A program made the translations under genes and the position numbers. The notes under the pieces were generated by a model that was not told where the DNA came from, did not search any database, and saw only the letters and a list, made by a program, of their open reading frames with translations. Positions 1-64,000 of a stretch of DNA of 64,000 bases are shown here, piece after piece; position 1 is the stretch's first letter, and every line of letters begins with the position of its first letter. The stretch is from the NCBI RefSeq assembly GCF_033473495.1, contig NC_088943.1, forward strand, positions 463,501-527,500, read 5' to 3'. The stretch is from Cercospora beticola (taxonomy: Eukaryota > Ascomycota > Dothideomycetes > Mycosphaerellales > Mycosphaerellaceae).

Positions 1-1806
1 CTATACGACGCAAGGACATTCTCCTTCTTTGCTGTTTCTGGAAGACTGTGTCGCACATAGACCAGATACGGGCACATCGAACCAGGATCCACGTGTTGAT
101 ATCTCGCCAAGCTCATGTCCAAGCGACGCGGCGGCATGGTTGAGTCACGGCAAGATTGCCGCAGGATCGGATCTATATTGCTACGTGTGACACTGCATTC
201 CTGCTTCCGGTAACTCATATGTGTAGGGCAGAGCTTTCGCGAGCTCGAGAACGGCGGTCTGTCCAAACGCGCACGACGTGGTCACCGATTGAGAGCACAC
301 CAGACATCAGTCCATAGTGGGCGAAGACTATATCTGGCCACACGGCGAGAAGTCAACGACCAAGCCCAAGAATAGCACACATTGAAGTGGAGAGGAATGT
401 ATCGACACGGACATCTTTCGAAAATTCAAGAGCAGATCGGATTTTCGCAGTCGACCGAAGTCCGTAACATCCCAGGCAAGTCCTCGCGTCCCCGTGGCTG
501 TCACAAGATATGTATAGTAGATACTTCTGAGCCTGGGAAACTCACACGGAGTGACTCTGACCCGCCAGCCGTAATATCTTCCATGCGTCAGAACATTTGA
601 TAGCATTCAGATGATCCGAGGAGCGGAGAAACTGAAGCTGATGCTGCTCAATGACGACCAACCATCCTACCCCTTCGATCTTTTCTCCGCGCCAGAATGA
701 GGATCAATCGCTCTCAAGTCTTCGTGAACAAGAACTAGCATTCAAGACAAGCCGTCCTGTCACTTCTCCTCACTCGGTATCTCAGCTCAATGCCTCGCCA
801 TCCTCGACGAGAGACGTTCATCGCCGCGCATGGCCTGCTCCGTTTTTGACCATGATCGAAATACCATTGAGAACCACCATTGGCATTCTGTCTCCTCTCG
901 CATCTACACGAGCCCATCCCGTGCATATCAACCCTACTTCCATCTAATCTGTCCCTTCTCTTCCTTTCCGCCCTCCACGTCCCCTCCATCTCACAATTTC
1001 CTCAAACCCCTCTATATCTCGCTCCTCACAAACAAACATCTCAAGACCAAACCAAACCACCCACCCTCTCCCAATCCTCTCCTCCTTTTCTCCTCCTCCT
1101 TCCTCCACCTTATCAACCACTTTTTCTTTCCCACAAATTCTCAAAATACTCCTTCTTCCCTAGCACGACCACACCAGCCAAGTCCCCCATCCATCCATCA
1201 TCATCAACCCTCCTTCGACGTCTCTCGTACTTACCATATCTGCCCCACAATGTCAATCCCTTTTCATCGAGATCCCAATTTTCCCAGCCGATTAGCTATC
1301 GACAAAGTTGAGCCAATTCATTAAGTAAGTACACTGGCAGACAAATCACTCAGAAGCTAAGGCTGCGTGAGACATTTCACTCCTCACATCTCGGAAACAT
1401 CGAAGCCCCGGAGAAGGAGGGGGCAGGTATATTTACTTTCCATTCTGTTCTCTTCAACAAAGCCATATACCACGTCACGGAGAGGAGAGATTTAGAAATG
1501 TGGCAAAGCAGTTGGAATGTGGGGACAGCATAGCCATTATCACAGCCCAAGCCGTAATCAGCCAAGGAGCCCGACAGTGTAGCGACCAAGCTGAAAGGTT
1601 TCATGCCTATTTGGGAGAGATGAGGGAGAAACAGTTTGAACAAATTGTCGTACTTTCATTTCATTTCACAAAGAGGATATCTTCTTTTATAATACTACCC
1701 ACCTCGCCAGTGCAAGTGGTAGCAGAGATGTCATTCCCGTCCTGTCACATCAACAACCTCTTTCATTCATCGTGAATCATCGTCCAATCTAAATCGATCG
1801 CATCGT
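1..1806. other. Intergenic region with a pyrimidine-rich tract and a 24-codon ORF
   Basis: I find no supported protein gene here. From about 940 to 1240 the plus strand is almost pure C/T, like a fungal core promoter or leader. It is followed by a 24-codon ORF (1250-1324) in good start context, and a GTAAGT donor lies immediately after its stop. This could be the leader of a non-coding or uORF-bearing transcript. The part nearest 1800 is probably 3' untranslated sequence of the catalase-peroxidase gene on the minus strand. Confidence 0.4.
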
Positions 1807-5827
<4,021 letters not shown>

Positions 5828-6266
5828 CTACGCCGAACAATCCGCATACTTGACCACATTCCCCAACTCTTCACTTCCCGTCTTGTGAGGCGTGCAACCG
5901 TTGCCTTGCACCTTGCACCGCCCGATATCCGTGGACTGACAGCATCCTTCTCGTCAGCATCATGTCTCCTCTCATGCGATGCGAGGATGTCCAACCGCTA
6001 TCCTGCAACTGACGACAGAATGAAAGAACGACTCACAGCCTGATGTCTACAAGGATAGATGTCGTTCAAATTTCCATTTTGCACGCAGTCGCCGAATTGA
6101 TTGACGGCCGTCCCGCCGTATGATTTCGGAAGGATGCAGGTCTGCAAGTACTGTAAGTTGTAACGCACCAGACGATGCGACCCTTGACGTGTGCTCCACT
6201 TACCCAAGCCGCTTGGACACCACCGGCAGCGGCTGCGAGGACGATGGCATAGAGACCGGACTTCAT
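5828..6266 (-). CDS. Small secreted cysteine-rich protein (candidate effector), 3 exons
   Basis: I rebuilt this gene from splice signals. Exons are 6204-6266, 6037-6141 and 5828-5935. Intron 1 (62 nt) is GTAAGT..TTGCAG. Intron 2 (101 nt) is GTGAGT..TGTCAG with a GCTGAC branch. All junctions are phase 0 and give a 91-residue protein. It begins with a textbook signal peptide (MKSGLYAIVLAAAAGGVQA), followed by a roughly 70-residue mature chain with six cysteines, compatible with three disulfides. An alternative acceptor 9 nt upstream in intron 1 would add Tyr-Leu-Gln in frame. No known family is recognised. Size, secretion signal and cysteine content match fungal effector-like or antimicrobial proteins, but the function is inferred only. 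Confidence 0.72.
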
Positions 6267-6848
6267 TGTTGCTTTGTGTTTTTGACGAAAGAATCTTGAA
6301 ACGATTAAACTTCGCAGGACGCAACGACGAAGCTGAAGATGCACGACTCGGGTTCTTATCTTTTTACGAGACGTTCCAGATCGCACAACTAGTCTGATCA
6401 CACAACTAGTCTGCTGGCACTTCTTCTGCATCCGCCTACACCGCGGCAGCCACGAACCTATCCGGTTCGAGCAAGGAGGCAGACACTTACGAGCTCCTGT
6501 GACCTAGTCAATGACCGGTTGTACAATTTTGCTGTGGTCTTGACCTGCTCGCGCACATAGCGCTGACCGGCCGTCTTGGCAAGTCAGGAAATACTGACTC
6601 TCCGAGACTGCGATGGCCTTGTGCGGCCACATTCCGAGCGATTCTTGATAAGTTGCGTGGTGCGTTCTGATGCAACGACTTCCTTCTAGCTTGTCTCTCG
6701 GCCAATCCTCACCAGTCTGCATGCAGAACAGCTTCGATGAGGCCTGGTGCTTTAGAAGCCAAGGAGCGAACGAATGAGCACGGGCTGGGGCACGACAGCC
6801 TACGACCATTGGCCTTAGCTCGAGGGTCTGGTTGATGCCGAAACGGGC
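6267..6848. other. Intergenic region
   Basis: No gene is seen. This region holds the promoter side of the small secreted protein and the left flank of the LINE insertion. Confidence 0.4.
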
Positions 6849-6862
6849 AATATGCTATTGCT
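6849..6862. repeat. Left copy of LINE target-site duplication
   Basis: The 14-mer AATATGCTATTGCT occurs here and again, identical, at 7802-7815, exactly bracketing the LINE fragment. The bases outside the two copies differ, as expected for a target-site duplication. Confidence 0.85.
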
Positions 6863-7801
6863 CAGCCCTCCAGAAGGAGACAGAGATTCCACCAATGCAC
6901 CTATATACCCAGGAACTAACAAGGAACCATGCGGGAAAAGCAGTTGGCAAACCCGCTACAAAGTACATTCAAGACCGGTGCAAACAGGTCCAAGAGGAGT
7001 GTAGGAGGAAGAAGAAGGGTACAGCCCAGGCACAGACCCTATGGACAAGACAGGCAGCTATCGTAGCAATGATAAATAGCCAGGAGAGGAAGAGTACCAA
7101 ACGGGGAGAGTACATGCCGAAGGCATGGTGGCTCCATCGGGAATGGAACAAACGATGGAAGGCCCAAGTCGCGAAAAGACAGGCGGCCCAACAGGGCCAG
7201 GAACTACCAGCGACATGGAAGGATACCGAGAAAGGCAGGACACTCCATAAAGGATGGACAAGGAAACAAAGTACAATGGCGACCCTCATCCGGACGGAAC
7301 ATATTGGGTTCAATGCTTACCTTGCGAGGAGAAGGGTCCCAGGGAGGACACCCGAGTGCCCATGCGGCTACAGAGCCCAAACACCGAAGCACGTCCTGTT
7401 GTTCTGCCCGGCGTGGCAGGAATCAAGAGAACGGCTTATTGAGGCCGCGGGATCGTCGTGGCAAGAGATGACCCAGACAAGAAGAGGGTTATGTGCGACA
7501 ACAAAGTGGATGATCCGGGAAGGTTTGCTGGAACAGTTCTCTCTCGCGAGAGAGGCACTAGAGAGAGAGGAGGAAGGGAACTAGGTGCCTGGTGAGAGGA
7601 AGGAGCCATAGAGATCCTCTCTATGTCCAAATGCCGAACAGACGCTAGGGGTGGGGATGGAATCCCACAAGACACAAGGGAGGTGAGGGGTTTTATGCCG
7701 GAGGCTATAGGCCGAGGGCTTTTACCCTCGGCGAACATCGTAGAGATAGCTGCTTGTCCCGTAGTTGGAATAGTACAGCAATATAAGAATTTTATTATTA
7801 T
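6863..7801 (+). mobile_element. 5'-truncated Tad-like non-LTR retrotransposon (LINE) copy
   Basis: This is a 939-bp insertion flanked by a perfect 14-bp target-site duplication. It carries only the 3' end of a LINE ORF2, a roughly 220-bp 3' UTR and an AT-rich tail made of TTA-like units. These are the hallmarks of target-primed reverse transcription with 5' truncation. The reading frame is intact across the fragment and the duplication is undecayed, so the insertion looks recent and not heavily hit by repeat-induced point mutation. Confidence 0.85.
6865..7584 (+). pseudogene. C-terminal fragment of LINE ORF2 (Tad1 clade)
   Basis: About 239 codons remain. The chain has the conserved tail of fungal Tad-like LINEs: a Trp-rich linker, a RTEHIGFNAYLARRRVPG segment and a zinc-binding C-x-C-x8-H-x4-C box (CPCGYRAQTPKHVLLFC). 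The endonuclease and reverse transcriptase domains are missing because of 5' truncation, so it cannot be autonomous. The first codons of the open frame are host flank and target-site duplication, not element. Confidence 0.85.
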
Positions 7802-7815
7802 AATATGCTATTGCT
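7802..7815. repeat. Right copy of LINE target-site duplication
   Basis: Identical to 6849-6862. It directly follows the AT-rich tail of the element. Confidence 0.85.
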
Positions 7816-9038
7816 GAATTGAGCATTAGAATTGACTATGGCAACTAACTTAAAGAGGCAAGCCGACGTGCGAAAATAGGAATTTCTCGTGACCGACTGC
7901 AAATTTTCTTGGCCTGGATGGTGATGTTTCACGGATCGGGACATCTTCGCTTCCCAGGCACAAAAGAGGCGTTGGCGAGAAGGCGGTCTGGAACAATCTA
8001 CGGGCAATCTTCTTAGGCATTTGATAGAGGGACAGAAAGGACAGACTCTCTTCGCTCAAAGAATCCTTCGTCTTGTAAAGGAAAAGATTCCTTCCGACTT
8101 GCGGCTTGCGTTTTGTTCAATCCAGAGCGACCTGAAGACTCCTTGTCGAAACGCGCAGCAACAGCATTCGATCGATCGGCAGTTTTTCTGGTGCCCGCAA
8201 ACGCAATCAAAGCCTCTTTCCTCGATGCGGAATGGCACACGAAACAGAGATCGTGATCACACTCTGGATCATTCTGCTTGAGCGTACCATTCGTTTTTCC
8301 GAGTCGCAACGCAAACGAACAAGGGTCTGCTTGTTTGTCTCCAAAACGCTTCAAGCATGCAGCTTTGCAGATTGGACTCCTCCAGATACAACCATTGTGA
8401 TGCCGCGAGTTGGCCAAGGCAGCAGTCTTCAATGACCTCCCGCCCCAATTGGAGACGAACTCGCTCAGACCTTGAAACTTCCCCAAACCCCAACCCCAGC
8501 CCGTGTTCGCATGACAACATCCAGACTACAGGCCATTTCGAGCTTCTTGTTTTCCAAACCAAATTTGAGATCCTCGAGCCGCAGGCTTGTTTCTTCTTGT
8601 TTGCACCCATCGATTTCTTAATGTCGGTTATGAAATGAAGGAATCGATTCTTGTTGAGACAGCAGCAGCAAGACTGTATCAAAGAAAATGAGCTGCATTT
8701 TCCGCATTGTAAAGCAATTTGCGTTCGTCTAGACTGCTGAGATCGGATCTCCATCTGTTTCGACGCAGCGACTACGACCTACGAGGTAGGTAGAATCCAC
8801 GCCTTGTGGAAAAGCTTCGCCTACATCTGGAGAAGAGAACACAGAACTTGATCATGCTCTCAGGCACACAGTCCAGCTGAGACATGCCGATTTCTCCACT
8901 CCCAACTCAGCGGCCTCTAGACCCGATCTTCTTCCCTTTCACTCTCATCTCTCGCTAAAGATTCACGCAGTGCCCACCTCCCCACAATCCAAACGACAAG
9001 AGCCCTCTTCTCCTCCCCAACAGATCGTCTTTCCACCC
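7816..9038. other. Intergenic region
   Basis: Open frames on both strands (for example 8013-8486 minus) lack ATG starts, domains and splice logic. Nothing here can be supported as a gene. Confidence 0.4.
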
Positions 9039-9670
9039 TCAACACCCTCCCACATTCCCAACAACATAAGTACTCCCCCACTTACCCCCCAAATTCACAT
9101 TATAGCACCCCGCCCTCAAACACCGAAAATGTTGATTGTGTTGATGGCTCCTCGAGGGTCCATGTCCACATTCGTCGTCTTGCTATATGTACATTATCAA
9201 ACATGTTAGCACACACATTCCATCACCGTAGACATTAGCAGATCGATTGATTTTATGTTCCTTGTGTGATTACTGCGGACGTTTAGAGGATAGTGTTTCT
9301 TTGCAAAGTGGGGGAAGGGCGGAGGCATTTAGAAAGAAAGCGTTCCTTTCGTTTCGGGGGAGAAGGGTTACGAGACTTACCCAGAGATCTACATCAAAGA
9401 ACCCGCAGCCTTCGCTGAGACGAAAGGAGTGTTTGTTCAGCAATGCTTTATGGCAAAAGCCATTTGGTGGGATCTCTGTCAATGGACTTGGGGAGTTGTC
9501 GTTGTCGCAGTTGTTGCCGTGAAATCTGGCAGGATGTGTTAGTAGTACACGACATCTTGTGAGTTGTGTTTCAATGCGAATAGAAGGTGGTCGTACTGTT
9601 GTACTGTACATGCTGCTTGTGCGAGGGAGATGATGGGGAGGAGAAGAGACAGGGTATGGGTGAGGAGCAT
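9039..9670 (-). CDS. Small secreted cysteine-rich protein (candidate effector), 3 exons
   Basis: Rebuilt from splice signals. Exons are 9597-9670, 9381-9525 and 9039-9182. Intron 1 (71 nt) starts GTACGA and ends with a perfect TACTAAC branch and TGCCAG. Intron 2 (197 nt) is GTAAGT..ATATAG with a GCTAAC branch. The product is about 120 aa. It starts with a signal peptide (MLLTHTLSLLLPIISLAQA), and the mature chain carries eight cysteines, the last being the final residue. There is a further GTAAGT at the 3' end of exon 3, so the C-terminus could differ. It shows no obvious similarity to the secreted protein at 5828-6266 and belongs to no family I recognise. A secreted, disulfide-rich effector-like role is inferred. 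Confidence 0.68.
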
Positions 9671-12075
9671 CTTGCTTGAGAAAATCGGGGATAGTGCGAT
9701 GGATGGAGGATGAGAAGAAGACGAGGGTGTTGAGATATACTACGCATCTGTTTGTCGTGAAAAGGTCATGAGGTCTTGCTGCTTGGTGTAAAGACACAGC
9801 TTAGGCATATTGTGCAACATCAGAACACAAATGTACGTCGCAAACAATTTCGACTTCATGTGGTACACGGCTGTGTGCATTGTTCATCGCAGTTGTGCTT
9901 CGAGCGACCTGCCTCGCGATTGTTGATGGTGACGATGTATGTGGTAGTTGTGCCGTGGCTGAGCTTTAATGTAGAATGAAGGTTCCCCAGATGTTGCAAG
10001 GACTGAAGTCGCGTGCGTGTATCAGCGTGTCGGAGTCAAAACTCGGCGAACTCACATTGGTACGACTCGTCCAACAACAGAAGGCGGGAGGAGAATATTC
10101 GCTCTCCGCATAGGAGAGGAGACACTCAATGCAGGCTCGCCAATCCTATGCGACTGATGGCCAGGGTGGAAGAGCGGAGAGCCGGGTGATGAGTTCGAGC
10201 AACATGGCCATGCCCGTAGAAAGTGCTCGAATCGATTGCTAGCGACATACGCTCTCCACTACCTGGCGTTGCACTCATATAAGAGGCAGCGAACATTGGT
10301 GATCCGGAGAGTCGGCCATTCTCAAACCTCTGGGCAGAGCTTGAAGTGCTTCGTGTATCGTGGAGAAGAACTTCGACGCCACCCATTGCACTGCGTTCAT
10401 TGCGCTATTGCCTTTTCCCACAAAGTACGAAGCCGGTTATGCTGGGTGAGCAGCGAGATCGTCAAACGAGGCGGCATATGCAGGTGCTCATTGAAAGCCT
10501 TATGATCCCATCGCAGCCGCCTCTTTCACGATGGCATGGGAGCGTTCGGACGTGCATAAGACTTTGGAAGGAGAAGGAGGCTCTCAAGGACCGAGCATCG
10601 CTAGCCCAAGGTGTGTCATGGCCAATGAATGCTTCGATGGCTTGCTCTTCGTTCTTGACTTCGCGTTCTTTCGTCCTTTCCTAGTGGAATATCGCTCGCA
10701 TGAAAACCAGTTGCACAAAGCGAGTCCTAGGCGTCCAGCTAACACGACTCGCTGTCAAAGTACAGGCGTAAGGAGTCTTCTGCCAGGCCGATGTGATCGT
10801 AGATGTATGCGTTGGCGACCAGATGCATGTTCATGTGTAGTAAAGAAAGGCTGACTACTGCAGCGGGGAAGCTGAGTGTCCGTTTGGTGATTGGTTGCTG
10901 GACGTCGAAGCCACAAACCCATTGGGTACAATGCGCAAATCTGATCGGGAGTTGACTCCTCAAACCACAAGCTCTGCATCTGGCAGAAATGGTGTATTCG
11001 TTCCAGAACGGCATATCCTGCCAAGACGCGCCCGCGATACTTCTTTTTCGCGAGTTCACGAATATGCTGGAGCATGCCGGTTCCGCAGCGGGCATCATGG
11101 ACAGCAACGTATCAGTTGCGGCTTTGACACATCATCCCATCAGGCGTGGAGATCCTCGAATGCGTTGTCAAACCAGCCCAGGCCTGTCGCTGCATTAAGG
11201 ACCGGTCACTGTAGCGGAAATTGCGGCCCTTCTCTCTCGTATCGCATGCGAGTAGTTGCATTGGCCGAGTCAGTCGATTCGATCGATATCGGAGCATGCA
11301 TTTGCCTTGCATTGTTGGTGTTGTTCCAGAACGGATGTGCCAAGCATAGCCAGGTTGAAGTAACTCCCACTGTGAGGGCCCCTCGTTCACCAACATCCCA
11401 CTCCTCAGCACATCCATTCGTGCATGGAAACACCAGAGTACGAGCTCGCAAAGTGCAGTCGATCGCTCTCTTCACGAATCGCGTAGTCCAAAGGAGCTTG
11501 CTTCCGCTCGCTGCAAAATCCAGCCGAGGTCGGCAAAATCGGGACAGGCCGGAGCATTTCCGCATGCAGAGCTTGCAAGTTCGAATCACAGCCTCATCTT
11601 ATCAGATGAGCAAAGCATACTCTGCCCGCGCATACTGGCTCGATCGCGAAAGCTCCCTTTTCTCCGAGACGAGAGCGAAAGTCGTAAGTTCGTCGTCAGA
11701 CGTGCCTGGCTCGTTTTGTGCGAAGCCGACCGGGGAAGTGCTGGGACGCCCGCCGTGACCGGATTGGATCTTGCAAGGCTTTGCAGGGTCCGCGGAGTGT
11801 TGGCCGTGGCGATGACGGACGGTGAGGAGGAGAGGAAGTGAACGATTCGATCTGTTATTGTACCGCGCATTGTGCGGAAGAAGAGAGTCGGCGAGGTTTG
11901 TTGAGAGCGAAAGTTCCAGTCGCCGTTCGCATCTCAGGCTGTCCTGGTAGGCGGCCGCGTCTCATTTCTCAAACTTCGATCTCGTCCAGCGACAGAGCGG
12001 AAGCGTCCACGGAGGCCTTCGACTCGGAGATTCCGACCTGGAATTGGCGTCCATCACACGAGAAGCACATTCAAC
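9671..12075. other. Long gene-poor region
   Basis: Apart from the possible BTB remnant listed separately, I see no coding logic. The longest frame (10895-11758 plus, 287 codons) has random composition and no domain. Confidence 0.4.
10755..11111 (-). pseudogene. Possible degenerate BTB/POZ-domain remnant
   Basis: A minus-strand frame opening just after a TGA reads YVAVHDARCGTGMLQHIREL, then an ELAKKKYRGRV helix and an EESTPDQICALYP segment. This resembles the end of fungal BTB domains (vYvlAdkY..L+.LAk.KY..rv... ESTP). A neighbouring frame contains another protein-like stretch (10739-10860). No intact start, intron logic or full domain is seen, so it is either an old remnant or chance. The call is weak. 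Confidence 0.25.
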
Positions 12076-12387
12076 ATGCCCAAGACCATTCGCCAACTTC
12101 TCACCGAACCCAGCAGCAACCCGAGATACGTGCGGCTGCACAACGCCAGCTATTCATCCCGCGAACTGCTCGGTGAAATCATCTCGATGGCCGGCAGAAT
12201 CGTACGTCGCGTCTCCGAGGCTCAGATGTCCAGCAATGATGAGCGGTGGTGGCCGATTCGAGAGATTGCGAGCAAATGGGACAGTATTCGGGCATATCCG
12301 GAGATGCTGCAGGATGCAGATGCGGAGCTGTTGAAGATTCTGGTGCTGGATGCATATGCCGACTTGGAGAGGTTGGAAGGAAGGTGA
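12076..12387 (+). CDS. Small hypothetical protein (103 aa)
   Basis: A single-exon ORF with a clean ATG. The product is helical and charged (ELLGEIISMAGRIVRRVSE, then ELLKILVLDAYADLERLEGR), with a WWPIREIASKWDSI segment in between. There is no signal peptide, transmembrane segment or recognised domain. Composition is far more protein-like than in the surrounding spacer, which is the main support. The function is unknown. Confidence 0.5.
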   Translation: MPKTIRQLLTEPSSNPRYVRLHNASYSSRELLGEIISMAGRIVRRVSEAQMSSNDERWWPIREIASKWDSIRAYPEMLQDADAELLKILVLDAYADLERLEGR

Positions 12388-13378
12388 TGGAGGAGGCCGC
12401 GAAGTGGTCTTGAGACTAAGGATCCGGCTAGGTGGGGTGTAGGTGTGGGGCTGGAAGAGGAGTCTGTTACTCGTGAGCTGTCTGTGGCGCACAGTCTTCA
12501 ACACTGAGCAGAGATGGGAGAGAGAGGTTTGACATGATATGAGGAGGTGAAGTCGCGGGGAACTGTGGGCAAAGGCATGAAGGAACGAAAGGAATGGATA
12601 CCCAATGGGCTGGTGATCGCGAAGGACGCGCAAATGTACCTGCGCTTGGAGCAATTGGCGTATAGCGGTGCAGTGGAAGCACACAAAATGTGGTTTCGAT
12701 ATCAACAAGATGTTTCGCGACGATGGCAGAGTGCAATGCAACCTCTCGCAATGTTTCTGGCTCTTGTATAGTCTTGTCAAGTGGCTTGTTCGTGGTCTCT
12801 CAGTCTTGTGTTCATCTTCTGTGTGGATAACACTGAAACGAGCTCATCACGGTGGAGGCTGTATGGTCGACGATGAATGGCAGCAGGTGAAGTCCAAGTG
12901 CGATTGATAAAAGGTGGAAAGAGCAGAGCAAAAACGTAATACATGCCCAGTCAGGCATCCAGGCACGCTTGTGGCACGGCACCTGATCCGGTCAGCGTAT
13001 CAGAGCAATTCTGATTACAACGCCTTGTCCCAAAACAGGCGACAGCGCTCCCGCCATCTTTCCGCTGCATCAGAACTCTATTTCCAGTGACATTTTTACC
13101 ATATTCGAGACACTTTTGCTCAGCCCGTGCTGCGTTCACCAAACAGAAGTCAAGTACCCCAGGCGTTCAACACCGCTTCAACGCCTCTGCACGACTAGAC
13201 CGGGGCCCCGGAGATAGTGGAACACGTTCAGTAATCGATGCACAGAAAGCCCAACGTCAGCTGTCACCAGTATCCGATGTAGAATGGGGCAATGTAGCTG
13301 TCTAGATAAATGTACACGCTTCACAATTCTTAAGACGCCGGCGAAGTGATGCTTTCTGCCCTCTATTCAATCCTCTAA
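12388..13378. other. Intergenic region
   Basis: No gene seen. The left part has purine-rich sequence downstream of the small ORF. The right part is the 3' flank of the first Zn(2)Cys(6) regulator. Confidence 0.4.
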
Positions 13379-15720
13379 CTAGATCTTCAACTCCCTCACC
13401 GCCGCCTCAATCGTCTCCTGGCCCCCAGGCCTCGAAGCCGGCCCCCTCAAAATATTCGGATACTCCGAACTAATCCTCTTCCAATCCACCTCTGTCCACA
13501 CATTCTTCCCAAAAAACTCCAACATCCTCTCCACACTCTCCGGAAGTTTCACACCCATCTCCAACGCCGTCCGATGCAACATCCGATTAATCCCTCTCGG
13601 TAGCATCAAATGCATGCTAAAAGCCAAAAGACATCGACAGCAATCTTCAAACGCAGCAATGACTTCTGGGGCGTGAAGGCAGCGTTTGCTGGGATCCTTG
13701 TCGCGATCCATACATCGGAGGAGGATTGAAGCCACCATGGCGGCGACTTGAAAGAGGAAGGGGGGAGTTTGTTTGTAGCCGTAGTGTTGGCGGTAGTCTC
13801 GGAGGATTGCGGTGCTTTGGATCGCGTAGCGGAGGGTACGTGAGCGGACTGCGTCTCGTTCGACTTTGTCGAAGTAAATGCTGGCTTCGCTGAGGAGGAC
13901 TTCGGCCCAGTGGTCGTTGAGCATCATTTGCGCGACGAAGTATTGGGCGCTGTGGACGTGTCAGCCACGCATTCGTGCCGATCCATCATACTCATGCAAA
14001 CATACTGGAATTCGTACAGAGGTGTCGGCATTTTAGGCGTGTAATGGAGTGGAGCCGGTAGGTACTGATACCAATACCGCATTCTCGATTCCAATTCCCT
14101 GACACCTTTCCAAAAGGCCGGCTGCGTGAGATCTCGATCTTCGGCGCAGACGTCGTGGAGTATTTCCCACAAGAACGCACTCAGAGACTGGTTCTCCAGG
14201 GCCATCAGGTTCATGTGCATCGGGATGGGATCTTGCCGGGAACAAGGATACGGCCGCCAAAGCATCACTTCATCCTTCAAGATATGCCTGAGGTCGGGCG
14301 CGTTTTTGGCACAGACAATTTCGTTTCCGGACTTGCCGAATAGTCCCATGATCCAGTACCTGCCATGCGGTCAGTGGAGGTCGCGAGTTCGTAGACAGTT
14401 TTTCTCACATGTGATTTCGAACGACACATGATGCGATGCAGGCGCGAGCTCTTTTGTATGCCCGTGTGGCCTGCGCGTCCATGTCGCACGGGATCTCTGA
14501 GCTGTTCAAGTCTTTGATCATGCGCGCCAGATCTTGGTGAAGCGACCATCCAAGCCGATCTTGGCCACGCCACGAGGATCTGGTTAGCCCGTCAATGGCA
14601 ACGCTGGGCACCGTGTGCAGCAGACTGAAAACCTACTCTCCAGATAGGATCGATAATGCCTGAGCATTCGTGATTGACACCCGGCCCTTCTCCAACTCCC
14701 ACAATCGAAGAGCCTCTTTGTGGTAGTGTTCACCCCGGGTGAGATAGTCGTGGTCGTATGTGAAAGCCTCGTCGTGCTCAGAAAATAGCTACAGATCGTC
14801 AGTGTTACTAAACAAGAGGTGTAATGGTCAGTCATAGCTACCGAGCCACATGCGAGAACTGCATGAACGAGCAGCGGCGAACAGAAATGACTGTGCTGAT
14901 CACGAGATCGCATGTCTGCCAGGAACAGATCGGGTTCTAGATGCCTAGCAAATGGATTGGTCACAGAAAGATACGTGGAGACCAAATCCGAGACGCCGTC
15001 ATCAGTGCTGCTGCTGCTGCTGACCCATGGCGATGCAGGAACGCGGTGAATCGGTACTGACTTGCGTTGATCTCTGGGGTCATGCCCGTTCGTACGCGGC
15101 TCCTTGGAGGATTGTGGAGTCTCAGTCAGCATGCCGTTGGTGACTGGCAGTCTTCCAGTGATTTCCTCGAGCTTGATAACGCGGCTCCGGAGTGATCTCA
15201 GGGCATCAGGCGCGGGCATTTGGTGGAGTCCGAGAGAGTTGTTGAAGATATGCTCCGCAACGGCTACGATATCCTTGAGTGGGGCTGTCGGCTGCGCGAG
15301 TGAAATGAAAAGCTGCCCATAGACCCGCTGCTCATACATGAAGTTGTGCGCTTGTTGGATATCGTGGTGATGCCCGAGAACGCCGCGGATGGACTGGCCC
15401 GCTCGCACTCGACGTAGAATGTCAAAGGCTTGGTCTTGGTCGGCCGTCATGAGCAGATTATGGAGCTCCATGACGGGCTCCGTGGCCTGCAGCATTTCAT
15501 CGTGCTTCCGCTTGATGGCTTGCCTTCGGGTCTCGTTTTCTTGTGTGATCCAGACACATTCTACACCGGCGGCGGCACAGGAAGCGCAAGGCCTCTCTCC
15601 GCCGCATTTGGTCTTCCGCACGCGACATCGTTGACACGCCGCCGCGGCCTGTTGGCGTTTGGCGCGGCCAAAGGCGTGGAGCAGGACGTCGCTGGCCGCC
15701 GAATCTGCTCGATCCCCCAT
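13379..15720 (-). CDS. Zn(2)Cys(6) transcription factor (TF1), 5 exons
   Basis: Exons are 14842-15720, 14637-14788, 14409-14579, 14006-14359 and 13379-13949. The four introns are 49-57 nt with GT..AG ends and mostly CTGAC branches. Together they give about 708 aa. The DNA-binding cluster is C29-x2-C-x6-C-x5-C-x2-C-x6-C55 (CQRCRVRKTKCGGERPCASC) with basic residues around it. A Ser-rich hinge (SSSSST) comes from a CTG-type triplet run. The rest is the 'fungal specific transcription factor' middle homology region, seen in NPFARHLEPDLFLAD, CSPLLVHAVLACGS and RGQDRLGWSLHQDLARM. It lies on the same strand as a second regulator, a transporter and an NRPS, so it may regulate that locus (inference). 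Confidence 0.88.
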
Positions 15721-16186
15721 GTGCTTGCTTTCTGGCCCGGTTCCGATCGGATCACTTGGCTTGATTTTGGCGGGAGATGCAGAGCGATTCCAGCATGCTT
15801 ATGAGATACGTCTGGCGCCCACGCGACGCCACGGAGCTGCGAGTTGTGCAGTTGTGCACAGGGCTGAAATGCGGCAATCAAAGTCAATGTGTCGGAAGTC
15901 CACTCCCGAACGCTGTGAAGACCGCATTTCTCCGTGCCAAGACCTGGAAGCCAGGATCCTGAGGGTCTCGATGGCGAAAATCTGCGTCGTCATCGGGACT
16001 GGGGACGTTCCTGCAGAAGCAACGAGATGTTGGGTGGCAAGAGAAGTGGGGAATGTCGCGGCAACAGAGCGGATGCAGGACAGGTGTCGGAGTCTGGACG
16101 CTTTCCTATCGGACTTATGTCCGGCGTCCATGAGAACAACTCCGACTCAAGCCAACCGTATCTGGACGCAAGCACTCGTAAAAGCC

Positions 16187-18512
16187 TCAACTAAAATTGA
16201 TCAACTCATCAAACAGAGCATCATCTTCAACTTCCGCATCGTCCGTCTCAGCAAGCACAGTTGATTCCAATCTCGAAGCCAATTCCTCCACAGTCCCCGG
16301 CCTCTCCTTCAACTCGCCCACATCGAGATTCATCTGAATGCCCGAATATGATTTCGTCGGATCATGCTGCTCCCCATGTCGTGACAGCTCTTGCGCGAGG
16401 AATCGAGCTCGTGACGCTGGCATCTTGCCAGACTCCACTGCGAGGGCCAACAGGCCTTTGAAGCACAAGCTCGCAACAGGGTACGCGGTGCTCAACACAC
16501 CGTATCCGTAGAGGCAAGCCATGAAGTAGAACTGCCATTCCGGGTCGTTTGCCGAATTCGCGAGGACGGCGTTGGCGATGAATAGCAAGGACGGATGCCA
16601 GTAGATGTTATATATCGCTTGCGAATAGTAGAGCCGCATCTCGATCATGAGTCGTTTGAGCTGTCGCAAGGATGCAGCCGAGATGCTTTCGGGACTAACT
16701 AGAGCCCGGGGAGTCGAATGTTCGGAGGACGACCTTCTTTCCGGATCACGGTCGCATGAGTGTGACGATCGCACCATGGTACCAAATTCTGCACGAAGTA
16801 CTTAGCTTTTCAATCCGTGGATATTGCGGAGGAGATGTACGCACTGGAAGATCGCTATGTGATGTGGCACTCGCGTGCCCTGGGAAGGCTCGACCGCGAA
16901 CTCTTCAGCAAGTGCAAGCAGCTGCTGATACTTGGATTCCATGGCTGCTAGTGGCACGCGTTCGGCCGTGTTTTCGGGCGCGCCGGAATACAGGATAACG
17001 ATTTCTCGGCAGAGACGCCAGAATTTGCAGATGTGGTTGATTGTTGTTCCCATGTACGAGGGCAGCTTGAACCCTGGTGAGCCCGGGATGAAAAGAGACG
17101 GGGTGGCTCTGGTGGGCGGATGTTGATAGTAGAAAGCGTACCCGCTGATGTGGTCAGCGTACGACGGAACAGCGCGCAAAAGGAAGACTCACCAAGTGAC
17201 GCAGAAATAACCCCAAGCAATATGTGCTCGTGATCGAGTGTCGTCGCTCAGCGGGTTGGTTTCTGACACATGTGGAGCAGAATCTGGGTCGCCATCTTCC
17301 AGACCCAATCGGTCTGCCATCTTGCGAGCGAGCTTCAGATATTTCATTCCATCTTTGTCGTGCCCATTGCTCGAGCCGGCATAGGCCATGTTGGCCAACG
17401 CGGCAACATGGAGTAGCGAGTCGGTACTCTGATCAGCCTCCCACATCTTGTTCGCCTCGTCGTACAACTGCCAAGCGAGGCTTGGTGCAGTAGCGTCGAA
17501 GACCGTATATGGGTGCTGCGAACTTCATAAGCTCCGCAGTTTCCGTGGCAGGAGCACACATACACATCCATAGTAGAGCACTGCGTTCACGAGGAATGGC
17601 GAGCAGAATCGGAGCTTGTGGGCAAGGAGATCACCGAGGAACAGATCGGCGTCAAAGGTACCGAGGACGGGATGCATGTTCTCCAAGTACAGGGAGATAA
17701 TCGAGGCAGCGGTATCGTTGGAAACAGGCACGGTCGTCCAGTAGGAGATTTGGAGGTCTCGAAGGCTGGCATCACAGAGGGCATGCTTTTGCCGCAGCCT
17801 CGACGGTGGACTGACTTCGCCGATAGTCAACCTGATCTATTGTCAACGCAACAACGTATGTGGGGCTGCTGCTCATGATGTACTTACTGAGACCGGAATG
17901 GCGATTCGGCGAAAGTCAGCAGAGCGTTCGCGACAGCTTCTGAAGGCCCGTGAGGCTCGAGGATTTGGTATGCATTCGGATGCTTGCACATCAACTCGAA
18001 CTCCAATGCCGATTGTGTGTACGGTATTGTCGCTCGTACAGTCTCATGATATGAAGGCGAAGCACTATGGGTCAGGCTCGCTGGCTGCACAACCTCGCCG
18101 AGCATGTCGAAGAACTGTCTGCTGGATGCATCGCTGCTACTGGACAACGTTCTCGAATTGGTGTCGATATTTGCACGCGATTGCTCGAGCAGCCTACGTA
18201 GATTCATCACTTCATCTCGGAGGGCTTGATTTTCCTGCCGCCGCGCTGTTGCAGGCAATTCTGTGGCATATTGGCATATTTGAGATTGATTCAGGCAGGA
18301 TGTGCAGGATGGCCTTAACCCGTCACACTAGGCTGCGGTTAGCAGATGTCGCGGTGCTCGTCACGACCGGGAGCGAAAGTCGCCTTGGTCTTTCGCGAGC
18401 GACATCGTTCGCAGGCCATGGAAATCACCACTCGTCTCTTCTTCTCTGAGGGCCCTCCACTCGCGCCGGGAGAGCCGGCGGAAGTGCGGTTCGACGCATT
18501 CTTGGAGGCCAT
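16187..18512 (-). CDS. Zn(2)Cys(6) transcription factor (TF2), possibly disrupted
   Basis: Exons by splice reading are 18384-18512, 17888-18327, 17564-17831, 17193-17515, 16845-17144 and about 16187-16788. The zinc cluster is formed across intron 1 (ACERCRSRKTK joined to CDGLRPSCTSC: C34, C37, C44, C51, C54, C61), preceded by an EKKRR nuclear-type signal. The middle homology region follows (CSPFLVNAVLYYG, WQLYDEANKMWE). Two oddities stand out. Intron 1 (18328-18383) needs a GC donor (GCGACT), although its TGCTAAC branch and TAG acceptor are perfect. At the last junction a well-formed intron (16789-16844, GTGCGT..GTGCAG) leaves exon 6 one base out of frame. The gene may be a recent pseudogene, contain a sequence error, or use another acceptor. 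Architecture parallels TF1. Confidence 0.7.
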
Positions 18513-18956
18513 GGATCAGTCCGGCTGGCGTGGCGTAGCGGCGTCCATGCGGTGTGGCAGAATCAGGTGCATTGCTCCCACGCAGAGGCGTCTTGAGGTC
18601 CTGCAAAAGTCGTTGTTTTCCGCTTGCACATGTCTGTGGTCTAGGCGAGGCCCGGATAATAAAACATATCCGTGTGACCCAATCGGATGCCGATCCCGGG
18701 TCCCTCCATTTCACTTTGACCCACCCTGCGCTGAAGATGTAAGGAGACTCTTCCCATCGCGATTGCCATGAGACTCTCGAATTCTTCATCACCCACTCAT
18801 ACTCATCGACTGAGAAGCAACGCCACGGTGGCATACGAATGAAGTGGTTATCGACATCAATTCTGCAATCTGCGTACGAGCTTATTGTATATCAAGATCT
18901 CAGGATCGCAGAGCATATTTCAGGCCACCGAGTCTGCTGCAACACCCGATCCGTGA

Positions 18957-20754
18957 TCACGCTAAGGCAGACCGAACCACATTTCTCTTCAGATCTCGTC
19001 GTTGGAACCACCACACGAGCCACGTAATGCCGAACTGCGCGACAAACGCACAAGTCGACCAAATGAAACCTTTCCTGAAGATGGGCGCATCGACTTGCGG
19101 ATACGTCAAGAGTGGCAGCCAGGCATTGAAGGCGTAGCCGAAACTGTTCATCAGCCCGAGCACGATACTGCGTTCTTCTGCATCTGCGCCACAGATTTCG
19201 CTGTCATGAAATGTCAGCTCGGTTCAATGGACTGTAAGTAAATCGAGGACTTGAGTACTTACTTCGCCCACGACATACTGATCGGCCCGTACGGGACCGA
19301 CATTCGATAGATGAAGAACGCGAACCATTTCAGGCCGGAAGGAACTGCCCAGATGGCCAGAATGATCGAGTACAGCAGACCGAAGAATGTCGAAACGGAC
19401 ATCCACGCTGCTCGCTGTCTCCAGTAATCCGAGAAAATGGCAATGACCACAGTAGCCACTGCTTGCACAGCTGACTGTGCCGTGGGGATGATGTTGATGA
19501 GCTCGACTGAGTAGCCCGCGTCCTTGAGCCAGAGCGAGAACGGGTTGATGCCGGATGATGGTCCCTGCGAGAGGTTGTCAGCATTGCAGAAATTCACTCC
19601 TCGGACACCAGATCTCTACTTACAGTATTGATGAAGATGATGTACAGGATCGTGAGCAGGTACACATGCCATCTTCCGAAGATGCGCTTCCACGCCGACC
19701 AGCCCAGCTTTGTCCTCGGAGCACGACCGACCGATTCCATACGCTTCTGCGCAAGAACGATTTGATCCTTACGCAGATAAAACGCGCGACTGTTCTCCGG
19801 AAGATCTGGGATCAGGAAAAGACCGGCGATCGCAATCGGCGCGCTGATCACTCCATCCATGATGAACAACCACTGCCAGCCTGTGCCAATCAATCAGTCA
19901 GCGAACAAAACATGCGACTTCATTGCCCGGTTCGACTCACCCGCTAGCCCATGTGTCCCATTCAAACCTTTATACACTCCCGCCTGCAAATATCCACTAA
20001 ACATACTCGCAATCGCCGAACTCGCATGAAAAATACAAGCCCTCTTTGCCAGCTCCGAGGGTTTATACCAACTTCCCAAGATCATATGCGCCGCAGGATA
20101 AAAAATACTCTCAAACAACCCCACAAAGAACCTTATCGCAATCACATGCTCGCTCGTCTTCGCAGCCGCCAAACAAAACGTCAGAATCGTCCAAACCATC
20201 TCACATGAAGGAATCCATATCGAAGGCCGAACTTTGGTGAGAATGATTTGTGAGGGAATTTGTCCGACGACGTAGCCTGTCGTCCACGCCACGTCGACGT
20301 AGTTGATTTGGTTTTGGTTCATGCGGAGGTCCTCTTTCATGCCGCTGACGTAGGCGTTGGCGATGTTGGTTTGGTCGAGGTTTTTGATGAAGTAGCCGAG
20401 GGAGAGGATGATGAGGACGCTGGTATCTAGACGGTGGAGGAAGGCGCTTTCTTCTTTGCTGCGGTTGGGTTCGTAGTCCCAGATGTAGGCGTACCAAGGG
20501 ACTTTGGGTTTTGCGGAGGAAGAATTTGGCGATTGAGGCTCATCGCTAGTGGGAGAGGAGATTTCGCTGGACGCTTGGAGGTCTGTTTTGGCCTCTACCG
20601 TGTAATTGGCCTTTTCCGGAGTGGTCGAGGCCATTTTGACGTTCGTCGTTGACGAGTTGGAGGAGGATGAGATCAGCGGCTGAAGTTCACCATCGTCTCG
20701 CGCGCCGGACGACTCTCGTCTGTTATAGGTAAAGGCTCTGGACTTGCCACTCAT
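18957..20754 (-). CDS. MFS transporter, anion:cation symporter (Dal5/Fen2-like) family, 4 exons
   Basis: Exons are 19941-20754, 19624-19880, 19263-19564 and 18957-19200. Introns are 59-62 nt with CTGAC branches, giving 538 aa. An unusually long Ser/Thr-rich cytoplasmic N-terminus of about 85 residues precedes the first helix. Family marks are NLDQTNIANAYVSGMKEDL, VGQIPSQIILTKVRPS, RFFVGLFESIFYPA with GSWYKPSELAKRA, and WANEICGADAEERSIVLG near the end. Members carry small organic anions such as pantothenate, allantoate or nicotinate across the plasma membrane. The substrate cannot be told from sequence. Its position between regulators and the NRPS suggests a role in uptake or export for that pathway (inference). 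Confidence 0.9.
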
Positions 20755-21969
20755 TCTCGATTTTCACGCGCGGTCCTCGAATGGGACGATGATAAGAACC
20801 TTATCCCAACCGAAATCAGGTCCCTTGCAGCACATCTTTGCCAAAACTTCTCCCACGCGACAGACCGGGCCTATGCATCTCCAAGCTACGCAAGCAAGCA
20901 AGTGCGCAGCCGATATGCCGGAGAACGTGCTTGGAGGGAACATGCTCTCCCGGCTGAAAAGAGGTACGAAAGTGGGAATCGTGGGCCGTTTCGAGGGTTA
21001 CTAATGGCCAACGTGCTTCGCATCCACCATTGCGACACCTTTCTACACGGCAGGATTGGCGGGATGAGAGACATGAAGTCCACGGACGTACTCCGGTCTA
21101 GCGCGTGATTGGTCTTGGCGTGGATGAGAAGCTCGACAAGCTGGATGGCGCAATAGGTGGATGCTTAGTTGGGCTGTACAGGTGCGTGTGGAGAAACCGG
21201 TTTCGGTGGGTTTGCTTGGCTGGTGTTCGGGATGGCTGTATCAGGTTGGCCGTCTCCATTCGTCGGACTGCTTGAGATGTTTGGCATGTTTAGCATTTTG
21301 CTGCCTACGTGCTTCGTGTTCTCTTAGAGCGGCAAGGATATGTAGCGTCTTTTGGTTGCATTTCCCTCGTCACGATTGCGGGTTGGAGCTGCTCTTATTA
21401 TTCACTGTTGCCGTGCTTGGGCAGTGCAGAAGTCGCGGCTGCAGAAGGCAAGTAGCAGGGTGAGCCAAGCCTGACAGATCCGTTCTGGACATGAGGTACT
21501 TGAGGAAGTTTGTCTCTTTGCGCCGCTCACATCGAAATTTGATCATCGATGCCACTTCATTGCCCGTGAGCACGTTTGATGGCTTTGGGGAAGAGCATCG
21601 AAAAGAGGCTATTGCGACCTCAGCAATAACCGCAGCGAAAGATGTCAACTTGCTGTTCTTTTTCGAGCATGTTGAGAGGGCAAGCGCTATGAGATCGCAT
21701 TGTGTTCGAGGGTGTCTCTCCATGAAGTTGCTGAGGCCGAGATTGCATGCTAGAAAGATGGGAAAAGCTCACATGGTTGGGCGGACCCCGGCGTGATTAC
21801 AGCATCACGTTCGTAATCAGGATCTCAGCAATTTCTGACCATACGGGAGCTCTCGATCTAGCAATACATTGTAATTTCCTGGCGTCCTGTAGCTAGACCC
21901 TAGAGTAAGCGGGAATAATAGCGCTTGCCTACCTTCGCAAATCCAACACCAAGACGCCTCGCTCGAGAA
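20755..21969. other. Intergenic region between MFS gene and NRPS 3' end
   Basis: This is the promoter side of the transporter. About 1.2 kb contains no supported gene. Short frames have no start or splice support. Confidence 0.4.
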
Positions 21970-24900
21970 CTATTCTGGCCGAACTGCGAGAATAGTAGCT
22001 AGAAATTGCGAAAGCAGCTCCGAGGCACTTCTCGCAGAGAGGAAAGTCGTCTTGTATTCCACCACGACAGAAGCAGTCCTCTCGATGCTTGTGATCTTCG
22101 CTGAAACGGCATACTACAAGATGTCAGTAAACTGGTCGCAATTTTGGTCGCTTGAACTTGTTTTATTACCTCATTCGGATCTTCTCCTCCGATGTCTTCG
22201 AACACAAGACTGGGAGCGCTATCACCGCCACGCTTGACATCCTCGCTTGGACCCACCTGCTGGTAATTGAAGACCGAATCGAAGAGATGGCCACATTTGA
22301 TCTCGTGTTGGATTTCCGCCAGAGAGCAATACTGAAAATCGAGATCTTCAATCATCTGTCTGCGGACTGCCCTGGCCAGCTGGAGGAGGGTCGCGTGTCC
22401 GCTCACGTCGACTCGACATGTGAGCAGATTCGCATAGGCGCCGATGGATCGTTCGATACCGGGGACGGGCAAATCGCGGCCTGCACGAAGGTATCCGAAA
22501 CATACGTCGGCGCTGTGAGTGTATTGATGCAGCATTTGAGCCCAGGCGGATTGGAATAGACTGCTGAGGGTGATGTCGTTCTCGCGACAAAACTGTTCGA
22601 GCCGGGTGTAATCTGTTTCGCTGATTCCTGCATACACCGTCTTCGTGACTGAGCTCGTGGTGTGGGGTGCATCGACGGCTGGAAAATGGCATGGGGACGA
22701 GTCGTTCAACTTTGTCTTCCAATAGTCCAACTGATGAGCTTTATCCATCTTATCAAGCAATTGAGCAAATGCACGCGCGGTGTCGATGAGTTCTAAGTGT
22801 CGTTCGAGGTCAGGCTTGTCGTACGCTCGTTGCCACTCTTCGAGCAGGATCGCGACAGAGGCCCCATCGGTAATTGCGTGGCTCATCTGGAACTGACAGA
22901 TGATCAGACTAGGATCATTCGCGAGCTTGCACAGCAGCAGCCGATGTGGCGGACGCAATGGACTCTGGCCTTCAAGCGAACGCTCGCTTTGCAGCCATTG
23001 TCGCGCTGCAGTCTCAGTAGCCTTCTCCGCAGTGACCACTGTAGCGTGAACGCCTTTCAGAATGATCTGGTGGAACGAGGCAACCGGGTCTGTGTTCTCC
23101 ACAAAGACTGCTCGAAGCGAGGGTTGTGAGTCCACCACGACCTGCCACGCTCGCTCCAGGTCATTCGGCCGCACTGGCAGACCAGATTTCGACGACACGC
23201 GATACGTCTGCGTCGAATTGTATAGTGATGGATCTCTCATCTGGCTTATCAACATGCCGGACACCATGGGCGCGCACGTGACAATGTCCTGCACAGTACA
23301 GTCCTGGTTCGCTCGGCAAATGTCAGGCAGCACAGAGCTTTGCAGATGGTCCAGCTCATCATATGTCAGGCGAGCATTACTGAGATCACTCAAGGTGAGC
23401 TGAGGCTTCGCATCGGCAAGAGTGGTACAGATGTCGGTGAGTGTTGGGACCAGTTGATTCGCCCACTCACGTATCTCCGCTTGTCTTGTGAGGGCTCGAT
23501 TGAAACTAAAGCTGAACGCCGCCTCACCCTTGGTCACGGAAGCAAGTATGACAATGAGGGAGGATGCCGGAAATTCGCCCTGCGCATCCGCACAGTCCAA
23601 GTTAATCGACTGGAGCAACGAGTCCGAGGATTCGAGCTCTTGGAACTGACCCATATAATTGAATTCCACCTCCATGGTCGAGTTGTGTGATTTGAAGGCA
23701 AGTCGGCCGTCTTCATTGAAAAACCGTGCGGCGAAATACTGCCAGCCATTCGCGGGAAGTCGTCTCCTCATGTCTTTGACATGTCTAACCACGCTATGCA
23801 CCGTCTCCGCATCGTGACGCTCGGTAGTCAGGGGCGCCATGGTCGTGAACCATCCAACGGTGCGTGACAAGTCAATATTCTCGTTCCACGGCTCACGACC
23901 ATGTGCTTCGGTGAACATACTGAAAGAATCGCGCTCTGGAAAGATGCGGAAAAAGGCAAGCCACACTGCCGCTTGGAGAAGATCGACAGGGCTGGTACTG
24001 AGCGCAGCGTTGGCAGAGGAGAGCAAGAGTTTGGTGATGTCGCGCCCAATCAAAATGTCCAGCTCTTCGTGGTCTTCATTCTTGTTGGACGTCACGCCAT
24101 CATTGAACCCCCAAAACGATAGCTCGTTCTTGACCGCGGGTGTTGGTAGCACAGTCTTTGCGTCACTGAATATGCTCGACTTCGCCCGGTCCTGCTGTGC
24201 CTCGTTCCACAGCATGAACGAAGTCCCACTCGCTGGAGAAGTCGCATTCGTCAGCCGGTTTTCGAGGTCTCCGGCAATGATGCGCCACGAGACCAAGTCT
24301 ACCACGAGGTGATGCGCGAGCATGATGAGGATCTGGCTGCCGTCTGGAAAATCACACAGCTGCGCGATGAACACTGGGCCATGTTCGATATCCAATGTGT
24401 ATTGTAGTCCTGTTGCCAAATATTCGGCCGCCGCCATATCTGGCACCGTGGACGACATGAACTTGTGAAGAGGCTCCGCTTTGGCATCTGCTGCGGGCAA
24501 GTACTGTACCCAATTACCGGACTCTCGACGAAATCGTGCACGCAACATGGCGTGGTCAGCCACCAGTGCCGACAATGCGTCTGATACTGCCTGAGGTTCG
24601 CAGAAGCACGTAAGCCTTACGGCAAGGTGCTGCAAATACCCGTTGTACACAGATGGTTCAAGTTTGTTTTTGTCGACTTCGGCGAAGAAGATCTGCTGGA
24701 TAGGAGAGCACGCGTAGGAGAAGTCAGTCATTGGTTGGCCGGCCACTTCTGTGCCACTTTCAACGCTCACTTGGGCCTGGTCTGCCAATACCGCAATGCT
24801 TTCGCTCTTCAGGATCTGAGTGACTGTGACCTGGATATCGTCCTCGCGACAGCGTGGTGCCAATCGCATCGCTGAAATGGAGTCGCCTCCGTTTGCCACA

Positions 24901-27900
24901 AAGGATCGATCGAGGATGACATCTCGTGTTGAAGTACCGAGCACGTCAGCAATGGCCTTCTGAATTAGCCGTTCAAGCTCACTGCCAGGTTTTCTCGAAA
25001 GATGCTTCGGCTCGTCGGACAGCAACTCCTTCCTGGATTCCGCAAGAATACGCATCAAACTCCTCGTGTCTAATTTGCCTGCTGAGGTCCTCGGAAGGCT
25101 GGACAGGGCACAAAGCGCCGCAGGAATCATATGAGAAGGCAAATGAAGTGTCAGATGCTGTCGCAGCGCCTCCTTCAACAACGGCAGATCTTCGATATCG
25201 GCAGTGCCCAGTCGCCTCGTACCGTCATGTTTCGCTGAGCCAGGTTGATCAGGGACAGTGAAGAAGCCTACGAGGCGGTTCGAGTAGGGCCCTGTCTCGG
25301 CAAACACGCACACGGCTTGGTCCACTCGGTCATGCTGGGACATGCAGCTTTCAATTTCCCCAAGCTCCACACGCTGGCCAGCAATCTTGATCTGGCTGTC
25401 TTTGCGGCCTTTGAATAACAGATTGCCCGCCTTATCGTAACACACCAAATCACCGGTGCGATACAGCCTACCACTCCGTCCTGGAATGCCGTTTGATCCA
25501 CGGCTCAGCCACGGCAAGTCGTGGACAAATGGTGAGTCTGTTTGATCACAGCTTTGAACGTACCCAGGACCGACCAGTGGCCCTTCGAGCAATAGCTCTC
25601 CTACGCAACCAAGAGGTACAAGATGTCTTCGCTCGTCAACGATCCATGTCTTGCAACCCGCACCTTTGCCAATGCTTCCGCGAAAACCCTGCTCGCAGTT
25701 GATAACCTGTATGGTCGACGTGGATGTACACTCTGACGGGCCGTAGCTGTTGATAAGGGTCGTAAGCTGTGACCATCTCTGTGCATCCTCCGGTGTAAGT
25801 GGCTCGCCGCCTACGTTCATCGTCTCGAGACTCTCTATGACATCGAATGGTAGCATGCGGGCTACTGAGGGGGTGAAGTCTGCAAAAGTTATTCCGAAAC
25901 GCTTGATCGCGCCTACTAGATCATTCGATCGGTCTGTTTCCGAGGGCACACAAAGACAGGCCCCGCTAGTCAGTGCATGTAACAGATTGGACCAGGCTAC
26001 GTCGAAACTGTAGGACGCGAAATCTAACACGCGAGCTTGTCTGGAGGCGCGCGATCTTCCAAGTTGGTAGAAGGGAGCCTGGTGCTTGATTGCACTCGCG
26101 AAATTTGAATGCGTGATCTTGACGCCTTTGGGAGTGCCTGCACTGCCGGACGTGAAGATAATATATAACAAGGCAGAAGTTGATACTGTTGCAAGTCGGA
26201 TTTCGCCGACTTGTGAGTGGAGGATTCCTGTACAGAGTGCATTTTCTAAGCAGACCGACTGGCAATGTATGCCTTGTGCAGCGAGCTCTTCCACTAGCGC
26301 TCCCAGACCTGGTGTCGCAATGACCATTGCGGGTTGAAGGTGTCTGAATATTGCGTGCAATCGACCAGAGGGCTGACGAATGTCCAGAGGAGCAGACACC
26401 GCGCCGACTTTCATTATGCCGAGCATGACCACGGGAGCCCATCCTGTCTTCTCCATCAGCAGCACTACGGTCGCGCCACGACCAATGCCACGCGATATGA
26501 GGTACTGAGCGAATTTCGCCGAGACATCGTCAAGTTCTTGGTAGGACCAGTCGACATCCCAAGCGCAGACCGCCTTTGTAGCTGCGTCCTGCTGTCCTGC
26601 AGTCTGTGATATCCAGTCATGCAGGCACATATTGTAAGTCCTGGGTACCTCCCGATTCCAGTTCCAGATCGTTTCGGCGTGGCTCGAGCAGAGAAAGTCT
26701 AGCTCACTGACGAGGCTGTTCTGAAGGCGTGGATCACACAGCTGCCGCAGAACATGCGCGAGCGTCTCTGCTAGTCGCTTGACCGAAGTTGCAGAGATGA
26801 GTGTGCTGTCGAAAGTGATGTCCATGCTACATTCTGCGTTGCCCAAGTTGCAGACCAGTGTGAGCGCCTGCTCGTCAAAGCTTCCGAGTTCAGAAGCGCC
26901 TGGCTCTGACTGCGGACAGAAGAGTGTTGCACCTGGTGCTTGCGCGGCCGGCTGATGAATATCAATTACGAGCATGGTCTGGAAGGCGCATGCCCGCCTG
27001 CTGTCGTCGTTGATCTTTCGAATTCTGCTCAGGCCATACTGCTCGTGCGGAACGGTGGACACCGCGCCATCCTGTATCTGCCGGAGCAATTGCTCCACGG
27101 TGCAAGTCGTTTCGAGGCGAACACGGACTGGCACGGTGGCGATCGTGGGCCCGAGCATCGAGTCTATACCCGCGACATCCGCCTGACGACCAGACACGAC
27201 GGCTCCAAAAACAATATCGGTGGAATCAGAGTAACGACCAAGCGTTAGGGCGCATGCGGCGCGAACGAGATTCGACGGCGTGATATCTGACGCTGGCCAA
27301 CATACGTCCACGATGCGATGCTGTATCTGTGAGTCCACCCGTGGTCTGTAGGAACGCGATGGGATCGTGGGGAAGACGGTGGTCTCGACACCGCGCATCC
27401 GCGAGGCCCAAAACTCCTCGCTCTCTCGTGAACGAATATTGCTTTGTTCTGCAAATGTAGCGAAAGGCGCTGCTGGTGGCACCGGCCGGCCGTGATAAGA
27501 ATGCTCAATGTTCTGCATGAGGAGTCCCATCGTCCATCCGTCGTAGACGGCATGGTGAAGGACCAACATGAACGTGTGGTGCGACGCGCCGTCTGCTGCG
27601 ACATCACGAATTAATGCACAATGTGCAAGTCGCGTGCCCAGCCCTATATTGTGCTGCAAGCTCTCTTGCCAGTAGGCAGCCGTACTGCAATGCCGGGGTG
27701 CCTCTACGGGCATGTGCTCATCGGCCACAACGACCTGTATCAATCCTTGTCGGCCACCGTCCACGATGCGAGTCCGCAAAATAGGTGTCGAAGCTACCAC
27801 TTCACTGACAGCTCTACCAAACCGAGCCGGGTCAATGTCAGGAAGCAGCTGGAACGACATACGGTTCACGTAGGCATCCTTACGTGTCGTTGTTGCTGCC

Positions 27901-30134
27901 AGCATGTCTTCTTGCAAAGGTGTGCACTTGTAGACCGCCTGTACTCGGTCAGTAGCGATCTGACAAAGGCGGGCGGCCACTGTGATCAAGTCAACTTTGT
28001 CCGAGACGGAAGCTCTCTTGGTAAGTGCATTGGATGAAGAAGCCTCCCGCGGAATCTGTCTCTTGGTCTTGCCGAGCTCCAGCGCCATTTCTTCTAGGAC
28101 CGGCCTTTTGAAGACTGTCGCCACTGATAGTGAGTAGCCTTCTCTGCGGAGGATCCCGACCAGCTTCATGGCAGCCATCGAGTCTCCACCTATGCGTAGG
28201 AAGTTGTCCGCCTCGGCGATGCGATCTTCATTCATGTTCAGTAATTCGGCCCAGAGACGGCGCAAGAGCGCTATGCGTGGAAAGTGCCCAGTTTTCCTCT
28301 CGCTTGTTGTCGTCTCGTGTACGAAGCCATCGCGATCGGCTTTCCCGGCTATCGCTCTCAGGACGGATCTGTCAATCTTCCCACTGCGAGTCATGGGCAT
28401 TGTAGGAAGTGCAATGTAAGCTGCTGGCGCCATATGCCGAGGAATCCGATCGCGCAATGCCAACTCAACGTCTGGTCGTGTTGAGTCAACGAAAGCCTGC
28501 AGCGCGATGGCCTCGTCCTCTTTTGCAGCTTTGGGCAAGTCTGCGACCACGACAAACGCAGCCAGCATTGTTCGCGGGCTCTCTACGACTTCCGCCACGA
28601 CTCGAACAGTGCACGAGGGTCGGACCTCCTCAAATGCTTTCTGAACGTGGTACTCGATATCGCCTAGCTCGATCCGCTGCCCATGTAGCTTGACTTGGAG
28701 GTCTTTACGGCCCACAAAGATCAGAGAACCGTCTGGACGCATGCGGACGAGATCTCCCGTCTTGTACAGACGACCACGGCGGCCGGGTTGAGATGATGTG
28801 CGGCACCCCTGCAGAAGCCATGGAGGATCGCAGATGAAAGCCGCCGACGTCCTATCGGTGTCGTGCAGATACCCGGATCCGATCAGTGGACCTTCCAAGA
28901 GGAGTTCTCCCACACGGCCAATTGGTGCAAGCAGAGAGTCATCCGTAGCGTCCACGACCCATGCGTTCACACCATGACCGCGTCCGATGATGTTAGCTTC
29001 ATCCGCAACGTCGGCAATAGTCGCAGTGGGCGTGGTCTCGCAGGGTCCATACACGTTTTTAATGGCAACATGTGGTAGCCATCGCTCCATGTCGTCCGCT
29101 CGCAGTGGCTCACCTGCGACGATCAGAGTCTTCAGACTGGCGACAGTCTCTTGCGAAAGCATTCGTGCGACTGATGGCGTCAAGTCAACTATGGTGGTGC
29201 CGAAGCGGACGATGGAATCGTCCAGGTCGTCTTGCCGCTCCTGGGAGGATGGGATACAGAGACAAGCTCCACATGTCAAGGCATGTATCATATTAGACCA
29301 AGCGGCGTCGAATGCGTACGATGCGAAGTCGTACACGCGTGAGTCTGGCCGGAAGCCGTGACGCTCTTGCTGGTAGAATATTGCACTGCAGAAATTCTCG
29401 TGTGTGATAACAGCGCCTTTGGGCATTCCAGTGCTGCCGGATGTGTAATTGATGTAGAGCATGTCTGATGGGCTGACGATGGGAAAGCACGAAGTCGCGT
29501 CTTCATTTTGATCGGTGCTATTCCGCTCGTGACTTTTGTCTTGGTCAATTTCAAATTTCGGCGTTCCAGAAACGCACAATTCTCGGTCTTGTATGCTCGC
29601 GAAGTCTTTCTCGATTGACAATATTGGAACTGCGCTACCGATCAGCGTTCTTGCTAGGTCAAGGTGCTCCTTGCCGGCTACCACAAGGCCGGGCCGGGCC
29701 TGCGAGATGATGTCTTCAAGTCTCTGTCTAGGCTGTTGCGTTGGTGACACATCACAATCGATCAGCAATGATGCTCCACCGGCCTTCATCACTGCATAGA
29801 TGGCAAGCGGTGTCCACTTCGATTTTCCCACGAGATGCAGGACTATTGTATTTGGCGCCAGCCCCAGTCCACACAGACGGATTGCGAAGCGCAAGGCGAT
29901 GTCTTCGAGCTCGGCATAAGTCCACTTGCCGTCCCACGCCTCGATTGCCACTTTATCTGGTTGTTTCTTCACTTGTGCCGATATCAGGTCGTGGACACAT
30001 TGTCTGTGAGCTCGAGGCATTGCGCCATTGATCTGCCAAATGGCTTGCAGGTCCTCGTCGGTGATCAGGTTCGAGCACGCCATGTTGTCAGCTTCTTCTG
30101 TCCCCTCTGGTTGTCGCTCAAAGGTCGGAAACAT
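21970..30134 (-). CDS. Bimodular nonribosomal peptide synthetase (A-T-C-A-T-E-C)
   Basis: This large enzyme of about 2,702 aa activates two amino acids as adenylates, loads them on carrier domains and condenses them. Order with approximate residues: A1 (50-600; TSGSTGMPKG near 230; PMTRSGKIDR), T1 (GGDSMAAMKL, 651), C1 (LHHAVYDGW, 863), A2 (FTSGSAGTPKG, 1331; LPRTSAGKLD), T2 (NGGDSISAMRL, 1751), E (AHHLVVDLVSW, 1946; RTVGWFTTMAP; FNYMGQ), terminal C (SHAITDGAS, 2420). There is no thioesterase or reductase, so the last C domain probably releases the product, perhaps by cyclisation, with the second residue in D form (inference). The start is the first ATG of the frame. One intron near the 3' end (22114-22169, CTGAC branch) corrects the C-terminus; exons are 22170-30134 and 21970-22113. 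Hand-read specificity codes (D-A-S-D-I-A-V-P-T; D-V-S-D-N-G-S-S-T) do not identify substrates. Confidence 0.95.
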
Positions 30135-31223
30135 CGTGGGCAGCTCTATTGAGAGATAAGCGGATTGCGCGGGAGCAGCGTGAATTTGTGGTCCAAAGAG
30201 GTATCGGCATTGTGACAGCGCTGCACGACGATCTCTGGCGGTTGACAACCTTCTTTGGTCCCACAATGAGCTCCTGGGTATTATCACTCACAGGCCCGGT
30301 TCCTGCATTGTCCCGAAAAGGTTTAAACTCGACGCTGCGTGCGAAGTGGGATGACCTAAGAGGTTGGGAATGTGACGTGTCTCATTAGCTCAGCGTCTAC
30401 TTGGCTCGTATATGCAGCTGCGAGTCTATAACCTCTGCTTTTTGTTACTGCTGAGTTTGCTGGTCCGTTGTTGTGACCAGCGGTGTCAGCAACGATCAGC
30501 TTGCCCATTGGGTCGGAAGTGCCTCCGCGGTTGCGATCTGCCATTCTCCACCGTGACGATGCGCAAGACATCGGCCAACTTCGAGCTTTACCGTTTATGG
30601 CCGACTCCAGGCGGAGGGCAGATTGACAACTGGTCTTTCCTCAACAAAAATGCGGCAACACCTGTGACTTTCGAGACCAAAGGATACATGTTGATGTGCT
30701 TATCCGCTGTCAGAAATCGAGACCTGCTTCCAGTTTTGCTCGATCGCCAGTATGCCTAGAAAGCGTCAAACCACTTCCACGGCAAATATCTCAAATGGGA
30801 ACTCGAACGAAGGTCGTTATGTTATTGCGACAAATGAAGGTGCTGGCAGCGAAGCTGTTTTCATCGTCCGTGGAAAGTCTAGAGTTGAAGTCTTTGTGAA
30901 CCCTGATTCCGTTGATTCAAACAGATGGTAGGCAGTGGATGTACGCTATGACTGCGCATGTGTTTGCAGCTGGAGTATTGTGGCCACAGTCGTCGAACTC
31001 GAGAAATCTTGTGATTGCGAACGGCGGCTGTATGGGATACCCTGAGTTTTGTTACAATCATGTGCCTGGTGCTTAGTCGATCTCCCGGCGTACCAATCGC
31101 AGCAGAAATGGCGGCTGGTGCTCAACCCAAGTAGTGTGTTCGTACCGTGCCTGCTTTAAGTGCGAGAAACTGCACGAGACGCAGCGGACGTGGTGAGATC
31201 ACAGGACCCTCGACGCAAGGTGA
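30135..31223. other. Intergenic region, NRPS promoter side
   Basis: About 1.1 kb between the NRPS start and the 3' end of the next regulator. No gene or obvious palindromic operator was found by eye. Confidence 0.4.
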
Positions 31224-32894
31224 TCAATCAACATGCCAAAGAGTAGACAACGCTTGATTGGCCATCCATTCCCGGGTCCGAGGACTATGCGGCGCCTGCG
31301 ACGAGTCTGACCACTGACTGGGTGTCGAGATCTGACTGATCTGAGCTTGCTCGACTCTTCTTTCCAAGGGCAGCGAGTGCTCGGTGAGGAATTTCACCAT
31401 CCACTGATCGACACGATGGGTGGCTGAAGTGTCGCTTTGCAGGCAAGCTTCCTGGAAAAGCAGAAGTCGTTTCATCTGTTGCAGTATTTGTCAGCTGTCG
31501 TTCGAGATTGGGAGACATCCAGCGCTTACAATGTGATCCAGACATGGCCAATATTTCCTCATATCTATCAAAGCGGCAAAGTTGGACAGCAAGTCCGCAC
31601 GTGCCTGCTTCAGCTCATCGTCGCGCCCGAAGAGCAGAGTGTGAAGGTGCACGGAGGACGAGACCACAGTCAGATGCGCGATTGTTGGGAAGATGACTTC
31701 GTAGCCTGTGGTTTCCCTGGATTTCCGAAGGAGCTGACTATACGATGACGCGTGCTGTCTGCAGCTCCTCGCATAGGCATGCGCAACGGTCGACGTAGTA
31801 GAGCTCGTACCAAGGTAACGGAAGTAAAGCAGGGTGGAATAGTGGTGATATCCCAGGTGAAGTGAAACGAATGGCCCGCCAAGGTCTCGGGATTTGTGTG
31901 ACTCCATATTGGCGTGGGACTCAGTGGTACCGGGTGGGAGTGTGGCAGGCCAGTCGTCCAGTTGACGAGCGATGTGTGCAACTCTACGGTCTGCTTCCTC
32001 TGCATCGATGGAATGCCCAGCCACGAGTCGGTTCAATTGATGAATGGGGCCAAGCAGATCGACGAGGCGAATCATGTGAGCCCACAGTCCTTCCTTCAGT
32101 GCAGTCGCTGGTAAGGGTGGCTCGCCGAGCTCCAGACGCTGGAACGTGAATTCATCAAAGGGCAAGGGCATGTCGGTGGGCTCCGTGGGTGTCAGTTGCC
32201 GCGGGATGCCTAGGCCAGCAGAGCACCAGTTGTCTGCCATGACCAAGGTCCACCAGATCCGGCAATTTGTCTCACGCTGTATGAGGCCCAGTGAGGGATC
32301 TGGCCGGTGTAATCCAAGGATCTGAGCCATCCGGTTGGCGATTCCAAAGTACAGAGTCTCCAGATGGGGTGCCAGCTCGGCGGCATATATGTTCGCCAGA
32401 AGAATGTACGCCTGGACGTTCTCGATACGGATTTGCTCGATTTGACCTTGCAGCACGCGCTTTGCCCGCACAGTGACAGTCGCAGCCATCTCACGGATAT
32501 GTGGTTTCGAAGAAAGTCGAGAGCCCAGCGCGCACAAATTCAACAGCAGGGCGGAGGATATGGATCTCTGGCGTACTGATGTCCACAGCGAGGATACGTG
32601 GAACAGGCTGTGCGGGCGGTCGTGTATGAGCGTCAAGTAGGAGCCGAGCATGTCCTCAATGACCGCCTCGCCATACTCCTGGAAGATGGAGGTGGAAGTG
32701 GGGTCCGCATTTCGAGCTGTCGGAGTGGCATCTGTCATGGCATCTGGCCTTGACAAGACTGGAGCATTTCCGTGACGTTCGAGAGAACAAGTTCCGTTTT
32801 TCCGCGTGCAGTACGTGCACTTCTTCTGTCCATCGGCGCGAATACACCGCCGTTTCGTGATGCGGCATTCCGTGCAAGCTGTCGGTCTGCGCAT
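31224..32894 (-). CDS. Zn(2)Cys(6) transcription factor (TF3), 2 exons
   Basis: Exons are 31530-32894 and 31224-31475, with a 54-nt intron (GTAAGC, GCTGAC branch, CAACAG), phase 0, giving 538 aa. The cluster sits at the very N-terminus: C7-x2-C-x6-C-x8-C-x2-C-x6-C36. A middle homology region is clear (NVQAYILLANIYAAELAPH, ETLYFGIANRMAQILGLHRP, RETNCRIWWTLVMADNWCS). It lies directly upstream of the NRPS on the same strand and is the best candidate for the pathway-specific activator (inference from position). Confidence 0.9.
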
Positions 32895-33920
32895 TACCAG
32901 ATGGCGGGAGGTGGAAGTCGATGACGCCGGAGCTCAGGTCGGTCCTCATGTTGTCGAACATGGCCGACCTCGCGATGAGTTGGAAGGCCTCCATAATTTC
33001 GGGGTGGGCCGAAACCTTCTGTTGTCGATTGTCGACTTTGAGGCGATTCGTACCGGAGGCAGAAAGGTGACGATGTTTGGGATAGCCTCGGTTCCCGGAG
33101 GGCGAGTCCTAAGCAGGGACCCCTTGGGAGGACTACTCGAATCAATATGCATCAAATGCTGAATCAAATCTTGAAATCTCATTTCGTCATCTCCCTCAGT
33201 TGCGTGGTACTCGGAGTTTTCGCCGAGGCCGCCGGCGCCGCTATAAGGGCTGAGGCCTGAGGCATCGAGCAATGAGCGAGAGACGGAATTCACCAAGCGG
33301 TCGTGAAACTTGACACTTCACATTTGGCCATCTGCCCAGCTGCCAGAGAGCTCTACCCACCAGCTGCAGCTCTAGCTCGAGCTCGAGCTCGAACATTGCT
33401 TGATTTGCGTGCGAGCCTCGAGACCTGATCACATGGCCAACATGCCGCCTTGTCGCTCCTCGGCCAAGGCAAACACACCAGTCGCACAAGATCCTGCCAA
33501 ACGACACACCGCACACTTGCGTCGACGAAGGATGCCATCTTGAAACTCAAAGCCACCGGTCAACCGCATGCCATCTCCTTTGGGTCTGCGACAGGCAGCC
33601 ACAGCCAATCGACATGCGCCCAGTCTCAGGCTAAGCCACACGAGTATTCTACCTTTGGTTCGCGCTACACCTTCTTCGCGTTGCACGATGTCATTTCTAC
33701 TTTTTTCCCGCTGCGCTGTGCCGCTGGTGGATGCGCCTGTCGCGCGATGGCAGGTAGGATCGTAGGTGGCACGAGGCAGGTACAAGAGGGAAGCCGTTCT
33801 GCATTCCTTACTTGACAATCCCTTTCTTGTTCGATTCTGCAATTTCCAGCATTCTCACGCAGTTCTGAGCTCTAACACATCACTATCGCTGGGATCGCAT
33901 AGAACAGGAACGCCGAAACC
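32895..33920. other. Divergent intergenic region TF3 / MARVEL gene
   Basis: A minus-strand frame at 32946-33296 contains an ATG-started stretch of about 78 codons (MRFQDLIQHLMHIDSSS). It could be a small peptide gene or an upstream exon of TF3, but no donor joins it convincingly. A short (GAGCTC)n-like run lies at about 33370-33394. Confidence 0.35.
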
Positions 33921-34485
33921 ATGCAGAAGAGCACTCTCGGCCTTCTCGCAGCGCGAGCTTTCCAGGTACGTTGTCCGGGCCCGCACTCGCGTCACAAATT
34001 ACTGACAAACACTCGAATAGCTCCTCTTCGCCGTCGTCCTCCTCGGCGTGGGCGTCAGCTTCGTGCGAGACATCAATTACGCCCGCCGAGTATGCGACTT
34101 CAACGACATCAACTGCCAATTCGGTCGCCTGCCCTCCTCGTCCTATTTCGCCGCATTTACTGGTGCCTGGGGACTTCTAGATGGACTCGTTGGACTCGTG
34201 GGAGCCTTTGTCTCTGCTCTGCCATGGATTGTCGTGATCGTCTTTGATGCTTTGGCTGCGATCTTCTACATTGCTGCGGGAATTGTGAGTTTTGCCCGCG
34301 ACAGGGAGGATGAGATGCATGTACTGATGTGTTTTCATTAGAACCTCGCCGTCCTGCGATCGAACTTTGGCACCTGCGGAGATCTCTGTACCAAGTGGAC
34401 CACCACGATCGCCTTCAGCTTCCTGGGACTCATCATCACTGTCGTCATCATTCCGCTAGTCTTCTTTGCCCGAAGGCGTGCTTGA
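33921..34485 (+). CDS. MARVEL-domain-like four-helix membrane protein, 3 exons
   Basis: Exons are 33921-33965, 34021-34284 and 34342-34485, giving 150 aa. Introns of 55 and 57 nt end in TAG, the first with an ACTGAC branch. Four hydrophobic segments are visible: LLFAVVLLGVGVSFV, FAAFTGAWGLLDGLVGLVGA, WIVVIVFDALAAIFYIAAGI and the FLGLIITVVIIPLVFF helix before a basic RRRA tail. The pattern, with YFAAFTGAWGLLD and a DALAAIFYIAAGI helix, is that of fungal MARVEL/Nce102-like proteins, which act in plasma-membrane organisation or non-classical export. The exact role is not deducible. Confidence 0.82.
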
Positions 34486-35054
34486 GGCAGCACATCATCC
34501 CTATGCATGACCTGTGTGACAAGCGGAGCCATCGAGGGAACACTTTGAAATATTCGATCTGTTGGACAAGCGGTATTGGATCTGGCAAACGCCGTTGGAT
34601 ACAAATCATACAATGGATTGGCACCGAACGAGCCCATAATCTATGGCGACTTTGCTGAAAGCACGACAGTCATAAGGATTCAGATGCGATCCAGTATGCG
34701 CGTTGGGACCGCAGAATATGGGTTTGTTCTGATGATAACTTAGGCCGAGGCGTAAAGCGCAGATACCCAATGTCTATGAGAATTACTACGTGCTATCTGT
34801 TCAACTTCCATTGTCGTTCGATGAAGCGTGCACCTACAGCGAAGCAGTGATATCTCGATTCTTAATCTCAACTGGTCTCGAGGCATGGAAAGCGCGTCAT
34901 CTTCACGCGTCGCACTCTGTGCATCGTGCATGTGAGTACTGTCGGCATTTGGAGCTTCATGCCGACGTCACATCTCTTGGCAGCGAAGTCCCGCCGCCAG
35001 CAGTCATCTGCGAAGCTCAGTCCACCTCTGCTCCTTTACGATAACAACATCACC
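34486..35054. other. Intergenic region
   Basis: Holds the 3' flank of the MARVEL-like gene and the 5' flank of the basic protein gene. Nothing else is seen. Confidence 0.4.
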
Positions 35055-35462
35055 ATGGCACCACAGACTCGAGATACGACGCTCACCACGTCCGGCAACC
35101 TCGGCGATCCGGTTCAGTCGAAAGCGTTGCAGCGGCGGCTCAAGAGCCTGGCCAAACAGCGCAGGCTCGAGGAACAACAGCTCCTGAAAGCTAACGCGAA
35201 AGCTGGCAACTCCACATCGACGAAGGTGACGATGCGCCGTAGGCCAAAGTTGCCGACCGTCATCACTCCGACTCTCAGTGGAAAGCAGAAGCTCCTGCAG
35301 CATCGGGCGAATCTGTTGAGAGGGAAGGAGAGGGGCTTCGGCGGCGCGAGCGTGAAGAAGGAGAGTGCTGCGAGCGCGGAGGGGAAGACGAAGCAAGCGA
35401 GGAGAAACAAGGCGAGGAGGAGGAATGCGGTGGCGAAGAAGAAGATGACGGAGCGGGATTGA
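35055..35462 (+). CDS. Small highly basic hypothetical protein (135 aa)
   Basis: A single-exon ORF with a strong start context (CACCATGGC). The chain is Lys/Arg-rich throughout, with ALQRRLKSLAKQRRLEEQQ and a C-terminal QARRNKARRRNAVAKKK. This fits a nuclear or nucleolar, RNA-associated protein. There is no signal peptide or transmembrane segment. I do not recognise the family, although the profile resembles small ribosome-biogenesis factors (inference). Confidence 0.7.
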   Translation: MAPQTRDTTLTTSGNLGDPVQSKALQRRLKSLAKQRRLEEQQLLKANAKAGNSTSTKVTMRRRPKLPTVITPTLSGKQKLLQHRANLLRGKERGFGGASVKKESAASAEGKTKQARRNKARRRNAVAKKKMTERD

Positions 35463-36024
35463 ACGCGTCGTGAGGAAGAGAGGTGACGATGGGACATGGG
35501 CATGGGATACAGCGGGACACCACACTCGACTTCAAGCACCGCGATGAGTTCTGCTGTGGCCTGATCGCGGCATCAGCTCATGGTACGGCCGCGTCGAGCT
35601 CGTGGCAGGCGTCAGAAGTCAAAGCTGTGATGACTGGGATGGACAGCTGGGCAACAAGGAGCTACAGGTGCGGAGACGCTACCAGAATCGACGGTATTCC
35701 AAACTTGCGAAGATCAAGTCGGCCGAGATCTGGAGAGAGAAGCTCTTAAATTCGCAGCCGTTCGCCTCGTCATCTGCCACGCGAGATCCTGCTGAAGCCG
35801 CTGTTCCTTCGCCAGAGCAATGCCCATGCTGCCTCCCCGCGACAGTCCGTGATCCATCCGCAATGCCGCCGGCTGAACTCCGGCTCCTCACTTGTTCCCA
35901 TTGACGTCAAAGTTACTGGACAGGGCAACGCAATCAAGAGTTTCTGGCGAACATGGGAAGGCTGTTTCTTCAGTGAAAGCTTTCTTCCATTCTCCGTGCA
36001 TCCATCATCACCCGCTTCACGACA
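35463..36024. other. Intergenic region
   Basis: No gene seen. The last part is the leader of the oxidoreductase gene. Confidence 0.4.
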
Positions 36025-37367
36025 ATGGCAGAAAAGAAGACCGTCGCTATCATCGGATCCGGCTGGGCTGGCTTCACGCTTGCACACTCACTTTCACTAG
36101 CAAAGTACAATGTCTACGTTATCTCGCCGTCTCGGACAATTCAGTACACCCCGCTCTTGGCCAGCGCGGCTGCGGGCATGTTCAACTTTCGGTATGCTTC
36201 ATCACGAGATTGGCAGATCGCAGCGCTGATATAGCCAGACTCGCCGAGGAACCTGTCCGTCGACGCAACCTGACCCACGGACTGACTTACTACAAGGCGA
36301 CGGTGGAGAGCATCGACTTTGATAAGAAGGAACTCCTCTGTCGACCTGCAGTCAAGGATATTGCAGAGCAGCATTTGCACGACGAGCATGACTTTACCTT
36401 GACGTACGAGAAATTGATCCTCGCACCGGGCTGCGACGTCGAGACATTCGGAACGCCCGGAGCGCTTGAGCATTCGTTCTTTCTTCGAACCACAGAAGAT
36501 GCCCGCCGCATCCAGCAACGCATCTTGGAAATGGTGGACGCGGCTACAACGCCTGGCATCACCGAGACTCAACAGCGTGATATCCTTCGCATTATCGTCG
36601 TGGGTGGAGGGGCAATTGGAATGGAAGCTTGCGCGGAATTGTACGACTTGTGGTACGATGACCTCCGACACGTGTATCCGCACCTCAATGGCAAGTTGAG
36701 TGTGGAGGTGCACGATGTGGCCACATCGCTTCTGGGAACTTTTGACAAGAGATTGGGCGAGTACGCGACTCAGAAACTGGTCAGCCGGGGTGTGAAGATC
36801 GAGACCGGGAGCCATATCGAGAGGGTTGAGCCCGGTGCGATCTGGACGAAAGAGCGGGGAGAGATCAAATATGGACTTCTCATCTGGGCCACGGGCAATG
36901 GCGTCAGTCCGCTTGTGAAGCAATTGGATGTCAAGAAGAGTGGCAGGCTTCAGCGTATCTCGACAGATGGACACCTTCGAGTCTTTGGATCATATGACGA
37001 GTTACTCAAAGATGTCTACGCTATTGGCGATGCTGCCGATATCGAAGGCTATTCTCTTCCGACTCTGGCTGAAGTCGCGGTGCAGAAGGCGCAGTATCTC
37101 GCGAAGAATTTGAACAAAGAAGCGTCGAATCCTGAAGCGGAGACGGAGGCTTTCAAGTATAAGCAGAAGCCGAATTTGGCGTACCTGGGGCAGCGAGATG
37201 GCGTGATTGGAGGCGAGCAGGAATGGACGACGGGGCATTCGGCCTGGATTGCGTGGAGGAGTGGTAGTATCTACCATTGGCCGAGGAGTTGGAGAAGGAC
37301 GTTGATGATTGGGATTAGTTGGTTGTTTAATTCGGTGGGAGGGAGGGATATTGCGAGGAAGTGGTAG
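36025..37367 (+). CDS. FAD/NADH oxidoreductase, alternative NADH dehydrogenase (NDH-2)/AIF-like, 2 exons
   Basis: Exons are 36025-36191 and 36239-37367. A short 47-nt intron (GTATGC, CTGAT branch, CCAG) joins MFNFR to LAEEPVRRR in frame, giving 431 aa. The N-terminal FAD Rossmann motif is IIGSGWAGF. A second dinucleotide fold is IIVVGGGAIGMEACAEL, and the FAD-contact AIGDAAD lies near residue 340. The C-terminal WRRTLMIGISWLFNSVGGRD tail is typical of external rotenone-insensitive NADH:ubiquinone reductases. No mitochondrial presequence precedes the first Rossmann fold, so a peripheral or outer-face location, or a cytosolic AIF-like role, is possible. Confidence 0.9.
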
Positions 37368-37610
37368 GGCACCAGCGTTCCATCTTGCAATGCCAGAAAT
37401 GGGAAGTGATTCTTTCCAATACGATGCCATATTGCACGATTCCCAACCTCCACATACAGGGAAGATATTCGAACTTCCGTGCATGCAGTGTCCTTCGACT
37501 GCAATCGCCAAGCTTTGTGGAGGATTTGCACATGACATGTCACGATGCATGCATGTGGCACAGGCAGAGGCATACCATCACCAGGCAGCTACCATTCTCC
37601 CACAAGTTCA

Positions 37611-38357
37611 ATGACAACAACAATGAAAAACTTCTTCGCCGGTCTCTTCGGCACTCACACGAAACCTCCGGTTGCGCCTCGCATCCTCATCTCCATCTCA
37701 ACAAACTCACCCAGTCTATCAAAATCCCACCCTGCTGAGTTCACTGTTACGCTCGAAGCCAAAGTCGACGCTCCTAAACCCATCACGATTGATAGCTGGA
37801 GGACCGTTCTCGATTCCGGTCACCTAGCACTGGATTATGAAGGACTCACATTCAAAGACTGCGGGACTGGGCAGTTCGCTCCGCGAATTGTGATTGATGT
37901 CTTCGCTATTCCGTCTGCGGTTATCAGTGCCGACTCAAAGTATATCGTCGAGATCCCACCAAGAACTGGGGAGAAAGCATACAGTGTGGTGCATAAGTTC
38001 AACGGGGAAAGTCTGGCGGATAAGGTGCGGCTTGATGATGAGATGATGAGGAAACTGGAGGAGGCTGCTGAGGAGTTGAGGAAGATGGAGGAGAGTTTAG
38101 GAGCGTGTACAGGGGTGAAGAGTGAGAGGGACGAGAGGGTGGAAAGGTATCCGGAGAGTGATGTTGGGGGATTTGAAGTTGGGTGTACGTATGAGATCGG
38201 ACTGGGATCAAAGATGGCGAGCGTGGGTTCGTGGAGATGGGGGAGTAAGGTGGAGGTTTTTAAGGAAGGAGAGAAGCAGAATAGGGAGGAGTGGAGGCAT
38301 AGAGATCTTGTGGAGATGGTTTTGGAGAGGACGGCCAGGTTTGAGGTTGTGGAATAG
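37611..38357 (+). CDS. Hypothetical protein (248 aa)
   Basis: A single-exon ORF. I take the ATG at 37611 (MTTTMKNFF); an upstream in-frame ATG at 37545 lies in less convincing sequence. The first half reads as beta-strands (RILISISTNS, EFTVTLEAKVDAPKPITIDSW). A helical EEAAEELRKMEESLG segment follows, then a mixed C-terminus. There is no signal peptide or membrane helix, and the family is not recognised. Confidence 0.75.
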   Translation: MTTTMKNFFAGLFGTHTKPPVAPRILISISTNSPSLSKSHPAEFTVTLEAKVDAPKPITIDSWRTVLDSGHLALDYEGLTFKDCGTGQFAPRIVIDVFAIPSAVISADSKYIVEIPPRTGEKAYSVVHKFNGESLADKVRLDDEMMRKLEEAAEELRKMEESLGACTGVKSERDERVERYPESDVGGFEVGCTYEIGLGSKMASVGSWRWGSKVEVFKEGEKQNREEWRHRDLVEMVLERTARFEVVE

Positions 38358-38852
38358 TCGTCTTTCTACGAGAATGGAAAGAGGTCAGGTGCCAACGCTG
38401 TGTGATAGGAAGATTGCATGTTAGCGTCTATGAAATGGAATTCGTAAGTGATTTTGGGTCGTGGTTGATTCTCTCCGTGGTCTAGCGATAGGACGTCGTG
38501 GCAAGTTTGGTGATTGAGAAGCCGAACAGAGTGGTTTGTTCTAGAGAAGAGACTGGAATACAATCGCAGGAAGTTGTGACGGGTCTTGGCAGACGTGTCT
38601 TCGAAGCTTCCGTCGCGGCCCACATCTCCTTCTCCTTCTCTCACACTTGCCAATTTGCGGTAAAGATATGAAAGTTGACACAATATCACAATACCTGAAG
38701 ATTTCTCCGACTGTGTCGCTGGCAACGGCAACAATGGGAGCTCCTCGGTGCCTACCACCGGCACAGAATCCAGGCCTCGGCTAGGCAAATCCTGCACTGG
38801 CCGATCTGATATATCTGTGAAAGCAGGCTAGGAATATGGCCATACCGCAGAG
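38358..38852. other. Intergenic region
   Basis: Between the hypothetical gene and the MFS transporter. No feature supported. Confidence 0.4.
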
Positions 38853-40190
38853 ATGTCTCGAGATAATCATGAAACGGCGATCGAGTTGCAGAGTCCAATA
38901 TCTCAAGACCGAACTCAAGATGACGAATCCCATGCGAACGCCCAGTCGCTCCCTCCACACGATCGCGGCAAAGCAGCATGGCGACTCCTCGCAGCAGCCT
39001 TCGTCTTTGAAGCACTCCTCTGGGGGTTTCCGTTGTCGTTCGGCGTCTTTCAAGAATATTACTCTCAGCTTCCTGAATTCAAGGATTCACCATACATTTC
39101 TGTCATCGGAACTGTGGCATCTGGCTTGTCGTATATGGCCGCACCAATAGTTATCCCGATTATCAAGCGCTACTCCAGGTATAGGCGGCATATGATCTGG
39201 ATTGGTTGGACGATAGCGCTGTTGGGGCTTGTCGCTGGTTCGTTCGCTCGCAATTTGGGAACGTTGATTCTTACTCAAGGTGTGGCATACGGCTTCGGGT
39301 TCATTGTGTTTTACTATCCGATTCTGAGTATGGTCAATGAGTTCTGGATCGCACGCAGAGGTCTCGCATATGGCATTCTTTGCAGTGCTTCTGGCGTGTC
39401 CGGAGCTGCTTTGCCGATTGGTCTGCAAGCTATGCTTCATCGGTATGGGTATCAGACTACGCTTCGCATTATCTCTGTTGGGCTTTTCGTTTTGACTGGC
39501 CCATTGATCCCATTGCTGAAAGGTCGCGTCCCGCAGACTTCAGCAGAGAATACGGCGCCAGCTAGGACGGACTGGACATTCTTGAAAAATCCGCTTTTCT
39601 GGGTCTACAGCCTCTCAAACTTGGCGATGGGACTAGGCTACTTCTTTCCATCCATCTACCTGCCATCGTACGCCACCTCTGCCGGTCTTCCTTCATCACA
39701 AGGCGCACTACTCTTGACCATCATGAGCGTCGCTCAAGTGCTAGGGCAATTCTGCTTCGGCTATCTGTCCGACAAGAGTCGCATACCCTTGAGCCTGCTC
39801 GTTACCTCCTCTGCCTTCTCAGCTGGGGTTGCTGCGTACGTCTCTTGGGGTTTAGCCAGGACTTTCGGTGTGCTCTTTGTCTTCGCCTTGATCTACGGCT
39901 TTTTTGGCGCTGGATATACTGCCATGTGGGCGCGAATGGGCACTTCAGTATCGAGTGATCTCAACGCTGCTTTCGCTGCATTTGGCTTGCTGAACTTTGG
40001 TAAGGGAGTTGGCAATGTTCTCGCTGGTCCAATCGGAGGTGCTCTCCTGCGAAATACGATCAGTGCGGGGCGATATGGCGTTGGCAGATTCGACACTGTT
40101 GTTTTGTTCACTGGCAGCTGCATGGTCATTAGTGCGATTGCCATGCTGGGTACTTGTGCACCTGCTATTAAGCGAGCAAGGGCAGCTTGA
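38853..40190 (+). CDS. MFS transporter, monocarboxylate porter (MCT) type
   Basis: A single-exon 445-aa protein. A hydrophilic N-terminus of about 40 residues leads into AWRLLAAAFVFEALLWGFPLSFG and about 12 transmembrane helices. Fungal MCT-type marks include FGVFQEYYSQLPEF, GIAYGFGF-like helix 4 sequence and NEFWIARRGLAYGILCSASG in the 4-5 region. The family moves monocarboxylates or related acids with protons. The substrate is unknown. It is not close enough to the NRPS to assign to that cluster. Confidence 0.9.
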   Translation: MSRDNHETAIELQSPISQDRTQDDESHANAQSLPPHDRGKAAWRLLAAAFVFEALLWGFPLSFGVFQEYYSQLPEFKDSPYISVIGTVASGLSYMAAPIVIPIIKRYSRYRRHMIWIGWTIALLGLVAGSFARNLGTLILTQGVAYGFGFIVFYYPILSMVNEFWIARRGLAYGILCSASGVSGAALPIGLQAMLHRYGYQTTLRIISVGLFVLTGPLIPLLKGRVPQTSAENTAPARTDWTFLKNPLFWVYSLSNLAMGLGYFFPSIYLPSYATSAGLPSSQGALLLTIMSVAQVLGQFCFGYLSDKSRIPLSLLVTSSAFSAGVAAYVSWGLARTFGVLFVFALIYGFFGAGYTAMWARMGTSVSSDLNAAFAAFGLLNFGKGVGNVLAGPIGGALLRNTISAGRYGVGRFDTVVLFTGSCMVISAIAMLGTCAPAIKRARAA

Positions 40191-40641
40191 TCTCGATGGC
40201 AAGCTACTGCGTGTCTATGCGTCGGGAATCCAGCCGAATGCTCAGAAGCAGCTATCCTTGAAGACCTCGAGCACAGCTACCATTCCGACTCCAGAGGTGT
40301 TAAGTCGACGAGATCTGGATCCGTGGGCTACGGGTATGATGTCTCGAGACCATCGCGAGAACGCCGCTGATCAGCAGGGCGGGGAGCAGCACGGAACGAG
40401 ACGAAAAACAAGCCCAATTCTAATTGCGGTAATGGAGCTTTCGTAGATTACCAGGGCGTCAATCATGCCTATATGTTCGACGACTTCCATTGTGTACAGT
40501 TTGTTGCCCGATGCGGCTAGTCGTTGCAGTGGAGCAGAAATCCCGCTCGCTCGATGCACCTCGGCTACACCCAACTTCACCTTTCCAGAGCACAACATAT
40601 CGCGGTCAGAGATACTGAAGAGCACCAATACCAGCCCGAAC
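40191..40641. other. Intergenic region
   Basis: Between the MCT-type transporter and the hydratase gene. No feature supported. Confidence 0.4.
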
Positions 40642-41555
40642 ATGGCACCATCAACTCTCAAGTCACCACACGTGGATGGCGTCCTTGTCTCCTACCCGAC
40701 GCCCCAGATCCTACTGGTCACATTGAACAGACCCAAGCAAATGAACTCGGTCACACATACCATGAATTGGCAACTCCAACAGCTCTTCGAGTGGTTCGAC
40801 GAGCAAGATAGTTTGCGAGTCGCTGTCGTCACTGGCTCCGGGAGCAAAGCTTTCTGCTGCGGATCTGATCTGATCGAAATCGAAGAGGCGAGAAATGCCA
40901 AGCTCACGACGGATGATCTGAAGAAAAGTGAGCCGTACCTTCATGAACATCCGAGAGCGGGATTTGGTGGTTGTAGTAGACGAAGAGGAAAGAAACCGAT
41001 TTTGGCGGCGGTGAATGGCTTTGCGCTTGGTGGAGGGTTTGAGATTGTGCTTAATGCGTAGGCAACCGAGTACAAGTTTGAGGTACCGAGGTGTGAGACT
41101 GATTGTGTTGCAGGGATATTGCGATTGCTTCGCCAAAGGCACAATTCGGGCTGCCGGAAGCTCAGGTGGGTGTGTATGCGTATGGCGGAGGTTTGCCACG
41201 ACTGGTCCGAGCAGTTGGCATGCAAGCGGCTACGGATATTGCTTTGACTTGTCGGAGAGTCTCAGCCCAGGAGGCGCTCCAGCGAGGATTAATCGCGGGT
41301 ATCTCGAAGACTCCGGAGTCTGTGCTCGATGAGACGTTGGAGAAGGCGAAGCAGATGGCTTCCATTTCGCCGGACGGGACTGTGGTTACGAGGGCGGGTT
41401 TGAGAGAGGCTTGGGAGACGGGGAGTGTGGAGAGGGCGTTCCAGATCACGCATGAACAGCTTTATGATAAGTTGATTGCGGGAGAGAATTGTGGGGAAGG
41501 ACTGGCTGCTTTCAGAGAGAAGAGGAAGCCCAATTGGAAGCCGTCGAAGCTCTAG
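40642..41555 (+). CDS. Enoyl-CoA hydratase/isomerase (crotonase) family protein, 2 exons
   Basis: Exons are 40642-41057 and 41114-41555, with a 56-nt intron (GTAGGC, CTGAT branch, TTGCAG), phase 2, giving 285 aa. Crotonase-fold marks are TLNRPKQMNSVTHTM, the oxyanion-hole strand GSGSKAFCCGSDLIE, the second oxyanion loop KKPILAAVNGFALGGGFEI and FGLPEAQVG. In the second loop, where hydratases often have a catalytic Glu, PEAQVGVYA is present, so activity could be hydratase or isomerase. No peroxisomal SKL is seen; the protein ends PSKL, which is only a weak match. Confidence 0.88.
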
Positions 41556-42285
41556 GCGGCTTGCTCTTTGCGCGTTAGAATGTCTTTGTTCTCGCGCGAT
41601 GGTGTGAAATAAGCGGAGGACTTTCTTTTCTTCGGCATCCGCAAAATTGCCAGGTCGGTCGAGGTCGCAGCACATACGGAATCCTTGGCGAGCCAGTGGA
41701 TGCCAGAAAGTGTGTCAATGACAGCCTTCTACGCACGAAGTCCGTGGGCTGAGCACACATTGGAAGTACCTCGGATGTGATCGCGAATGTGACTGAATAC
41801 ACATAGCCCTCATGCGATGTCATTCAACCCTTACTTTGCCTTCAGGAACTGAGGGACATTCTGTGAAAGTACCGCATTTGCATCATGTTGCCAGGCAGCA
41901 TAGCCAGTCGTGCTGACACAACCATGTCGTGTGAAGCTTGGCCTGCGTCGTGCGATGCGGCGCAGCAATAGAATGTCGTAGATACGGAGGGCCCCGGTTT
42001 ACGGACGGATGCGGAGATCTGTGCATGGGTCACCTTATGGTCAGCTGACTGCAGAACATCGAAAGGTATGGAAGATGTATAAAGGTTGAGGGGTGTTCTG
42101 GCCGCTGCGTGGGGAGTTGTCCAAGCGAACATTAAAATTGAAGCGCTGATTGCGAGGAAATATTCACGCAAAACCCAAAGTTCATGCTGTGTGAGCGATA
42201 CGACGATCAATCACAACACACGAGGACAAGTCGTTGCGCACGCCCAAGACTGAGAAGAAGCACAAGCGGCGATCGCGTAGAAAAG
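41556..42285. other. Intergenic region with TATAAAG at 42078
   Basis: No gene is supported on either strand. A TATAAAG box at 42078-42084 lies about 200 bases upstream of the next ATG and could be its core promoter. Confidence 0.35.
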
Positions 42286-42652
42286 ATGGCTGCACGAGGT
42301 GAGTATTTCTGCTCTCGTGTTCTCCGGTCCGTAGCTGACTTTAGCCCGCCACATAGAAAACTCCACCTCTTCCCAAGACTCCCACTCCCACTCTCGCCAA
42401 GAGAGTGCAGGCAACATCCGAGAAGTCGTAGACGCCGTCCTACGCGAAGATGCAGAGAAAGACAAGCTCCTTCGTCCTCCGACTCCAGGTACTTCGCGCT
42501 CCAGAAGTGGAAGTGAAAGCCGGCCAGGAAGTTCTGCGAGCAGCCAGAGGAGATTGAGTGGGAGTGTGTGGGATAATGATCAAGAGAAAAAGAATCGGGA
42601 TAAGGTGAAGAAGTTGTTTGGGCATCGTTTGGTGCCTTTCGGGTGGAAATGA
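42286..42652 (+). CDS. Small hypothetical protein (102 aa), 2 exons, ends VPFGWK
   Basis: Exon 1 is only 13 nt (42286-42298), giving Met-Ala-Ala-Arg plus one base. A 58-nt intron (GTGAGT, GCTGAC branch, CATAG) leads to exon 2 (42357-42652). The product is hydrophilic: a Ser/Arg-rich stretch (SRSRSGSESRPGSSASSQRR), then a helix (DNDQEKKNRDKVKKLFGHR) and the terminal VPFGWK. It is almost certainly cytosolic or nuclear, and the family is not recognised. The tiny first exon explains why no long ORF starts with an ATG here. Confidence 0.65.
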
Positions 42653-43686
42653 ACTTGAAGATGGTGAATGGGGTATCCGGGTTGGAGTTGTGGGATGTGG
42701 GCGGCTGAGATTGTGAGCGGTTTGCTGTATTATTAAGATTGGACATATTCATGAGATATGAGATTATGATTAAAAAGTGATAGACGTGAAAAGGGGCGAT
42801 GTGACGATGGATGATTATGCTGGCTGTGAGATCTTCTTGTGCTGTGGCGGAGAGCCTAATAGTCTTCCGGCAGCACGCGTCGGTGTTTGACGATGAACGA
42901 ATCGTGTTGAAAAGGCTCTCTTTCTGATGCGTCCAGCGATGGAAGAAAGATGGAAGTGATAAGTTTTGCCGTGGCTGTGATGGAGAAGAGGAGAGCAGCT
43001 GGCAGACGGCGACCTCGCGAGTGCTTGGCAAAACCGGTCAGTGCACTTCGCGCGAAGTTTTTCCATCAGACTTCACTTCTGCTTTCCTCAGACATCAACT
43101 TTCCTGTCCAATATCCATTCGAATAGACCAAATGACTGCCATCAGTCTCTGTTCAGGACACAAGAAATGTATTCATCCATTGCCGAGCACCACAGACTTG
43201 AATGGATATCCGGATAGCCGGACATGAAGCCATCAGAAAGACTGAGCCCAAGAAGTTGCCGGACACTGGAGGACGGGCAGGATCTTTGACTGATGTCGCG
43301 GACTCCCTCCTCAACATAGGACGGCTGTCTGGTCAGGATTCTGGTGTTCTCTCAAGTCCCAAGTCTTCCTTCGAGGAATCCAGGCACACGATGTGGACGC
43401 GCTTCAGCGCTCAGAACCCGCCAGCTGGTTTGGAGATCCTGATTTGATCTTACAGTATCGAGTAGCAAGCACTTCAACTACCGAGGAGTAAGTGGTTGCC
43501 AGTAGCGCAACATAGGCATATGCGCCGGGACATATGTTATTCCGGCCGACGTTGACGATCACGCCTCAAGTCTACCCCGCGTCTCTGGCGATAAGGCGCT
43601 CACGACGTGCCTTGCATACACCGACCTCATTCCCTCTGCCCTCTCTCGTGCTTGCCTTCTTGACCTTCATAGACACACCAGCAATC
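42653..43686. other. Intergenic region
   Basis: About 1 kb between the small gene and the predicted mitochondrial protein gene. Short frames only. Confidence 0.4.
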
Positions 43687-44505
43687 ATGGCAGGCACCTT
43701 ATTCAGCTCCACGCTAGCCACTTCTCGCCAAAATGCCACTCGAGCCTTCTCCACGACCTCCAGCTCGCGAGCTAGCATTCTGTTCCAGCTCGGTGCTCTC
43801 TCGAACTCGCGAGAGACGCAACACTTCAACAAGATCTCGAAGCTCCAACGATTCGAACATAGTCCGAATTTGAAATTGATCAAGACGAGCGAGATCGATC
43901 CGTATCCCGTGCCGATTGAGAGGTTGTTGCAGAACACTCCTCCGACGCGTGGCGAGACGAAGACGGCAGGTCCGGCAACAAGCACGGCTTTCAGACGGGA
44001 GAATGTTGGGCCTGCTTGGGATTCGAGGGCACTTGCTGTGGGAAGAGCACTTCTGGCCGATACGAGGAGACAGAGGAGTCGAATGGCGAGGTTGGTGGAG
44101 CGGGCGAGGAAGAGAGAGGTGAGGGCTTCACGTTTGTTGGCTGAGCATGTTGCGGCTCTGAAGAAAGAGAGGCAGAGGATGAGGGAGGAGATGAGGTCGG
44201 CTGGTTTTCTGATACTGTTGTCTGTGGGCGCGGCGACTGGGTTGGCGATGTGGACGTTTTGGCCGGCGGAGCGGGCAAGAGATAGTGGGGATTTGGGGAG
44301 ACGAATTGCGGAGAAGGCTAGGGCTTCGATACTTTTGCCTCCGATCACTTCTGCGAAAGAGGTGGTGGCTGGAGCGGGAGCTGTGCCTGTGACTGCGACG
44401 GTCACTGGCGAGGCGACTGTCGCTCCGGCTACGGTGTTCAAGGAGGAGCTAGTGGCGAAGCCTGCTTTGAGTTGGAACTGGAGAAGTTTGTTCTGGAAGC
44501 AGTAA
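43687..44505 (+). CDS. Predicted mitochondrial single-pass membrane protein (272 aa)
   Basis: Start at the ATG giving MAGTLFSSTLATSRQNATRA. An in-frame ATG at 43534 would add 51 residues. The N-terminus is Ser/Arg-rich and acid-free (ATRAFSTTSSSRA), a good mitochondrial presequence. The middle is very basic (ERARKREVRASRLLAEH, KKERQRMREEMR), followed by one hydrophobic helix (AGFLILLSVGAATGLAMWTF) and an Ala/Val-rich tail. It is probably anchored in the inner membrane. I do not recognise a named family. Confidence 0.75.
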   Translation: MAGTLFSSTLATSRQNATRAFSTTSSSRASILFQLGALSNSRETQHFNKISKLQRFEHSPNLKLIKTSEIDPYPVPIERLLQNTPPTRGETKTAGPATSTAFRRENVGPAWDSRALAVGRALLADTRRQRSRMARLVERARKREVRASRLLAEHVAALKKERQRMREEMRSAGFLILLSVGAATGLAMWTFWPAERARDSGDLGRRIAEKARASILLPPITSAKEVVAGAGAVPVTATVTGEATVAPATVFKEELVAKPALSWNWRSLFWKQ

Positions 44506-45087
44506 CGGGCGAGGATGAAGATCGACATAGCGAGCATTGATTCCTGGAGCATAGGCGCCGCGTTTACCAGCTTCATTACATAGAACGAGAGCGATTTTTG
44601 CATTACCATTGGGGCTCCATTCCGGAGCCAGGCGTCATCTTCCGTGTACTAAGGCTTTTGACCAGATGTAGACCAGCCGCTCCCGTCTTGCGAGACACAG
44701 CATGTCATTCATGGCACCGTGCTGCGCAGATCAACCATCTTGAGTGTGTTCGTTGTAGGACTTGAATGCACGCTCGTTCTCAAATAGTCCTTACTGTGGT
44801 TGAGAGACTGGAGAACGAGGCTTGGGTGTAGCAGTGTGATGCGTCTACGGCATGAAGAGCAAGCAAAACTTGCCCGAGAGACGTAGGAAGCTATCGGCTT
44901 CTGAAAATTGAAGGCATGACGGTGATGAATGTGACCAGCTGATGCACAAATGCACACAACTCTTATACAACGATATAGGATGGCTGACGAGTCTCGGGCA
45001 ATACAAGGCAGGTCCCCAGTCAAGTGTGTATATCGATCGCTACATAGGCTTTGCGTTTACTGTGACGGACTCTCAGGCCGTGTGAGC
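44506..45087. other. Intergenic region
   Basis: No feature supported. It separates the housekeeping block from the P/Q gene cluster. Confidence 0.4.
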
Positions 45088-47544
45088 TCATTTTGCACCG
45101 AAAGCAGTCGGGTAAGATATACGATTCGCCTTTTCACACCCACCATTCAGATGAGGGACCTTGCATACCCAGCAAGACTTCTTGGGGTCCGAGGGCGAGA
45201 AACGCACATGAACCCAGTGCCGACTAGCGGCCACCTGGACAGGAATGTAGAATGAAACCAGACCTGGATTCGCAATGAACTGCGCGAAGATTCGTTTTAT
45301 CGGAAGTCCAGGAGTACCGGGCCATGTCTGCACAGTCAGACGCGGTAGTCGGAATGACGCGCCAAAAGCAGCATGTATTGCGGCCACAAGATCGGTGGTC
45401 TTCACTTCCTCCTCCAAGAAGGTTGCATCGAAGAGTTTCGGCGGCTTGAAGCAAAGGTGTCGTGCGTGGAACTCATGACCACGGAACTTGATGGTTGCAT
45501 CTTTCAGACGAACCTTGGGAACAGGGAGAGATCCCTTTCTTCGGAATGTGGCCACCCACAGTCTATCGCCCAGCTCTTGTGCCTTTTCGAAGGCAGAGTG
45601 TTTGCCAAACGCTTGCCAACATGCCTCAGTCACATCCTTCGGGTCGGCATCGCTCGTCGGACATTCGGGCGTGCCGATCGGGAGCAGGAGATACTCCAGA
45701 TCGTGGTTGTCGGCCGTCGCCCGAGGCTGTGGCTCGTACTGGAGGAACGTCGGCTCTGGTGTCGCATCAGCTGCGCCAGTAGCTTTTGTCGTGAGAGTTG
45801 GGCGGTCTTGCGCACAACTTAACTTCGTCGGGCTCCGAGGGACAGCCACGACAAGCTTTCCACTGCCTTCAGTGGTCTGGCGCGGTTATCGCTTGGGTGC
45901 AGATTGTCGCTCAGGTACAGATTGTTGAATAGGCTGCGGTTGACTACTTGGCCGCGCGACAGCAACGGGAAACGGAGTGCCAGCTCGGACCATGGGCGAA
46001 ACGCTCGTGGACGCAGTGGCGGCACGCTTCCGACTTCTTCTTGTGCTTTGTTGTTCAGGTCCAGTTCGTTGCATAGGCTGCGGCTGAGGAGGTGGTGGTG
46101 CCGCAGTAAGAGGAAATGGAGTGTCGGCTCGGATCACAGGCACCCCTTTGGGATGTCTTCGGTTCATCTGGCTCTTCGCACAAGAGATCGCCTGTGGGGT
46201 ACGGGGGCGAAGCGATGGAAGCTCTGATGCGATTTTCTGAATGGACCAGCCGAGATTGATGCCTTTGAGGAGTACTCTCTTCTCCGCCTTAGACCATGGA
46301 ATGTTCCGCGGATAGCCGTCCTGCTCTGCAGCCTCGTGAGAGTCGGGTACATACTGACGCTGTAGGGCGGAAGATGTCGGTTCACTTGGGATTTCGAGTT
46401 GTTCTGTAGCCTCGCGAGAACTGTGCACGTTGTGTTGTTGTGAAGCTGAAGGTGTCGCTTCCGCAGGCTTTCTGCTGTCACCATCGTCAGAAGTGTCATC
46501 GTCACTTCCACTGCTGTCGCTGGAAGACGTCGAAGAATCATCTCGAACGGCTGTAGCAGGTATCAAGCTGGCCTGGTGTCGCTTCAACAGGTCCTGGCCA
46601 GACTTTTGTACCGGAGCCCTTGAGCCTCTGTGGAGCGCAGCCAGAAGTTCTTGCCACTCGTACTTCTGCGCATCAGACAGCGCTGACCATTCGAGCAGCT
46701 GTGTGGAAATCGCGTCGCTCGGCCCCATAGAGTTTGATCGGCGTACGTGAAAGTTGAAGATATCTTGGCCTTCTTGGAAATGTTGTCTGGCATATGCTAT
46801 CACCTTTTGCAAGTCTCGAAGTGCCAGGAAAGGCGCAAGATTGAATCCTTGCTTCGATCTCATCCTGCTTTCTTCGTTCTCCGTATCCACGCTCTGGTCA
46901 ACTCTTTTCCTCTTAGGCGAGGCCTCACTTGGCGCGGGATCAGATGAGTGCCGCTTACGTTTTCCAGACGGAGAAATCTCAGATGCCCACGCGGTGATAC
47001 AGTCTGTTGCGCTTCCCAGGTGTCTGCTCTCGAATTCGGACCGAATGGCCAGGAGGACTGTGTTAAGATCCTTTTCGGACTCGATAACGCGAGCCAGGTT
47101 ATGTGCTAGCGTCAAGGCCACTTTGCCTCGAACATGTTCAACCACAAGAGTCAATTTGCCTCGAGGTGTGCGCTTCTGCAAGAGTTCCTTCTCAATGAAT
47201 GCAAATGCCTGCGATCTTAGAGTCGTGTCAGACTGATCCGACTTGGACGCGAGTACATGTTCTGAGATCATCCCAACAGCAGTGTTGTATAGCGGCGTAG
47301 ATGAATCATACTTGCGGACGATCTTCAACGCCGCTCTCGTTTCTTTGGAGATCTTCGCAAGGCGAGGGGTGCATTCCACTTCTTGTAATTGAGTTGAGGC
47401 GGACATCTTTGGTGCTGGTGTCTCGCGTGTCTCCTGAGCAGCAGGATTTTTCTGTCGATTCGCGGTGCCGAACACCTCCTGCTTGACCTCGAGGTACACG
47501 TCATCGTCTTCATCAGATTCGTGCTGCTTTGCTTTCTTGATCAT
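45088..47544 (-). CDS. Q1: large two-domain P/Q-cluster protein with SANT-like motif and zinc knuckle
   Basis: A single frame of 819 codons is broken only by one TAA at 45886. A 42-nt in-frame intron (45877-45918, GTACCT..CAG) would remove it, giving exons 45919-47544 and 45088-45876 and 804 aa. Order: acidic N-terminus; helical block (residues 60-160); 'HVRR' domain near 240-330 (FNFHVRRSNS, KYEWQELLAALHRG); acidic Ser/Asp linker; SANT/Myb-like IPWSKAEKRVLLKGINLGWS near 410; two proline-rich tandem repeats; and a C-terminal domain ending in a CCHC knuckle (CWVCKVPHLNGGC). The first half matches Q2, the last 250 residues match D. The downstream part contains no Met, so it must be joined to the upstream part. 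It is divergent to P1. A nuclear, nucleic-acid-related role is inferred; the family is unnamed. Confidence 0.75.
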
Positions 47545-48040
47545 CGTAGTGTCATACCATCAACAGACGCGCTGTGTGCCGAAAACTTGGATTTCTCTGT
47601 GTGTGCTCCAGCCCCAGCTTTGTCGTCGCCAGAGTTACTGTTTGACAAGGTGCGCACGGTATTCGTCTCCATCTCGTTCATGGTGCCTTGTCCACAGGTC
47701 GCGTCTGTCTCAACAGTGCTTGTGCGCAGGCAAGTATGGGACTGGACCTGGACGGATTCATCTCCTCCAAACCATGCATCCATGTCCCACGAAGTCGACT
47801 TTGTGCCAGTGTGCCTTTTGCATTTGTGCTGCAGCACTGCCGAAGCGGCATCAACGAGAGCACGTTCGATAAGGCCAATGGTTCCGCAGGCAATGCAGAC
47901 GATGCATGTGAACGCCCTCGACTGGCACCTTTGACGGCTGTTACAGGTCGTAATATGCTGCTGGGATCTGCTGTTTGGATGCGGAGCCTGTAAGACGAGG
48001 GTTTGAGCTTAAACCTCACTTCAACACATTGCCGCTCTGA

Positions 48041-48449
48041 ATTCAAGCCCATGGCTCGAAATCTAAGGAGAGTGACTGATTCCAGCTAGGGAGAGTGACT
48101 ACCCCTCACATTGAAGGCACTTTCAAGGCGTTTTGGCGACACTCTTGAATGTACTTCGGACAAGTGAGCCGAGCTCGCACGATACCCGAGCGCGTAAGGC
48201 ATAGGCCCTTGAATAGATAGCAGATGTCATTTAGGCAACAAGCCAGCGCAAAGCGCCGTAAGGCGCGCACGAGAGAGGCGGCAGTGTCCCTCGAGGAGTA
48301 GCAGTGTCCCTCGAGAGATAGCAGTGTCTCGAGAGAGGTGGTAGTGTCTCTCGAGAGGGACATTCATTCAGAATTGATGAGAATTGAACCAAGTCACTCT
48401 CCCTAGCCGAGACTCTCCTTGGTCATTTCGGATTTCGAACCCATTGCTT
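48041..48449. mobile_element. MITE-like inverted-repeat element (about 0.4 kb)
   Basis: A perfect 16-bp inverted pair, GCTAGGGAGAGTGACT at 48085-48100 and its reverse complement at 48392-48407, is embedded in longer imperfect arms (about 48041-48101 and 48391-48449). The arms share a TTCGAAATC-like stretch and repeated GGAGAGT units. There is no ORF inside. The size and structure suggest a MITE or foldback element; the exact ends and a target duplication are unclear. Confidence 0.45.
48281..48360. repeat. Tandem repeat, four units of about 20 bp
   Basis: Four imperfect copies of a GCAGTGTCCCTCGAGAGATA-like unit lie head to tail inside the inverted-repeat element. Confidence 0.8.
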
Positions 48450-48849
48450 AGCATTGGCTGGGTTCCAGCACTTCTACGAAACATGGATATGTGTTGGCCC
48501 AGGAAGACGCGTCGAAAGTGTGACTTTCCGCGTTCGCGTTCGTACACTACGTCGTGATTGTTGCTGTAATGTGTATTCTGCTTGTCCAAGATACGACTGT
48601 TGTGGACTGGATTATGCTTGATGTCACACATTATCTGGAGGCGGGCGGCGATTCAAGACCGCGTAGAGAACCGAGATCTCAGAAGATATTCGCCCGCCAC
48701 CCGTGCACAGAAACAGAAATCGCAAGCACCGAGTCCAGGACGAGCTCACTTTGGTCCAATGCCAGCTCGACAGCGTAGGTCCTGTTCCTTCGGATGAAGA
48801 ACACGTAACTGACAGGAACCGAGAGCATCCTTCGCAGCGAGCCCACATC

Positions 48850-51541
48850 ATGAACAGTATCGATGAAAGGAATCTCGCGGAAACAATCGAGCGGGATGAC
48901 AGTATACCGGCATCAACAATCGGTCGTAGAGCTTCGGCTCGACTGCAAGCACGCGAGCCCTCAATGACTGAGCGATCTGACACCAGATCTCCGACTGTCT
49001 CCTGGTCGTCTCAGCTGTCCTCCCGATCCGCGTCCACTGCATCGACTGCGCTCTCGAGCGTGTCCGACAACGAATCAGACGCAATCGTCGGAGAAGACGA
49101 CTCGGATCTGCTCAGCCTGGATGGTAACCGGCGTGGCAACGTCAAAATTTCCGTCGAGCGTGATTTTGATGTCGACAGAGTACTAGCCAAGAGAGTGGAG
49201 AATGGTGTCGTATGGTACAAGGTCAGGTGGAAGCCTATGAGGCTGCCAAGGATCCAAACTGAATTGAACGAAGAAGGCCAATGGACAGTGGAGATAGATA
49301 ACAGCAAGTGGCGAGGTGTCCTGGAGGTACGTCCGGTAGACTTCTTCACATGTGAGGTTGTCTGGAAGGACAGTGAGAGGCCAGTATGGCGACTCGGTCA
49401 TGCCATAGCGAGCATCGCAGAATGGCACGAGCGTAATCCAGAGGACATTGACGCCAATGAGCCACAATTCTGGCTTGGTCACAAAGATAGTGGCCTCGCT
49501 TCGTCGACGACCAGATATGTGGTGCCGGAGCACACCGACTTCTTCATTCACGAGGACGAAGAGTACTTTGCCCCCAAGAATATCGATCACACGAAACCTC
49601 TGCTGGAATACTGCCTGCGAAGAAGCAAGCTGAGTCCATCAGCCGTTAGACTGCTCAACAGACCGATTCGGAGGCCACTCATATTCAGTCAACGTTTTCG
49701 AGACTCTGGCAAAGAAATTGAAATCGGCCGTCCAGGGACTTTCAAAGCGCTCCTGACATACTGTGTCGGAGAAGTGCGAGAGAAGCCGTGCTCGATGTGC
49801 GCGAGGGGAAATTCTGCATTCCCGTATTGTGTTTATTTTGAAGGAGTGGCCGAAGGCGTCTGTGTCGGGTGTGTCGTACGCGGCGGATGCGAGACGAGTT
49901 GCGAGTCTCACAACTCCCGTAAGTTTCGTCCGGTGTTGCGCAGGAGTTATCAGACTGATCGCGCTAGACCGTGCATACCACGACGGAGCTAAGCATCAGT
50001 CAGTCCGACACGAAGACGTTCGATCATCTCCAGCAGGCAACCGTGATCTTGATGTGTCGGCCAGCCTAAGTAATGCAAGGTCCGGAATCACCGTTGGAGG
50101 ACAGGTGGGTGAACAGGTTGATAGTGAAGTGACAGGCAGCATGCCGGTGGAGGACCCCTTCGAACACTTCTTTGAACCAGCTTCGGAGGTCGCAAGTAGT
50201 TATGACGAGGACTTTCTTGACCCAGCTGCGACTACCACGAGCAATCATGGCAATGAAGACCTGCCGAATGCGCCCCGCTTCCAAAAGCCGTATACGCGCA
50301 CTCCAACGGCAGAGCTGTACGCATCGACGCCACGACCTCCGAAACTCTTGCAGCTGGTAGCAGGAGGATGTATAGTGGGTGAGCATCCCACAATGTCGAC
50401 GCGATCTCCTACACTGTCACAGCAGACCGCAGCTTCTTATGTTACGGCAGCGTACTCAACGCCACCTACTCAATCTCAGGCGTCCTCGGAGCGAGCAGCG
50501 GAGCAAGTGCCAGGGAATCAGACGTTTGAACGAGCCGACCAGGAGCGATGTGCGCCAGGAATCCAGCGTCGGATTCACAATCCTGCGATACCTCAATCCG
50601 GTGCTTCCAAGATGACGAGCACCAAGCGTATGATGAACTTGCCCATTCGATCTACGCCAGCACCGCGATCATCATCCACGTTGCGCGCGTCACCGGCAGA
50701 TAGCAGAGTCTCTCAGACGGATTCGGCGAAAGCTCCCTCGTCAGTCTTCCATACTCCACCGCAATCGACTGTGGAGGTCCAAAAGCTTGGTAAGCAAGGG
50801 GAAGAGCCGGTGCTCCCAGTGTATGGAAAGCCAGATGAAAGGTCAGCCACAAGGCCAGATGTGAGCTCAAGTGGTAGATTAGACCGAACGCCAGATCTCA
50901 GATTGGCCGAAAAGCCAGATGCGCAGCCGGTTGATATGCCAGATGACGGACCAGGTAAAAAGCCAGAGATCGAACAGAAGGATGGTGGCAAGAAGCGCGC
51001 AGCACCTGATCATGCCCCAGAAGATGTGACATCCTTCAAGCAGCAAGAGCAACCTGCTCCCGAGTCTGATGCCCATCAAAGCAAACGCGTCCGCCACGCG
51101 TCCTCCTCGTCACCGCGCACCAAGTCCGAAACCCACTCCGCGACCAAAATCCTCTTCCTCAACGATCACCTTCACTGCACTCTCGGCCGACCTTGCATCG
51201 ACCCGATTGCCACCTTTGCCGACTACACTCCTCCAAGAACTCCTCTCGTGTACAACGATCGCGAATTCGAGGAAAACGAAGCGACTGTGGAAGAAGTCCG
51301 GTACATTGTGAGCCAGTGCCAGTGCACAAACGCGGAGATCTTGTCCAAGTTGGCGAGGGGAAGTTTTGAGAAGCTGTGGCGTAAAGGAGAACTTGAATCG
51401 GAAGATGGTGAAGAGTGGTCGGTGGAAGGGAATTTGTCGGGCAGGTTTTGGCAGGAGTTGAACAAGGCCGTGAAGCTGGTTTGCCCGGTGAGAGGTAAAG
51501 GGAAAGGAGGAAAGAAGAAGGTCGTCATTGATTTGACGTGA
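48850..51541 (+). CDS. P1: chromo-like / six-cysteine module protein (P family), 2 exons
   Basis: Exons are 48850-49918 and 49968-51541, with a 49-nt intron (GTAAGT, CTGATC branch, GCTAG), giving 880 aa. The first true ATG is 48850. Order: Ser/Arg-rich acidic leader; chromo-like segment near 109 (VDRVLAKRVENGVVWYKVRW); central motif VRLLNRPIRRPLIF; cysteine module C314-x2-C-x9-C-x10-C-x2-C-x9-C351; a disordered stretch of about 400 residues; conserved C-terminal box near 765 (HCTLGRPCIDPI) and FWQELNKAVKLVCP; basic tail. Paralogues are P2 and P3. It is transcribed away from Q1. The chromo-like fold suggests chromatin or nucleic-acid contact, but only the shape is seen. The cysteine module probably binds zinc (inference). 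Confidence 0.82.
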
Positions 51542-52985
51542 TGTTGTTTGGGTGGTTTCCTGGGAGCTTCGTTTGGATCGAGTGGACTTTCTGTAGGATC
51601 ATTGTTGCCTGGAAAAAAGAGTGAGGTGAGATCGGTCACTTTGCTTTTTCCTCAGCTTGTGTGAATTGAGGCCTGGGCACACGTTTCAAGGCCAAAGACG
51701 TTCTGCGCAGGAAATTTTCAGATTGCCTTGTCGCCTGCCACCCGGCCTAGGGAAACGCGCTTGCTGTGTAGAATTTCTGAACGCCGAGTTCTGTTGCGAC
51801 AGGCACGTGCATCCGAATTGAGGTTGTTGTTGATGTTGGAAGGCGGCTCCTGTGTTCGGCCAGGAATTACGTTACTGTAGAACTGGCTTCCGAACGCTGC
51901 ATCCCACCCCCACCCGAGTGTGATTGGGTGACAGCTTCTTTCGCCTGTCGAATTCCTGCAGTATTCGAGAAAGTTTCGAGTGTTGCACTTCCCACGTGCT
52001 ACAACTGGCTGCGTGCCGCATGTTTCATAGATCAGTGACCAGAAGCGGCAGGAGTGGCAGTGCTGCACCTTCCGAAATCGTGCCTTAAGAACTTATTGAC
52101 ACCGTGATGTCTCCTGCGACTGGAGCGCGAGCATACAAGAAAAGTTCATGGCGGTCAGAAATCCGCTTGTGAAAAGCCGTCGACCTGATAGTAAGTGCAG
52201 CTCGAGTAGCTCGCTTACCGCTGTCTGGGTAGCAAGTGGTCGGCAGTCTTCGTCTTGCAACGTAACTCTTGTTCCAGATTCGACTCGGACGGTCTCCAGG
52301 CGGATATTTGAACAACCGATTGATGAATGGTCGAGAGTGTTTGGGACAAGATGAGATGAAGTCGGAGTTAGCGTCTGGAGAACACTTTCCCAAACTTGTG
52401 TAACTTAAGGCTTGGAGACCCACCTTTGACGTCAGATTTCGAAGTCGTGAAACATTCAGATGCTCTTCTCAAACAAGTGCAATTCCGCGGTTCGTAAAAA
52501 TATGGGCGCGTTGCATCTTCGTTGTTCATCGCGTCTTTTGCAAGTCGAAGAGTGGTCGGACGCAGGAGCTTTGGCGGGACCTGCCGACGTCGTGCAGCTT
52601 TCTAGCGAGCTTTTCGCGTATGCTCTGGCTGCTACAGAGGTCGATGCAGATGTTCTTTCACCGGTATGGTAACGCTGCGACAAAGATATGACACCTTAAC
52701 AAGACTTGTCGTCTTCTCTTGCCGCGATGTTCTGATGTGCCTTCCTACTGGTCGCCGTCAGCCGAGGAGACGAAAGAACCTACCAAGACCACAAGCAACG
52801 CGAAGGACAAGAAAGTTGTTAACCAAAAGATCTTGTGCTTGCACTGCATTGCATCCAGACTGTCGCCCAAGTCGAGCCATGTACAAGAACACCCAAGAAG
52901 AAAGATTATGCGTGACATCATGACCCTTCCCCGAACCATCCAAGCAAGCGACTCCGACCAAGAGAGATCTTTTTGTATACCAGTA
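51542..52985. other. Intergenic region
   Basis: About 1.4 kb between the 3' end of P1 and the 3' end of the membrane protein gene. Frames seen (for example 52085-52423 minus) lack support. Confidence 0.4.
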
Positions 52986-54210
52986 TTACACCCACGAGCC
53001 ATCTTTGCCATCGCTACTGCTCTCGCCGACGCTCTTTTCTTGGACCATGACCCGCTTTCCTTTCCCGGATGCAGCATCATTTGGTCCCCTCTCCACGATA
53101 TCAGCGGGTGTTTCTCCTCGCGCCAGAGGATGAACGCCTTGTCTCGATTCGTTGCGGCTGCTGCTGCGTGAGTAGCCATAGCCTGCGGGCATAAACGCTT
53201 CTCGCGTGCGTTGTGGAGAGTTTCTCCCGCTGCCAGATGGTCCGGCGGCCGCCATAGGGATTGATGCTGTGGATCTGTGTCGAGGTCCCCGTCAGTTGCT
53301 GCGTTCAATTCTTTGCGCGCCAGGACTGCGAGTTTGGCGATCGTGTCCCGGGAGGCTGGATCGGATACCTTATGCGGTGCTGCGGCCGTCGACTCACCTG
53401 TTCATGTTGTTGTCACTCATGGGAGGTCGGGTCGTGATACCCTCGTTGAAGCCTCCTGTGATCTGGTCCTGTTTGCGATCGTGCCGCCGTTTGAGCACGA
53501 CAGCGCCCCATGCGATCAGTGGAAATGCGATCACCAGAACGATGAGCATGATGATCCATTTCTGCAGAAGATGTCAGTACTGCGCATGCACTCTCCTGTC
53601 CACAAAGAGTCCAACTGCGATCCTCGTCTCCACGACCACCTCCACGGAGACCTGGAAGACCGTAGCCAGCTTTTTGAAGGGCGCTACTCACATAGTGATT
53701 CTCCCACCACGTCCCTGGATCGTCCGCGCCTGTGCTCACTCCACTGAGCGTATTGGCTCCTGTTGCGCCTGAAGAGCCTGAAGAGCCTGAAGAGCCCGAG
53801 GAACCTGAAGACTGCGTGGTCTGTCCGCCCGCTGCGTTCCCTCCACCATTTGCTGCGGTGCTATCCGCCGTTCCTGACCCCGCGTTTGCGTGTGCTGATG
53901 CACCATTGTCGCTGCCGCAGTTCGTGTTATACCATGTGCTGACTTGCTGCAGATCGGCCCCCGTACAAGTGGAATCGCAGATGCCCGTGGCTGAAGACCT
54001 CAAGTTCACCAGGTAGGCGGATTGGCAAAAGCAGATCCAGGCGCTCTGCGAGGCCACATCGGTTGCCGAGCAGGCCTGGGCGGCTTGCACGAGCAGCGGA
54101 CAGCTCTGTCCACATGCCGGCAGATTGCTATTGCCGTTGGTGAGAACTCCCTGTTGTGCGACCGCCGCCGTCGCGAAGAGCGCGAGCGCGAGCTGATGGT
54201 ATCGCCCCAT
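52986..54210 (-). CDS. Secreted-domain, single-pass membrane protein with 8-cysteine N-terminal domain, 3 exons
   Basis: Exons are 53692-54210, 53398-53561 and 52986-53274. Introns have CTGAC branches and GTGAGT donors, giving about 323 aa. A signal peptide (MGRYHQLALALFATAAVAQ) leads an ectodomain of about 75 residues with eight cysteines (ACGQSCPLLVQAAQAC, WICFCQSA, ICDSTCTGADLQQ, NTNC), similar to CFEM-like fungal surface domains. A Gly/Ser-rich stalk follows, then a transmembrane helix (WIIMLIVLVIAFPLIAWGAVV) with a basic stop-transfer (KRRHDRK) and a disordered cytoplasmic tail. A cell-surface sensor or wall-anchored role is likely (inference). It sits between module 1 and module 2 of the P/Q cluster but shows no similarity to them. 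Confidence 0.82.
53768..53810. repeat. 9-bp coding minisatellite (Gly-Ser-Ser repeats)
   Basis: GCCTGAAGA units repeated four to five times with decay at one end. They encode the (GSS)n stalk of the membrane protein, so length variants would stay in frame. Confidence 0.8.
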
Positions 54211-55043
54211 GGCCGCCGCACCCTCACTTCTGCTGTTTGTAGATGGGTTTCGAATTCGATCTCGATCGGATCGCCCGGAAGGGAGTGCGGAGATGGGAGT
54301 GCTGCTGCCGAACCTCGTGAGGTCGTCGCGGATGGGGCAGCCGTATGCGGGAGGTGTCAACCGTGGAATGTGCTGGCCGGCCGGGTCGTTTCGCGCGCGC
54401 CGTTGGAGAGGATGTCGTTCGAGTTGTCGCCGGGCAAACGAGCGACTATGGTGAGGTTGCACAGGGCGGCGTGCTCACAAGCACATCCGGAGGCGGCGGT
54501 GGTGCAGGTGCAGGAGAAGGCGCGAGCGAGGTTGAGCGGGCGGGCGTACGAGAACGGCCATGTTCCTGCACTGGGCAGAGCGGGAAATCTGGAAGCAACA
54601 GTTCGTGTTCGTGCAGGCGACCCAATCAGGCGTGCGCAATGCGCAGGGGTTCCCGTGGAGAGCCGCACGCCATGGATGCGCCCGTGATGAGGTCCAGCGA
54701 CGCCATCGCACGACAGTCGCGTGGGAGGGAGTGTGTGCGCTGCGGATCAGTTATTTGTAGAGAGTAGTGTGAGGAGTGACGGACGAGGCTGCACTTGCGC
54801 AATTCGCAGGCGCAGGAAAGAACGACAGCGCGACTGCCGTCGGTGTGTTGTGCTTCTCGGCCCGATGCGGCCGTTGCTCCACCTCGCCTGCCATGATTTC
54901 CACCATTTCCGTGGTCTTTCCGTCGCCGTACACAACTGCTCTTCTGCCTGATCACAGCACAACAAACACGACCTGGACGTTTTCGCCCTTGCAACGGCCA
55001 CTGACAACTTCCCATATGTCCATCATGAGCAGAACGGCCCCAT
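54211..55043. other. Intergenic region
   Basis: Promoter side of the membrane protein gene and 3' flank of P2. GC-rich frames on both strands have no domains or start support. Confidence 0.4.
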
Positions 55044-56883
55044 TCAGTCTAGCTCAATACACTCTGGCGCATCAGGAGATGGCTGCCCAGGAGCCGGACA
55101 ATACAGCCTCACGGCCTGGTTGAGCTCTTCATACCAGACCTTCGCGATGCACTCCGCCTTGCTCAGCAACGACTCATCACTCATCGCCGTCAATTGGGAC
55201 TCCAAGTACAGCTGATACATTTCTTCGAGCGCCTCTGCCTGGTCACACGGACAGCAGCGCAGGACATCATTGACGTCTCGATCGCTGGCTTCTCCATATG
55301 CGAATACACGGTTTCGCTCCACTCGCACCGGTTCATCAGAAGGTGTGTCCCACGCTCCGACGATAGGGTCTCGGCATGGACGACCGAATCGCGCGCTGGT
55401 GCAAGTGCGGTGCTTGCCGATCCACGAAGGACTCTTCATTCGTGCATCGCGTCGACGTCTTTTCGAGGGGCCAGGCGTGGGTTCCGACGATTGCTTGCGG
55501 TGCTCGGCGCTCATGGCATATCAGTCAGTGAGAGCACAGCTCTTCGCGCATCGTTTACTTACCTTGGGCTCTCGAGCTTTGGTTTGGTTATCGAGTCCCG
55601 AGGATCGTCGCAAATGCCTTGGTCTTCAGTCCTCGCAGATTCAGGCGTGACAAATGCTGTAGACGGATCCTGCCTGCCAAGAGTAGAGGAAGATCCGACG
55701 GGCGTCGCGCCGCCTGCCTGAATTGGATCTTCATCGCGATGCGCTGGGCCTGCATGGTCTGCAGTGTCCGGACTCACGAGCAAACCTGCTGAATCAGGTC
55801 GGATGGAGTTCGCTGCCTCTGGACGCTGTGCTTGCTCCACGGCTTCTCCATTTGCACTTGAACCAGCTCCTTCATCTGCACTTGGGTCAGCTTCCAAAAG
55901 CGCGGGGTTCCAGAGTGACGGCCGGTCGCCACGCCGATTGTGATGCCACCACTGGCAATTCGATGTCTCAGAGATCGATATTGCACAATTGACACAAGTT
56001 CCTGCTGCCGCCGTATCGTCAATCACACTTCGCACACATTAGCATTGGTTCGCGCAAGCGGCACGGATGTCGAAGCATACCATTTGGGGAGTGGCCCATA
56101 TCCTGCTTCACATCGCGTGCACATGTCAACACCTCGGGCCAGTCCGGTCACGTAGATTAACAAGAGTCGCAGATGGGATCGCAAATTGATGCCCTTTTTT
56201 CTGCTCGACTCGAGAGACTCAATGTATGTGTCCGTAAAGACAAGTCTCTGCCTCACAGGCATATTCAGATACCGCACCGAGGCCTTTGACGCCATGCCAT
56301 CAAGCGATCCAAAAAAGTTTGCAGAGATGGCAAGAGTGTAGTCTCTGCCTCGCTCGGGCACGAGGTAGCGCCCATCGACAAGATCCAACAGCGTTTCAGG
56401 TGCTGGCTCGCCCTCTGCCGGCTGCACCAAAGGGCCAAGGTTTGACACGCGCCACCATTTACCCTCCTTTCTCCTCACATCATCGAGATGCATTTCCTGA
56501 TACTCGGAGACAGCGTTCATGGCCCCCGCCAGGCCCCACACACTTCTCCTGCGGAAGAAGACGTCAGCTGCATCCAGGCGCAAATGCTCCTTTGTCGCTC
56601 ACCATGTCGACTTCCATTCGATGGACCACAACTCTTCACCGGAGCCTTCATGCACGCCGACCTGAACACGCCTCCTGACTCCCTTGGTCCGTTCGCCGTC
56701 TATGTCGACCCAAATAGTGTTGTCTTCGTCGGTCGAGACCTGCGAGGAGCGCACTGTTGTGGGCTGCCACTCGGCTTTGAGCTCGATGACGCCCTGATCC
56801 GTATATCTCTTGTTGATGATTCTCGCTATCGGCCATTGTCGTAGCTGTGGATGTCTTTGATCTGGCGTCGGCTGCCGCGACAT
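55044..56883 (-). CDS. P2: chromo-like / six-cysteine module protein (P family), 4 exons
   Basis: Exons are 56603-56883, 56081-56548, 55563-56027 and 55044-55509. All three introns are 53-54 nt with GCTGAC, GCTAAT or CTGACT branches, giving 559 aa. Order: chromo-like segment from residue 17 (WPIARIINKRY, LKAEWQP); central motif VRYLNMPVRQRLVF; cysteine module C237-x2-C-x9-C250-x10-C-x2-C-x9-C274, whose third Cys codon is built across intron 2; acidic linker; C-terminal box (CTSARFGRPCRDPI) and VWYEELNQAVRLYCP. It matches P1 along its whole length except for a shorter disordered linker. It is divergent from Q2 with a 437-bp spacer. The agreement of the spliced cysteine module with P1 and P3 supports the exon model. 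Confidence 0.82.
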
Positions 56884-57320
56884 CGATCGCCTCGGTCACT
56901 CTGCCGCCGGATAGCCTCGACGACTATGCCTCCTCGATCGAGCTTTCGTCGACCAGCAAACAAGCGACTTCTCCAGAAAGCACGCAGTTCCCTGGATGAA
57001 CTGGGTCTTGGCGCTCCCTGTGCCGCCGACACTTGCCCAGGAAAACATCGACCTGACAGTGAGGCACAACGAGCGCTGGAGAAGTGTTCCCGGAATCACT
57101 AATTGGAGCCCCTCCTCTCAATTGATCTGGTGCAGTGCATACCCATGCTCTTGCATGGTCTGGCAATCACAGCCCCTGTGAGTAATTTGAGCCTCATCTG
57201 GGGCATTCTTTGGAGTCGAGCTTGACGAGACGCAAGATGCATGCAATCGAAAGGCAGCGAACGACAACCTTATTTCCCTTCCGCCCTCCACGTCGCGTTG
57301 TGTAGCACTGTCACGCCATC
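56884..57320. promoter_or_regulatory. Divergent spacer P2/Q2
   Basis: A 437-bp head-to-head promoter region. A 58-codon plus-strand ORF (56926-57102) lies inside it and might be an upstream exon or uORF of Q2; no good donor was found. Confidence 0.4.
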
Positions 57321-58520
57321 ATGCGCATCTACCCCACTGAAACCAGGCACGAGCTGTGCTTATGGAATCCAATCGACATGCAGAACTGCATCGGCAACTG
57401 CAAACCAAGTTGGGCACTCGTCAGGCACAAGGGAGCTTCTCCATACCAGCGAAAAGGCAATGTTCCAGCCCGCTTCGGCGAGCGCTCTCTTCAACATCGG
57501 TGGAGGCGAGTATCTTCGATGCGCACCGCATGCCATACGCTGACTTCAGCAAAGAGCAGTACCTCGGAATCAACGAGCACAGAAGAGCTCAAGACGTCGC
57601 TCAATCTCCTTGTGGCTGAGCCGCCAGTATCATGCTTCTTCGCGATGGCGCTTGGCAAGGTCCTTTGCCACGCACTCGGCCATCGCGTCTCCTGCTCGCC
57701 CGCCGACGTAGATCCACAATGGATCGACGATGCGTGCGACAGCCTGCGGGAAGCAGGCGCCGACAAATGTCGCGTCGAGCTGGTTGCTAGGCGGCTCCGC
57801 GCACTTGCAATGGCCCATCTGCCTGCTCTCATGTTGGATGTGATTCAGAATGTTGGAGAATTGGAGTCCTTCCTTGCAACGATGAAACAGCAATGGCGCG
57901 AAGCTCATCCAACTCTATGCGCTGAATCATCAATGCATCCTCAGCCTATGGTGAAGAAAGCTGCAACTGAGCGGAGCGCGAGTCCGGCTCACTCGTCGTG
58001 GAAGGGAAAGGAGACTGCAGCCTCACCAGACCACGCACCAGCCAAGTTTCAACCTCGGAATGACTTCGACCCAGTGCTCTTCGCCGCCTCCGATCAAGGC
58101 CAGCGACAAGTCCTCGCGCGGAAATGTTTTTCTCTTCCGATCGAGCTCTTCTTCTACCACGTGCGCCGAGCACTGCGGCCTGAACACGACCCGTCTAGCG
58201 AGCAGATGAGCTTGATCTGGTCCAAGTTGACCGAACAGCAAACAGTACAGTGGCAGGATCTATTCGACCAATTGTACAGCGGTGACACTGCCGCTGCCGA
58301 GAGCGCTGGAACTCAACTTCTGGTTGAGCACGAAGTGTTGCAGAAATTGAAGCCCACGACTACGAATCTTTCGTCGCAGGAGTTGCCGCATCGCAGTCCT
58401 GAGACAGCGCTCCTCTCGAAGCAGTCAGCGCAAGGTCATGAACACCCGCTTGCACGGCCTGCAATGCGCTCGACGGCTCGAGCGTCACGTCAAGGAGCTA
58501 CAAAGAGTCCTTACTTCTGA
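57321..58520 (+). CDS. Q2: 'HVRR'-domain protein of the P/Q cluster (399 aa)
   Basis: A single-exon ORF starting at the first ATG. The N-terminal ~85 residues are low-complexity and basic. Two blocks match the first half of Q1: a helical block (SLNLLVAEPPVSCFFAMALG; LRALAMAHLPALMLDVIQNV) and the domain around residue 280 (FFYHVRRALRPEHDPSSEQM; QTVQWQDLFDQLYSG). The SANT-like motif and zinc knuckle of Q1 are absent. Instead the knuckle domain is in the adjacent convergent gene D. No known family name is recognised. The exact N-terminus is uncertain. Confidence 0.72.
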   Translation: MRIYPTETRHELCLWNPIDMQNCIGNCKPSWALVRHKGASPYQRKGNVPARFGERSLQHRWRRVSSMRTACHTLTSAKSSTSESTSTEELKTSLNLLVAEPPVSCFFAMALGKVLCHALGHRVSCSPADVDPQWIDDACDSLREAGADKCRVELVARRLRALAMAHLPALMLDVIQNVGELESFLATMKQQWREAHPTLCAESSMHPQPMVKKAATERSASPAHSSWKGKETAASPDHAPAKFQPRNDFDPVLFAASDQGQRQVLARKCFSLPIELFFYHVRRALRPEHDPSSEQMSLIWSKLTEQQTVQWQDLFDQLYSGDTAAAESAGTQLLVEHEVLQKLKPTTTNLSSQELPHRSPETALLSKQSAQGHEHPLARPAMRSTARASRQGATKSPYF

Positions 58521-58703
58521 GGCAGAGCACACAAGATGTTCGCAAACGATCACTGTATAAGGGTAGATTCAGGACAATGAAGGCTACCGCGACTTGTGAG
58601 GAAGGTTCACAACGAAAGACAGTGCTTGAGGGTGTTCCGCTTGCATTGCAATCTGGTCTTTTTGGTGCTGCATACGCTCGTGTGCAAGAATGCAGGGAGT
58701 AAC

Positions 58704-60017
58704 TCATATCAAACGCTCCGCACGACTCCAGCATCTTGCCGCATGCCGCTTACCACAGACGTGACAATCTTCGTAAGGCGACCGCGCCTTGAACCACGCC
58801 CAAATGATCTCACCATTTCGAAGCAGCAGTGGCACCCCGATTCGGAGCAGCTGCGGACACATTTCAAACGAAATCACAAACTCTTTTCTCTTCCCCATTC
58901 CTTGTCTATACAACTTCCGCGGCCCGTGTGCAAATTCGGGAAGATTGTGTTGCATGGCAGTGACCATATCTCTGTCGTCCACGCGATCGTGGTCGTCGCT
59001 CCAGAAGAAACTGCACGGAGAGTGCGGAGGTGGTCGTTCGGCTTGCACAAGGCAGCCGAAGAGCATTACTTGCATTCCTTCGGACTCGTTGGCTTTGCGG
59101 GCGGTTTCGAAGAGGATGGAGTAGGTCCAGTCGTTGTGTTGTGTGCTGCAGACGGAGATTTGATCGCCCCATGCTCGTGTGCAGCTGGAGGAGAGCTGGG
59201 TACAGCCGTAGATGCTTCTGCGCTTGAGCAGTTCTTCTTCGGAGAGTTCGAGGATGAAGAGGAGGCGGCGGGGGTCGCGGGTTATGTTTTGGGAGCTGAT
59301 GAGGACGGGTGGGGGGAGGTGGTGGTGGGTGAGGAGGTTGGAGTATTGCGCGTCGCGGTCGTCTGGAGAGTTTTGTTCCTCTTCTTTGATGACGCTTGGG
59401 GAGCGCTTTGGCTCGGTTTTCTCTTCTGCGGGGAAATCTTGGGTTTGGGTTCCGGTGCTGTGGAATGTTGGGTGGTGGCTTTCTTCGGTCTCTTGTTGCA
59501 GCACCGGTGGGAAGGTTCTCCAGTCCTCATTTGGCTCGGGTTCGGCATGGCCAGCAGCACTTCCTGCCAGCTGCCATGGCTCCTCATCCGGACTCTGGTT
59601 TGTGGACAAGCGATTCACCTCGAAAGGTGGTCTTTTCACTACCGCGACCTGATTCAGATCTGGTGTCAATCGGTACAGCTCATCCTCCATTTCGTGTGAG
59701 ATGTCTTTTGCAACACCGGCGAGGTCCATTTCTGCAGTCGCGTCGTGCGGATCCTCAAGCGTGGCGTACGTGGGTGCTGTCTGCTGTTCTTGTTTGGCTG
59801 GGATGGAGTCCTCTATTGCTCGATGTACTTCTGCCATGCCTTGCCACATCTGCAGGAATCGCTCTCGGAACCGTCTTGCTGATTCCATACGTGCTGCTGG
59901 AATTGAGGATCTGGTTGGACTTCTTCCACGCATTGTTGCATGCATTTCTGCGCCCGAATGCAGAGCGCGTCGAATGTCACGACCTGCAATTCCCTGGGAC
60001 ACTGACGCGTTCGGCAT
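58704..60017 (-). CDS. D: zinc-knuckle protein of the P/Q cluster (437 aa)
   Basis: A single-exon ORF; the first true ATG is at 60017. The N-terminal part is hydrophilic, with an IKEEE stretch. The C-terminal ~200 residues match the C-terminal domain of Q1 in order: a RRLLFILELSEEELLKRR segment, an FFWSDDHDRVDD segment, the FVISFEMCPQLLRIGVPLLL strand pair and a final CCHC knuckle (C418-x2-C-x3-H-x3-C429) against CWVCKVPHLNGGC of Q1. The layout, a globular domain ending in a CCHC knuckle, recalls LINE ORF1 or Gag-type nucleic-acid-binding proteins (inference). It is divergent from P3 and convergent with Q2. Confidence 0.72.
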   Translation of the reverse strand: MPNASVSQGIAGRDIRRALHSGAEMHATMRGRSPTRSSIPAARMESARRFRERFLQMWQGMAEVHRAIEDSIPAKQEQQTAPTYATLEDPHDATAEMDLAGVAKDISHEMEDELYRLTPDLNQVAVVKRPPFEVNRLSTNQSPDEEPWQLAGSAAGHAEPEPNEDWRTFPPVLQQETEESHHPTFHSTGTQTQDFPAEEKTEPKRSPSVIKEEEQNSPDDRDAQYSNLLTHHHLPPPVLISSQNITRDPRRLLFILELSEEELLKRRSIYGCTQLSSSCTRAWGDQISVCSTQHNDWTYSILFETARKANESEGMQVMLFGCLVQAERPPPHSPCSFFWSDDHDRVDDRDMVTAMQHNLPEFAHGPRKLYRQGMGKRKEFVISFEMCPQLLRIGVPLLLRNGEIIWAWFKARSPYEDCHVCGKRHAARCWSRAERLI

Positions 60018-60397
60018 TTGCAACGTTGTCGGCGTCTTCCTGGGTTAGGTTTATCGCTGGAGGGAGTTGCCCAGGCACGCACGAGCGGGACATTTCGCAG
60101 AGAAAGTAACTTCCTCCTGGGCAAGGCTCTAAATGAAAACATTGGTGACAAGACATTTCGTTGCGGAGGCTTTTCCTGATGCCAGGGTGCCCGGCTGGTC
60201 ATTTTGCAGACTTTCCCACGATGTCACGCTCTGTAGGCTTGTCCATTCGAGCATTTGCGGCAGGCCATGCTTGTTCTTCCGATGGTTCACGCGTCTCGCG
60301 TCGGTCACGCTTTTCGAATTGTTTAGCGACTTCAGCATCTGCCGGTGGTTGGCATACGATACGACTTTGCTGAAAGTGCTTCGCCACCGCAACGCAC
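60018..60397. promoter_or_regulatory. Divergent spacer D/P3
   Basis: A 380-bp head-to-head spacer. On the minus strand an open frame of about 66 codons starts at 60399, antisense to the P3 start. It is charged and could be an upstream exon of D, but no donor/acceptor pair fits. Confidence 0.4.
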
Positions 60398-62448
60398 ATG
60401 ATGGGTCGAGCATCAAAACATAGCGCCACGGATCACTTCAGTACCATGGAATGGCCAATTGCTCAAGTCCTAAGAAAGAAGGTCGATGGAGACAGGACGC
60501 TGTACCTAGTCCGATGGAAACCTACAATGCTCAATCGCAACGAAGTCCACCTCGGAGACAATGGCATCTCATACGCCTTCTCCAATGGTCGGGAATGGGA
60601 AATCGAAGACGTCACGCGCTGCAGCGGCGGTGTGTACGAAGTGACCTGGACCGACACTTGGCAAGAATACAGCGACCTAGCCGGAACAGAAGACGACTTA
60701 ATCGCCGACTTTGAGGCCGGCGTCCTCCCGCCTGAAGAAGCTGCGGAGTATGCGTCAATGGAGATGCCGTTTGATATCTTCGTACCGGATCCCAATGCGG
60801 ATTATACCGATAGTTTTGTGGCGAAGCTCACGGATGAGTTGAGGAATGGGGAGGCGACTCGGAGGAAGTGGCAGAAGGTTCCGATTTGGGTGGCTTGTTT
60901 GGATTTGCCTACGCGCAATCGGTTGGTGTTTCGGAAGGGGTATAGTGATCGGAGGAATGTCGTGAATATGTTGCCGGATACGGCGAGGTTGGAACATCGC
61001 AGGATTTTGTCGATTCATCGGACGGGGAATGCGATGGCTAGGGGGTGTGAGGATTGTAGGGAGGGGAAAGGTGAGCGGGGCTATCTACTGTACATGTTGT
61101 GTACAGGTCTGACTGTGCATGCTGACCGTTGTGTGGCGGCAGGTGCATTGCGGCGGTGTGTGGTCGATCGGCATGGTTCGGCGTTGAATGGGTCTTGTAC
61201 GAACTGCAGTATTGGGGGGAGGATGGCGACGTGCTCGTTCAGTGGCAGAGGTGGGTGCTTGCTTTTCCTTTCGTCCTTGTTCCTCTGGCGTCGGTCGATG
61301 CAGGCCGCTGCAGATGGTTCATCCACTTCGCTTTCGTCTCGCAGAAAGAGCCATTTCATCCTCCCATTTCCTCTCGCTGAATGCGTTCACGATGAATTCC
61401 CTGATCGCAATCAAAGCTCATGCTGATCACCGCAGTGCGGAAAGTGAGCCACGAGGCAGCACGCACGAGCAATGCAATTGTCAAGATCAAGAAGGAGTCT
61501 CGTGATCAGTTTGGCAAGGCTCTGTACAAGCCGGCAGCTCCTTCGGCAAAGCGTGCACTCGAGTTCGAAGACACATCCTCGGCAGTCAAGAAGCGAGTTG
61601 CACGTCCTATAGCTTTTACCACATTTACGCCGCCAGCTACAGACCACAATGATCGTCTGGCTTCGGAGCAGCTTCTGGACGACATCAAACGTGAGACGTC
61701 CGTGTTCACCGGCGTTTGGGATGATATGGCGGCCATCAAACGTGAGACATCCGTGTTCACTGGGGCATGGGATGACATGTATGTGAGTAATCACATTGGT
61801 GGCCCTGCCGACTGGAGCTCTCCAAATGTCAAGGACGAGGAGGGACAGGTCCGAGGTGATGATGATGACGATGACGATCTGAAAGTGATGGATGCGGATG
61901 CAGTCGAGCCTGGCGAGCAGAATCATGTTCAGGAGATGGAGATCAGGCAGCCTTCCTCGAAGCGCGCGCCGAAGCCGTCGATGGATGAGGCGGAGGAACG
62001 CAAAGCTCCATCAGTCTCGCTACCCAAAGCGGACGCAAAACCTCGCAGCGCTGAGGAAGTACGTCGCAATCTGCTGGCGCGGTTTCAGAATCCTGTCAGC
62101 TCGAGCAATGCTTTGCCGCCATCGGGAAGCCGAAGGTCGCAAAGGAGACGTGAAGCGAAGCGTGCACGCAAGGCAGCGACGACGGCATCACTTTTGGAAG
62201 TCAGCTCAAAGCCGGCGTCACAATCCTCCGATACGTCCACCAACGCTGTGACTATGACGGACTTGGATGTGGAAGCAGCACAAGATCTTCTGGACCGCTG
62301 TCTTCCGCAACAGTGGAACATGTTAATGATGGCTTGGGAACTGTGGATGCAAGAGTGTAAGGAGGAAGGCAAGGTGCAGCCTTTCACGAGTGGTTATCAC
62401 TTCTTTGCGGCGGTTTGGATGGATGAGTTGAGGGCTGGTGCGGTGTAG
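60398..62448 (+). CDS. P3: chromo-like / six-cysteine module protein (P family), 3 exons
   Basis: Exons are 60398-61070, 61143-61250 and 61436-62448. Introns are 72 and 185 nt with GCTGAC and GCTGAT branches, giving 597 aa; a start at 60446 is also possible. Order: chromo-like segment from residue 17 (WPIAQVLRKKV, LYLVRWKP); central motif VACLDLPTRNRLVF; cysteine module C217-x2-C-x9-C230-x12-C-x2-C-x8-C255, joined across intron 1; an acidic linker with a 17-residue tandem repeat; a KRARKAA-type basic stretch; and a C-terminal WNMLMMAWELW helix ending in FFAAVWMDELRAGAV, which aligns with the ends of P1 and P2. The GRPC box of P1/P2 is missing. It pairs divergently with D. Confidence 0.8.
61681..61782 (+). 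repeat. 51-bp coding tandem duplication in P3
   Basis: Two copies of a 51-bp unit (start offset exactly 51) encode DIKRETSVFTGVWDDMA and AIKRETSVFTGAWDDMY. The copies differ at a few sites only, so the duplication is fairly recent. Confidence 0.9.
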
Positions 62449-63097
62449 AGATCGTCAGCGCAGGTGTGCATTGCTTCAGCTGGCTGAAGAGTGCGAGCAA
62501 GTGTTGTAGACATCAATGGCTGGACACGGGGTTGATTTCTTGAGCGTATGCTTCCATCCAGAATCAAGATGGGACGAGCTGTTGAGAATTAAAGTGAGTG
62601 TTGCAAGAACGATTGCGCATACCTATTTGTGAAAGCGATTGAGCACACTCCCTCCTTCAGCCGCACATTTCAGCTCCATTGATCCTGCTCGCAGAATGCC
62701 AGACAACAATGGCGCTTCGCTTGCAATATCACAACGAGCGTGCATAGATCCAATGCCTGCTTTCGTGATCCTCGCCGCCGCCATCTTTTTCTACGAGCAC
62801 GCAGGGAGCCCTGGAGGTGAACGGCAAGACGTCCACCACAGACGTTCCGGGCAGGATCCAGAATTGTCTGGTCCAGTCTGGTGCCAAGGACTTCCAGGAG
62901 GGGTGTGTTGAGCATTGTCCATGATCCATCAGAAAGCAAGACTCAGTTAAGACTAGCAGAGAAGCATTCCAGCATTCTTAATGCATTTGCACAGTATCAG
63001 TCCAAGTAAGCATTAACGTACAGCAGCCAGTGACTAGCGAGCGCTGGAACTTCGGCTGTTCAGCCTTTGCTTTGCAGTACTCAGAAAGCCTCCGTGC
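62449..63097. other. Intergenic region between P3 and Gag ORF
   Basis: No gene. In particular no protease, reverse transcriptase or integrase sequence follows the Gag stop here, and no LTR is recognised by eye. Confidence 0.45.
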
Positions 63098-64000
63098 CTA
63101 CGCAGCAGAGTTCTTGTTGGCAGGCCGTCGCGGACACGTGCGAGCTTGGTGGCCCTCGCCGGCACAGTACAGGCACAGTCTCTCTGCCATGCGGCGCTGA
63201 CGCTCCTCCGATGTCAGGCGTCCGTTGACGAGCGACAGGGCTGCGGTACCAACGTGCTCGCCGCTCGTGTTCACCAATTTGCCTCCGTCGAGACTCGTCG
63301 TGTCCGCAGCCTCGAAGTCAGCATCGCGGGCGTCGCGACGTTGGTTCGCACTGGTGATGGAGTCATAGATGCGAAGGTTCGAGTCGACGTCCAGAAGGAG
63401 ATCGTGGAGCTCGTCAAAGGACAAGCCTCGCCATCCGACACGGGAGCGCAGAGCGTCGATCATTCTATCGGAGAGCCCGTTGATGAGGTAATAGAGTTTC
63501 ATCGTCTCGTTGAAGTCGGTGTCATGGATCTCGCAGATAAACTCGCTCCAGTAGTCGATATACTCACGATTACACTGCTGCATGTCGCGCACCTTTTGTG
63601 CAGCGATATGCTTGTAGGCGGGATCGACAAAAAGCGCCGCGAGCTTGTCGTACGCCTGATCGATTGACTTGAGTGCAATACCATTTTCCGTCCAGTAGAC
63701 GCTCATCGAGTCGCGAGCAGCCCCTTCGAGACGAGAGAAGAGGTACATGAGCTTGTGCTGTTCCGTCGGAAAGAAGTCTGCATCGAACGCGAACACCCCC
63801 TTCATTTCCGTGTGAAAACGAGCCCAGTCCTTGTGCCCGCCTCTGAACTTGTCTGAGTATGGAAGTGCGCGACACTGAAGTGCTTGGGCGTGTTCGAGTT
63901 GGGCGCCCAAGCGCGTGTTGTCGGTGCGAGCTTGACTGAGCTCTTGCTGGAGGGTTTCGTTCCGGGCTTCTGCTTCTGAAGCGACGAGATCGAGTCCGGC
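63098..64000 (-). CDS. Retrotransposon Gag-like protein, partial (runs off window)
   Basis: The frame is open from the stop at 63098 to the last base of the window, at least 300 aa, so the start lies outside. A coiled-coil-like N-terminus (ASEAEARNETLQQELSQA) leads a capsid-type retrotrans_gag region (FHTEMKGVFAFDADFF, FSRLEGAARDSMSVYW, IDYWSEFICEIHDTDF, LINGLSDRMIDALRS). It ends with a CCHC zinc knuckle, C-x2-C-x4-H-x4-C (CLYCAGEGHQARTC). This is the Gag of a Ty3/gypsy-type LTR element or a domesticated derivative. It terminates cleanly after the knuckle without pol, so it is either a stand-alone gag or a truncated copy. Confidence 0.85.
   Translation of the reverse strand, partial: AGLDLVASEAEARNETLQQELSQARTDNTRLGAQLEHAQALQCRALPYSDKFRGGHKDWARFHTEMKGVFAFDADFFPTEQHKLMYLFSRLEGAARDSMSVYWTENGIALKSIDQAYDKLAALFVDPAYKHIAAQKVRDMQQCNREYIDYWSEFICEIHDTDFNETMKLYYLINGLSDRMIDALRSRVGWRGLSFDELHDLLLDVDSNLRIYDSITSANQRRDARDADFEAADTTSLDGGKLVNTSGEHVGTAALSLVNGRLTSEERQRRMAERLCLYCAGEGHQARTCPRRPANKNSAA

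What the first reader, a model, noticed from the sequence alone, without database searches (positions are those of the whole stretch)
45088..62448. Three head-to-head gene pairs form an apparently undescribed two-component (P/Q) family
P1, P2 and P3 share chromo-like N-terminus, central motif, six-cysteine module and C-terminal helix box. Each is transcribed divergently from a gene carrying one or both of two other domains: Q1 (both), Q2 (first), D (second). The recurrent divergent pairing within 17 kb suggests co-expressed partners that duplicated as modules, perhaps a chromatin or genome-defence, self-recognition or selfish system. Pairing and motifs are seen in the sequence; function is inference.
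Basis: partly seen in the sequence, partly recalled or inferred. Interest (0 to 1): 0.9.

Follow-up and report, generated by a model that had tools for sequence, protein, structure and literature searches.

The report
Three paired chromatin-reader-like genes, Cercospora
A leaf-spot fungus carries one compact, old locus of six genes arranged as three back-to-back pairs, each pairing a chromatin-reader-like protein of unknown function with a partner protein; related species keep these genes as neighbours, but what the pairs do is not known.

Summary
The window is from Cercospora beticola (contig C9). The six genes and three divergent pairs are real (Q1|P1, P2|Q2, D|P3). P1, P2 and P3 are true paralogues: an interrupted chromodomain-like fold, a central linker, and a six-cysteine module that is the known Pfam family DUF3716, not a new domain. 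The C-terminal box is shared clearly by P1 and P2, weakly by P3. Q1 and Q2 share a helical domain. The claimed second domain shared by Q1 and D is weak: no pairwise match, but a nearly full-length collinear profile alignment. Every gene has an orthologue in at least one other Cercospora; locus tags are neighbouring in C. berteroae and C. kikuchii and partly in C. zeae-maydis. P1, P2 and P3 form separate clades, so the duplications predate these species. No further copy was found in this genome. Best reading: nuclear chromatin- or DNA-associated proteins whose P and partner products act together; location, binding and function are inference. A selfish or recognition reading has no positive support but is not excluded: a second C. 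beticola sequence exists here for only three genes (1-2 residue differences). Two related species' annotated P1 lack DUF3716.

The parts
45088..47544 (-). Q1, 804 aa, exons 47544-45919 and 45876-45088 (42-nt intron); equals C. beticola CB0940_10880
46564..47343 (-). Q domain of Q1 (helical), shared with Q2
46156..46311 (-). [not shown]
45088..45702 (-). C-terminal domain of Q1 with C-x2-C-x3-H-x4-C near its end; possible distant relative of D
47545..48849 (.). divergent intergenic region Q1|P1 (1,305 bp between start codons)
48850..51541 (+). P1, 880 aa, exons 48850-49918 and 49968-51541
49156..49464 (+). P1 chromo-like module
49747..49902 (+). P1 DUF3716 six-cysteine module
51155..51487 (+). 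P1 C-terminal box shared with P2
51521..51538 (+). P1 last residues VVIDLT; V(V/I)DLT at or within two residues of the end of 6 of 6 P1 proteins, resembles a SUMO-interacting motif (motif recalled)
53413..54474 (-). ORF between P1 and P2 without Pfam match; not part of the family
55044..56883 (-). P2, 559 aa, exons 56883-56603, 56548-56081, 56027-55563, 55509-55044
56473..56841 (-). P2 chromo-like module (residues 15-119; contains an intron)
55955..56163 (-). P2 DUF3716 module (split by an intron)
55095..55424 (-). P2 C-terminal box
56884..57320 (.). divergent intergenic region P2|Q2 (437 bp)
57321..58520 (+). Q2, 399 aa, single exon; start uncertain (orthologue models start later)
57639..58340 (+). 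Q domain of Q2
58704..59933 (-). D, about 409 aa (start 59933 fits two of three orthologue models; 60017 is an upstream ATG; the listed 381-aa protein starts later)
58704..59285 (-). conserved C-terminal domain of D with C-x2-C-x3-H-x3-C near its end (4 of 4 proteins)
59934..60445 (.). divergent intergenic region D|P3 (512 bp; 428 bp if D starts at 60017)
60446..62448 (+). P3, 581 aa, exons 60446-61070, 61143-61250, 61436-62448; equals RHO25_012452
60446..60721 (+). P3 chromo-like module
61010..61240 (+). P3 DUF3716 module (split by an intron)
62255..62445 (+). P3 C-terminal helical box, weakly similar to that of P1/P2

Best explanation
One old locus of three duplicated divergent gene pairs that makes nuclear, chromatin- or DNA-associated proteins. 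Each P is a reader or scaffold: an interrupted chromodomain-like fold at the N-terminus that would bind a histone tail or another peptide, a six-cysteine (probably zinc) DUF3716 module, a disordered linker with basic clusters and a helical C-terminal box. Its divergent neighbour makes the partner: Q1 (helical Q domain, possible helix-turn-helix, knuckle-like C-terminus), Q2 (Q domain only) or D (knuckle-like domain only). The shared intergenic region keeps a pair co-expressed, and P and partner form a complex that targets or modifies gene expression. Shown: homology, similarity of fold, pairing, conservation of the genes. Inferred: nuclear location, co-expression, P-partner binding, histone binding, and the effect on expression.
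Confidence: 0.45

Rival explanations
1. Ordinary segmental duplication: one divergent pair was copied twice and the genes have since drifted to separate roles; neighbours may share a promoter but their products do not interact.
For: Paralogues are deeply diverged (P cores 23-31% identical); Q2 and D share no detectable similarity (94 of 500 shuffles as good); no 9-mer is shared by the three intergenic regions and shared 8-mers are 2 against 0.3 expected, maximum 2 in 40 shuffles.
Against: The genes stay neighbours by locus tag in other Cercospora species, although this alone does not show interaction.
Confidence: 0.3
2. Selfish, killer or self/non-self recognition locus, with a layout like multi-pair mating-type loci: paralogous divergent pairs encode nuclear proteins that must match or mismatch.
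For: Geometry is like the paralogous divergent HD1-HD2 subloci described in PMC8305134 (passages seen). Uneven, partly fast divergence: P1 63.3% and Q1 45.9% identical between C. beticola and C. kikuchii while D is 83.1%. P1 of C. kikuchii and C. berteroae share a form without DUF3716.
Against: In the three genes for which a sequence from a second C. beticola assembly was listed, P1, P2 and Q2, 2, 1 and 2 residues differ; for P3, Q1 and D the listed match is on the window's own contig, so there is no information. No homeodomain or toxin-like domain in the Pfam scans. Each gene keeps its own orthologue between species.
Confidence: 0.14
3. Domesticated retroelement or transposon pieces (chromodomain from an integrase, knuckle from a Gag-like protein, transposase-like helix-turn-helix).
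Against: No reverse transcriptase, integrase or Gag match in the Pfam scans of the six genes; spacing is not the classic C-x2-C-x4-H-x4-C (recalled); own-genome protein searches return only this locus apart from one chance hit; the longest direct repeat in the region is 94 nt inside Q1.
Confidence: 0.08

Closest known systems
Pfam PF12511 DUF3716
   Same: P1, P2 and P3 carry it above the curated cut-off
   Different: The two other DUF3716 loci found in this genome (C7:488424, C3:2547720) have no P, Q or D similarity at E<=0.05 in 10 kb around them
Chromodomain proteins (HP1, MPP8, Chp1, Rhino, CHD)
   Same: First strands match in sequence (best E 1.1e-4); fold alignment covers a whole chromodomain
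   Different: An insertion of roughly 45 residues with a second invariant Trp; third cage aromatic missing; below the Pfam cut-off
Basidiomycete HD mating-type loci with paralogous divergent HD1-HD2 pairs (PMC8305134, passages seen)
   Same: Several paralogous divergent pairs in one locus, with some pairs incomplete
   Different: No homeodomains; ascomycete; each gene keeps its own orthologue between species; allelic divergence hardly sampled
Fungal Zn(2)-Cys(6) cluster (PF00172)
   Same: Two C-x2-C halves each followed by a third Cys (resemblance by eye)
   Different: No PF00172 match at E<=1 in P1, P2 or P3

Membership tests
DUF3716 (PF12511) | score above the gathering cut-off of 22 bits | tested here: met
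   26.0, 25.4 and 36.8 bits in P1, P2 and P3; a match at E<=1 in 10 of 13 family members
DUF3716 (PF12511) | six conserved cysteines | tested here: met
   all six present in 10 of 13 members, among them window-species P1, P2, P3; absent in P0019, P0021 and P0022
Chromodomain (PF00385) | score above the gathering cut-off | tested here: not met
   13.0 and 16.6 bits against 25.1 in P1 and P3, no match in P2; matches at E<=1 in 6 of 13 members, best E 0.026
Chromodomain (fold) | three-stranded sheet plus C-terminal helix | tested here: met
   [not shown]
Chromodomain methyl-lysine reader | three-aromatic cage (positions recalled from HP1) | tested here: not met
   position 1 aromatic in 12 of 13, position 2 Trp in 13 of 13, position 3 aromatic in 0 of 13
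Zn(2)-Cys(6) cluster (PF00172) | Pfam match | tested here: not met
   not listed at E<=1 for P1, P2 and P3
HD-type mating locus | homeodomain genes | tested here: not met
   no homeodomain at E<=1 in scans covering all six genes
HD-type mating locus | several paralogous divergent pairs | tested here: met
   (third partner, D, only doubtfully paralogous)
HD-type mating locus | highly divergent alleles within a species | tested here: inconclusive
   1 to 2 residue differences in P1, P2 and Q2 against one other C. beticola assembly; no second sequence for P3, Q1 and D
Retroelement Gag/Pol | reverse transcriptase, integrase or Gag domain | tested here: not met
   no such match
P-partner protein complex | physical interaction of the paired products | not testable with these tools
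   no complex prediction or interaction data available

The most novel reading that the evidence does not exclude
A previously undescribed multi-pair nuclear system of Mycosphaerellaceae in which three dedicated, co-inherited reader-partner pairs (interrupted chromodomain plus DUF3716, with Q or D) form parallel complexes for silencing or genome defence, with the fast-changing P1/Q1 pair under conflict or recognition pressure.
Probability: 0.2. Interest if true: 0.8.

Novelty: new variant of a known kind. Interest (0 to 1): 0.52.

Why it matters
DUF3716 is a domain of unknown function by its Pfam name: full-text searches of the paper library for it gave no paper, and PF12511 one passing mention. 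Linking it to a chromo-like fold and to a conserved neighbouring partner gene gives a first testable functional context. A locus that keeps three diverged reader-partner pairs side by side, with orthologues in several Cercospora species, would be an unusual arrangement in an ascomycete (my judgement, not a search result).

Full report
WHAT IS THERE. The window lies on contig C9 of a 36.1-Mb, ten-contig genome. Six genes lie between 45088 and 62448 in the order Q1(-) P1(+) [one other ORF(-)] P2(-) Q2(+) D(-) P3(+). My spliced models for P1, P2, P3, Q1 and Q2 have the same lengths as public records and are 99.5-100% identical to them. For D the database lists a 381-aa protein without source or name, identical over its length; three orthologue models begin earlier, and two of them fit a start at 59933. 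Distances between start codons are 1,305 bp (Q1|P1), 437 bp (P2|Q2) and 512 bp (D|P3 with D starting at 59933; 428 bp with 60017, as used).

IS IT MORE THAN CHANCE. P1, P2 and P3 are paralogues over the N-terminal core: local scores of 212, 111 and 175 are reached by 0 of 500 shuffles each, and tblastn of P2 finds P1 at 3e-20 and P3 at 5e-10. Q1 and Q2 share a domain (0 of 500 shuffles; E 5e-10). With seven genes placed at random in order and strand, all three P genes have a divergent Q-like 5' neighbour in 64 of 17,920 arrangements; this count treats D as Q-like, which is itself uncertain.

The C-terminal box is clear between P1 and P2 (0 of 500) but not between P3 and either of them (31 and 82 of 500). 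A profile of the P1/P2 boxes against three P3 proteins gives 56 collinear columns, a score reached by 5 of 299 column shuffles and a length reached by none. D against the Q1 C-terminus gives nothing pairwise (187 of 500 shuffles as good; no tblastn hit at E<=0.05). The profile alignment spans 162 of 193 columns, its score reached by 8 of 600 shuffles and its length by 0 of 600; the tool's own probability is only 0.5-2.5%. I treat D as a possible, unproven relative. D and Q2 share nothing detectable (94 of 500 shuffles as good).

CONSERVATION. Three protein searches found orthologues. C. berteroae: P3, D, Q2, P2 with tags 10263-10266 and P1 with 10268, 5 of 6 genes. C. zeae-maydis: D, Q2, P2 with tags 103205-103207 and P3 and P1 with 89167 and 89170, 5 of 6, all with the same listed contig length. 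C. kikuchii: D 83900, P1 84300, Q1 84400, 3 of 6. C. zeina: P1. Septoria linicola: P1 and P2 only. Tag spacing in C. berteroae and C. kikuchii fits the window's order with one extra gene between P2 and P1, but tags do not give strand. The searches are word-based, and the third used a chimeric query, so genes not listed are not shown to be absent. In a tree of 13 P proteins (drawn with midpoint root; the Septoria P1 branch is long and flagged) the P1, P2 and P3 clades have support 100/100, 99/99 and 100/100, so the duplications are older than the Cercospora species sampled, and P1/P2 older than their split from Septoria. In the window's own genome, single-protein searches return only this locus, apart from one rejected hit; these searches read exon by exon and score a limited number of candidates. 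Two other DUF3716 loci have no relatives of the other parts in 10 kb.

EVOLUTION. Divergence is uneven: between C. beticola and C. kikuchii P1 is 63.3% and Q1 45.9% identical over aligned residues while D is 83.1%; against C. berteroae P1 is 63.4%, P2 85.5%, Q2 88.3%, P3 77.3%, D 83.8%. Fast change of both members of one pair would fit co-evolving partners, but it rests on one species pair, the P1 figures include the part without DUF3716, and the C. kikuchii Q1 model is shorter. I have no genome-wide rate to compare with. Within C. beticola, a sequence from another assembly was listed for P1, P2 and Q2 only (2, 1 and 2 differences); the matches for P3, Q1 and D lie on the window's own contig and say nothing about polymorphism.

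MECHANISM AND VERDICT. The best-supported reading is a locus of nuclear chromatin- or DNA-associated proteins, with P as a chromo-like reader or scaffold and Q or D as partner, kept together because each pair is co-expressed. Homology, similarity of fold, arrangement and conservation of the genes are shown. Nuclear location, co-expression, binding and any role in silencing or defence are inference. Self-recognition and selfish readings rest on an analogy of layout with homeodomain mating loci (PMC8305134, passages) and on uneven divergence, and have no direct evidence here. In the paper library DUF3716 is absent and PF12511 appears once in passing, and six neighbouring C. beticola locus tags give no paper, so I found no description of this locus; that is a statement about those searches only.

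Noticed in passing
21999-30287 (-), with 31491-32933, 35877-37367, 38832-40190 and 14584-15798: A non-ribosomal peptide synthetase ORF (2 AMP-binding, 3 condensation, 2 carrier stretches) near a fungal transcription factor, a pyridine-nucleotide oxidoreductase, an MFS transporter and a Zn-cluster regulator: looks like a secondary-metabolite cluster beside the P/Q locus.
   Followed up: partly
1929-4472 (-): Long ORF that reads like a KatG-type catalase-peroxidase (by eye, not searched).
   Followed up: no
53413-54474 (-): ORF with cysteines and a short CCTGAAGAG tandem repeat (53757-53812) between P1 and P2; no Pfam match; a tag gap of one in C. berteroae fits its presence there.
   Followed up: partly
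49747-49902 (P1) and 61010-61240 (P3), compared with P0021, P0022 and P0019: Annotated P1 of C. kikuchii and C. berteroae and P3 of C. berteroae lack the DUF3716 module: real loss or annotation artefact is unresolved.
   Followed up: partly
45904-45997 and 46048-46141: A 94-nt direct repeat (73% identical) inside Q1; the predicted 42-nt intron begins within the first copy.
   Followed up: no
58581-59699 (+): A 372-codon open frame antisense to D; probably an effect of codon composition (guess).
   Followed up: no
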